Source: Membranipora membranacea (taxonomy: Eukaryota; Bryozoa; Gymnolaemata; Cheilostomatida; Membraniporidae). Taken from it: a stretch of 64,000 nt of DNA. The stretch lies in the NCBI GenBank assembly GCA_914767715.1, contig OU612067.1:14139001-14203000 (forward strand). Direction: 5' to 3'. Positions within the stretch are counted from its first letter, which is position 1. Each line of letters starts with the position of its first letter. The position numbers were made by a program, and so were the translations under genes. The notes under the pieces were generated by a model. The model had not been told where the DNA came from and searched no databases. It worked only from the letters and a program-made list of their open reading frames with translations. Of this stretch, positions 1-64,000 are shown one piece after another.

Positions 1-149
1 AAGCTATAATGACAATCCTCTCCTAGTCTCCTGTCTATGGAATCCAACTCATTAAATTATTCTAGCAAATCAATGGAAATTGCATTATGGGAAATGTCAG
101 TTGCCCGTCATTGCCTGATCCTTCAAAGCTTTATCAATTTGTTTTACAG

Positions 150-3100
150 ATCAGGTAGTGGATTGTTTGGGTGAAGGGACATTTGGTAGAGTACTAAGTG
201 TTAGACCATTAGATGGGTAAGTCTAACAAGATCAATGAAGTTATAATATTATAGTAAAGAACTGAAATTCATTAGCAGTATTTCAATTGTTTACACTAAG
301 TGGGTAATGACCCACTGTGATACCATATATGTACTATGTATGCTGTTAAATCAATCTGTTGTTATTACAAGAGGTTAATGTATTGAGGAAGATCTTATTC
401 TACAACTACAGGGATGTGACTGAGTCATTCTTTCATTTCCTCTTGCTTGAATCACAGCCTATCCTCTATAGTGTTTGGAAAGGCCATCGAACCTGAGGGC
501 AGTTGTTTTTGCTAATGACATCTTCCCGAACACCATAAAGGGCAGGCTGCGCCTGGAATCACTTGAATAACAAAAGAAAGGGAGTATGGTATAAACCCTG
601 CCACCAAGTTGTCAAGATTGCTCTCCTTTTATCTTTATAAAACCAGTATGTTATTCCCTTTATGAGAACACTGATGTGTTATACTTTTCTTGTTTACTTT
701 ACGCAGTGAGGATAGAACACCTCTAGCTTTGAAAGTCATCAAAAATGTAGCTAAGTATCGAGAAGCAGCCATGCTGGAAATAAATGTGCTGGAGAAAATC
801 AATCGTATGGACCCCAACGGAGTCTAGTAAGTTCTTTAAAACTGCTGATACAATTGTCCTGTCTACGCTGGTAAACGAGCCGAATCTTTTTACAAGGATA
901 TAGAATATAATATGTGATGAAAACTTCAAAGTTATCTCACCATGTTCAATAAGGAGACAACTTCTTTTTTTATGAACAAACCATAAACCAACCTCCCACC
1001 CTCCCTGATGACACAGTGTGCTTTAATCCTATCTGACATAGGTTTGACTGCTTCCTCTCTCTTGTTTTCAGTCGATGTGTTCAGATGAAGGATTGGTTCG
1101 AGTATTACGGTCACGTTTGTATTGCGTTTGAGAGTTTAGGTCTCAGCGTATTTGATTTTATGGTAAGTGTGACACAGTAATAATAATAATAATAATGATA
1201 TACACTTAATTTGCTATTCAGTGCCCCTTCTGGGGCGAATGAGAATATGCTTACATAAGACATGACACAACTCATTTGTTTTGCGCACTCTTGTAGGGTG
1301 GGCAAGCTAGGGTTATATATGAAGAGCTCACCTCCATTAGAAGCATGGGTAGTGATCTTGATTTTAACCTGCAACAGTCAGACTGACATGCCTAACCACT
1401 ACACCACCCGGCCACCCTACAATATAGTCAATGTGTTGGCTGTGAGAGCCAATCAAGGTCAACACATCAGCTAGAGACATCCGTTAGATTAGTCTGAGCC
1501 TTCCAGACTCTCACCCTTTGCCCGACGGATATCAGGAGGATCAGGGGTGTCATGAATATAAAATCAATAAAAAAGTTTATCATGATAATCACTTGTGTTT
1601 AAATGTTTAATAGCAATGTGGAGTATACAGTTTAGTTAGCTAAGCATTCTGCTGTTAGTTTCTAGAAATTCCAAGAAACCCAGGTTGCACACCTACTTAT
1701 GATTTTTGTGCTATGATCTGACTAAGAATTTCATAAAAATGGAATGTGGGATAGTACGTCACGTGCCAATCTCAGGCTCAACTAGAGGGAAAAACATGTT
1801 TGACCTAATATGCCTCATCATAAACTCTTTTTGTTGTAGAAAAATAACCACTATTTTCCTTATCCAATGAATCAAGTCAGAGAGATATCTAGACAGCTTT
1901 GCCAATCAGTCAAATGTAAGTTCCGCTGCTAACGATTCTTATCTTTGCTATCACAGATGATAACAAAGTAATTATCGTGCTTATGGTGGTAGCTTTAGTA
2001 CCCTTTGCTGTTTTGTCAGTGTACGAGGGTTGTGAGAAATCAGGATAGGCACTCATGATATAGCGGTTTAACAGGCATGAAAGCTCTTTGGATGGGTATC
2101 AGTTTGTGATCTCTTTCGCTGTATAGTCATCAGGGAGGTGGCATAACTTGCAATGTTTATCCAAATTTTCCGCCATAATGAGTAAGGTTTACTTGTGAGT
2201 TTTTAAAATGGAATATTCTCATACACAACAAATTGTTTGCTCTTTTCCAGTTTTACATGACAATCAACTCACACATACGGACCTCAAACCTGAAAATATC
2301 CTCTTTGTGGAATCTGATTTCGATCTAGTCTACAATGAAAAACGGGTAAGAAATGCTTCAATGTAATGCTACGAATCTACTGAGTTTGTTCAAAGTTTTA
2401 ATTCCTGATAAGACAGCGCACACCACGTGCTCTAAATTTCGGAATTTTTATATACCAGATGAGAAAGACACACTTTATTGCATACATAATTTCTTGATAT
2501 CATATCAAAAACAACAATGATTTTCTGAAACGATTGTTCAGGGCTCATAACTGAAACATTCAAAGTCTGCTGAAAAATGACATGATAATCCAAAGAAGTT
2601 TTCAAGTAATAATTGTTATATTTCTGACTTTCAATAGCATAAAAGTGAAAAAATAGTACGGAACTGCGACTGTAGACTGATTGATTTTGGATCTGCTACT
2701 TTCGATGATGAACATCACAGCATGATAGTCTCTACTCGACACTACCGAGCTCCCGAGGTCATTTTAGGTCTGTACGCACAATATTGTTGTCTATGAAATG
2801 TTTTGATAGCTTGACTTGTGATGTACTAATGCATCTCACTAGTGGAACTATAGTGCGCTCCCATGCCTACAGTTTTGAAAAGTTGATCTATAATAGCTTG
2901 CTTATTCCCATCATGCAGCAGACATGTTGGTAAAGAATTAAATTCCCTTTCGATATTTATGAAAAAAGTTCATAGTCGAAGCAGGGAGCTTGTCCCAACC
3001 TCCGTTCTTGTAGAACCCAAGTGTTTCTTTTGTTATTTTCCACCACATTGTTCTCCCTCAATATTTATGGCAACTTTGTTGGTGCCAGTCTTGATAACAA

Positions 3101-6100
3101 TAATACTATCTGTTATAAATGATTGCAGAATTAGGATGGTCGCAGCCATGTGATGTTTGGAGTTTGGGATGTATAATGTTTGAGCTATATACTGGCTACA
3201 CACTGTTTCAGGTAACACTCATGATAAATTCCTCAGAAATGACCCCTGACTCCCTTTTTCTCAAAATACAACAAATAATACAATACAATAAAATAATGAA
3301 CATTTACTGAGTCATTTTCAAAGAATATCAAGTAGCTGCCGTCACAAAAGTTTTGAAGCTTTTGAAGCTTTCACATCAATGCCAGTATGTTTCTGGTTCC
3401 GTGACCCAGTTATGTGACACAGTTACGTGACCCAGTTACGTATTTCTTATGTATGTTACATAATTAATGACTTGTGTATTTCAGACCCATGATGATGTAG
3501 AGCACATGGCTATGATGGAGAGGGTCCTAGGACAATTTCCATACCGCATGGCTCGTAAGACAAAGTAAGTGTAAACTGTAGAAAAAGGTTTTCGATTTTT
3601 TTATCAAACCATTAATTGCAAATAGACTTAACAAATGGATTTGATGGATGTCAAGCATAGTGAATCTTTGATGACCTCATATATGATGGTCAATTTTCTC
3701 TCATTGAAGCGAGGCTTGCTGTAAGAAACTCAAAGTGGGACTTTTAACTCTAATGTTTTCATATTATCCTTCCTGTTTAGACTGCCATTTTTCTACCATG
3801 GACGATTGGATTGGGACGCTAATAGCACATCTGGGCGTTATGTCCGAGAGATGTGCAAGCCCATATTTGTAAGTGAGCATGGAAGTGCACCAAAATGCTT
3901 AGAATGCATCAATTCTTCCGTCGCCACAGCAGCTTTCCCTTGATGAAAAAAATCATGAAAGTTCTGTGGTTGCATCAGCTTAACCTGTCTTAGTTGAATC
4001 ATTCCCTGGTAGCCCCTCTCACTTAACTACTTACATTCAAATGTAGCTCTTTCCTACCCCTGGCTAATAGCAAGTTTCAAGTTGGTTATGGGTAAAGCTA
4101 ACTGAGCAATAAACATTTCAATGGGAAGCTTTGATTGGTCAGGTAAGCCACCTGTTCGACCAATCAGAGGCAATACATTGGATAGCAGTTATCGCAGAGC
4201 AGTGACTCATCAAGCCATCCTTGGTTTTTATTTCTGTTCAGGCATGAAGTTCCGGGTCTTTGCATGGCTGACCATCTTATGTTAGTCTGATAGAATATTG
4301 CACAGCTAATTTTTGCAGAGTCAAATCTCTATCAATAAAGATATTGTATTTGTGATTTGACGGATACGCCTATTTCTCATTATAAATTTACCGCTAACAA
4401 TCCCTGCAATTTGTTTACAAGTAATCTAACTTAGTACAAAAAAATACAGACTTAAATTCTACAATGAAACAAAATCATGAGACATTTAGCAACCATTTAC
4501 TGGTAACATAAAATATTGTACTAAGTTCAGTGAAATTATGCTTCTGATATTTATAGCGTTACGTCAGAAGCAACAGTGAAGCTGATAGGTCACTGTTTGA
4601 CCTAATTATGAAGATGTTGGACTTTGACCCCACACAGAGGATTACTCTAGATCAGGCTCTGAAACACGTATTCTTTACAGCAGACGAGGAGTCTATGGCT
4701 ACAGATACTCTGGCCTCTAAGCGTAAGATGACTTACATCACCTAAAACATACTCGAGTGAATTGAAATTTGTGCTATTTTGTTATTTTAGTTTTTCTGCA
4801 AAGTCGTCATTCATTTCACATACCTTCCAGAAGCGAAAAATTTGATTCTTGTGGATTGAATAAGTTTGAGCATAGTTTGTATAAAAAAGGTTCTGTATCC
4901 AAAATTTGACCAGGGAGTATTTATGAATTTATGAACACAGAGATGGTGATAGCGTTAGCCAAAACAATGTGATTCTCCTCAGATCTGTGGCATTCACTTC
5001 AGCTGTTCTTATGACCATATATACATGAATGTGTGCTCCCGTTGTTTCTAGATGATAAGAGAACTTTGAGGATATCCAACGAGTTACACCATGCCTTCCC
5101 TCAGTTCACCGTTGCTCAGATCGCCGTCGTTGTTGAGATGGAAATCACTGCTGATGCTTCTGCTACCAAGCTGCTAGAGATGGATGCTGCAAAAAATCCA
5201 CTAGCGGAAAAGAAGGAGGCGAAAGAGAAACCTGGTAAGTCTCCATGAGAACATTAGTTCCAGTGCACCACCCAACCACTTTTCAAATTCACAGATATCA
5301 GACCTTATCTGCAAAACAGCTACCAGTAAAAAGGAACGACAACTGATGTTTATCTCGCATGAGTCTCATACAGAAAATTTGATTATGGGAGAGACATTGT
5401 TGTTGTGAGCTGTTCTGGGATCATTTGCTCCTCATTGAGTGTCAGCTGGATCAATATTTCTTGCAATAATGTCATTTTTGTTTCAGCCATAGACCCCACA
5501 GAATCTCAAAGATCGAAGGATGGTGATTTATCCGCTTCAAAGCCACCGACAGACACTCCTCCTATTCCAGCTCCTAGGGCTATAGACCATCTGATAGCTA
5601 ATGCCACCAGGGAGTCAACGGGAGATAGCTCAGATGGTGAAGTGCTGTCCATGGCTGAACGAATAGCCAGAAAGGTAATCATTATTACTATGATTATTAT
5701 TATGCGTTTCTTATTGAGGTATTCACATATAGACGTATGTTATAAACAAACAAATTATCATTGGATGCTCGGCTAACACTTAACTGCTATTCACAATGTC
5801 TAAATGTTATAGACCTTAACCAATCAAAATGGAACTTGTGCTCAGTATTTATTTCCAATGAGATATTGATTGAAAATCGATTAATATTCCCACAATGCAT
5901 TTCGAACTTGGAATTCCCAAGGAATTCCCAGGGAGATCAAGTCAAACCCACACTGCTTGCAGATCAACTCTAAGATAAGAGTCTCTCTGCAAACATAACA
6001 AACACAAATGGATTGGTTGCGCATGCGTAAACATGTATATGCTTCCATTGATCTGATTGCGTAAAATTGCATTCTGGGTAATGGTCAGAGGTTTTATTAC

Positions 6101-9100
6101 AAAGTGGCCAATTCCAACGTTTCTTTTATATATTCATATACTTGTAGGCTGATAAGCCATCACCGCTGATGGTATGTCACTCGACTGGTAAAATTAGACG
6201 CAGTGTTACACTTTGCAGTTGTAGTTTGTGTTGTCCCGACTCATGATTTAAATCATGTAAGACCTATTTAGTTTGGATCTTGAGCATTTCCCCCTCCTTT
6301 GCTTGACTGCCACGGTCGTTAGGCATCGTAGTGGCAACAACTCTTGATTCAGGCTTGATAGATCAGCCTTGATCTAGTCGTGACTATGGTTTCAGGTTAT
6401 TCTTTGGTTGGATTTGTTAGTACAACTCGTGCCAAAAGCATTTTTCGTTGAATTGTCGCTATTCTTTGCTTTGTAACATAGTCAATAGATTCAGACCGAC
6501 CCTCATAGTTTCAGCTTCAGCGTCTAAGTCCTTGTGATATTTGTATGAAAAATATCTAGCTAGACTTTAGATTGTATCACCAAAATTTCTGGCTCACGTA
6601 CAGCACGCCCTGCAAAGAGCAGGTATTTCTTGAGTCTTCTCTGAGCTTTATTGTTTGACCTACTGTTTTGGTAAGTTAACTCTTTTTACCATGTCGGTTT
6701 ATATATCCATAATACTCATATATTTTCACGAACAAATCCTCTCATATTCCAGGCTGCAGCGATGTCACTTAATGACACAAAACTGAAGAGTTCTAGGGCT
6801 AGAGAAAGACCGCCCCTAGCATCACCGGAGTTGTCAGCCACTCCTCAGGCTAGGTCAAGCACACCAAGGGCTACAGCGAGTAATAATCAGGCATCGGACC
6901 ACCTTGCTGACCCCGAGGAGATGTCCATTAATGTGACAGCTTCTTCTCCTATACCACCAGATGTGAGTGATGGTATCTTACCTTGTCAAGTATATTTAGC
7001 CAATGTGTTGGCTCTGATTGGTGGGTGGAGGAACTAACACATTGACTAATGAAAATGTGAATTCACAGTGTATGCCTGCTAAATCATACTGTGATGGGGT
7101 GCCCTTTTCCGCAAGCTAGGGCAGACCTATCAAGAAAGAATTCCTACCTTGCCGCTTTCAAATGGATGAAATCACCCCAGCCTTTAGATCAATTCAAGGG
7201 CTCCTAGTTATAGGGGAAGGCGGGGCACGTTGAGCCATGGGGCACGTTGATCCATCCCACTTATTTCAAATACCATTTTATGTTTTGAGTTTTCCCCTCC
7301 ATCAGAGGTCATGTGACCAAAGGCACCCTTTTTGAGCAGACAAAAAGAAAGATAGCTACTAAGGGAAGATAATTATTGAGTTTTTCATTGCTTTTAGCGT
7401 AAAAAGTAAATACTGCGCCAATCGACGGAAATGTCATTTATTCCCAACAAGGCGTGACTGAGAAGTTGCAACTTTTATTATGTGATAACATCATATTTAG
7501 TCTCAAAATCACATAATCTAAACTTATCTCTGATGGAGAGATTTTGTTGAACTCGAATTGAAAGCGAAAAACAGGCTGTTGGGGCACATTGAGCCATGCC
7601 CGTTGGGGCACGTTGAGCCATGCTCCGCAGTATATAAATGTTATATGATGAAAGTGTATATGAAGTATATGTACACAAAAACAAAAACATTGCAATTAAT
7701 GTTTCTTTAATGAAGTCAGCAATTACCCTGAGTTCACTTTTCCCTTCACTTATCACCAAGTTTGCCGTGTGCAAGTTTTCCTCTACCACAAAAATTTAAG
7801 ACATTTATTTGTGTTGCGAATTATATTTTATAGTTCACTTGAGTGAAAAAATGCGCTGTTGCAATGAATTTGGTTCCTTTCCTTTATTTCTTATGGTTGC
7901 AATGAATTAAAAAGTTATCATCAGCAAAGAGATGACCATAAGAGAGTGGCTCAACGTGCCCCATTCAAAATGCGGACCCGGCTCAACGTGCCCTGTGCTT
8001 GGGGCACGTTGAGCCGCTTCCCGATTTTTTTTGAAACAGCAATATTTCCTTTTCTTGCTGCAATAGGTTTCTGACCTCACTCATGTTGATGGAAGACATG
8101 AAGACCAATTTCAGTGCCAATTTTTGATAATCTGGCACAATTCAACTGCATGTTACAATAAAATATGTAAAAACTGGCTCAACGTACCCCGCCTTCCCCT
8201 ACACTCATTTTTGTGCACAATAATTCATGGTCAACTACAAACATCTTAACTTTACAGATAACACCAAAAGACTTTCATTTGAGTAAAGATGACCTTTTGA
8301 CACCTATCTCTAAGCTGAAAGAGGATCATGCTGCCGGAGCCAAGTCAGCAGGTGGCTCACCCTTCCCACTTGCTGCTGAGAGGATTTACTCTGGTGAGAA
8401 CAGTTGTTCCAGAATACTTTGAGCTTTGCTTGGGGGTTCAATGTCTATCAGTGTTGTTATGGGGGTGGAAGGGGGGTCTTTCAATTAGAATGAACAATGC
8501 TTTTGAAAGCAAATCATCACTATCACATCGCTCAAAATTATCACCTGATCTGTCAAAATTTGTTACCATATTGCTCACTCAGAATTAAAAAAGCTCCATC
8601 AATGAGCCAACGATTTGGGAATGAGACCCGAGCAGGTATCGCTCAGTCCTTACAGTCCCCCAGCGGCAATTATAGATTATTGGCATGGAATTTGAAGACA
8701 GTGTTTAGCTGAAGAGCTAAAGAGATGAGATAAGAGTATTATTAACCTTACATTTCATGTCAGTGTTGCAGCAACAGGATATGCAAAAAAAAAGTATTTT
8801 TAAGGATGGTGAGTGAGACTCAAGTTGCCTTCTTCTTTTTTATGAGGAGATAAGTCTTGTTGTAATATAAGATACCTTTACTTATGGTTTCAGATATAAC
8901 AATGCCAGAAGTGGATCGTATGTTGAGAGGGTTCGGAGGGCGAGAGAACAAGGTACCTGAGAAGGATTGTGAGCAGCCAATACCAGAACATAACATCGAA
9001 GAGGATATGAAGACCAGTGGTATCAAATCCAAGTCTAAGATAATAGACCCGGCCGTAAGTATCACGACCCGCAGTCTATGTGCTTAAAATTTAAATCAGG

Positions 9101-12100
9101 TGGAGATTTCGGTTTGGTTGGAAGGTTGGAAGACGCTTAACCTTGTTTAATTAGAATGGAGGGCTAGAATGGGAACCACTACCATTTTTGATCCATAAAT
9201 CGGTGGTAGGTTTTAGTAATCCAAAGTACATACATCTCATTTCCTGATGAGAAGCAGTAGGGCTCTCAAAAAGGTTTTCTTTGTTAAACATTGTAAAAAA
9301 AAATTTAATTAAATTAAAAAAATTGAAATTAAATATAAATTAAAACTAAAATTATTAATCATTGTCAAAACAAAAAAGTACCAGGGAGACAACATTATTC
9401 TCACTGACAGATTAATTGACTAATTGAATATTTCCTTTTGCGTAGTTGGCAGCCTCACGAGAAGAGGAAGCGAGGAGAAAGAGACGAGAGAGGCGACTAC
9501 GGAGACAGACAAGCGGAAAAAGTGATGCTAGCGGTTCATTTTCAGCTCCTCAGACTCCTGAAGATGCTCCCAAATCTCCGTTTGGTGCTTCGGATACTAT
9601 GTCGGGGTCTAACAGTCAGACAGGTAAATAAAAACAAACTTATACATTCTTGTTTGTGAGTCAGGGGGGGGTCCTTCGATTAAAAACTGCCAAAATTGCT
9701 AACTGACGGCGCACTTAGCAAGTGAGCAAGATCTACTAGGACCTTGCTCAAAAATTGCCCACTCAACGATGGAACTATAAGATTGTTAGTGGACGATTTT
9801 GGCTAATTGAATGACCAAAGTGAGAAATATTTTTGAGCGATGTAATAATGATAATTTGATTTAAAAAGCATCCCTCATTCAAATAGTAAGACCCTCCAGG
9901 AGTCCTACTTACGCTATTGTCTCTTCTAATTCAACCACCCCCTAGCTCAGTGCTAGATGATTTAGGTTTACAAGATTTGGTAACTCATACTCGCTGTTAA
10001 CCTGGTAGCTACATAGTCAACTGCATTTTTGTTTATTTTTGATTTTACAGAGCTGCTAAATCATCAAGGATTCTTTACCACTGGTGCTAACCATCAATCA
10101 GGGCAGAGCAATCTTATGCTTACCAAGCCCACTGCCACAGAAGGTGCTTCAGACGATTCGACCCATGAGTCGATCATGTCAATGTCCCTTTCTAGTCTGG
10201 AGCCTCAGAAGCCGCAGCGCAACAACATAACTGTGAAACCTGCCTCCTCTATAGCAGAGAACAAATCCTCCGGCCATACAACTAATGGTGAGCCAAAACC
10301 TAGATCTGCAAGGCCCAAGCGACAAATCAGGAAGCAGAAAACTTTTGCAGGGCTTACCCTCAGCGAGATGGAAACGACTGAGGCACCAGACTTGAGTGAA
10401 TACCAGCAGCTGAGAGCCAACGCCCTTAAAGCCCTACAAGAAAGCCGGGAGATGATGAGCGTGGAGCTGCCAAGTCGACAGGAGTTTGGCGGCAAGTCAG
10501 TTAAAGACATACTAGAGGAAGAGAAAACAGAGAAACTATCTCTGACTGAAGATACGGATGATTATAAGAATGGCAATAAACCTGACAATGATACTATCAA
10601 ATTGAATGGGAACGCTTCACTACACACTCAATCAGACCATCAATCCCTAGAAGAGCCTGAACCATCAGAGGAGCACAAGGATCACCAGGAGCATCAGGAG
10701 CATCAAGATACATCAGAGCAGCCGTCAGAGCCTGGCACCAGTAGTAACCAAGGCTTAACAAGGCAGCAACGCAGGGAACGGCTTAGAAAGCAAGCATCAA
10801 ATCCTGGAGCTCCGAGTAATGAAAGGCCTCAGGATCTACAGGTTAGCAGCGAGAATCAGGCGGCAGAAGATAGAGAGGTGAGAAGACAGCGGCGTCAGCA
10901 ACTACGAAGACAAGGTATACATCTCTACACATCAATATGTATCACTATATAATAACTACTGTACCCTATAGTTGCTTATAAATTAGTCAGCATATATCAC
11001 TGTATGGGAAACTGCTGCTATGTTCAGCACTGTTATTAAGCACAAATATTACTTTTTGGTAGGTTGTGGTTCTAGGAGTGTTTTAGACAAATTTAATGCC
11101 TCCCAACTTATAGCACATTCAGTCAATGATGATTTTTGAAGCTGATTAGCTGGAGAAACAGCTTTGATAATCTCAGTCTTAATTTCATGGATGCTTTAAT
11201 CATCATCAGGGTTTGTTCATTCATGTAGTAACTGAACTGGATGTGCAGCATGCTACCAAAACAGAAACTGGCACTACTCAGCCATTGGCAGTGACACTTT
11301 GATCTTAGCCAATAGGCCGAGACGACACTTTGATCTTAGCCAATAGGACGAGAAGCGTAGCAGTAACTGTTTATTGAGACATTCACTATTCAAGATCTAG
11401 TCTTTCTAAACGTCTTCCCAGCAGGATCTGACTATGACAACGTCACACCCACAGAGCCCACACGACCTGGGGAGTCTAAACAACCTGACCAGGATAAAAG
11501 AAAGAAGCGGACTAGTGGTGAAGGAAAAGCTGACACCCCGAAGTATGACAATGTGGCGGAGCACCTGATGACACCTGTCACATCATTGAAACACGAGGAG
11601 ACAAGCCAGAATAAGCAGAGATGTGTACCTAGATATGATTATGAAACAGGTTGGTTTGTCTTTTCTTCTACTTTATTTGGCAATCTTAATCGTTTTTAGG
11701 AAAATGTTTTACACTCACTGCAAAAGCAAAAGAAAAAAAGACAAAAAGAAAGACACTATAATAGTGATAGAAGATATTTGAATTCTTGATTCAGGAAAAT
11801 CTGAAAATTGAGCAAAAGGCGAAAACCGTTATGTAGTTTTGTGATGTTGGAATAAAACAGATTGTGGTAATTCAATAAGAATAAAAGCATCAAGCAGAGT
11901 AAAAAACCCTCTGCCTTGTCCCATTGAAGAAACGATAAATCATGAATTTCCCAACATAATATTTGTTTCAGAAAGTAAAAGACAACCACTGTTCACATCA
12001 AAGTAATCTGATAGCAAGCAAGTGTTAATCTGTAACAGGGGGGATAATATACTCTAGAGTCTAGACCCTTCTACACCCTGAGTTTTCCCACTTTGTAACC

Positions 12101-13241
12101 GGTTACAACATTCAATAATGTCCTTGTGCGAGTAAATTTAGTTTTTCTGTTCATTGCTACTAGATTACTTTGATATGAACAGTGGTTGTTTTTGCTTTCA
12201 CTTTAAATCTACAATACAGGTCATCCCTGACGATTTATGAAATATGTGATGGTGGTAATCATAACAGATACTTTTGTTTCAGGTACGTACATGTTCATAG
12301 TTGAAGATGACCCTGCTGCCAGCAAAGGTTCCAGCAAATCTACAAAAGCTTACGGAGGTAGTAAAACATCTAGGTTTGACTACCCAGACCTTTCGAGTCA
12401 CACAAGTGGAGCAGGCGGTGGAAGTTATGGCGCTACAAGTCTTTACACTAAGCCACCTAGTAGCTCAAACCATACAGAGAGTAACAAGTATGAGGCTCCT
12501 TCTTATTCAGTGTACAGTGCAGCTACCCCTAAACATGCTACTTCTGACAGGGGATCAAATAAATCAAGGTTTACTAAAAAGAAATATGGCGGTGCTAAAA
12601 CCTCATACGGTGATATAGGTGGAGTGAGTTATCAGCCTCCGTCGACCAGTCAATATGACATGTATAAGAAACACGACACTAACACTAAATACCCACCTCC
12701 AAAATATGACTACACAGCTAAATCTAAATATGGAGGTGCTTCAACAGGATTTGTCAGTGGTGCTTCATCCTCTAGATACGGGGCGGGTAGCTATAACCCT
12801 TCCTCACATGACTCTAATAAATACGGCTCGGGATCCTCAAGCTATTCTTCTAGACCCAATCCTTCTTCTTCTTCGTCGGCTTATTATCAGCCAGTGACGG
12901 GAAGAGCATATAACGCAGCGTCGTACAGAGCTGAACCACAGTTCGCAGATGTCAAACCATCGATAGTCGACACTCGTCCTGCATCAGGAGCTGACAACTA
13001 CCAAAGTAAAGCTAACATGAGCCTTAGGCGTAAAGAAGACACCCCCGAGCATAACGTGTCTGCTTCTATAGAACAGAAGGCTTCTAAATACGGAGGGAAA
13101 TACGAAGCGGCTGATGGTAAGATTTACTACGGTGGTAAGCCAAACAAATACTCAAGTAAGAAATCGAAGAAGTACAATCAGAGAAGAAAAACGATGCATG
13201 GCGAAGTACCACAAGAGAAGTCGGACCGACCATCAGTGTAA
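150..13241 (+). CDS. CLK/LAMMER-family dual-specificity protein kinase with long disordered C-terminal tail (5' end outside window)
   Basis: Exons read from splice sites and phase: 150-216, 707-826, 1072-1162, 1840-1915, 2251-2345, 2638-2767, 3129-3211, 3485-3564, 3781-3868, 4557-4722, 5052-5234, 5487-5674, possible microexon 6148-6171, 6753-6962, 8258-8393, 8894-9054, 9446-9623, 10051-10914, 11425-11649, 12283-13241. Every junction keeps the frame. Seen in the kinase part: glycine loop [15 protein letters not shown] with the ATP-binding lysine, HTDLKPEN catalytic loop, [19 protein letters not shown], and [11 protein letters not shown], a variant of the LAMMER signature. Known for the family: nuclear kinases that phosphorylate SR splicing factors. 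After the catalytic domain about 1,040 residues follow: a short helical stretch (5052-5234, faintly CUE/UBA-like), Ser/Pro-rich linkers, three Arg-rich clusters ([12 protein letters not shown] type), two YDNV motifs, and a final Y/G/S/K-rich exon. CLKs usually end soon after the kinase domain, so this tail is odd. The N-terminus is missing from the window. Confidence 0.9.
1181..1425 (-). mobile_element. tRNA-derived SINE in CLK intron
   Basis: Read on the minus strand, the segment begins with a tRNA-like head containing an A-box-type GGTGTAGTGGTTAGG and a decayed B box. It ends in an (ATT)n tail, seen as (TAA)n at 1181-1196 on the plus strand. Head, body and simple-repeat tail are the layout of a SINE. 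It lies in the intron between exons 1072-1162 and 1840-1915, antisense to the kinase gene. Borders are approximate. Confidence 0.6.
4723..4745 (+). promoter_or_regulatory. Donor site with in-frame stop downstream (possible intron-retention switch)
   Basis: The donor after the last kinase-domain exon is C|GTAAGA at 4722/4723. If this intron is retained, the frame adds a few residues and stops at TAA 4743-4745, giving a CLK of ordinary length without the tail. If it is spliced, exon 5052-5234 continues in phase. Both outcomes can be read from the sequence; which is used is not known. Confidence 0.4.
7211..8201. mobile_element. Non-autonomous TIR element with repeated GGGGCACGTTGAGCC motif
   Basis: Both ends carry the same inverted repeat: the left reads GGGGAAGGCGGGGCACGTTG, and the right end, reverse complemented, is nearly identical. 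TA flanks both ends, as expected for a Tc1/mariner-type TA target duplication. The motif GGGGCACGTTGAGCC or a close variant occurs about eight times: direct near 7222, 7239, 7581, 7604 and 8000, inverted near 7950, 7979 and 8175. No coding capacity was seen. It sits in the CLK intron 6963-8257. Confidence 0.65.
8462..9900. repeat. Inverted pair of a dispersed repeat in neighbouring CLK introns
   Basis: The stretch near 8462-8580 (GGGGGGTCTTTCAATTAGAA onward, with ATCACATCGCTCAAAA) matches the reverse complement of about 9795-9895. In the latter the same order of blocks can be read on the minus strand, including ACATCGCTCAAAAATAT. The two copies flank exons 8894-9054 and 9446-9623 in opposite orientation. 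Both are diverged and non-coding. Family unknown. Confidence 0.4.
11225..11360 (-). mobile_element. U2 snRNA-like SINE or pseudogene with doubled head
   Basis: On the minus strand 11281-11360 reads CGCTTCTCG.CCTATTGGCT followed by AAGATCAAAGTGT, which matches the conserved 5' end of U2 snRNA, twice in tandem. The body that follows (CCAGTTTCTG, then TGCTGCAT-like) resembles the body after the U2-like heads at 17690-17785 and 46400-46497, so this is a dispersed family. The branch-site pairing region and Sm site of a real U2 gene are not seen, so it is not a functional snRNA. It lies in the intron before exon 11425-11649. Confidence 0.6.
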
Positions 13242-13796
13242 CTATAACTGGATGACAGCATGTAGCGTAAATGGCAGCCTAGACTCTATAAATCTAATTA
13301 AAATCAGATTACCTCGATGGACTCTTGATTTGAACTGGCTTTGATGCTGTATTGAGGATGGTATCAGGATAACTCTGAATCAAACTGACATAGGCTTAGT
13401 TGAAATGGTATGGCAGTTTCTTTGTGTCTAGCAAAGGTGATAAAGAGCAGCTAATGTGGTAGCTATCATTACTTATTTCTAAGAATTTGCACTCATTATG
13501 TCATCATTTTCTAAAACATTGAAGATAAATTGTACCATACCTCTAGCTGTGAAGACTCCTTTGACTGATGGTGCTTGTGAATCTCAAAATATTTAAAATT
13601 TAAATTAAATTTCATTATATTTTTGCTGTGAAATATCCCCGCTTTAAACCAACTATAACTTATTTACTTAAAGAAAATATGTTCGTCTCTGTACCTTCTA
13701 GCTATAGATGTCACATATAATCTCTACTATTCAAAAGGCTTTCGTTTTTATTTCTTGTATTTGATTTTTTTTCATGGCTGCGGCTAAGTGTATAAA

Positions 13797-13802
13797 AATA
13801 AA
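13797..13802 (+). terminator. Candidate polyadenylation signal of the CLK gene
   Basis: AATAAA lies about 555 bases after the TAA stop at 13239-13241, in AT-rich sequence that looks like a 3' UTR. I see no coding exon between the stop and this hexamer. Confidence 0.4.
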
Positions 13803-13868
13803 CAAATTCTGGTTTTTCATCAAATTTCTTTCAATAATTGGAAATGTCTAAATTACTTCATATACATA

Positions 13869-13957
13869 CAGTAGCTCTAGCCTGGGCAGGCTGTCGTGTC
13901 GGGGGTGGGTGGGTGGTGACGACACCACACAACAGCCTGCCCAGGCTACAGTAGCTC
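13869..13957. repeat. Hairpin repeat with G-quadruplex-like loop
   Basis: The left arm AGCCTGGGCAGGCTGT pairs with the right arm ACAGCCTGCCCAGGCT. The loop holds GGGGGTGGGTGGGTGG, a classic four-run G-tract. A related hairpin occurs at about 25540-25605 and its copy at 53095-53165. It lies just downstream of the CLK gene, about 45 bases before the start of segmental copy A. Confidence 0.55.
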
Positions 13958-15034
13958 ATTGCATGCTGTATGTGTAGTAAATATAATCTTTGATTCTCAG
14001 CTCTGCACTTATGCCTCGATTACTATAACCTCACACATTTTTTTATATTCCTCTCATGCAGTTGAGAGAATATGCAATGTAAAGATATTAATTTCTCGAG
14101 CTAGAAGTAGGTACCTTCTAGGCTCACAACAGAAAGTATAATAGTGTTGCAAGATAATTAATTGGAGGAGTTGTTCTCTTTGTCGACAGCTGGTGATAAC
14201 TCCTGTAAACTAAGAATATAAGCTATATTTTAACCTGTTTTAACAATGAACCACCTCTTCATTGATTTTAAGTAGCCTGTCTTTGTAGTTAACTGATCTT
14301 AAGTAGCATGCTTTGTCCACCGAGCAAAGCTTGCTAAGACAGGCACTGCAGTCTCTTCCTTGGTCCTAATCACTGGCACAAACACACAAATCACACAACA
14401 TACAAACAGTACAGTATTACAACCTTATCTTTCACAGGTCAAGGTTAAGCAGAAACATTTCCAATCATAAAAGTCAGTCATTATTTTAAGTTTTTGGTCC
14501 TTGATGAGTTTTGCTATGATGCGAATGAATTTGTGATTTTAATCAAGTTTGGGAATTTGGCTTATGACTCAGATCAAGAATGGATGATAATATCGATTGT
14601 ATGTAGATCTCGTTTTGGGTTTTATTGATGAGTCTAATAATCATGAAAGACATTATGGCAGTTGAATCACTAAACAAGTTTGTCCTTTCTGGTTTGGTAG
14701 TACGGGGATATGGCAATGGACGGGTGTCAATGTGTCAGCAATAGCTTGCTCTTTTTAAATATCTCCACCGCCAAACCAGAAAGAACAAACAGCAAAACAG
14801 TGATCTGAAACTCTAAACCTCGAATAAGTTTATGAAATGGCGTGGGAAGTAGTGAGTTTCTGCTAGGATAATGTAGACTAGAAAAGAAATAAAAGCCTGA
14901 TTTATGGAAAAAAATCAATGTTGAATAGAATGTAGGCTCTTAACCGATCTGTACAGGTGAAATTGTTACTTGAAACTGAACCTTTAAAAGTTGTATGTAC
15001 ATTTAAATCTTAGCACCAATAATCAGAGAGAACT

Positions 15035-18000
15035 TTAGCAGTTGTACCCGAAGGCTTCTACATCATCGATATATTTGCTGAGCACCCTCTTGGTTAGAAT
15101 CTGAGAAATCTTTGAGAAAGATTCCTCGACATAGCGATCAGAGGATGAGACCTTTTCTGGATAAGTGAATTTGGAGCCGATTTTGCTAATTATCTCTCTA
15201 CAAAACAAACAGTAAACTTATGTTGGTTAAAAGAAATCACTTGGTTTAGTCACTTGTCACATCCTGAGGAAAGAGTGGCAAACAAAACATGGGGTGCCTA
15301 ACGGGCAAGGCCGTAATGTCTGTGCGACTTTGGTCTCAGTTTGCAGGCAGGTCAAAGCCCACCAAGGGGTACAACAAACCGTAGTATTTGGTGGGCTGCA
15401 GTAAGATTTGAACCCACCACCTTCAACATTTGTAGGCTGAAGTCAGGCACTCATACCAGCTGAGCCACTGATCATCCTATTGGTCGGTCCATTCAATGCG
15501 ATGCCTGTTTACTGTGTAAGAGCCGAAAAGATATCACTGTGATTTTTACAGGTCAGCACTCCAACGGTCACTATGTGCATCAAGGTTTAATGTTTAGTTT
15601 TAATCATAGCAAATATTTGGATACAGGATGGAAGAAGTTAAGCTATCATTTCAGTGGTCATGTAACTCCTAACCCCTTGATCAGAAGCTGCAGTAAGTGC
15701 TTAAAATATTTAGGGTTGACTATAACTAAAGCTTACTTAGCATCTTGAGACATGGTTTCTACTTTTCCAATGTAATCGTAGTTGATATAGCAGGGATGAC
15801 AAAGGCTATGAAAACTCTGCCAATGTTCATTCATGTGTATGTTCAACCCCTCAGGATCTGTGACAAACTGGAGAAACTCTGTGAGCGTGGCCCTCTGTTC
15901 CTTAGGGTGCTTGGGAGGGTGACCATTAAATCTAAGTATCTTGTCCGTAAAATACTGAAAAGTATGGTTGATCTTTCCAAACTTATTCCTGTAGGCTGAC
16001 AATAGCCTAAAATCAAAATAAATATAATATCAGCTATAGTTTAATTTAGCTAGTTCTGGTGTGACCTTACGTCAGCAAGCACTGAAATGTACTCGCTAAG
16101 GTGGAAATTTCGATAAAAAGAAGAATTTGAGTTAATGTTAGCCTATCTTTACTAGCTAAATTGTGCAGGATCTGAAACCAGAGTTTGGGATATATACAGG
16201 CTTCCCAACTAACTCTCTGCTGAAACAAGTATTGATTATGACTTTCCAGTAGAGGTTGTCTTCTCTTATAACATGGTTGGATAACTAACCAAGAATTTTC
16301 AATACGTTTAGACAAAGCCAACACCAAATGGGAAAAGCAAGGCTGTAATGTGGTTATAGCTAAGCCAGACCCGTACGTTGAAAGCTGACTTTGAAAATTT
16401 TCTTCGTAACCAGACTAGAAAGAACAAACTTGTTATATGTGGCGGAAGCTGTTGGAAGGGGAGGGGAAAGGGGGGAGGGAAGAGTCTGGGGGCACAGACT
16501 TGTGTCTAACATCACATTGTGGTCAGCTTAGCGGTGAAGTCTGTCTCTTGACCTTTACCCTTAGCTCGTCCATCACCATAATATCTCATTTTGGACAGAT
16601 TTCTTATCAAGATCAGACAAAATCATGATGTAATAGCACAGACAGCATTATGCATGAAGCATGAACTTACCACATATAATAACTTTGATTAATCAGAATA
16701 ACCTAAACAAATTCGAAGAAGCCAATAGAAAGGTTCCATGGTCTTAATGCAGAATGTTCATTAGAACACGTGTACCAGCATGGTTATGTGTGAGACAAAC
16801 AGGTGAAAGACATAAAAAAAAAGCAGACATGTCGGCCATTACTCACCCTTGGTGTTCAGAAGGTAATTGCAGCCATAGGCGGTTAAGTTTCATAGCCCCC
16901 CACACCCCATAAATGACAAACCATTGCTGCGATTTCATTCTCAAACACCGTGAAAGGCTGGCTGTGGGCCAACATTGCTTTAGACCAATTTCCTTTTGAA
17001 CATGAAGATTTTCAAGCCTGTCTATCCAGTGTATTTTGTTAGGGGTGCTCACTTTGTAAGGGGGTGCTCACTCTGTTAGGGGGTGCTCACTCTGTTAGGG
17101 GGTACTCACTATGTTAGGGATGGGCTCACTCTGTTAGGGGGTACTCACTTTGCAAGGGGGTGCTCACTCCGATAGGGGGTGCTCACTTTATTAGGGTGTG
17201 CCTGACAATGTTAGCGGTTGCTCATTTTGTTATGGCGTGGGCTCACTTTGTAATGGGGTACTCACCTTGTTAGGGGGTGCCTGACGATGACAAACTTGAA
17301 ATAGGTGTTGATAATTTTGAGCTTCTGATTATCGCTGTATGATGACAGATTTCTGACACTTGTCTTAAACATAGTCGAATGTGCCTCATCACCTTCGATT
17401 TGATGTACCTCTGTGAAATTGGTTTTTCCTACAAAATGCAAACAATGCAAGATACATAACTTTAATTTGAAAAGTATTTGGCAATGGCATAACAAAATTT
17501 TGGAATAATTTAAAATAAAAATAATGCAAGAAAGAGAAATCTTTGAAAAATGAGGCTTAGCTTAAGACAAAAGAGAGGGTTAGCTGCCCCTAAAGAGGGA
17601 CGCAAGTTGCCCGAAATCCTCATACTGAGTGTGTGATACATCCTTGAAAACTAGAATCCTAGAGGTGAGGCCATGTAGGACCTCCTAATCATGAGTATGC
17701 AGCAAGCTGCCAGAAACTGGAAGAGGCACTGATCGCCCATTGGCAGTGACACTTAGATCATAGCCAATAGGCCGAGAAGCGGTTACCTGGATGCATTCCT
17801 AATAGAACAATCAGCTAAATAAATAAAAGTTGTAAGGAAGCCATACCATCAGTATATGAAATACAGAGGGTGATTTGATTAGAATATATCACAAGACTGT
17901 GTTGCTAGTAATTAGTACTCTACAACAAATGAGACAACAACGAATTCTCAGATGACCTCCACAATTAATTGATCAATGTGAACAATCCCCATGAGATATA

Positions 18001-20382
18001 AAACTTGAGCCAATTAGTTGCAAAGGTACAGTTATGCTATGTAATTCTGCTTGGATAGCATATGCTGTTGTAGAATGCATACTCAGCTGCATCCAAACTA
18101 GAACGATCCATGGATTTGGCATTCTCACATAAAAATTTTAATATCAATCCAGGATAAATAGTTGTCAATGGTTTGAAGTATTCAGCTGTTCGACCTTAAC
18201 TGATTAATGCACACGTATGATAAGGATGTAAATCTTCAAGTTCTTGTTCCAATTATAGCAACAACATCTAGGCTAAGGCCACTGTCTATATAGAAGTACA
18301 GGCGAATCAGAAGATGCACAGAGATTGATCATACTTAGTAATTTGGTGTTGACAAGCAAAACCCTTGGTTAATAAATCCACCCCCCCCCCCCCTGTCTCG
18401 TCCTCACTTTTCCAGCCTAGTCCTTTTTGTTTTTGGGTTTTACAGAGTAAGTAGTACTTGAAAATTGGAAATGTGTTACACTAATTTCTTAGCAGAATAT
18501 AGGGAAAAAATTGATTGGGGTGGTGTCACATAAAAATTGATTGGGGTGGTGTCACATAATTCTGTGTCAGCAAATTCCATTTTCATGATAAACACATCAC
18601 TACTGCATCTTTAACTCCCAAAAAAATGGGAATATATATATATATATATATCTATAAAATATATATTTATATGAAATATATCTTATTATATATATATATA
18701 TAATACCTCTATGTAGGTAATGTACTCACCACTCAGCAGAATAAAGTACTTTTTCCAGTTAGTGCAGCCTGTTTTAGGTATGTGACAGTACAACACCTTG
18801 TACTCGTCATTGACATAGATTTCATCAAGATTCCTATACAGATTTAAGGTATGTTTCATGGGAGGTTTGATCGGAAACCCGTTATTTGCGCACCAGTTAC
18901 GCAAGGTGGTCTGCCTATCTCTTAGTTGATCCTAAAAATAATATTGACACAAATAATGATTACGAACTTTTTCAAGTTAATCCTTTAATGTGTGGTTTTG
19001 GTTTCCCAATCTAAGCTAGGTAACACAGGCTTCTAAATTCAAACAATATCATATCACATCACTTGTTGAGAATGAATTAGATAAGAAATTGTGATAAGCT
19101 TCTAAGCTATGAAGCCATAACAGTTCCGGATCCTACAGGTCGAGGAAATAGATTACCGATAATGTACAAGTTTGTATCATTGATCATGTTGAAATGCGGA
19201 CTCACAATTTCCTGCTGAGAATAATAGTGTGTGGTCATATACAGTGGTGAGGTAGGGGGGGGGGTGGGTCAAGGTGAACCCATCTGCTAGAAAAACTCAA
19301 TCATAGTTTGGATAGTAACAAAGTCTTTGTAGCTTTTCATACCTTTGTACATCTTGAAGGAAGAGAAAACTTTGCAGAGAACTCCGGACCTTTTTCCTGT
19401 TGACCTGCTGTCAAATAGGTAATGAATTTAAAAGGTGAGAATTTGGAGATATATTCATTAATATTTGAGTAATGTGAGAGCGAAAATGATTGACAATGTT
19501 CCCCATAAAAAGCCTTTGCAGACAAGTGAACCAAGTGGAGCAGATGAAGAATACAGTTGCGCTCTGGTTTTTCTGGGGCGTAGTTTTGCAAAAAATAGTA
19601 GGGGAGGCAAAAGTCAACAGCAAAAACAAAAGAATCACCAGGAGAGGTGCTGTAAGCCGCTCCTGAGTCGTTTAAGGCATATAATTAACAAATGGAAATC
19701 CTATAGGAGCCGATTCTGACATAGATTATTCAAATATAGTGTTTTAGGTCACTGTATTTAGCTTACCAGGGGAGGCAGTGCCTCACTGCCTCCCCTATAG
19801 CTATGGGCCTGTATATTACTCATATATTAAATGAGTCATAAGTGATTTAATACAGGTTCTGATGTCACCTGTCATTACCTCCCCCCCCCCCCCCCCCCGA
19901 TTGATAAAACGAAGAGAGCAAACAGGATTTGTTTAGCTAGCCCAGAGGAGTCAATATTAACTAGGATTTTAGTTCAGCTAGTTTTATGATGATGACTTTA
20001 TGTGGGTGTCTATAAAATTGAAAGAGTTAGAGGTTCGCTTGTCTCAAATTTAGCAATTTCAAGCATATGAATATATACAAATCTTTCACATGCCATATGC
20101 CGGCAGTTCTCAAGCTGTCTCAGGGAACAGACCAACATTTAAACAAAACCTCCTTCGCTTTGTGACAAAACACTCACTATTTTCAGCCTCGATTTCTTTT
20201 GGCAATTCCTCTGAGATGGTATCAAAGTCATTGCTGGCGATCTCCGGAGACTTGATCTTTATAACAGCAGAGTCAGCTACTGGTAGTCTTACTGCTACTA
20301 ATCCAGCCCAGAGCATTAGGCATACACCAACAGTTACGAGCAAACAGGTTAGAGTTACTCTAGAGAACGAAGTCCTCATCAT
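15035..20382 (-). CDS. Carbohydrate sulfotransferase, copy A (HNK-1 ST / CHST8-14 type, Sulfotransfer_2)
   Basis: Six exons in phase on the minus strand: 20382-20178, 19407-19343, 18931-18730, 17428-17266, 16006-15737, 15197-15035, giving 355 residues. The N-terminus is a type II signal anchor (about residues 8-32, hydrophobic) as in Golgi enzymes. Exon 3 has the PAPS 5'-phosphosulfate loop HIPKTGCTNWKK. Exon 4 ends in FKFVIVRHPLTR, the 3'-phosphate-binding motif, which continues as LLSAYRNKFG across the junction. Exon 5 has the family signature HW..FHSLCHPC.I.YD.IGK.ET. The C-terminus ends in FGYNC. The family transfers sulfate from PAPS to glycan hydroxyls in the Golgi lumen. The start is the first of two ATGs after a possible acceptor (CTGCAG|GTATGATG), so a 5' UTR exon may exist. 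It is divergent from the LRR gene 5.8 kb away. Confidence 0.9.
15285..15477 (-). mobile_element. tRNA-derived SINE in copy A sulfotransferase intron
   Basis: The minus strand reads a tRNA-like head, TGGCTCAGCTGGTATGAG (A box) and GGTGGGTTCAAATC (B box), then a body containing GACCTGCCTGCAAACTGAG. The same body follows a B-box-like GGTTCGAATC at 28783-28905, so these are one SINE family. It was present before the segmental duplication, because copy B has it at 43661-43851. It lies between exons 5 and 6. Confidence 0.65.
17036..17282 (-). repeat. Minisatellite built from an exon end and its splice donor (copy A)
   Basis: About eleven units of about 22 bp follow exon 4 of the sulfotransferase gene. 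On the minus strand a typical unit reads CACCCCCTAACAGAGTGAG. The exon itself ends with the same string: CACCCCCTAACAAG|GTGAG, encoding HPLTR plus the donor. The array therefore looks like tandem duplication of the exon-intron border. Several units keep an intact-looking GTGAGC or GTGAGT. Confidence 0.75.
17690..17785 (-). mobile_element. U2-like SINE, copy A
   Basis: Minus strand 17738-17782 reads CCGCTTCTCGGCCTATTGGC then TATGATCTAAGTGT, a mutated U2 snRNA 5' end. It is followed by a body (CCAGTTTCTGGCAGCTTGCT) shared with the element at 11225-11360. It lies in the sulfotransferase intron between exons 3 and 4. Confidence 0.5.
18631..18706. repeat. (AT)n tract next to sulfotransferase exon 3 donor
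   Basis: Two runs of alternating AT with an AT-rich spacer, ending about 24 bases from the exon 3 end (18730). Copy B has a longer version at about 47622-47702. Nothing else is visible in it. Confidence 0.7.
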
Positions 20383-21289
20383 ACCTGCAGACCGTTAATA
20401 AATATCTTCAATAAACAGAAATGTTGTCTAATACATCAAAGCTCCTGAAGAGATTGTTTTTTTTAAACAGCTCTGTTATCATTGATATTACAGCTTATTG
20501 AGTAATTTCCTGATATAAGCTTGTAAAATTACTAAGAGACAAGGATTTAATCATAGATAGCATAGCAATGTACCCAATAATCCTGTGCACTTGATAAAAC
20601 CTGTGTGCTAGCTATGAATGAACACTACGCAACTACACCAATACTTCCGTTAGCTACTTGTCACATTTTCTACTTGTATGCTATTGTTACTTATAAACAC
20701 AAGGCAGTAAAGATGGGCACAACTTGCTACGAGAACAGCAGCAGCTTCTAAGCAGATATCAAATTAGGCGTTTGTATGATTCAGCTCATCCAATCAGTGA
20801 AGCCAAAAGTATAAGCCAGACCACATTGTAATTAATCTGATGCCTACTATAACAATACATCACTTGTTTTCACAGAGTAAGGATAAATTAGGAGTTCTGA
20901 TCTTTTGTTGCAATAAATTTGTGATTAAAATCATGTTCTATAGATGGCCTATGCAGTGGTATCAATTCATGGATTAGTGACGATTTGTGAAGAAATTACA
21001 TCATTGTATAATTTTGTGTCAGTAATTGGATCCAGACAAAATTCTGGCAGCTTTAACGTAATGCATTGTCTGATTATCCCAGTAACAAGCTTTTAAAACT
21101 CAGGCAAAATGTTTACAAGGGGTTGGCGGTAGCATTACTGAACTTCTGGACCAATAAAAGATGAGAAATTGTTTCCAGCAATCAAGCATAAATTGCGATG
21201 CGCTTGTTCAGGGTCAGATATGTTCCCCTTATCCATGAATATATATCAGTGGGCCTATGACTTTGATCGATTGTCAGTCCTACTTTAGT

Positions 21290-24175
21290 GAAAGATATCA
21301 TGGCAAGATAATCACCAAAAAGACTTTGTCCGTCCTGGTGTAATAGTGGAGGGATATGACACAAGTAAGGACATCAACGCAACAGCAATAGCTTTCCTTC
21401 GCCAAATCTCTCCACCACCGAACCCCAGGGAGAAAAGATACAGTGAACTGAATTTCAGATCTAAAAAAAAATTGAGCAAAGACCTGGGAAGCAGGAGATA
21501 ATGTAGACTGAAAGGAAGAGAATGAAGTAAAAGTATCAATGTTGAATAGAATGGATGCTTTTAGCCATCTGTACATGTAAAATTGTGACTTGAAACTGAA
21601 CCTTGAAAACTTGCATCTGCGTGTACGATATTCGTACATCATCCAGGTTCTATTTACAAGTCAGGGGAGAAGAAATCCAACTGTATGATTTCTTATGTAT
21701 ATACCATGATCTTTATTATATAATACTTTGTATTCAGACGATGTAGATGGTCAGAAAATAAAGCAGCTCCTCAAACAATATGGTCTGCTTACTCCAGCTT
21801 ACTTTCAAAAAAATTTTTGGCGCAAGGCCCTATAATTCTAAAGCAATCATGGACTAATGAGAACATGTTAATCATGAAAAATTTAAATTTAATATCTAGG
21901 TATTATTATATTAAAGCCCCATTAATTTGGAAATAGTCTACAATAGAACAACAACATGGACCTGTTGAGTAATAATATTAGCTATAGGTTTGTTTGGCTA
22001 GTTTGGGTGTGACTTTACAACTTTCACCCGATAACTTGCTTATTGTTATACAGTGATAAGATTAAGTAATAAATGTTAGCTAGTATTATTATTTCCAGCC
22101 TCTGCGAGATAATGAGTTTTGCCTACTACGAAAACTTCATTTAAGGAGTAAACTTTCTATTCATTACCCAACTTCTTAAACCCTTCTATTTTTAAGAAAT
22201 GCATTATTGGTAGCGAATAAGCTCCTAGGCATTCCTCTGGTAGTTTCATAATAGACAGCCAAAAATATTCACCTCCAAAACACCTGAAACCACGAAGTTC
22301 AGGATAATATATAAACTCCCTGCTAAAAGTTAGTATTGAATAATGGATTGGAGTAGAAGTTGCCCTCTCTTATTACATGGTCAGATAACTTTTCTTAGAT
22401 ACAGCTATCGGAGAAAACAATATTTTTGAGCCAAAAACAGTTAAGGATAGAAGTGTTGAATACGTTCGGATAAATCGAATACCACAAAAGAAGAGCAAAG
22501 CTACAACGTGGTTATGCAAAGTAGTCCGCCTATCCTTTTGTTGATCCTGATAATTGATATCGCCACAATAATGATGTGCTGGTTTACATCAATATTATAG
22601 GGTATTATATGGGTTAGCTTTCCCGATCTAATCTGGGAAACATAAACTTTAAAAATATCAAAACAATATAATGTCTGATGGTTTGATCACGAAACCTGCT
22701 GGCACTAAAATTGCTATAAAGAGACTGTGACTGGGTCGCATCAATAATAGGGAGCGGATAACATGTCATAACAATCGAGGACAATTGCAACTAAGGGAAT
22801 GCAGATGTCGCATCAATAGCAGGGAGCGAATAACATGTCATAACAATCGAGGACGATTGCAACTAAGGGAGTGCAGATGTCGCATACACAGCAGCAAACA
22901 GGAGAATTGTCTATACCAACATCCGACACAATAACAACATCCAATATCCTTGCCAGCATCATCATCAGTACACTCAACCTCGACTCGAGGGCACCCAGTT
23001 ACCAGCTAGTGCATATCACCTCAAAACAGGGACAGGCAAATATATGCAAATCTAAATTCTATTCTTCATACCGGTGCCACCCTAACGCCAAAACCGTGAC
23101 AACCATGACAATGCAGTAAAGGTGGCACCAACAGAGACAATCCAGAATTAGCATGATGTCTGACTTACACCAACCAACTCTTGTGGCCGATCAACCCACT
23201 CTTGCGGCCGATCGACCCTCTTTTTGCGGTAATTGAAAATTGTGTTTGAAACCTGTTTTTTTTTGCTTATTGACGTCAGCAGTTTTGTAATTTGTCTGGG
23301 TTCATAGTATTTAACAACATTGTTGTCTATTGAAATTCATTGATCTGTTTGGCGACCATCTGGTCGACATGCAGCTTCTCTTTTTGTTTGCAACTTCATT
23401 TGGAGACAGGTCAGTTTTTTTTAAAACATGAAAGTTTTACAAGTTGTTGTCATAATATTTTCATTTATTGTACGTTAGTGATATTTTTTGGGAAATAGAA
23501 CTCGCCTTATTATTTAATAATGGCACAGTATAACATTTGGTTGGATTATCTATACCATCAACAAATTGAGTTAAATGAATTAAATCCAGCATGCATGGCG
23601 TAATTGACTAGAAAGTATGACTTGTAGAAATAAGACATGCATTGTTAAGTTGAATTGTGTTTGATGTTAAACTTGGTAAGAATTAAAAGGCATGCTCTTG
23701 AGTCAAGTGTTTGATCTCGAAATAAATGAGATCACAATTATGTAAATAAGTCAGTGTCACATAGTGAGCATCATCATACCGAGCTCGTGAGCACAGATCT
23801 CAGTAGCGGAGAGTTAATGTGGTGACTCCATAACCTGGAATCCCACAACTGATTGGTCTTTCTAGACTCGCCAATATTTGAATACCAGCTGCGGGGATAT
23901 AAAAGTACCAGGTATTTAAAGATTGAAGGAAATAAACTACAGAATATGAGTACAAGTTTGTATCATCGATCATATTGAAATGTTGATTCAACATTTCCTT
24001 GTGGGAAGAATACTAGCTGATAGTGATTTAATGCAGTGGTGAGGTAGGTTGGGGGGGGGGGGGGGCTCAAGGGTCACATACTCTTAGCTTTTCTTACCTT
24101 GGTACATCTTGAAGGAAGAGGGAACTTTGCAGCGAGCACCGGACCTTTTTCCTGTTAACCTGCTGTAAATTTCGG
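21290..24175 (-). pseudogene. Relict of an older sulfotransferase copy (copy A)
   Basis: Blocks here repeat non-coding and coding parts of the gene at 15035-20382 in the same order: 21300-21640 resembles 14670-15000 (3' flank), 21960-22500 resembles 16020-16400 (intron 4), 22510-22710 resembles 18893-19070 (start of exon 3 plus intron), and 23930-24170 resembles 19140-19410 (intron plus exon 2). The exon 2 relict (about 24106-24170) has GGT-TAA where the gene has GGT-CAA, an in-frame stop. Exons 4, 5 and 6 are missing. This is an older tandem duplicate that decayed. A 69-bp tandem doublet lies near 22735-22890. Confidence 0.65.
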
Positions 24176-24253
24176 TGTTCTAATTGGCACTGGGATTTGA
24201 TCCACTCTGCCGAAATGTACGGAAAACTAAGTGACAGGAAATCTAGACAAGAC

Positions 24254-26147
24254 ATGTTGTGCAGCTTCACTGGGGCGCATTATTGTAGGGACACAACGAC
24301 ATACAGTAGCACTACGGTTCACTCACAAAGTTCATTGATTTGCAGCCAACAGTCTGGGTGTAATGATGATAAATCCATCAATTAGGATCGATATCTGAAT
24401 CTAAATATTGCAAAATGCCTAAATTATTCAATAGAATTTGAAATTTCAAACTGATGGCAGTATAGACTGCAACTCTCCCTTGGAGTATTACTTGTTAAAG
24501 TTATTTAAGAATAACATTGGCTATGAGTCGATTGAGTGACTCAAATGAGGAGCAATAACACAACGTCACAATAGCTGTACTGAAAGAAAGCATACAACAA
24601 ACCAAAATTATTCTGACATTAATCCCTTATCAAAATATTGATTAATTGAGAAGAATGCTACGCCTGAAGACGAATGCCCCTCCTCTCTAGCTTAAGTTAT
24701 TTTGCAGTCATGTACACTTGGAACTTTGGAGCTATCCTATTGATAATTGTGAGGAAATAACTCTTATGCTTAAGTTTCTTATTGACAGGTTTTCTATAGG
24801 GATTCTAAGAGTGTTGCTAGCCTCGAAAATATAGTCTCAAACAAAACCAGTCTAATATTATTCTATGGGGAAATCCCAAGCTGCAAGTAGTAAAGAAACT
24901 TCTTCTGAGGAGAATATCTATATCTGTTGTTTGATGAGGATGTGATGTAATTAGGTCCACTCCCTGAACTTTCTTCTAAAACAGGAGAAGCATCTTTTGT
25001 TTTGGCAGATCAAAGAATAAGATCTATTGCCACTTTCACATATTAATTAACTAGCCAAGTTCAGGTAGTAGTTTTTTACTTTTACTCACTCCACTGTTTG
25101 TAAATTGTAGTACCAACCACAGGGGAGTGAGCTATTAATCAGTCCAATGTTCATGCAACAAGGACAACCTCTCATTGGTTTTAGAATACAAATCTGGTAT
25201 GCATAAGCCGTAAAAGAGCATGAAGGTGGTCTTAGAGCTTACAACTTAATAACTTTTATAACTCACTGCAATTAACTGCACTTCTATTCCATTATTATTA
25301 TCAAATCATAATCATCATTCTCCCTGCAACCATGGCTTGGCTCACTTTGACAGCTAGTGAAGTTAGCCAAGATAGTGTGCTAATGGGAGAAACAAGCCTA
25401 AGAACCTTTGTTCATATTCATTTTGGTTCTTGTAGTGATCCTATGTAACCCACTGGCCTGCAAGCTTGAAAATCAGATAGCAGCAGTTTCACAACTGAAT
25501 TTTGTATTGTAATTTAAATTCTAGAAATAGGCCTATGTTAACCTAGGCAGCTGTCGGGGGTGGCTGGGGGGAGGACCACCCAGCCAATGGCCTGCCTGCC
25601 ATTTTCTCTGCAAGCAAGGTTTTGTGGTGATGCATTGACAGACATTTATATTTAAACATGCTAGGCAGCGTAAGCTTTGTGCGTAGCACTATACATTCAG
25701 CTGAATCTACGCTGAACAGAATATCGGTTTATGTTGTCTTGAAGTCATCGCAATGACAGAGCACGAAAGTTGAAACTTTTCTGTGTCACTTCTTTCTTAG
25801 TTAAGTGTGTGCAACTTATAGCCCCTGATTGGTGACATATAACTCCGATTATCTCACTGAATACTTTTATGATTTTTGTCAAGTTTTGGTCGGCATGCTT
25901 AAGATCTAATCTGTGCTGTTGATCGACAAAGCCTTCTCCAGATCCCGGGTCGCCCCGTAGCAATGTTGCCATTTCCCGATCGCATTGTTCCACTTTACTA
26001 TTCCCATGCTTCCTTGAGTTTTTACAGCTCAAGATTCTCTTATTTCGTAATGAATGAAAGAAGTTGGGTATGTTACAGGTTGGAGCAACAACTAGTGATT
26101 TCAAGTATATTCAGGTTTATCTATACTAAGTAGTCCATAGTGATACC
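24254..26147. other. Gene-free stretch upstream of copy A LRR gene
   Basis: I see no exon with good splice sites here. It holds a small hairpin repeat at about 25540-25605 (GGCAGCTGTCGGGGGTGG and its complement) related to 13869-13957. The LRR gene promoter should lie in its last part, but no motif is clear. Copy B equivalent: 51812-53708. Confidence 0.4.
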
Positions 26148-29100
26148 ATGAGTAAGAGGAAGGGAAACCCAGACGGAAACCCACCAATGTGTGTTAAGCA
26201 GGCTAAGACAGACAAACCAACCAGGTCCAGTCAGCGTAAGTGTCAAAAGGTTACAAAATTTGTAAAGCTTAGGAATATTTTTAGTCCATAATGCTAGTGA
26301 GTTGATGCTGACAAATGAACGCAAGGAATGGCTAATGGCTTAGGCTTGGTGCCCAATTTAAGGAGTTGAATGACCCTTGCAGTGGTACACCATGTAAATC
26401 ACAAAATAGTGCAATCACTATGTGATACCTATCTTGGGATTCCAGCAGTGTCAGAATTCTACGACTCTATGAGTAACATTTTGGGCTAAAATCTAATTGT
26501 GAACATGAATCGCTCTTGCAAGTGGATGACCTGTATATTAGGATTTCCTTCCAGATTTCATTCCTGCATGTAGCAGTCAGTTAATCCTTCATACACCGTA
26601 TATATTGACAGTTATACATCTCATAAAACATCTCTGTTATCATATCGGAAGAAAGATGCTCTTTAAGGTCATGTCTTCAATTGAAAAATAAGAGTGCAAT
26701 AATAAAAATTTTTTCTGATCAGCCACTTAAATTTACCCTTGTTACACAGTTTGTAGTTTTAGCACAAATAAATAACTGGTATATCAATGCTAAGATGACT
26801 GAGGAGTTATAAAAATAATGTGTGTGATGTTTTAACAGCATACTGTACCATATCGTAGGCTCATCAGTCTTAATTTGACAGGCTTGCGTTTGATCCTACC
26901 TTGACTATTTTTTTGTGTGGTATACTCCAGGCTATACGATACAAATTATGCACTTGACATGCTTAGATAACTGAGGAGATATAGTAATAGTGTGTGCGTT
27001 GTTTGTTCCGCTGTTGATCATATTGAAAATCAACTCACAAAAGCGGCAATAACTGTACCATTTCAGTTGGCTCCTAGTCTTAATTTGACAGGCTGGTGTT
27101 TCATAATTCCTTGAATATTTATTTTGTGGTATACTCCAGGCTATACAATTGGTTTCCAGACCAATCTCAATCTAACACCGGGCAGTAAACAAATTCCAGA
27201 GTTCAAAATGGAGCACGTCACTGTAGATGAGTTGATTGCAGCTTCAAGAGGAATGGAACTATCACATATGTGTATTGATGGAGATATTCCACCTCAAATG
27301 GACACCATAGCACCGAATCTTCAGTGGCTAGAACTTAGATCTCTATCTCACGATGCAAAGCTACAAAGGTTTGTAATATGGTCGTTGGACATTGCAATAT
27401 TGATGACTTTTAGATTTTTTATGGCAGTTGCCTTCCCATGGCGTGATTTTTGAGCGATTTTAGAAATTTTTTGGAAAATAAAATGTTGGCGGCTTTTAAA
27501 AACGTTCAGAAACGTCGCATTGGAAGGCAGCTATTCAAAAACATTGACACTGCTAAAAACGTACAGAAAAACGTCCTAGTGTAAACACATCTTAACAGAG
27601 GGAAAATCGGGGCTATACGTTTCTAAATCAAACTATTCACTTTCCAAAAGAAAACAATTTCATATTGGTTGGTACACAATTATTTCAAAGGGTTGTCTTC
27701 TCTTGTTCAAAAAGAAGACAACATACTACTAATTATGCGGGTTAAAAAATGTGGGTTAAAATCTCAAGTTCTGTCTCTGTCCGACGACTGAGAAATAAAT
27801 GTGCCCTAAAGACTTACTTTGCAGCTGCAATTTTTGTATCACATCTTATTATCCATATTTTATTCTATCATGTGAGCGATTTCCAGCTTTAGAAGCCAAA
27901 TATTGACGAAGTTATGGTCTCTCAAACCTTCAAGCTGATCACCTTCAATTGGCATTGGGAATCAGCGGGCAATCCTTGTGGGACGTCACAACCGTCATAC
28001 TTATTATGATATACTAGTAGATAGGATGATGATCAAAATACTCAAAGATTTAGGTCTCGAACCCCGGTCCAAATAGCCCAGCAGGCAACGCTGCTAATGA
28101 TGAGCTATATTGTTGAAATTCTCACACAGCTGGAGGTGCGATGGTAGCCATCGGCGTTGCCTGCTGGTATAAAGGACCCGGGTTCGAGTACCACCGTGGT
28201 CTGAATTTTGATCATCATCTTATTGGTTGAGTTATTAGTATAATAAGTATGATGCGTTGTGACGTCCCACAAGGATTGCCCGCTGATTCTTAATGTCGAT
28301 TGACTGCCGTCACTTTGAAAGTTTGAGAGACCACAACTTTCTCAATATTTGGATTCTACAGCTGGAAATCGCTCTCATGATAGAATTAAGTATGGAGAAT
28401 AAGATGTGATACAAAATAGCAGCCTCATAGTAAGTCGTTAAACTACTGCTGCCACTCATGCAAATTTGTGCTCTTTGAATATTGCATAGCTTCGAGATAA
28501 TTAATTGAGACTTTAATCTTATAACATCACCTAATGGGCATATAATTTGCACAAACTGATCTTCAAAATCAGGGCATGAAATCTACGCACCAGGTGTACA
28601 ATTTGCACTAGTAAGACGGTAACTATGTCACCTGCTGCGGTAGATAATTAATTTCATACCCTAAATTTGACGATCAGTTTGTGCAAATTATTTGCTCATT
28701 AGGTGACAATGCTGAGATTCCAGCCTCATTTTATTAGTTTTCAGCTATACAGAATTCTATAAGCACACATTTGGCTGTGTGGCAGCAGTGGTTTAAGGGC
28801 ACTATCGCCATATTTGGCGACGAGTTGCTCTCAGTTTGCAAGGAGGTCAGAGTACACCTGGAGCATCGATTGAGCCCAGTAGTCTGTGATTCGAACCCTG
28901 GACCTCTATAAAATATCCCTTAAAAACCTGATAATCATAGAGACGCATGAGAGTAAAGTGCGAATCATTATTGGGAAAACATTGAAATATGTAGATTCAC
29001 TAAAGGTCGTTATCAAACTGTTTATGAAGTATGATTATTGTTACAGTATCAAAGCACTGACCAGACTCTCCACTATGATTATCAGCCAAAAGATTCAACA

Positions 29101-30925
29101 TACTACCATCGCTGAGAGCATCGGTCAGCTGACTAATCTCACCTCACTGAGTATCTGCAGCGATTCACTCACTACCATACCTGAGAGTATCGGTCAGCTG
29201 ACTAATCTCACCTCATTAAGTATCGGCGGCGACTCACTCACTACCATACCTGAGAGCATCGGTCAGCTGACTAATCTCACCTCATTAAGTTTCGGCTGCC
29301 GCTCACTTACTACCTTACCTGAGAGTATCGGTCAGCTGACTAATCTCACCTCACTGATTATCGACGGCCACTCACTCACTACCATACCTGAGAGCATCGG
29401 TCAGCTGACTCATCTCACCTCATTAAGTATCGGCGGCGACTCACTCACTACCATAGCTGAGAGTATCGGTCAGCTGACTAATCTCACCTCATTAAGTTTC
29501 GGCTGCCGCTCACTTACTATCTTACCTGAGAGTATCGGTCAGCTGACTAATCTCACCTCACTGATTATCGACGGCCACTCACTCACTACCATACCTGAGA
29601 GCATCGGTCAGCTGACTAATCTCACCTCACTGAGTATCTGCAGTGACTCACTCACTACCATACCTGAGAGTATCGGTCAGCTGTCTAATCTCACCTCATT
29701 AAGTTTCGGCTGCCGCTCACTTACTACCTTACCTGAGAGCATCGGTCAGATGACTAATCTCACCTCACTGAGTATCAGAGGCTACTCACTCACTACCATA
29801 CCTGAGTGCATTGGTCAGCTGACTACTCTCACCTCACTGACTATCAGCCACTTCACGCTTACTACCATACCTGAGAGTATCGGTCAGCTGACAAATCTCA
29901 CCTCACTGAGTATCGAATGCCACTCACTCACTACCATACCTGAGAGCATCAGTCACCTTACTAATCTCACCTCACTGAGTATCAGCGGCTCCTCAACTAC
30001 TACCATACCTGAGAGTATCGGTAACCTGACTAATCTCACCTTACTGATTATCGACGGCCACTCACTCACTACCATACCTGAGAGCATCGGTCAGCTGACT
30101 AATCTCACCTCACTGAGTATCTGCAGCGACTCACTCACTACCATACCTGAGAGTATCGGTCAGCTGACTAATCTCACCTCATTAAGTTTCGGCTGCCGCT
30201 CACTTACTACCATACCTGAGAGTATCGGTCAGATGACTAATCTCACCTCACTGAGTATCAGAGGCTACTCACTCACTACCATACCTGAGTGCATTGGTCA
30301 GCTGACTACTCTCACCTCACTGGCTATCAGCCACTTCACACTTACTACCATACCTGAGAGTATCGTTCAGCTGACTAATCTCACCTCACTGACTATCAGA
30401 TGCTACTCACTCACTACCATACCTGAGAGCATCAGTCAGCTGACTAATCTCACCTCACTGAGTATCAGCGGCTCCTCACTTACTACCATACCTGAGAGTA
30501 TAGGTCAGCTGACTAATCTCACCTCACTGAGTATCATTGGCTCCTCACTTTCTACCATCCCTGAGAGTATAGGTCGGCTGACTAATCTCACCTCAATGAG
30601 CATCATTGGCTCCTCACTTTCTACCATACCTGAGAGTATCGGTCAGCTGACTAATCTCACCTCATTAAGTATCGGCGGCCGCTCACTCACTACCATACCT
30701 GAGAGCATAGGTCAGCTGACTAATCTCAACTCACTGACTATCAGCAGCAGCTCACTCACTACCATACCAGAAAACATCTTCGACATTATATCATTGCAAC
30801 AGCTCAGATGTGATGGCTGTTATTCTCTAACATCACCACCTCGAGAGGTCTGTGAACAGGGCATTTTTGCTGTTAGAAGGTACGTCTCCGACTTGCATTT
30901 GGAGAGAGGGGACCTGAATTCATAG
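26148..30925 (+). CDS. Leucine-rich-repeat protein, truncated paralogue of the Roco-caspase gene (copy A)
   Basis: Three exons in phase: 26148-26235 (ATG, donor C|GTAAGT), 27140-27368, 29047-30925; 731 residues. The acceptor TTGTTACAG|T at 29047 is preferred over the upstream ATG in the same frame, because the sequence before it holds SINE DNA. After a basic start and about 75 residues of non-repeat sequence come 24 LRRs of 23 residues with consensus LTNLTSLSI.g.SLTTIPES, sequence variants clustering at the predicted solvent-exposed beta-strand positions. It ends with the capping block IPENIFDIISLQQLRC and a short tail. The frame then hits TAG, because a deletion of about 3.64 kb relative to copy B joined GAGAGAGGG to the 3' UTR. 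Roc, COR and caspase are all absent. No signal peptide is seen. It could be a soluble decoy or partner, or simply a broken gene. Confidence 0.8.
26787..27140 (+). repeat. Tandem duplication in LRR gene intron 1, including the exon 2 acceptor
   Basis: Two units, 26787-26937 and 26958-27150, share ATGCT(A/T)AGATGACTGAGGAG-like starts, CTTAATTTGACAGGCT in the middle, and TGGTATACTCCAG|GCTATAC at the end. The second unit ends with the acceptor used by exon 2, and the first carries a decoy copy of it. Copy B has the same arrangement (about 54350-54710). Confidence 0.6.
27811..28437. repeat. Long inverted-repeat (foldback) element in LRR intron 2, copy A
   Basis: Arms of roughly 260-300 bp pair around a centre near 28125: TTGTATCACATCTTATTATC matches the complement of GAATAAGATGTGATACAA, and GGGCAATCCTTGTGGGACGT recurs as ACGTCCCACAAGGATTGCCC. 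Each arm holds a tRNA-like segment (GGGTTCGAG, B-box type). It could form a large hairpin RNA in the intron. Confidence 0.7.
28528..28705. mobile_element. Foldback MITE in LRR intron 2, copy A
   Basis: Left end CACCTAATGGGCATATAATT and right end (reverse complement CACCTAATGAGCAAATAATT) form terminal inverted repeats of about 50 bp, extending through TTGCACAAACTGATC. There is no coding content. Copy B has it at 56067-56252. Confidence 0.6.
28783..28905 (-). mobile_element. SINE fragment just upstream of LRR exon 3, copy A
   Basis: Minus strand: GGTTCGAATC B-box-like start, then GACCTCCTTGCAAACTGAGA, the body seen in the SINE at 15285-15477. It is truncated at the B box. Copy B equivalent is about 56320-56455. 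Its presence argues against coding use of the frame upstream of 29047. Confidence 0.5.
29110..30780 (+). repeat. 69-bp coding repeat array (24 LRR units), copy A
   Basis: Same unit as copy B. A block of seven units (about 483 bp) starting with the IIDGHS variant is repeated: 29566-30048 and from 30049. The variant order is the same in both blocks apart from single changes. Confidence 0.8.
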
Positions 30926-31039
30926 ACTTTCACCAGGCATGTATAGAAATGTGTGTATAAATATAATGCTAATGCAAGGATGTAGTATAGTATGGCGGCC
31001 CATAGCACCTTTATTAATGTGCATTAGTTAACTAATGCG

Positions 31040-33880
31040 CATTAAGAGATTAAAGATTTCCAGAAATATTTTTGGGTCTATCTTTATGCATGTGCGGCTA
31101 TCACTGTCTTGATATGGCCTCTGTGATTCGTCTAACTTTCAAAATAAGACCAATCACAGAGGTCATACTAATCTCTGCTCTACTATTCCTCCACAAAAAA
31201 ATGATTTAAGCCAAGCAATGTATTGTGTTGTGTTGTTGCTGATGGAGTTTCAGTGTAAATGACACCTGTATCCTCATACCATTCATCACTGAGTATGGTA
31301 AGGCTTTAACTGTCTGGTTTGGTACAACATTAGAGCATGATGGACAAAGTTTGCAGACTATTCCACCAGTTATATGTACTCAAATGATAACCTTTCAAAC
31401 TCAGCATATAATATTGATTAGCAACTTGCATAGTATAGTAGTAGGCCTACCTCAGATTGATTTTGCACAGTTACTACTACATATTGTGGTGTCAACTGTG
31501 TGATAATGAAGTATCTACTAAGCTGTTCATACGGCGCCAGAACTTTCCCGACCTGCCGACTGCCGACAGGCCTGTCCTCAGATATTTCAGTCTTAGCATT
31601 TGATTTCCAACCTAAATGCAAAAGTGCATATGCTAACAGTATGCAAGTGCATATACTAACAGTACCCCCAGCACATGTTGGTTACCCAATTAGGGCAGTG
31701 AACTGACTGAACTTACCATGTTTCCCATACTTGCCAACCTGTACGCATAGAGCGTTTGTAAACGCTTATTTGACACTAATTGAGAAACGCTAGTTGTACT
31801 CATTTATGGTTTTCCAAACGCCTGTTCATCTAATTAGGCAATCAAAAACGCATCTTTTATCTTTAGTGTTTACTTGGTTGTCATGGTTAAATAATAGACT
31901 AAAAATCTGGTATTGGCTGCAGAAAACCATCATACTGACTCTCGTGATCTGACTGGGCATGTAGATCACTGATAAACTAGGCTATAGTTACCACAAAGAA
32001 GATGTCGTAAGGCTAAGTATAAATCATGCGTGACTTTAAATTGCGCATGTGCAAGAACAATGAGTTTAGTCTAGGTTCTGAGAGAAAATTTGGTCAGGGA
32101 GAATGGGATAGCCCCTGCATGAACTGCCAATCAAAATCAGCTAATAGTGACAAGAGAGAATAACTATCAATATCAATTCCGCACGCATCGAAGAGCATAC
32201 CACCAGAGCAGGTAGCCAATCAGATGGCTTCGGAATTCCGAGGCTCAATTTTGCAGAGATCAGCTCATGCCCAGAGCTGAGCATGCGCAGAATGGAAAAC
32301 CATGTTGATTTACAGTTGACTTTTTACCTGTCCAAGTTTTGCATGAGCCAAATTGCAACTTTTCTTCAATGAGACACAACGTAACTAGTAATCCATTGTA
32401 GAATATGGTGGTTCTGCCAACTTCAACTTTTCTTTAATCAGAGTAACAAAGTTGTATACCTCCTTGTTGGGGTGAGATAACTCAGATCTCCTGACCCAGT
32501 GTTTCAAGGGCAAACCAGGGAGGATGGGCAAACAGGGTTTCAAATAGCCTGTCTTGTCAGACAGGCTAGGTTACAAACAATTTCTCATTTATTATTAGCA
32601 GATTGCACCTTACAACGCCAAGGGAAAAAGACTAATGTTGAGTGATCTGCACTCCTACGCTACTAAGGACTACTTACTGTGATAATAGCATTTTTCGCGC
32701 GTAGCGCGAAAATTTTTTGGGGCGTTTTCTGGTCATTTGAGGCACCCTGGAGTTTTGTACTCATTTTTAAGCATTTTGCAAATTTTTGTACTCATTTTGG
32801 AAAAATTAGGTTGGCAAGTCTGATGTTTCCTTGCTTCTTCCCCCCTTCTTCCTCTCCCTTGTGAAAAATTTTCTTTTTGCATTGGGGGCCGCCATCTTTC
32901 TTTGAAATGTTTTGGGAATTGCGCTCTCATTCTCATTTTGAAAAGACAACCCTCATGCTTTTTGAAAGAATGCTGCCTGGGATTTAAAAGTGTTATGAGT
33001 TTAGTTAAAGCATGAATGAAGCTCTCTGGATTCAGGGATTTAGTAAATTGTTTGTATATTTCCGAAATGTATCATAATAGTTTATCGGTAGCCAGTTAAG
33101 ACAGGTTCACTATCATTAAGCAGTGTAGAGCCTCTGCTGGATTGTTTATCAATACCCAACTCTACATACCACTGTGTCAGCATGTTTGGCACAATGCATG
33201 AAGATATGAGTTAGGCACTTCTGACAAGTTATAAAAACTTAAAAAGAGGTCTAGTCTACGCAGCTACAACTGTGACAATATTGTTGTTGAATCTATTGTC
33301 AAATGTCTCTCACCCATTTCGATTAGATCAAGCCATGGTGAGCGGTTCTGTTTCATACTATTATCAGTTTTACTGGGTTCCATCGCCTTATGTTACTCGC
33401 TGCTGAAGAAAGGCTCATTGACATGAAAAATTTTTTGCCAATTTCATTAACCTTTGGGACCTTTGGGAAGAATTATTGGTCCTGAGCAACTATATATATA
33501 TATATATATATATACATATAGCTATGGGGTGCGACCCTTGCAAGTACTAGGGAGGGAAGAGGTCTAAACATAGACCTAAAAATAGTAAACCTATTTTTGG
33601 GTCTATGGGTCTAAACTGTTTGCATAGTATTGCTTGGAACTCTTAGTAGGCACTGATGTGTACTTTGTGATAAGTATCAGTACACAGTTGTTACCATTGT
33701 CATTGATTATGATTCAGGGGCGTATGCAAGATCAAATCTAGCATACACCATTTAAAATTTGTGAGAGTAATTCGGATGGTCACAGAGATTTTATTACTTC
33801 TATATCTGACTAGCAAAATACATATGACAACCGTAAATCAACAGTAAGAGTGATTTATTGACTTAATGGTCTTGTTCTGA
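31040..33880. other. Non-coding part of the 9.2-kb insertion
   Basis: I see no supported exon. It holds a short hairpin near 31110-31170 (CCTCTGTGATT and its complement), one arm of the inverted repeat (31570-31722), a hairpin near 32546-32570 (AGCCTGTCTTGTCAGACAGGCT) and an (AT)n run near 33490-33515. Confidence 0.4.
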
Positions 33881-34502
33881 CTTATAGTGGGGTTCAACTT
33901 GATCTGCTCGACCTCTCTGATCTTGATTCTGTACTAGCCATTAGTGATGGTGATCTCCATGCTATTAATGGTAAGACACACCCATCATTCGAAAGTTTCA
34001 CAGGGAAGATAGTCATTGACTTGGTAGCAGCCAAATCAAAAATAATCTCATGCAATATGGGCTTCATCTTACATTGTTCAATTGCAACTTTTTTTGGCTG
34101 CCACACCGTCAACAATGGTTCGTTATTGGCTCTCGCTTTAGACTACGGCCCGCTGTGGTATTTTCCCCTTCTTGAGTTTGAATATAATATGCATGAAGCT
34201 TAGTTTAATGCAACAGTTGTCCTCTTTTTGTCAGTGAGGCTGCAACTCCAAAATATTATACATAAATTATAATCCAAAATGGCGGCCCCCATACAAAGAG
34301 AAAAGTTTTCACAAGGGAGAGGAAAAAGCAAGGAAGCATGGTAAGTTCAGTCAGTTCACTGACCTAAATGGGTTACCAACGTGTGCTGGGTGTACTGTTA
34401 GTATATGCACTTGCATACTGTTAGCATATGCACTTGCATTTTGCATTTAGGTTGGAAATCAAATGCTAAGACTGAAATATTTGAGAACAGGTCTGTCCAT
34501 AA
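31570..34502. repeat. Inverted repeat pair inside the 9.2-kb insertion
   Basis: 31570-31722 matches the reverse complement of 34343-34502, for example ATTTCAGTCTTAGCATTTGA in the left arm. The match continues past the MITE at 34497-34655: left CCGACCTGCCGACTGCCGAC corresponds to right 34655-34690. So the MITE inserted into the right arm after the inverted pair formed. Confidence 0.65.
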
Positions 34503-37500
34503 GGCCACGTGACTTTGATATAGCCTGTGATTTTTGTCAGTTGGTGGGGGTGGGCGAGAAGAGAAGAATGAGTATAGGGGGGAACCACCACTCATCTCCC
34601 ACCCCAGCCCACTGACAAAAATCACAGGCTATATCAAAGTCACGTGGCCTTATGGGCCTGTCGGCAGGTCGGCAAAGTTCCGGCGCCGGCTGTTCATAGG
34701 CCTATGTCACTAGTGTTATCAGGGAGTGATCACCAAAATTTTACTGGGATGTCTATCTTAGCAGACCAATTTTATGTGCAACTATTTTCACTTGCATTGC
34801 AAGCAGTCCTGTTGTTAGGATTTGGATATGTTTGCTTAGGTTTGTTGACACTATTTCTCTAGCAGATAATAACCCATAACATAGTTGAGCTTGTGCGTGG
34901 AATGGACATGTTTTAAGTTGGAAAACATGGTTTTTTGTCAATGGTTTGCTCATGTCGCCCTAATCAAGGTATTAAGGAAGATATATAAGTCGGGTTAGTT
35001 GTAGGCCAAGACGCAAGGGTCATTGTTGTCGTTCTATTGGTATGGTTTCGTCTCATGATCAATGGGAGAGAAATTTAGAAATATCTAATCTAATGCAACA
35101 TATATTGCATATAAACATATATTTATAATTGGAGGACAAGTAAATCCCGGCATGTTAAAAAAGATTATGCCAACTTAGGGATTGAGTTCCAGTTCTAGAA
35201 CTTCAGAGAGTGCCTACAATCCCAATCATATTCTTAAAGGCTTAAAAAGAGGTTTCAACAAATGAAGTACAATGCTCATGCAATGATGCCCATGTCACAC
35301 CACCTGGTCGCACACAAACATTCAGCCAAATTATCTTTTATAGCAAGATATTTGTTACCTACCCCTGGTTTTATGTTTTTTTTTGTTTTTTTCTCAAGGT
35401 AAGTGGAAATTGCATCACTTTTTCTCTTCAGGCGCCCATGTATTCAGAGTGATTGTCAATGTGTTTCACAAACATGAGCCTAGTGGGTACTTTTATGGGA
35501 GTAGCCTACCCTCCCTGGGATTGTCAGGATGGGACCATTACCGTAACCATACTATGCCGCTTATAAGCTTTACCTTCTTCACATCCAAAATCCCAGTCTT
35601 CACACCTTGTATTCAGATATTTAGCCTTGATTTGAGCTTTGGGTCTAAGCCTTTACTCTTAGTAGTTCACAGTTTGGTAAACAATCTGGTCAAAGTATTG
35701 TCATTGTAGAGGCCAGCCCAGTTCGGATACAATTTGTCCTCTGCCCCCAGAGAGCATTGGATTTGACCAATAAGATTTAATTCTTTTTATTGAAACGGTC
35801 TTGAACCCCTGACTGAAGACCAGGCTTTTGTCAACTTTAATAAAAACAGGGCCCTAATAATAAATTGCCAATATTATCCGGCTGGCGGGAATAGACGCAG
35901 TAAATTGGTAAAAAAAACAGTTACTTCACACCTTGATTCACCCTATTTTCCGCTTTATACTGTAATATATATATATTAAAATGTATCCTAAAATGAACAC
36001 CATCATAGATTTGTTGCACTCAAACCCCTTGTCAATACAATTGGCAATACAGTAAAAATGACCAGCGGTTTGTTAGGGTCCTCAAAATAACAAATTTGTG
36101 CCCAGTGAAATCCTTGGACTGAAAAAATAATTCAATTGTAATATTTTAAAGATGATGATGATGGAGAAGAGAGCGATGGTACAAATGATAACAATGGTAG
36201 ACATGATGACAATGGTATACCTTTATCACTACCAACATTAGATCCAAAGACTGCTTTTGGTGAGTTATAATTTAAGATTTATTCATGAGATAAAATACAT
36301 TACCAACCTAGAGACCGATCAAAGAATAATCATAGTAGCGGGCCCACCGGATGAATCTGACTCAGAATAGATATAATATTATAATGAAATTCAAGTCAGC
36401 CTCTTCCCAAAACATCTGATAAAATGATTTGCCATCACTGATTTTGACAATACAATAAAGTAGCCCAGTTTGGTAGTTGGCGTCACAGGAAGAGGTCATC
36501 ATTATCAGCCAGGTCTACTTTATTGACATCGTCTTGGAGTTGCAGTGTCACGGAAAAGGGGATGACAACTCCAACCATCTTTGAGCAACTATACGTTATT
36601 TTTTTAGGTATCTGCAATATCAACCAACTAACATCTGTTGACAGTTATTGGCCACCAAGGTTTCAATTTTGAGATGGTTCCTGCCCAAGATGAATATCAT
36701 GGATCCTATCCGTTTCGTTGTTAACCCATAGTTTCATTATAAGCTGCCACTTGTGTTGTTAATTTTAGAAAGAGTGAAAATGCGACTTCAGAATTAGTAC
36801 CCGACATTTCACCAATTGATAACACAAAATTATTTTGCTTTTAGATGAAGGACTCATTTTGACCCCAAAAAAAGAAAAAAAAAGCCAATAAGTAAACCTT
36901 TTCTTTGCTTAGTCTCAGTACAGAAATCAAGCTTGTTGCAGCAAAGATACAGTATCCAGTTGATCTTGAGACTTGAGCAGTATTGTTTGAATGAAAGGAT
37001 AAGATTGGGATTGGCATTGGCCATAAAGACCTATTTGTGTTGTATCCTCATACTAATTTTTATTGCATATATATTCACCAATTGTGTGTGGAGTTCAGAT
37101 AAACCTCAAATCAGAGGATTGAGAGTGAGTTGTTTGTATGTTGATAAATAAATTAATACTACCTGGTTGGCGGCGACCATTTCAATCTACATTGCTCAGT
37201 TTTTTTTATCTGTTTGTCTAGGAGAAGAGTTTGAGAGAACTTCATTTAGATAAATAGAAATTACTTAAACTTAGTTGAGCTAGGCTAAGGCCAATCTCTT
37301 GCTTTATTAGGCTGTAACTTACTACCAACACATTCGGGCACAGTAATTCATCAATCTGACAAAAGTCTTCCTTCACATACAGGACAAAGTACCCCATTAT
37401 GTTCTTTACGAAAAAATGTTATGTTATGCTATGTTTTACCCCAATTTGTTTGCCTGCATGCACTGCCTTTGCTGCCTGCTAGTAATGGATATGTCTATCT

Positions 37501-38260
37501 TTCAAGGTGCTGTGAGGGCACTGGGCTACAATGATACTGTAGTGATCGAGAAGATGCGGGATCTCTATAGGGCTGCACCTAATCAGAAGGGCGACGTTAA
37601 CTTCAGTGTCTTAAAAAAAGATGTAAGTAAACCGGCTAATGGCCTGTCATGACAACCTTGATGTTGGTTATGTTGGTTGAGGAGGGGGCACCAACAAAGC
37701 TTGTCAAAATATGCTATATGGATCAGTACAATGACATGACACACAGATTTTAAGATTGGCATTTCCAGGTAGTCAAGTTTGCTTGAAACACTAAAGATTG
37801 TGTCGGGTCTTTCAAGTAAGTCCTAGCTTAGTTTCTCTGCAAAAATAACAAACAAATAACGAAGGTCATTGCTAGGCAAATTCTAAGTGGGTGATCACTT
37901 TTTACTATATGAGCCCTACTTTGAGTGTACCATCTGGCTCTGTTACCATTCAATCTAACGAATCGTCGTTCAACTATTGAGTTGAGACCTCTGAACAAGA
38001 GAGGACAACTCCTTAGAATACAAAGGAGTCTTGAAAGAAGCACTGTATCCCTGCTGTATCAGTGTAGTTGGACCAAATGCATTGTAGGAAACCAACTGTG
38101 TTGTTATTCTCCTTTTTAGAAAGTCATAGAGCTTACTCTGAATGGTGAGAGCGATGACTCCCGCAGCAAAGCTATCAAACCAATTAAATCTTTCTCCTCC
38201 TCCTCCATTTTTACTTTTGATAAACAAAATTTTTCATCATATGTATATATGTATCATTAA
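33888..38260 (+). CDS. 3' exons of an unrecognised gene inside the insertion (partial)
   Basis: Four exons with good sites and matching phases: 33888-33970, 36152-36259, 37507-37622, 38120-38260 (stop TAA). Together they encode about 148 residues: a Leu/Asp-rich segment (DLLDLSDLDS), an acidic Asp/Asn-rich segment, a helical segment (GYNDTVVIEKMRDLYRAAP, vaguely EF-hand or helical-bundle-like) and a Ser-rich end. The first exon starts with a split codon, so at least one upstream exon is missing and I could not find it. I do not recognise the family. It could be a host gene fragment captured by the element, a nested gene, or part of the element's own protein. Confidence 0.45.
34497..34655. mobile_element. 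Palindromic MITE with 45-bp perfect inverted ends
   Basis: The left arm starts CCATAAGGCCACGTGACTTT and the right arm is its exact complement, with a short G-rich/C-rich centre (about 34545-34610). About 159 bp. It interrupts an arm of the larger inverted repeat, which gives its borders. Confidence 0.7.
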
Positions 38261-39145
38261 ACAGGTATTTTGCAATAAATAAAACAACCTGGAAAATCAC
38301 CACACTCTTTCCTAATAAAATGACAATGAGTTTAATTTGAAAGCTGACGTGCTGCAGCAACGGCTGTTGTCTTACTGTCATGGCCATACTGTGCAAGTCG
38401 CCTAGTCATTTAAATCAAGAAATTTTAATGGAACTCGGAGATGACGAGCTGGATTGTCATAATGATGTTAGATAAATGGCAGCACCAAACATCAGGCAAA
38501 CCATTGCTTTTTGTAGAATTGCGCGATGACAAATTGGATTTTCATCACGGTAGTATTATCCAGACAGTTTCTCCAAATATCGGGTAAAACGCGCTCAGGG
38601 AACGCAACGATATGGGGTTTCAATGATAAATACTTTTATCTTGAAATGGATATGAGGACATTTTGAAAAGACATCGTTCGCAACTATTATCATGGCAAGA
38701 AAATTGTGTCTACACATTTTTCTATTTCAATATCGTTGCACGGCTCCATCAGATTTTCACAAAATTTTGTGTGTGCTGGGGGGATAGTTTGGAATATCTA
38801 TAAAAGATTATATACAGCATAAATGGAAGCAAGTTAGATTCCCAAAACAAAGTAAGAAAAGATCAAAACAAGACACATCTAATATGAGGTTTGGAGTTGG
38901 ACTGAATTAGCCTTTATGTTATCAAGAAAATAATATCACATCACCAACTGTTGCTCAAAATCTACAGGTGTGACAACTAAGGATAGTTGTCTACTCTTTG
39001 AAAAAATAGGTTGATCCACTTGTGGTCAAAGGTGAAAGTGACATGAATAAGGTGAGAAACCAAAATACTTATTAAAGAAATCAATGAATGAAATGTACAC
39101 AAAATATAAGAGCCAATTATTAGCAATGTGCTTTGTTTCTCATCC

Positions 39146-39489
39146 GCAGTTCTAACAACGCGCGTTGTTAGAACTGCGCATTATTGGAACTGGCATTGTT
39201 GGAACTGCGCATTGTTAGAACTGCGCATTGTTAGAACTGCGCGTTGTTAGAACTGCGCATTGTTAGAACTGCGCATTGTTAGAACTGCGCATTGTTAGAA
39301 CTGCGCGTTGTTAGAACTGCGCACTGTTAGAACTGCGCATTGTTAGAACTGCGCATTGTTAGAACTGCGCATTGTTAGAACTGCGCATTGTTAGAACTTC
39401 GCATTGTTAGAACTGCGCATTGTTAGAACTGCGCATTGTTAGAACTGCGCATTGTTAGAACTGCGCATTGTTAGAACTGCGCATTAGAA
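39146..39489. repeat. 16-bp minisatellite, about 20 units, starting with a palindrome
   Basis: The unit is ATTGTTAGAACTGCGC, repeated about 20 times with few changes. The array opens with an inverted unit: CGCAGTTCTAACAACG directly followed by CGCGTTGTTAGAACTGCG. It lies inside the 9.2-kb insertion and has no counterpart elsewhere in the window. Confidence 0.85.
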
Positions 39490-40497
39490 ATAGCAGCTTC
39501 TTTAAACTTCTTGTAAGTAATGCGCATAACAAACTTAATACCCTACTGACCTTGATAATTCGCGGAGGGCACAACTCAAATGTTTTTCACTAGTCTTAAT
39601 TATTCATGGATCTCAGGCCTGCAAATTTGAGAGGATAGCTCCTCTATAGTAGTAGTCGTATTCTATTCAGCCTATTTAGCTATTTAAAAAAATAAGGTCA
39701 GTAGGGTACCTTGAAAATTGTCAAACAGCATTAACTGTAATGAAGTACTTATTTGCTCGAGACCTGCCAAGACTCAAGTCACTATTTTTGAGTCACCCTC
39801 TTAGTACACAAAACTCAAATAACACAGGTCGGACAGACTGCAGAGTCTAGTCTAGGCCCATGGGCTAGGGCATGTAAATCAAATTGCTATCCATGATTCC
39901 ATGCATGCAACTTTGGCCAAAATGAGTGATAAGTGAGTGAGACTCAATGATTGAACAAGAAGAATTGGAATCTCACAATCTCCCATTTAGTTTGGAATAG
40001 TTCCAGGGTCATGGCAGGCCTGGTAGTGGTGTAAGCAAGGAGTTAACTAACTCCTTGTTGTAAGCCTACCACAAAGCCCATCTCTGATTATACAGTTATC
40101 ATTGCCTGAAACAGGTTTAATCAGCTAACTCCCTAACTGGCTAAGTCGCTAATGCGCATAAGCGACTTAGCGAGTAAGCATGTTAACTAATGCCCATAAT
40201 TAAAGGTGCTATGGGCTGCCATAAGTATAGACATTTATTATTCATCTATTCATTTCAATATCATTATTAAGCGTATTATAACAACGCACCCCTAATTTTT
40301 TTCCATGTTTGAGTTCTTGTAATTTTTGTAATTGTTCATCTACAACTATTTTGTATTATTTCTATCACATGTAATATATATTTACTAATAATGAATACTT
40401 TTACAATAATATGCTTCTCTCCATCACCCCTGCTGGTAGTTAAGCCAGTCAGATATTTGGCTATTTTTGGAAATTTCTCATTCATTACCATATTTTA

Positions 40498-41757
40498 TAC
40501 AACACTTGCCTGTCTGACAAGCTATATTTCGGGGGGGGGGGGGGGGGGGGGCAATTGACGCCCAATCAATGGGGTGGTAGGATAGATGGATAATCACATA
40601 GTTTTAGCTAGGTATAGCAGCTTAAAGTTTTAAGATCTACAACAAATAGTGTACTGTATTTTTGAAATTGTTTTCCCCTTACCGGCGTGCGAAACTAACC
40701 TTCAATACATCTGTGATACAATTGCGATTAACCTGGGCACATTAAACAGTAGCTAACTTTGTACAAGGGAACTTGTAGATATTCAATGGTATGATATTAT
40801 AAACGCATGGTCTTAGATTAGAAAAATTGACAGGGGAGGCAACAGTATGAAGAGCAGATGCGCCGGTGAGAAGATGACACTGAGTGGGCATTGTTAGCTG
40901 TATGTATGATTTGCTGGAACTAAACTCAGTCGTTGGTACTTTCCCTGATCTTGTAAACAGAATCTGGATGTAGACTAGCAATACCATTTGGTCTCTGCTC
41001 TGCCATTATTAGCGGCTAAGTTTTACTGTACATCGACTATCTGTATTTCGCTGTTTTTTGCTTATCTGATACAAAATATGCCTAATTCTGAGTAGTCCAA
41101 ATCTCTCCAATTTTTACTGACTATACTTGGCCGTACGTGTGCCTCTGTCCTTGTCTGCATAATCTTATCTGTGTGTGTTAAGTCTATTTCCCGACGCCCA
41201 CGCTATTTACTTTTATTGAGCTCAAAGCGGCCTTGTCTTTTACATAGGTTTTTGTAGATTTGCATATTGATTACTATGTATTATGACATCTGTTAAAATG
41301 TTAGCTTTGTAAGTTTTAAACTTCTATTTTGAATATTTTAGAATTTTGCTGACAACAATGTTTTAATTTTACGGATTGGTCTTGCTGATGTATGGCTATG
41401 GTACAGTAATGACTTCGCTTAACTAGCCACTCCAGATGTGATGTGCGTAACTCCTTTCGCTAAAAAATGGTCTTGCAGGGTCGAGGCAGATCCATGTGTA
41501 AAGAAACACCTCACCGGTCGACCCGACCCCAATTTATATATTTGTCGGAGGTGTCTTGCATCTGAAGATATTTAGATCTGTCAAGCAGCAGTCAGTATTT
41601 CTCTCAATAATCTGAGTTGTCATCCACTACATGCACTTTCTGTGATAGAGGGATAGACCAATTTATGATTTTAGGTACCCTAGCTACCTAAACATTGTGT
41701 TTACTAAATCATTTTTATTTTTGACGTTGTCCTAGTAATGTGTTCGCTTTTTGACTT
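40498..41757. other. Intergenic stretch between copy A and the exon 12 copy
   Basis: It begins where homology to 63890 stops. It has a 20-base G run near 40531-40550. I see no exon with good splice sites and no recognised repeat. Confidence 0.4.
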
Positions 41758-42080
41758 GGTGAAGTGCTCTCCATGGCTGAACGAATAGCCAGAAAGGTAA
41801 TCATTATTACTATGATTATTATTATGCGTTTCTGATTGAGGTTTTAACATATAGAGGTATGTTATAAACAAACAAAAATATCATTGGATACTCGGCTAAC
41901 ACTTAACTGCTATTCACTATGTCTAAATGTTATAGACTTTAACCAATCAAAATGTAACTTGTGCTCAGTATTTATTTCCAATGTGATACTGACTGAAAAT
42001 CGAATAATATTCCCACAATGCATTTCGAACTTGGAATTCCCAAGGAATTCCCAGGGAGATCAAGTCAAACCCACACTGCT
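41758..42080 (+). pseudogene. Duplicated end of CLK exon 12 plus following intron
   Basis: Matches 5636-5957 closely: GAAGTGCT.TCCATGGCTGAA, the codons for [10 protein letters not shown], the donor AAG|GTAATC, and about 280 bases of intron. The upstream part of the exon and its acceptor are absent, so it cannot act as a normal exon. It marks one edge of the segmental duplication. Confidence 0.8.
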
Positions 42081-42589
42081 CAACTCAACTGGCATAAGGG
42101 GGAGGCTGTCAGGCAAGGGTGAGGGCAAGAGTTTGGGGGGGGGGGGGGCTATGACTGAGCATTATTATAATATTCCCAAAACACAGGGGTGTAATACACC
42201 TTATGGTTTGTGATTTGGCATACAGAGATGAAAAATGTGCAAGAGTCCATCAATATCTGACACAGTTTGTGCTGTTGTTATACTCCATTAAAATTTGGGA
42301 CAATACCACATACAGGGTTGAGTTTCCAGTCTGCCCCCTGCACAACTTGTCTACCCTAGCTTGATCAGTCGCTCTATATAGCATGTGCGTGCTAAATAGA
42401 ATTACAAATGTTATTTTCCCTGGATCCTGTAATTCTCTTGGAACATCATCTTACATTGCATAAAAAAATAAGGCGCATACTGCAGATTCCAAATCTATAA
42501 CTTTAAATTAACAAATTTACAACCCTATTGAGAGATGGCATGATCCCTGAACGGAGGCCGTCGGGAGGGGGTAAGAGTCTGGGGGCTCG
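42081..42589. other. Spacer between exon 12 copy and segmental copy B
   Basis: No exon is seen. It has a G run near 42136-42148. The sequence does not match CLK introns or the start of copy A, so it is either inserted DNA or sequence lost elsewhere. Confidence 0.35.
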
Positions 42590-43405
42590 CTCTGCACTTA
42601 TGCCTCGATTACTATAACCTCACACATTTTTTTATATTCCTCTCATGCAGTTGAGAGAATATGCAATGTAAAGATATTAATTTCTCGAGCTAGAAGTAGG
42701 TACCTTCTAGGCTCACAACAGAAAGTATAATAGTGTTGCAAGATAATTAATTGGAGGAGTTGTCCTCTTTGTGGACAGCTGGTGATAACTCCTGTAAACT
42801 AAGAATATAAGCTATATTTTAACCTGTTTTAACAATGAACTCCCTCTTCATTGATTTTAAGTAGCCTGTCTTTGTAGTTAACTGATGCGAATGAATTTGT
42901 GATTTTAATCAAGTTTGGGAATTTGGCTTATGACTTAGATCAAGAATGGATGATAATATCGATTGTATGTAGATCTTGTTTTGGGTTTTATTGATGAGTC
43001 TAATAATCATGAAAGACATTATGGCAGTTGAATCACTAAACAAGTTTGTACTTCTTGGTTTGGTAGTACGGGGATATGGCAATGGACGGGTGTCAATGTG
43101 TCAGCAATAGCTTCCTCTGTTTAAATATCTCCACCGCCAAACCAGAAAGAACAAACAGCAAAATAGTGATCCGAAACTCTAAACCTCAAATAAGTTTATG
43201 AAATGGCGTGGGAAGTAGTGAGTTTCTGCTAGGATAATGTAGACTAGAAAAGAAATAAAAGCCTGATTTATGGAAAGAAATCAATGTTGAATAGAATGTA
43301 GGCTCTTAACCGATCTGTACAGGTGAAATTGTTACTTGAAACTGAACCTTTAAAAGTTGTATGTACATTTAAATCCTAGCACCAATAATAACAGAGATGA
43401 GAACT

Positions 43406-46400
43406 TTAGCAGTTGTACCCGAAGGCTTCTACATCATCGATATATTTGCTGAGCACCCTCTTGGTTAGATTCTGAGAAATCTTTGAGAAAGATTCCTCGA
43501 CATAGCGATCAGAGGATGAGACCTTATCTGGATAAGTGAATTTGGAGCCGATTTTGCTAATTATCTCTCTACAAAACAAACAGTAAACTTATGTTGGTTA
43601 AAAGAAATCACTTGGTTTAGTCACTTGTCACATCCTGAGGAAAGAGTGGCAAACAAAACATGGGGTGCCTAACGGGCAAGGCCGTAATGTCTGTGCGACT
43701 TTGGTCTCAGTTTGCAGGCAGGTCAAAGCCCACCAAGGGGTACAACAAACCGTAGTATTTGGTGGGCTGCAGTCAGATTTGAACCCACCACCTTCAACAT
43801 TGTAGGCTGAAGTCAGGCACTCATACCAGCTGAGCCACTGATCATCCTATAAGTCGGTCCATTCAATGCGATGACTGTTTACTGTGTAAGAGCCGAAAGG
43901 ATATCACTGTGATTTTTACAGGTCAGCACTCCAACGGTCACTATGTGCATCAAGGTTTAATGTTCAGGTTTAATCATAGCAAATATTTGGATACAGGATG
44001 GAAGAAGTTAAGCTATCATTTCAGTGGTCATGTAACTCCTAACCCCTTGATCAGACGCTGCAGTAAGTGCTCAAAATATATAGGGTTGACTATAACTAAA
44101 GCTTACTTAGCATCTTGAGACATGGTTTCTACTTTTCCAATGTAATCGTAGTTGATATAGCAGGGATGACAAAGGCTATGAAAACTCTGCCAATGTTCAT
44201 TCATGTGCATGTTCATCCCTTCTGGATCTGTGACAAACTGGAGAAACTCAGTGAGCGTGGACCTCTGTTCCTTAGGGTGCTTGGGAGGGTGACCATTAAA
44301 TCTAAGTATCTTGTCCGTAAAATACTGGAAAGTAGGGTTGATCTTTCCAAACTTATTCCTGTAGGCTGACAATAGCCTAAAATTAAAATAAATATAATAT
44401 CAGCTATAGTTTAATTTAGCTAGTTTTGGTGTGACCTTATGTCAGCAAGCACTGAAATGTACTGGCTAAGGTGGAAATTTCTATAAAAAGAAGAATTTGA
44501 GTTAATGTTAGCCTATCTTTACTAGCTAAATTGTGCAGGATCTGAAACCAGAGTTTGGAATACATACAGGCTTCCCAACTAACTCTCTGCTGAAACAAGT
44601 ATTGATTATGACTTTCCAGTAGAGGTTGTCTTCTCTTATAACATGGTCGGATAACTAACCAAGAACTTTCAATACGTTTAGACAAAGCCAACACCAAATG
44701 GGAAATGCAAGGCTTTAATGTGGTTATAGCTAAACCAGACCCGTACGTTGAAAGCTGACTTTGAAAACTTTCTTCTTAACCAGACTAGAAAGAACAAACT
44801 TGTTATATGTGGCGGAAGCTGTTGGAAGGGGAGGGGAAAGGGGGAGGGGAAGAGTCTGGGGGAACAGACTTGTGTCGTAGTATCTAACATCACATTGTGG
44901 TCAGCTTAGCTGTGAAGTCTGTCTCTTGACCTTTACCCTTAGCTCGTCCATCACCATAATATCTCATTTTGAACAGATTTCTTATCAAGATAGGACAAAA
45001 TCATGATGTAATAGCACAGACAGCATTTTGCATGAAGCATGAACTTACCACGTATAATAACTTTGATTAATCAGAATAACCTAAACAAATTCCAAGAAGC
45101 CAATAGAAAGGGTCCATGGTCTAAATGCAGAATGTTCATTAGAACACTTGTACCAACATGGTTATGTGTGAGACAAATGGGTGAAAGACAAAAAAATTAC
45201 AGCAGACATGTCGGCCATTACTCACCCTTGGTGTTCAGAAGGTCATTGCAGCCATAGGCGGTTAAGTTTCAAAGCCCCCCCACACCCCATAAATGACAAA
45301 CCATTGCTGCGATTTCATTCTCAAACACCATGAAAGGCTGGCTGTGGGCCAACATTGCTTTAGGCCAATTTCCTTTTGAGCATGAAGATTTTCAAGCCTG
45401 TCTATCCAGTGCATTTTGTTAGGGGTGCTCATTTTGTAAGGGGATGCTCACTCCGATAGGGGGTGCTCAATTTGTTAGGGCGTGGGCTCACTTTGTAATG
45501 GGATACTCACTCCGCTAGGGGGTGGGCTCACTTCGAAAGGGGGTGCTCACCTTGTTAGGGGGTGCCTGACGATGACAAACTTGAAATAGGTGTTGATAAT
45601 TTTGAGCTTCTGATTATCGCTGTATGATGACAGATTTCTGACACTTGTCTTAAACATAGTCGAATGTGCCTCATCACCTTCGATTTGATGTACCTCTGTG
45701 AAATTGGTTTTTCCTACAAAATGCAAACAATGCAAGATACATATCTTTAATTTGAAAAGTATTTGGCAATGGCATAACAAAATTTTGAAATAATTTAAAA
45801 TAAAAACAATGCAAGAAAGAGAAATCTTTGGAAAATGAGGCTTAGCTTAAGACAAAAGAGAGGGTTAGCTGCCCCTAAAGACAGGGGCGCATATTCTAAA
45901 AAATTTCACTCACTGACTTTTTAGAGATGAGCATAATGATCGGGCACAGCCCGATCCACACGCCGCAGGCGTGGCGGGGAGGGTGTGGGAGGGGCGCTTA
46001 AGCGCCCTCCCACACGGAAATCTTTGCATTTCGGTAGCAAAATAGTGCAAGCAGAGAGGTATCTCAATAGCTCACTGAGCTGTTGGGTACTTTCAGAAAA
46101 CAACTCAATAGCAGTAGAAGATTACGGTAAAAATGCTCCAGTTATAAAGCATTAATTTGAAAAAAAAACTGACCTCGATGGGATTCGAACCCACAACAAT
46201 CTTATAAACAGTGATTAATAGGCAGACGTTCTACACACTGAGCTATTCAGCCACTCACGGGCCGTGGGCTCGTGGGCCGTGAGTGCTAATATACGCCGCT
46301 GCCTAAAGAGGGACGCAAGTTGCCCGAAATCCTCATACTGAGTGTGTGATACATCCTTGAAAACTAGAATCCTAGAGGTGAGGCCATGTAGGACCTCCTA

Positions 46401-47619
46401 ATCATGAGTATGCAGCAAGCTGCCAGAAACTGGAAGAGGCACTAATCGCCCATTGGCAGTGACACTTAGATCATAGCCAATAGGCTGAGAGGTGGTTACC
46501 TGGATGCATTCCTAATAAAACAATCAGCTAAATAAATAAAAGTTGTAAGGAAGCCATACCATCAGTATATGAAATACAGAGGGTGATTTGATTAGAATAT
46601 ATCGAATATATCACACGACTGTCTTGATGCACTTCCAAGAGGATTTGATGCTGAGGGCAATTATTGTCTCAAGACGGGGGAGGGGAGACTCAATCTAATG
46701 ATCACGAGAGTTAGAAGTGGAAACTATGAGGTAGGGGGAGCCCAGTGGTGATTACAAATGGAAATGCATCAATTTTAGCCATATTTTGGAAAACTAATAC
46801 TTATGATATATAGGGGCAATGGCCCCTAGATAAAGTAGGAAGGGGGACACCATCCCCATGCATCCCCCCTAAATTCTAACACTAATAATCATGAGAGTAA
46901 GCAATTAGTAAGTAATTAGTAATTAGTACTGTACAACACATGAGACAACAACAAATTCTCAGATGACCTCCACGTCCACAATTAATTGATCAATGTGAAC
47001 AATCCCCATGAGATATAAAACTTGATCCAATTAGTTGCAAAGGTACAGTTATGCTATGTAATTTTGCTTGGCTAGCATATGCTGTTGTAGAATGCATACT
47101 CAGCTGCATCCAAACTAGAACGATCCATGGATTTGGCGTTCTCACATAAAAATTTTAATATCAATCCAGGATAAATAGTTGTCAATGGTTTGAAGTATTC
47201 AGCTGTTAGACCTTAAATGATTAATGCACACGTTTGATAAGGATGTAAATCTTCAAGTTCTTGTTCCAATTATAACAACAACATCTAGGCTAAGGCCAAT
47301 GTCTATATAGAAGTACAGGCGAAGCAGAAGATGCACAGAGATTGATCATACTTAGTAATTTGGTGTTGACAAGCAAAACCCTTGGTTAATAAATCCACCC
47401 CCCCCCCCTGTCTCGTCCTCACTTTTCCAGCCTAGTCCTTCTTGCTTTTGGGTTTTACAGAGTAAGTAGTACTTGAAAATTGGAAATGTGTTACACTAAT
47501 TTCTTAGCAGAATTTAGGGAAAAAATTTATTGGGGTTGTGTGTCACATAATTCTGTGTCAGCAAATTCCATTTTTATGATAAACACATCACTACTGCATC
47601 TTTAACTCCCAAAAAATGG

Positions 47620-47661
<42 letters not shown>

Positions 47662-49442
47662 TATTTATATGAAATATATCTTATTATATATATATATATA
47701 ATACCTCTATGTAGGTAATGTACTCACCACTCAGCAGAATAAAGTACTTTTTCCAGTTAGTGCAGCCTGTTTTAGGTATGTGACAGTACAACACCTTGTA
47801 CTCGTCATTGACATAGATTTCATCAAGATTCCTATACAGATTTAAGGTATGTTTCATGGGAGGTTTGATCGGAAACCCGTTATTTGCGCACCAGTTACGC
47901 AAGGTGGTCTGCCTATCTCTTAGTTGATCCTAAAAATAATATTGACACAAATAATGATTACGAACTTTTTCAAGTTAATCCTTTAATGTGTGGTTTTGGT
48001 TTCCCAATCTAAGCTAGGTAACACAGGCTTCTAAATTCAAACAATATCATGTCTAATGGTTTGATCACATCACTTGTTGAGAATGAATTAGATACGAAAT
48101 TGTGAACAATCGGCCCTTTCTAGAACACAACACTATCATTGACTATAAGCTTCTAAGCTATGAAGCCATAACAGTTCCGGATCCTACAGGTCGGAGGAAA
48201 TAGATTACCGATAATGTACAAGTTTGTATCATTGATCATGTTGAAATGCGGACTCACAATTTCCTGCTGAGAATAATAGTGTGTGGTCATATACAGTGGT
48301 GAGGTAGGGGGGGGGGGGGTCAAGGTGAACCCATCTGCTAGAAAAACTCAATCATAGTTTGGATAGTAACAAAGTCTTTGTAGCTTTTCATACCTTTGTA
48401 CATCTTGAAGGAAGAGAAAACTTCGCAGAGAGCTCCGGACCTTTTTCCTGTTGACCTGCTGTCAAATAGGTAATGAATTTAAAAGGTGAGAATTTGGAGA
48501 TATATTCATTAATATTTGAGTAATGTGAGAGCGAAAATGATTGACAATGTTCCCCATAAAAAGCCTTTGCAGACAAGTGAACCAAGTGGAGCAGATGAAG
48601 AATACAGTTGCGCTCTGGTTTTTCTGGGGCGTAGCTTTGCAAAAAATTGTAGGGGAGGCAAAAGTCAACAGCAAAAACAAAAGAATCACCAGGAGAGGTG
48701 CTGTAAGCCGTTCCTGAGTCGTTTAAGGCATATAATTAACAAATGGAAATCCTATAGGAGCCGATTCTGACATAGATTATTCAAATATAGTGTTTTAGGT
48801 CACTGTATTTAGCTTACCAGGGGAGGCAGTGCCTCACTGCCTCCCCTATAGCTATGGGCCTGTACATTACTCATATATTAAATGAGTCAAAAGTGATTTA
48901 ATACAAGTTCTGATGTCACCTGTCATTACCTCCCCCCTCCCCCCCCCCCCGATTGATAAAACGAAGAGAGCAAACAGGATTTGTTTAGCTAGCCCAGAGG
49001 AGTCAATATTAACTAGGATTTTAGTTCAGCTAGTTTTATGATGATGACTTTATGACTTTATGTGGGTGTCTATAAAATTGAAAGAGTTAGAGGTTCGCTT
49101 GTCTCAAATTTAGCAATTTCAAGCATATGAATATATACAAATCTTTCACATGCCATATGCCGGCAGTTCTCAAGCTGTCTTAGGGAACAGACCAACATTT
49201 AAACAAAACCCCCTTCGCTTTGTGACAAAACACTCACTATTATCAGCCTCGATTTCTTTTGGCAATTCCTCCGAGATGGTATCAAAGTCATTGCTGGCGA
49301 TCTCCGGAGACTTGATCTGTATAACAGCAGAGTCAGCTACTGGTAGTCTTACCGCTACTAACCCAGCCAAGAGTATTAGGCATACACCAACAGTTACGAG
49401 CAAACAGCTTAGAGTTACCCTAGAGAACCAAGTCCTCATCAT
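43406..49442 (-). CDS. Carbohydrate sulfotransferase, copy B
   Basis: Paralogue of the copy A gene with the same six-exon structure and identical exon lengths: 49442-49238, 48458-48394, 47929-47728, 45713-45551, 44376-44107, 43568-43406. It encodes 355 residues. The P-loop-like PKTGCTNW, the RHPLTR motif and the HW...LCHPC block are all intact. A few amino acids differ from copy A in exons 1, 2, 5 and possibly 6, for example in the membrane anchor and around the PEG.N.HMNEH stretch, while exons 3 and 4 look identical at the protein level. No stop codons or frameshifts were seen, so both copies look functional. Its largest intron has gained a hAT-type MITE (45882-46301). Confidence 0.9.
43661..43851 (-). 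mobile_element. tRNA-derived SINE in copy B sulfotransferase intron
   Basis: Same element and position as 15285-15477 in copy A, with one base missing near the anticodon-like region and a few substitutions. It was duplicated with the segment, not inserted independently. Confidence 0.65.
45414..45572 (-). repeat. Minisatellite built from an exon end and its splice donor (copy B)
   Basis: Copy B counterpart of 17036-17282, with only about seven units, so the array has changed length since the duplication. The real donor of exon 4 is at 45550/45551, inside the array border. Confidence 0.75.
45882..46301. mobile_element. hAT-type MITE with internal tRNA-like sequence (first copy)
   Basis: 420 bp flanked by an exact 8-bp duplication CCTAAAGA (45874-45881 and 46302-46309); copy A has one CCTAAAGA at the matching site near 17590. 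The ends are CAGGGGCGCATATT and, inverted, CAGCGGCGTATATT. An 8-bp duplication and CAG-G-G-type ends fit hAT. Inside are a GC-rich hairpin (GGGCGCTTAAGCGCCC core) and, on the minus strand at about 46176-46258, a tRNA-like block with an A box (GCTGAATAGCTCAGTG) and B box (GGGTTCGAATCCC). Confidence 0.8.
46400..46497 (-). mobile_element. U2-like SINE, copy B
   Basis: Copy of 17690-17785 carried by the segmental duplication, with extra substitutions in the U2-like head (GGCTGAGAGGTGG on the plus strand at its end). Confidence 0.5.
46620..46910. other. Copy-B-specific sequence in sulfotransferase intron 3
   Basis: Copy A runs from ATATATCACAAGACTGTGTT to AGTAATTAGTACT directly, while copy B has about 290 extra bases between. 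No clear terminal repeats or target duplication could be placed. Nothing coding is seen. Confidence 0.4.
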
Positions 49443-49959
49443 ACCTGCAGACCGTTAATAAATATCTTCAACAAACAGAAATGTTGTCTAATACATCAAA
49501 ACTCCTGAAGAGATTGTTTTTTTAAACAGCTCTGTTATCGTTGATATTACAGCTTATTGAGTAATTTCCTGATATAAGCTTGTAAAATTACTAAGAGACA
49601 AGGATTTAATCATAGATAGCATAGCAATGTACCCAATAATCCTGTGCACTTGAAAAAACCTGTGTGCTAGCTATGAATGAACACTACGCAACTACACCAA
49701 TACTTCCGTTAGCTACTTGTCACATTTTCTACTTGTACGCTATTGTTATTTATAAACACAAGGCAGTAAAGATGGGCACAACTTGCTACGAGAACAGCAG
49801 CAGCTTCTAAGCAGATATCAAATTAGGCGTTTGTATGATTCATAGCCGGTGCTGCTTCAGCTCATCCAATCAGTGAAGCCAAAAGTATAAGCCAGACCAC
49901 ATTGTAATTAATCTGATGCCTACTATAACAATAGATCACTTGTTTTCACAGAGTAAGGA

Positions 49960-49989
49960 CAGAGACTATAGATATATCTATAGTCTCTG
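49960..49989. mobile_element. 30-bp perfect palindrome inserted in copy B with 7-bp duplication
   Basis: The half-arm is CAGAGACTATAGATA and the other half is its exact complement. GTAAGGA is repeated on both sides (49953-49959, 49990-49996), and copy A has one GTAAGGA at the matching site near 20880. It is either a minimal element or the footprint of an excised transposon. Confidence 0.65.
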
Positions 49990-50243
49990 GTAAGGATAAA
50001 ATAGGAGTTCTCTTTTGTTGCAATAAAGTTGTGATTAAAATCATGTTCTATAGACGGGCTTATGCAGTGATATCAACTCATGGATTAGTGGTGATGATTT
50101 GTGAAGAAATTACATCATTGTATACTTTTGTGTCAGTAATTGGATCCAGGTAAAATTCTGGCAGCTTTAACGTAATGCATTGTCTGATTATCCCAGTAAC
50201 AAGCTTTTAAAACTCAGGCAAAATGTTTACAAGGGGTTGGCGG

Positions 50244-50656
50244 CAGGGGCGTATATTCTAAAAAATTTCACTCACTGACTTTTTAGAGATGAGCATAATG
50301 ATCGGGCACAGCCCGATCCACACGCCGTAGGCGTGGCGGGGAGGGTGTGGGAGGGGCGCTTAAGCGCCCTCCCACACGGAAATTTTTGCATATCGGTAGC
50401 AAAATAGTGCAAGCAGAGAGGTATTTCAATAGCTCACTGAGCTGTTGGGTACTTTCAGAAAACAACTCAATAGCAGTAGAAGATTACGGTAAAAATGCTC
50501 CAGTTATAAAGCATTAATTTGAAAAAAACTGACCTCGATGGGATTCGAACCCACAACAATCTCATTAACAGTGATTACAAGGCAAACGCTCTACGCACTG
50601 AGCTATTCAGCCACTCACGGAAATCCGTGGGCCGTGAGTGGTAATATACGCCACTG
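50244..50656. mobile_element. hAT-type MITE with internal tRNA-like sequence (second copy)
   Basis: 413 bp, nearly identical to 45882-46301 and in the same orientation. It is flanked by the exact 8-bp duplication GTTGGCGG (50236-50243 and 50657-50664). Copy A has the empty site with one GTTGGCGG near 21122. The ends are CAGGGGCGTATATT and, inverted, CAGTGGCGTATATT. The tRNA-like block lies at about 50527-50612 on the minus strand. Confidence 0.8.
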
Positions 50657-50716
50657 GTTGGCGGTAGCATTACTGAACTTTTGGACCAATAAAAGATGAG
50701 AAATCGTTTCCAGCAA

Positions 50717-51811
50717 TCAAGCATAAATTGCCATGTGCTTGTTCAGGGTCAGATATGTTCCCCTTATCAATGAATATATATCAGTGGGCCTATGACTTTG
50801 ATCGATTGTCAGTCCTACTATAGTGAAAGATATCATGGCAAGAGAATCACCAAAAAGACTTTGTCCGTCCTGGTGTAATAGTGGAGGGATATGACACAAG
50901 TAAGGACATCAACGCAACAGCGACAGCTTTCCTTCGCTAAATCTCTCTACCACCGAACCCCAGGGAGAAAAGATACAGTGAACTGAATTTCAGATCTAAA
51001 AAAAAATTGAGCAAAGACCTGGGAAGCAGGAGATAATGTAGACTGAAAGGAAGAGAATGAAGTAAAAGTATCAATGTTGAATAGAATGGATGCTTTTAGC
51101 CATCTGTACATGTAAAATTGTGACTTGAAACTGAACCTTGAAAACTTGCATCTGCGTGTACGATATTCGTACATCATCCAGGTTCTATTTACAAGTCAGG
51201 GGAGAAGAAATCCAACTGTATGATTTCTTATGTATATACCATGATCTTTATTATATCCAACTTTGTATTCAGACGATGTAGATGGTCAGAAAATAAAGCA
51301 GCTCCTCAAACAATATGGTCTGCTTACTCCGGCTTAATTTCAAAAAAAATTTTGGCGCAAGGCCCTATAATTCTAAAGCAATCATGGACTAATGAGAACA
51401 TGTTAATCATGAAAAATTTAAATTTAATATCTAGGTATTATTATATTAAAGCCCCATTAATTTGGAAATAGTCTACAATAGAACAACAACATGGACCTGT
51501 TGAGTAATAATATTAGCTATAGGTTTGTTTGGCTAGTTTGGGTGTGACTTTACAACTTTCACCCAAAGCCATTAAGGAGAAATATTTCTATTCATTACCC
51601 AACTTCTTAAACCCTTCCATTTTTAAGAAATGCATTATTGGTAGCGAATAAGCTTCTAGGCATTCCTCTGGTAGTTTAATAATAGACAGCCAAAAATATT
51701 CACCTGCAAAACACCTGAAACCAAGAAGTTCAGGATATATAAACTCCCTGCTAAAAGTTAGTATTGAATAATGGATTGGAGTAGAAGTTGCCATCTCTTA
51801 TTACATGGTCA
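50717..51811 (-). pseudogene. Relict of an older sulfotransferase copy (copy B, shortened)
   Basis: Counterpart of the copy A relict, but it ends at about 51811, where the sequence jumps to the equivalent of 24254. The part holding relict exons 2 and 3 is absent. Only 3'-flank and intron-4-like sequence remains, so no coding part is left. Confidence 0.55.
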
Positions 51812-53708
51812 TGTTGTGCAGCTTCACTGGGGCGCATTATTGTAGGGACACAACGACATACAGTAGCACTACGGTTCACTCACAAAGTTCATCGATTTGC
51901 AGCCAACAGTCTGGGTGTAATGATGATAAATCCATCAATTAGGATCGGTATCTGAATCTAAATATTGCAAAATGCCAAAATTTTTCAATAGAATTTGAAA
52001 TTTCAAACTGATGGCAGTATAGACTGCAACTCTCCCTTGGAGTATTTCTTGTTAAAGTTATTTAAGATTAACATTGGCTATGAGTCGATTGAGTGACTCA
52101 AATGAGGAGCAATAACACAACGTCACAATAGCTGTACTGAAAGAACGCATACAACAAACCAAAATTATTCTGACATTAATCCCTTATCAAAATATTGATT
52201 AATTGAGAAGAATGCTACGCCTGAAGACGAATGCCCCACCTCTCTAGCTTAAGTTATTTTGCAGTGATGTACACTTGGAACTTTTTAGTTATCCTATTGA
52301 TAATTGTGAGGAAATAACTCTTATACTTAAGTTTCTTATTGACAGGTTTTCTATAGGGATTCTAAGAGTGTTGCTAGCCTCGAAAATATAGTCTCAAACA
52401 AAACCAGTCTAATATTATTCTATGGGGAAATCCCAAGCTGCAAGTAGTAAAGAAACTTCTTCTGAGGAGAATATCTATATCTGTTGATTGTTGAGGATGT
52501 GATGTAATTAGGTCCACTCCCTGAACTTTCTTCTAAAACAGGAGAAGCATCTTTTGTTATGGCAGATCAAAGAATAAGATCTATTGCCACTTTCACATAT
52601 TTATTAACTAGCCAAGTTCAGGTAGTAGTTTTTTACTTTTATTCACTCCACTGTTTGTAAATTGTAGTACCAACCACAGGGGAGTGAGCTATTAATCAGT
52701 CCAATGTTAATGCAACAAGGACAACTTCTCATTGGTTTTAGTATAGGAATCTGGTATGCATAAGCCGTAAAAGAGCATGTAGGTAGGTGGTCTTAGAGCT
52801 TATAACTTGTGACTTAATAACTTTTATAACTCGCTGCTATTAACTGTTCTTCTATTCCATTATTATCAAATCATAATCATCATTCTCCCTGCAACCATGG
52901 CTTGGCTCACTTTGACAGCAGGTGAAGTTAGCCAAGATAGTGTGCTAATGGGAGAAACAAGCCTAAGAACCTTTGTTCATATACATTTTGGTTTGTAGTG
53001 ATCCTATGTAACCCACTGGCTTGCAAGCTTGAAACTCAGATAGCAGCAGTTTCACAACTGAATTTTGTATTGTAATTTCAATTCTAGAAATAGGCCTATG
53101 TTAGCCTAGGCAGCTGTCGGGGGTGGCTGGGTGGAGGACCACCCACCCAATGGCCTGCCTGCCATTTCCTCTGCAAGCAAGGTTTTGTGGTGATGCATTG
53201 ACAGACATTTATATTTAAACATGCTAGGCAGCATCAGCTTTGTGCGTAGCACTATACATTCATATGAATCTACGCTGAACAGAATATCGGTTTATGGTGT
53301 CTTGAAGTCATCGCAATGACAGAGCATGAAAGTTGAAACTTTTCTGTGTCACTTCTTTCTTAGTTAAGTGTGTGCAACTTATAGCCCCTGATTGGTGACA
53401 TATAACTCCGATTATCTCACTGAATAATTCTATGATTTTTGTCAAGTTTTGGTCGGCATGCTTAAGATCTAATCTGCTGTCGATCAACAAAGCCTTCTCC
53501 AGAACCCGGGTCGCCCCGTAGCAATGTTGCCATTTCCCGATCGCATTGTTCCACTTTACTATTCCCATGCTTCCTTGAGTTTTTACAGCTCAAGATTCTC
53601 TTATTTCGTAATGAATGAAAGAAGTTGGGTATGTTACAGGTTGGAGCAACAATTAGTGATTTCAAGTATATTCAGGTTTAACTATACCAAGTAGTCCATA
53701 CTGATACC

Positions 53709-56700
53709 ATGAGTAAGAGGAAGGGAAACCCAGACGGAAACCCACCAATGTGTGTTGAGCAAGCTAAGACAGACAAACCAACCAGGGCCAGTCAGCGTAA
53801 GTGTCAAAAGGTCACAAAATTTGTAAAGCTTAGGAATAGTTTTAGTCCATAATGCTAGGGAGTTGATGCTGACAAATGAAGGCAACGAATGGCTATGGCT
53901 TAGGCTTGGTGCCCAATTTTAGGAGTTGCATGACCCTTGCAGTGGTACAACATGTAAATCACAAAATAGTGCAATCACTATGTGATACCTATCTTGGGAT
54001 TCCAGCAGTGTCAGAATTCTACGGCTCTACGAGTAACATTTTGGGCTAAAATCTAATTGTGAACATGAATGGCTCTTGCAAGTGGATGACCTGTATATGA
54101 GGATTTCCTTCCAGATTTCATTCCTGCATGTAGCAGTCAGTAAATCCTTCATACACCATATATATTCAGAGTTATACATTTCATAAAACTGCTCTGTTAT
54201 TATGTCGGAAGAAAGATGCTTTTTAAAGCCATGTCTTCAATTGAAAAATAAGAGTTCAATAATAAAAACTGTTTTCTTATCAGCCACCTAAATTTACCCT
54301 TGTTACACAGTTTATAGTTTTAGCACAAATAAATAACTGGTATATCAATGCTAAGATGACTGAGGAGTTATAAAATAGTGTGTGTGATGTTTTACCAACA
54401 TACTGTACCATATCAGTAGGCCCATCAGTCTTAATTTGACAGGCTTGCGTTTGATCCTACCTTGACTATTTATTTGTGTTATACTCCAGGCTATACGATA
54501 CTAATTATGCACTCGACATGCTTAGATAACTGAGGAGATATAGTAATAGTTTGTGCGTTGTTTGTTCCGCTGATGATCATATTGAAAACCAACTCAAAAA
54601 AGCGGCAATAACTGTACCATATCACTTGGCTCCTAGTCTTAATTTGACAGGCTGGTGTTTATTGATACCTTGAATATTTATTTTGTGGTATACTCCAGGC
54701 TATACAATTGGTTACCAGACCAATCTCAATCTAACACCGGACAGTAAACAAATTCCAGAGTTCAAAATGGAGCACGTCACTGTAGATGAGTTGATTGCAG
54801 CTTCAAGAGGAATGGAACTATCACATATGTGTATTGATGGAGATATTCCACCTAAAATGGACACCATAGCACCGAATCTTCAGTGGCTAGAACTTAGATC
54901 TCTAGCTCACAATGCAGAGCTACAAAGGTTTGTAATATGGTCGTTGGACGTTTATAGCAATATTGATGATTTTTGGATTTTTTAAGCGAGTTGCCTTCCC
55001 ATGGGGTGATTTTTGAGCGATTTTAGAAATTTTTCAGAAAATAAAATGTTGGCGGCTTTTAAAAACATTCAGAAACGTCACATTAGAAGGCAGCTATTCA
55101 TAAACGTTGACACTGCTAAAAACGTATAGAAAGGCGTCCTAGTGTAAACTCACCTTAACAGAGGGAGAATCGGGGCTATACGTTTCTAAATCAAACAATT
55201 CACTTTCCAAAAGAAAACAGTTTCATATTGGTTGGTACACAAGTATTTCAAAGGGTTGTCCTTTCTTGCTCAAAAAGAGGACAATATACTACTAATTATG
55301 TGGGCTAAAAAATGTGGGTTAAAATCTCAAGTTCTGTCTCTGTCTGAAGACTGAGAAATAAAGGTGCCCTAAAGACTTACTTTGCAGCTGCAATTTTGTA
55401 TCACATCGTATTATCCATATTTTATTCTACCATGTGAGTGATTTCCAGCTTTAGAAGCCAAATATTGAAGAAGTTTTGGTCTCTCAAACTTTCAAGCTGA
55501 TCACCTTCAATTGGCATTGGGAATCAGCGGGCAATCCTTGTGGGACGTCACAACCGTCATACTTATTATGATATACTAGTAGATAGGATGATGATCAAAA
55601 CACTCAGAGATTTGGAGGGTCTCGAACCCCGGTCCAAATGGCCCAGCAGGCAACGCTGCTATCATGAGCTATATTGTTGAAATTCTCACACAGCTAGACT
55701 TAGTGGTGCGATGGTAGCCATCGGCGTTGCCTGCTGGTATAAAGGACCCGGGTTTGAGTACAACCAAGGTCTGAATTTTGATCATCATCTTATTTGTTGA
55801 GTTATTAGTATAATAAGTATGATGCGTTGTGACGTCCCACAAGGATTGCCCGCTGATTCTTAATGTCGATTGACTGCCGTCACTTTGAAAGTTTGAGAGA
55901 CCACAACTTTCTCAATATTTGGATTCTACAGCTGGAAATCGCTCTCATGATAGAATTAAATATGGAGAATAAGATGTGATACAAAATAGCAGCCTCATAG
56001 TAAGTCGTTAAACTACTGCTGCCACTCATGCAAAGACTTTAATTGAGACTCAAATCTTATAATTATCACCTAATGGGCGTATAATTTGCACAAACTGATC
56101 TTCAAAATCAGGGCATGAAATCTACGCACCAGCTTATGACGTGTACAATTTGCACTAGTAAGACGGTAACTATGTCACCTGTGGCGGTAGATAATTAATT
56201 TCATACCCTAAATTTGACGATAAGTTTGTTCAAATTATTTGCTCAGTAGGTGGCAATGCTGAGATTCCAGCCTCATTTTATTAGTTTTGAGCTATACAGA
56301 ATTCTATAAGCACACATTTTGCTGTGTGGCAGCAGTGGTTTAATGGCACTATCGGCATATTTGGCGCCGAGTTGCTCTCAGTTTGCAATGAGGTCAGAGT
56401 ACACCTGGGGCATCGATTGAGCCCAGTAGTCAGTGAATCGAACCCTGGACCTCTATAAAATATCCCTTAAAAACCTGATAATCATAGAGACGCATGAGAG
56501 TAAAGTGCGAATCATTATTGGGAAAACATTGAAATATGTAGATTCACTAACAAGGTCGTTATAAATCTGTTTATGAAGTATGCTTATTATTACAGTATCA
56601 AAGCACTGACCAGACTCTCCACTATGATTATCAGCCAAAAGATTCAACATACTACCATCTCTGAGAGCATCGATCAGCTGACTAATCTCACCTCACTGAG

Positions 56701-59700
56701 TATCTGGAGCAACTCACTCACTACCATACCTGAGAGCATCAGTCAACTGACTAATCTCACCTCACTGTTTATCGGCTGCCCCTCACTTACTACCATACCT
56801 GAGAGCATCGGTCAGCTGACTAATCTCACCTCATTAAGTATTGACTGCGACTCACTCACTACCATACCTGAGAGCATCGGTCAGCTGACTAATCTCACCT
56901 CACTGCGTATCAGTGGCCCTTCACTCCCTACCATACCTGAGAGCATCGGTCAGCTGACTAATCTCACCTCATTAAGTTTCGACAGCGACTCACTCACTAC
57001 CATACCTGAGAGCATCGGTAAGCTGACTAATCTCACCTTACTGAGTATCAGCGGCTACTCACTCACTACCATACCTGAGAGCATCAGTCAGCTGACTAAT
57101 CTCACCTCACTGAGTATCAGCGGCCCCTCACTCACTACCATACCTGAGAGCATCGGTCAGCTGACTAATCTGACCTCACTGGATATCAGTGGCCCCTCAC
57201 TCACTACCATGCCTGAGAGCATCAGTCAGCTGACTAATCTCACCTCACTGAGTATCAGTGGGCCCTCACTCACTACCATACTTGAGAGCATCGGTCAGCT
57301 GACTAATCTCACCTCACTAAGTATCAGCAGCGACTCACTCACTACCATACCTGAGAGCATCGGTCAGCTGACTAATCTCACCTCATTAAGTATCGGCGGC
57401 TTCTCAATCACTACCTTACCTGAGAGTATCGGTCAGCTGACTAATCTCACCTCGCTAACTATCAGCAGCTCCTTCTTTACTTCCATACCTGAGAGTATCG
57501 GTCAGCTGACTAATCTCACCTCGCTAACTATCAGCAGCTCCTCCTTTACTTCCATACCTGAGAGTATCGGTCAGCTGACTAATCTCACCTCACTGAGTAT
57601 CAGCGGCGACTCACTCACTACCATACCTGAGAGTATCGGTCAGCTGACTAATCTCATCTCACTGAGTATCAGCAGCGGCTCACTCACTACATTACCTGAG
57701 AGCGTAGGTAAGCTGACTAATCTCACCTCATTGGATATCAGCTGCTCCTCACTCACTACCATACCTGAGAGTATCGGTCAGCTGACTAATCTCACCTCAC
57801 TGACTATAAGCAGAGGCCTCTTACTCACTACCATACCTGAGAGAATCAGTCACCTGACTAATCTCACCTCACTGATTATCAGCGGCTCCTCACTCACTAC
57901 CATACCTGAGAGTATCGGTCAGCTGACTAATCTCATCTCACTGAGTATCAGCAGCAGCTCACTCACTACATTACCTGAGAGCGTAGGTAAGCTGACTAAT
58001 CTCACCTCATTGGATATCAGCTGCTCCTCACTCACTACCATACCTGAGAGTATCGGTCAGCTGACTAATCTCACCTCACTGACTATAAGCAGAGGCCTCT
58101 TACTCACTACCATACCTGAGAGAATCAGTCACCTGACTAATCTCACCTCACTGAGTATCAGCGGCTCGTCACTCACTACCATACCTGAGAGTATTGGTCA
58201 GCTGACTAATCTCAACTCACTGTATATCGACAGCCGCACACTTACTACCATACCGGAGAGTATTGGTCAGCTGACTAATCTCACCTCATTAAGTATCGAC
58301 AGCGGCTCACTCACTACCTTACCTGAGAGTATTGGTCAGCTGACTAATCTCACCTCATTAAGTATCGACAGCGGCTCACTCACTACCTTACCTGAGAGTA
58401 TCGGTCAGCTGACTAATCTCACCTCACTGATTATCACCGGCCACTCACTTACTATCATACCTGAGAGCATCGGTCAGCTGACTAATCTCATCTCACTGAT
58501 TATCAGCCGCTCCTCACTCACTACCATACCTGAGAGTATCGGTCAGCTGACTAATCTCATCTCACTGAGTATCAGCAGCGGCTCACTCACTACATTACCT
58601 GAGAGCGTAGGTAAGCTGACTAATCTCACCTTATTGGATATCAGCTGCTCCTCACTCACTACCATACCTGAGAGTATCGGTCAGCTGACTAATCTCACCT
58701 CACTGAGTATCAGCGGCTCCTCACTCACTACCATACCTGAGAGTATCGGTCAGCTGACTAATCTCACCTCACTGAGTATCAGCGGCTCCTCACTCACTAC
58801 CATACCTGAGAGTATCGGTCAGCTGACTAATCTCAACTCACTGTATATCGACAGCCGCACACTTACTACCATACCGGAGAGTATTGGTCAGCTGACTAAT
58901 CTCACCTCATTAAGGATCGACAGCCGCTCACTCACTACCTTACCTGAGAGTATCGGTCAGCTGACTAATCTCACCTCACTGATTATCACCGGCCACTCAC
59001 TTACTACCATACCTGAGAGCATCGGTCTGCTGACTTATCTCTTCTCACTGAGTATCAGCAGCGGCTCACTCACTACCTTACCTGAGAGTATCGGTCAGCT
59101 GACTAATCTCACCTCACTGATTATCAGCGGCTCCTCACTCACTACCATACCTGAGAGTATCGGTCAGCTGACTAATCTCATCTCACTGTTTATCAGCCGC
59201 TCCTCACTCACTACCATACCTGAGAGTATCGGTCAGCTGACTAATCTCACCTCACTGAGTATCATTGGCTGCTCACTCACTACCATACCTGAGAGTATCG
59301 GTCAGCTGTCTAATCTCACCTCACTGGCTATCAACGTCGGCTCACTCACTACCATACCTGAGAGTATCGGTCAGCTGACTAATCTCGTCTATCTAACTAT
59401 CAACATCTCCTCCCTTACTTCCATACCTGAGAGTATCGGTCAGCTGACTAATCTCACCTCACTGGATATCGGAGGCTCCTCACTCACTACCTTACCTGAG
59501 AGTATCGGTCAGCTGACTAATCTCACCTCGCTAACTTTCAGCAGCTCCTCCTTTACTTCCATACCTGAGAGTATCGGTCAGCTGACTAATCTCACCTCGC
59601 TAACTATCAGCAGCTCCTTCTTTACTTCCATACCTGAGAGTATCGGTCAGCTGACTAATCTCACCTCACTGAGTATCAGCGGCTCCTCACTCACTACCAT

Positions 59701-62700
59701 ACCTGAGAGTATCGGTCAGCTGACTAATCTCACCTCACTGACTATCAGCAGCAGCTCACTCACTACCATTCCAGAAAATATCTTCGATATTATATCATTG
59801 CAACGGCTCAGATGTGTTGCCTGTTATTCTCTAACATCACCACCTCGAGAGGTCTGTGATCAGGGCCTTTTTGCTGTTAGAAAGTACTTCCATGACTTGC
59901 ACTTGGAGAGAGGGCGTAACCAGCGACTTATACCTGTTACGGTTATTGGGAATAGCAAAGCAGGGAAAACAAGTCTGGTGTTGAGTGTTCAACAAAATAA
60001 AAGAGTACTAACTGAACGTAATCCTGCTGAGAGCAAATTGGATGAGGCAACAAGAGTCTTCAAAGTATTCGAGGCGGATGTCAATGAAAGTTCTAAATTG
60101 GTATTTTCTGACTTTGGAGGGCAAAAGATTTACAATTTCTCATACCAGTTGAGCTTCAAAGCCCGTTGCCTTCCGCTGCTTGTAATAGATATAGCGGATT
60201 TTGACAGATTAGCCTCACTGGATGGAGAAGAAGTAGCATGCCAAGAACTTTGTATAAATTGGCTGACACACCTGTATCTCTCATGTCCGAGTCTCGGCCG
60301 ACCAATAATAGTCCTTACACATTGTGACAGAGTTACTAATGAATGCTTGAAACATCGAACGCAACAGCTTGTGAACACTACAGAAACTCTACGTATGAGG
60401 ATAATCAAGGAGGAGAACAAAGTAGGATCTACATTGAGCCCATTCTTTATCATGGCTAGCTTCGCAGATATCACTGAATTGTTTGTAAGGACAGAAAACA
60501 TTGCCAACCTATCAAAGACCTCTAATCTAGCTGACATTGAGAGACTTAAAGAATTCCTTGAAGCTTCAGGATCTAAGATTATCACAGAATTACCGGCAAG
60601 CTGGTACCGAATACTCATCAAAATAACAAGTGACAAAGACAAGCCGTTCTTCACCCTTTCTGAGATATACGAGCTCTTTCCTGATGACACTGATCATGTG
60701 GCACTTCAGTATCTTCATGATTCAGGCAGAATAATGTGGTTCAAGAGTGTCGAAGGTCTCGCCTCCTTCATATTCCATCGCCCTGAGGTTCTCACTGCTC
60801 TTATTGAGACGCTGTATAATCACACTCAAGATGCCGCCTGGGTTACACGATTAGCTAGCTTTACCTCATATATCTGGGCCGGAAAGACAATCGAGACTAG
60901 AAAATATACGGAGATGGTCAATCAGTTTCAATCAACAGGGGTTATGGAAGCTGCATTGCTCCATCATTTACTAGAACAAGAATCAGAGCTTCACCCTGAC
61001 ATTGGAATTGAAGTCCTGAAAACTTTCCACCTTATACACAAATTCGCAGATAAATGTATTATCCCTTACTTTGCTACCAGGAAAGTCTCAATTCCTGCCA
61101 TTCATACTCATCTCATCCCACTGAAAGTAGATCTGTTTCTACAAGGTCTACCTGTCCCCACATATGTTTACTCACTCATTACGGCGGCATATTTAGACAT
61201 CAATGTGAATCCAGTCAATCATGTCGAGGCTGGAAGGAATGGCGCTACTGTCACAGAGATCACCGGTCTGTTCAAATACCTTGTTCATGATGAATCTGCA
61301 AGATGTGTGACATTGACCATCCTCTGCCCGGCCAAGAGAATCTGCGAGGCGTGGAGGGATCAATTGGACACGCTGAGCAAACTAACAACTGAATTCAAAA
61401 CCGTGTGGAAGGCTGTCCGTTATGAGAGTGTTTTCTATTGCTCACATTGTCTGCTGAACAACATACAAAACCCAACTACGCATGTTGATCCTGCTTGGCT
61501 CGAGAAGCCAGTACAACTAGAGAGCAGTTTTTCAGGAGATGAGACATGCTACTGCCGACATGTGAAGAATAGTGAGGTTGATCGATCGATTCCACTCCCA
61601 CTGATGTATCCATGTAAGTAGCAAAACCATTATCCTTTCTAGAAATATCCAGATCACATTTGATTTGTTATTCTTGCTCATCTTTGTCAGCTCATGTCAA
61701 TTCTTTTTATGGCAAGACATTATTCCTAAACTAGGATGTTTTACTGAAGTTTTTTTTTATGTAGTTTTCTAGTACCAGGTTTTTGACAGAGATGTTGGGT
61801 CAAAATCACATTTTATGCAGACAAATTTTGGTCAAACATAATACAGTCAAGCAGATGATGATAGATGATAGATAGATGATGATCGAGTTTATTTGGTTTA
61901 TTATACTTGATGGTCTCATTGCAGGTTTGACCAGCAGCGAGCTAGGAATTGATAGATTACAAGACTATGTGACAAATATCACGGCTCTGTCCGGTAAGTC
62001 AGATAAGTCAGCTCCGACAGGGCTTCACAATTATTCAATCTGACCATGGATTCTAATTAAAATCCTCTTGAACTACCAGAAATTACTTATTCGCAGGCTG
62101 ATTGTTAGGTTAGGAAAATTGCAAAGAATACTGCAATTGAATCCAATCAAAAGCAACTGGATACAAATGGAAGAGAATGCATTATAAAGCTGGTTGATCT
62201 GCTTTAAAAATTAGCGTTTGGTGTGTTTATTCCTATTTTCGCGCATAGCTTCAACATCGGTGTAGCAGTGACAACCTCTAAAACTACATTAATTTATTCT
62301 CATAGATAAGTCGCAAGTGATGAAACTGCTTATGGAAAAGTATCCACTAGACATGAGCGACATCAGACTGTTATGTGATCTCAGTGATCAGTACATCATA
62401 CCCTATACACAAACTCATGTGAAACGATGTGGGCTCGTGCTGTTCAACAAAGATGGTAGAGTCAACGCGCTAGAGGAGGCCTATGCTATGGAGGACGGCC
62501 TCACAAGAGCAGGCATTGAGACAAAGAAAACAGAATGGTCTAGTGCTATACAACTGTTTGACTTGATAGAAACTCAAATCACAGAACTGGTCTCATGTGG
62601 ACTATCCCTACTTGTGATGTCCATCATGTCACATGGTATAGCTGGAATGCTAACAGGAAGTGACCACACACAGGCAATCATTACTGACATCCTCAAAGAA

Positions 62701-63493
62701 ACAGAGAAACAACTTCCAGAGCATATACCGTTGGTAAGAAGAGCTATTAACCTTTTGTTCACTTATGTCATCTTTGGGATAGTTTCACAGGGTTTACATG
62801 AGATCTACCAGTACCAGTCATGTGACCACATCCGTCACTGTAAATTTCTGCAAAAAATTATGATGTGAGTTAGTCTGAGAACAGACACAACGCCAGGATG
62901 ATGATGTGGAACGCAAAGAAATTCTAACTTTGCATCCACTCCACACGTTATACGTTTCAGCTTGAAATGGGTATCAACTACAATTCCCAAACAAGAGCAT
63001 GTATGTATGTAACCTGCCCCTTTACTGTTTTGAAAACATGATGATTTGTAGTTGTATTCTATTGTTGTAGATAATTATGATCCAGGCCTGTCAGGGTGAA
63101 CATGAAGCTTCTGGATCAACCTCTACAAGCAGCCTAAGAGATGCCCAGGGCTCAACAGCAAAGGATAACCAGCTGATCAAACTGAAGAGGCCTCACACCT
63201 TGTTACTCATGTCTACAGTACATGGAGGGATGTCTGTCAGAGGGGCGTTCACTGGAGCTATCGCGAGACAGATAGCTAAAGCTGATGGTAAGACTACTAT
63301 AGAAGAGATGGTGACTAAGGCTAATATAGATCTAAAGAAGAACGAACCAGATCAGTACAATCAGACACCAGAACTAAGAAGTACACTTCAGAAGAGTCTA
63401 GTACTTCCACCAGGAGAGCAGAAATCTGATTCTCTACAAAGCCTGAATAAACCATCTAAGATGAATCTTCTCAAAAAGCTTGGTGTTCTTTAG
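53709..63493 (+). CDS. LRR-Roc-COR-caspase fusion protein (Roco-family GTPase with C-terminal caspase domain)
   Basis: Six exons in phase: 53709-53796, 54699-54927, 56596-61613, 61925-61993, 62306-62733, 63071-63493; 2,084 residues. Order: basic start; 45 LRRs of 23 residues (about 125-1165); capping block; Roc GTPase with P-loop GNSKAGKTS (1224-1232), DFGGQ (from 1278) and THCD (1347-1350); COR domain from about LPASWYRILIKI (1438), with FYCSHC in its later part; then a caspase domain. In the latter GLVLFNKDGR, SHGIAG (His1911), IQACQGE (Cys1951) and STVHGGMSVR (Arg2001) match caspase large- and small-subunit motifs, and QTPELRSTLQKSLVL matches the end of the small subunit. The linker has Asp1968 and Asp1976 as possible processing sites. 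Roc domains bind GTP and control dimers; caspases cut after Asp. A sensor-switch-protease role in cell death or immunity is inference. The start is the ATG with donor GTAAGT, conserved in copy A. Confidence 0.85.
55374..56006. repeat. Long inverted-repeat (foldback) element in LRR intron 2, copy B
   Basis: Copy of the element at 27811-28437. Arms and tRNA-like segments are conserved, with small indels near the centre (an extra block after CACACAGCTAGAC). Confidence 0.65.
56067..56252. mobile_element. Foldback MITE in LRR intron 2, copy B
   Basis: Counterpart of 28528-28705, with a small insertion near 56132-56140 and more mismatches between its ends. Confidence 0.55.
56665..59780 (+). repeat. 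69-bp coding repeat array (45 LRR units)
   Basis: Each unit is 69 bp (a few are 72) and encodes one 23-residue LRR. The DNA of the invariant part, CCTGAGAGTATCGGTCAGCT then GACTAATCTCACCTCA, is almost unchanged from unit to unit. Higher-order blocks recur, for instance the run SGSLTTLPESVGK, SCSSLTTIPES, SRGLLLTTIPERIS occurs at about 57660 and 57960, and a shorter version at about 58560. The homologous array in copy A (29110-30780) has 24 units. Confidence 0.85.
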
Positions 63494-64000
63494 AACGCAA
63501 ACACATAACAATCTCTCTCAGTTTAGTTGCATTCATCGGCCATCACTCGGGGGACCTGAATTCATAGACTTTCAACAAGCATGTATAGAAATGTGTGTAT
63601 AAATATAATGCCAATGCAAGGATGTAGTATAGACATATTATTCATCTATTCATTTCAATATCATTACTAAGCGTATTATAACAACGCACCCCTAATTCTT
63701 TTCCATGTTTGAGTTCTTGTAATTTTTGTAATTGTTCATCTACAACTATTCTGTATTATCTCTATAACATATAATATATATTTACTAATAATGAATACTT
63801 TTACAATAATATGCTTCTCTCCATCACCCCTACTGCCAGTCAGATATCTGGCTATTTTTTGGAAATTTCTCATTCATTACCATACTTTATTTCTGTATCA
63901 TATTCAATACAGCAAATATATCCTACACCTATTACACTATGTGATGCTACCGAGAATCTATGTTGAAATGATAGATTGAGAAGACAATTATCAATGCGAA
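63494..64000 (+). other. 3' flank of the Roco-caspase gene
   Basis: It starts after TAG at 63491-63493. 63551-63630 matches 30911-30990 of copy A, and 63624-63890 matches 40224-40497, so this is the uninterrupted version of the 3' flank. No clear AATAAA is seen before the window ends. Confidence 0.5.

Follow-up and report, generated by a model that had tools for sequence, protein, structure and literature searches.

The locus examined here raises the question of whether an LRR array, a Roc GTPase, a COR domain and a caspase are carried by one animal protein and, if so, what such a protein might do. It lies on chromosome 3 of the bryozoan Membranipora membranacea, within a stretch of 64,000 nucleotides that was analyzed as a whole and is referred to as the window. 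In keeping with this source, the mitochondrial DNA has AGR for Ser and ATA for Met at sites expected to be conserved. An open reading frame of 2084 amino acids and one stop extends over positions 53709-63493 of the forward strand, in six exons joined in frame, and all of its introns have a GT donor and an AG acceptor. From the N- to the C-terminus the domain order is 45 LRRs, Roc GTPase, COR and caspase (Table 1). A preliminary description had proposed a single protein of this kind from six in-phase exons; the phase was confirmed, comparison with paralogues supports the proposal strongly, and the predicted LRR, Roc-COR and caspase domains almost certainly belong to one polypeptide. The motifs named at that time were all located: GNSKAGKTS at residue 1224, DFGGQ at 1278 and THCD at 1347 in Roc, and SHG at 1910 (His1911) and QACQGE at 1949 (Cys1951) in the caspase.

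Table 1. Positions of the features discussed, numbered from the first nucleotide of the window.
Feature	Position	Strand	Remark
Truncated duplicate	26148..30990 (about)	+	Exons 1 and 2 and LRR exon, then stop
Exon 1	53709..53796	+	ATG start at 53709; also found in upstream duplicate
Exon 2	54699..54927	+	N-terminal region preceding LRRs; kept in upstream duplicate
Exon 3	56596..61613	+	45 LRRs, Roc, COR and C-terminal stretch with Cys/His
LRR array	56651..59769	+	TRF: 69-bp unit x 45
Roc GTPase core	59936..60211	+	Pfam match; P-loop 59948-59974; resembles Roco structures in Foldseek and VIA-align
COR-A	60599..60883	+	Pfam match under cut-off; modelled COR fold reaches about 61440
Exon 4	61925..61993	+	23-aa linker; same-place match in paralogues L010-L014, weak in L019
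Exon 5	62306..62733	+	Caspase p20 with linker; codon of catalytic His at 62632-62634
Exon 6	63071..63493	+	Catalytic Cys codon 63089-63091, p20-p10 linker, p10, stop
3' flank/UTR start	63494..63632	+	63550-63632 also present 3' of truncated copy, 96.4% over 83 bp

Profile searches bore out the earlier domain assignments unevenly: Peptidase_C14 scored well over its cut-off and Roc just at it (27.0 bits against 27), while COR-A fell short (24.2 bits against 35.3). The COR assignment therefore rests on fold. The structure model of the Roc-COR region resembles 3dpu, 6hlu, 3dpt, LRRK2 and the C. tepidum Roco in Foldseek and VIA-align comparisons, and 3dpt, which was matched by the modelled COR, is a COR domain alone. 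With a P-loop and Roco-type G motifs in Roc, and a modelled COR straight after it, the protein is a predicted member of the Roco family. Its nucleotide domain is Roc by profile and by fold, and not NACHT or NB-ARC. Neither a kinase before Roc-COR nor a death domain, as in DAPK-type Rocos, was listed by Pfam at E<=0.1 in residues 1-155 and 1158-2084, the residues between these segments being LRR units. The borderline Roc score and the sub-threshold COR-A score were counted against the receptor-executioner explanation given below.

The C-terminal region, which had been proposed as a caspase, matched Peptidase_C14 at 1.2e-13 and 51.8 bits (cut-off 21.4) over profile positions 18-232 of 233, covering both p20 and p10. 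The nearest solved caspase by sequence is caspase-8 (6px9, 6.7e-5), with which the His, Cys, Gln and C-terminal Arg align; the N-terminal Arg was assigned by visual inspection. The two Arg residues and the Gln are presumably those that form the Asp-specific S1 pocket. At distinct Roco-linked sites the catalytic His was kept in 30/30 cases and the Cys in 15/15, as were the S1 residues (Arg, 26/26 and 15/15; Gln, 15/15); one further site with Cys, Gln and Arg, on chromosome 7, belongs to a caspase without a Roco link and is outside the 15/15 counts. Given the profile match over p20 and p10, the His-Cys dyad and the S1 residues, the domain is a C14 caspase and a predicted Asp-specific protease. 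It could instead act as a binding or scaffold module, like cFLIP, with no protease role, and inactive caspase-like domains do occur elsewhere, in cFLIP and in bacteria (available text of PMC8195603 and PMC7159879). However, the retention of His, Cys and the checked S1 residues at all Roco-linked sites examined makes this very unlikely.

Whether the Roco and caspase parts form one gene or two was addressed with the paralogues. In the M. membranacea genome, 142 Roco-type places were found, 124 of them with Roc-COR protein queries. Among 148 Roc-family entries, 69 were kept by eye as Roco type, with frames of at least 371 aa except for two (204 and 233 aa) that adjoin a cluster on chromosome 5; the other 79 were excluded as short exons or complete small-GTPase-like frames. 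A caspase match lay downstream on the same strand at 114/142 Roco-type places, whereas none lay within 4 kb upstream (0/124) or on the opposite strand (0/124) of the places found with Roc-COR protein queries. Of 286 caspase match rows, 118 were not downstream of any Roco place found, and this was counted against the receptor-executioner explanation given below.

The exon structure is shared as well. The GT donor of exon 3 is at the same place in 26/26 loci, the window gene included, the splice sites of exon 5 are conserved in 24 loci, COR and caspase p20 lie within one exon in four copies, and Roc-COR distances co-vary with caspase distances (Mantel r 0.988). In favor of a Roco gene and a caspase gene that merely adjoin each other and are always duplicated together are the stop met almost immediately past the Roc-COR exon on read-through and the in-frame Met codons in exon 5 of the window gene. 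Against this stand the exon common to COR and p20, the conserved splice sites, the lack of an in-frame Met in 8/26 loci and the unvarying position of nearby caspases downstream of Roc-COR on the same strand. The truncated duplicate upstream in the window also argues against two genes, since it has lost Roc-COR-caspase and its LRR part directly abuts the sequence that flanks the caspase exon on the 3' side. On this paralogue evidence the locus is almost certainly one gene and not two neighbors, and the two-gene explanation is scarcely credible. Because the paralogues repeat the Roco-then-caspase layout, chance or annotation error is likewise very improbable; together with the splice sites, the shared exons and the survey of in-frame Met codons, this layout ruled out an assembly or annotation artefact.

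No caspase was scored at 28/142 Roco-type places. Two of these (L072 and L073) were read, and both carry a caspase exon; effector swapping at caspase-less Rocos was rejected on these 2/28 places. The other 26/142 places without a caspase match were counted against the receptor-executioner explanation. The frames between Roc-COR and caspase at L072 and L073 (68 and 101 aa) matched no Pfam family at E<=0.1, and a death-fold adaptor domain in this linker therefore lacks support, a further point counted against that explanation.

Judged from its sequences, the family is a lineage-specific expansion in M. membranacea of more than 100 predicted LRR-Roc-COR-caspase genes, some in tandem arrays. Values of dN/dS were mostly low, indicating mostly purifying selection. 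Among the nearest tandem copies omega was 0.44-0.50 for Roc-COR; for exon 6 it was 0.5-1.5, with very few changes, against near copies and copies on chromosome 11, and 0.19-0.32 at larger distance. The raised values among near copies would suit a family in which many or most members are decaying products of tandem duplication that make no working protein, as would a stop within Roc-COR at one locus (L012), an internal deletion of about 1 kb in four others (L015-L018) and the window's upstream copy without Roc-COR-caspase. Decay on that scale is nonetheless distinctly unlikely: omega is low at larger distances, catalytic residues are retained at every Roco-linked site checked, splice sites are conserved, and 73/74 Roc-COR matches are free of internal stops. 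The damaged copies (L012 and L015-L018) and the raised omega among near copies were counted against the explanation preferred here.

The LRR array comprises 45 units, spaced by 23 aa in 42 cases and by 24 aa in two, and position-wise analysis found its positions to be variable. Open frames in four relatives, including the window gene, are 1634, 1705, 1745 and 2462 aa long, which points to a varying number of LRRs. When the genome was searched for other receptors and effectors by the same method, NACHT gave one partial match, gasdermin one weak match and NB-ARC none.

The best explanation for these observations, and a fairly probable one, is that the genes encode an expanded family of one-chain, inflammasome-like cytosolic receptor-executioners. 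The LRR solenoid would bind a ligand or another protein, and the Roc-COR tandem, as the Roco family suggests, would act as a nucleotide-driven oligomerisation switch. The C-terminal caspase would then meet that of a second copy and be activated by induced proximity, with self-cleavage in the p20-p10 linker, for which the candidate sites are after Asp1968 or Asp1976. The active caspase might go on to cut downstream targets, so that the cell is killed or an alarm raised. The preliminary description had already suggested a one-piece, inflammasome- or apoptosome-like switch. Its architecture is supported, and the suggested role, which is still inferred, fits the kept catalytic and S1 residues, the mostly purifying selection, the variable LRR positions and the scarcity of NACHT and NB-ARC matches.

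We infer an immune or cell-death function for the family, which probably does the job that is split among separate NLRs and caspases elsewhere in animals, either against pathogens or in colony allorecognition. The same protein might serve the latter, policing self and non-self in colony fusion and rejection, with LRR variation tracking self markers, and not antimicrobial defence. Tandem arrays, variation in frame length (LRR number) and variable LRR positions fit polymorphic recognition of either kind, and colonial bryozoans are listed among allo-incompatible animals in the available text of PMC8195603. The available observations fit defence and allorecognition alike, however, and a role confined to allorecognition is considered unlikely.

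The receptor-executioner family may be the main alarm-and-kill system of M. membranacea. Animal immune cell death is usually pictured as a relay in which a STAND-ATPase receptor signals by way of adaptors to a caspase. A Ras-like GTPase switch and a caspase in one chain, present in more than 100 copies where NACHT and NB-ARC matches are scarce, would be a natural replacement for that relay. A broader proposal, offered tentatively, is that Membranipora, and perhaps the cheilostomes in general, almost lacks an NLR/Apaf-type repertoire and relies on well over 100 LRR-Roc-COR-caspase receptors as a GTPase-based single-chain inflammasome, in which sensor, switch and protease would never need to find one another and LRR-only decoys would be built-in antagonists. 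The family would also allow the control of a C-terminal enzyme by the nucleotide state of Roc-COR, a core LRRK2 question, to be studied with a protease read-out in place of a kinase.

Relatives were sought more widely. Among 7985 candidates scored in the protein database, no long or fused relative was found at E<=0.001, and the alignments of 18 relatives were confined to the Roc-COR exon, taking in 56-66% of the query. Neither IMG/VR contigs (profile P0001; 3 pattern matches) nor prokaryotic genome contigs (profile A1; 54) yielded a confirmed match, and Rfam at gathering thresholds had none in the window. The Roc-COR-exon and caspase-exon profiles (P0006 and P0019) each list one JGI contig of 8,216 bp; this is probably the same contig, from a second animal, and is treated as a lead only. 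Literature searches found no description of an animal Roco with its own caspase, in agreement with the preliminary description, although Figure 2 of PMC11378527, with about forty animal Roco architectures, may include one.

Group-1 Rocos (MFHAS1 and prokaryotic proteins such as the C. tepidum Roco) share the LRR-Roc-COR order, and the C. tepidum Roco also the fold. Known members are without a C-terminal effector (available text of PMC6337361); the bryozoan protein adds a C-terminal caspase and so falls outside a group composed of LRR-Roc-COR alone. The group-2 Rocos LRRK1 and LRRK2 likewise place a catalytic effector after LRR-Roc-COR, and match in Roc-COR fold, but their effector is a kinase and not a protease. 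Three brown-algal group-3 LRR-ROCOs and some SAR relatives have a peptidase domain at the C-terminus, which in group 3 is IPR009003 (available text of PMC11378527). Domain IPR009003 we take to be a trypsin-like serine/cysteine peptidase fold and not a caspase. The brown-algal LRR-ROCOs (groups 1-3) are an expanded set with LRR shuffling and proposed immune receptors (also PMC11378527), but they differ from the bryozoan family in lineage and in having separate exons for LRRs. In sea anemones and Aplysia, TIR-Roc-COR proteins tie animal Rocos to an immune-type domain; Rocos of these animals bear TIR, death or kinase domains, with no caspase domain reported in the available text of PMC5094078 and PMC9334734, whereas the bryozoan protein has a caspase. 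With caspase-8 and other initiator caspases the bryozoan domain has identical active-site residues. Adaptors recruit caspase-8, whose prodomains are DEDs; in the bryozoan protein LRR-Roc-COR occupies the position of those prodomains. The NLR inflammasome and Apaf-1 apoptosome offer a presumed analogy in their LRR sensor (in NLRs), nucleotide switch and caspase output; there, the switch is a STAND NTPase and the parts are separate proteins, whereas the bryozoan family would join a Ras-like GTPase switch to its caspase in a single chain.

The LRR-Roc-COR and caspase parts of the window gene had been proposed to form six exons, and this structure was borne out: every junction was GT-AG and 2084 codons were open in frame. 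The motif residues named in the preliminary description were found at their positions, and its 45 LRRs corresponded to a tandem array of a 69-bp unit repeated 45 times. Its domain assignments held in part when Pfam profiles were applied. Peptidase_C14 scored 51.8 bits against a cut-off of 21.4 and Roc scored 27.0 bits, exactly its cut-off; COR-A, at 24.2 bits, fell below its cut-off of 35.3. The nearest solved structure to the caspase part was caspase-8 (6.7e-5), with which the His, the Cys, the Gln preceding the Cys and the p10 Arg were aligned. Retention of the intron past the Roc-COR donor would yield a Roco without the caspase.

Comparison of related loci argues that the two parts are one gene, not two. 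In four copies (L015-L018) a deletion joins residues 1-463 of the 588-residue Roc-COR query and most of the caspase p20 in one open exon. Outside those four copies, 26 loci were examined, with the window gene among them, and in all of these the donor past Roc-COR occupied an identical position. Exon 5 was located by eye in 24 of these 26. In each, its GT donor does not shift in position, and its AG acceptor keeps the phase, lying either at an unchanged codon or one codon upstream. In eight of the 26 loci the stretch from the upstream stop to the caspase core contains no in-frame Met, and in 11 of the remaining 18 the sole Met is that of HMKR or HMKK, immediately preceding the core. Roc-COR and caspase distances were correlated over 24 loci, many of them near-identical copies (r 0.988; none of 2000 permutations as high). 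A truncated duplicate within the window keeps exons 1 and 2 and an LRR exon; from the start of Roc it then runs directly into the sequence flanking the caspase exon on its 3' side, of which 83 bp are retained at 96.4% identity. This junction is a further hint of a single gene.

The source organism, Membranipora membranacea, is a colonial cheilostome bryozoan, and the window occupies C3:14139001-14203000 of its genome. Its mitochondrial contig (14,741 bp) made sense when AGR was translated as Ser and ATA as Met at conserved sites. The genome searched comprised 339,339,785 bp (339.3 Mb) in 18 contigs; the published assembly, in the part of its report covered, has 339,374,674 bp in 21 scaffolds, described as 339 Mb, 11 chromosomes and a mtDNA of 14.7 kb (PMC10290214). 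When all six frames were searched with the Roc-COR exon, 74 places were scored, a lower bound because these were drawn from 232 first-look candidates. The caspase matches numbered 286 (145 from the Pfam family and 141 from the window caspase) and represent exons, not genes. At 73 of the 74 places a same-strand caspase match followed no more than 3.5 kb downstream; none lay upstream and none on the other strand. Searching with P0018, a more distant Roc-COR query, gave 64 places and brought the total to 124; a further 18 were added from 69 of 148 Roc-family matches, chosen by eye as Roco type. At 114 of the resulting 142 distinct Roco-type places a scored caspase match lay downstream; these comprise 107 of the 124, with a limit of 4 kb, and seven of the 18, for which the limit was 6.5 kb from the Roc match. 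The controls for the 124 Roc-COR places gave no caspase upstream and none on the opposite strand. Two of the 28 unlinked places were read, and in both the caspase exon was clear, at 39.2 and 45.1 bits; 118 of the 286 caspase matches were not downstream of any Roco place found.

Catalytic residues were counted over distinct sites that lie downstream of Roc-COR places and that align at E<=1e-8 in a subset of loci. The His was kept at 30/30, the Cys and the Gln each at 15/15, and the S1 arginines at 26/26 and 15/15; a 16th site, a chromosome 7 caspase without a Roco link, was left out of the Cys, Gln and Arg counts. Where dS exceeded 0.2 and was unsaturated, dN/dS ranged over 0.11-0.21 in Roc-COR and 0.08-0.28 in p20, and the nearest tandem copies gave 0.44-0.50 for Roc-COR. 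Exon 6 gave 0.5-1.5 against near copies and chromosome 11 copies, on very few changes, and 0.19-0.32 at larger distance. One near copy (L012) has a stop within Roc-COR. The copies examined therefore mostly look functional, the youngest appearing less constrained. Exon 6 has a dS to the chromosome 11 copies of only 0.03-0.05, against about 0.2-0.26 for Roc-COR and exon 5, and gene conversion of this exon between chromosomes 3 and 11 is possible.

Features in and around the window gene (window numbering unless a chromosome, C2 or C3, is named; G000, the M. membranacea genome)
Feature	Coordinates	Strand	Detail
Long open frames	5363-13241	+	several; possibly exons of an unrelated gene
Segmental duplication	13996-30910 vs 42586-59914		lag ~27.5-29.5 kb; pieces 92-98% identical; upstream copy ends in LRR-only gene, Roc-COR-caspase lost
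Truncated duplicate	26148-30990
Tandem repeat	39160-39485		16-bp unit, 20 copies, 95% matches
Duplicated exon 2 acceptor	54489-54499		tactccag|gctatac, ~200 bp upstream of used site
In-frame stop	61614-61625		nearly immediate past Roc-COR donor
Exon 6 in dS comparison	63071-63490
Tandem array	C3:14.198-14.361 Mb		eight close Roc-COR copies, window gene first; extends past window; in four, one common internal deletion fuses COR to caspase inside one exon
Gasdermin match	G000:C2:5647683-5647877

Across 43 of the 23-aa LRR units, positions 8, 10, 11 and 12 were the most variable (1.8-2.6 bits; next was position 5 at 1.1 bits) and adjoin the conserved Leu7 and Ile9. pN/pS was 1.08 at positions 6-12 against 0.49 elsewhere, a pattern and not proof of positive selection because repeat turnover homogenises the units. 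Open frames in close relatives reach 2462 aa, and the sequences point to LRR numbers that differ among these relatives.

Beyond the architecture, every step of the proposed mechanism is one that we infer. Engagement of the LRRs would relieve autoinhibition, and the Roc-COR oligomeric state would shift with nucleotide, after the C. tepidum Roco, for which such dependence is described in the part of PMC11052575 covered. Two caspase domains would then meet and be activated, and self-cleavage within the p20-p10 linker would release the protease. Two candidate cleavage sites were picked by eye, Asp1968-Ala and Asp1976-Asn; the linkers of another locus (L036) and of P0021 and P0023 likewise contain, by eye, an Asp-Ala pair. 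The target may be microbes or foreign colonies, and the LRR-only duplicate could serve as a decoy. An exon-wise genome search gave a single gasdermin match, weak at 28.2 bits against a cut-off of 25, a possible executioner or downstream target. Exon-wise searches of the whole genome gave a single, partial NACHT match after scoring of all 27 candidates and no NB-ARC (three candidates), to be read as almost none, not none, because intron-split domains could be missed and the searches ran without an animal-genome positive control.

The preliminary description was aware of no animal Roco with its own caspase. The literature search, in the portions of text covered and apart from the roughly 40 animal domain combinations given in a figure of PMC11378527, likewise found none, and a full-text search pairing the names of the Roc and caspase domains turned up no Roc-caspase fusion described in the portions returned. 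One figure legend of a sponge NLR paper has both CASc and COR among its domain abbreviations, and the part of its text covered holds no statement that they share one protein (PMC12909245). In the part of PMC3196919 covered, the caspases of amphioxus number at least 45, and new death-fold combinations are seen in some of them; the terms LRR and NACHT are absent from that paper's main text. By term counts, a paper on NLR inflammasome evolution mentions neither Bryozoa nor Roco (PMC11508797), a cnidarian receptor survey lacks Roc as a whole word (PMC8260672), and the main text of a bryozoan genome paper has no words starting caspase or immun (PMC13326412). Set against this literature on Rocos, caspases and NLRs, what therefore appears new is a Roco that carries a caspase as its effector and is present in more than 100 copies.

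In the part of PMC6337361 covered, group 1 Rocos consist of LRR-Roc-COR only, to which the window gene adds a caspase effector; group 2 adds a kinase, whereas the window gene has a caspase, and DAPK1 forms the third group. Anemones and Aplysia have TIR-Roc-COR proteins (portions of PMC5094078 and PMC9334734), whereas the window gene encodes LRR-Roc-COR-caspase. In brown algae, as in M. membranacea, the LRR-ROCO set is expanded, and in three of the algal members a peptidase domain, IPR009003, lies at the C-terminus (in the part of PMC11378527 covered).
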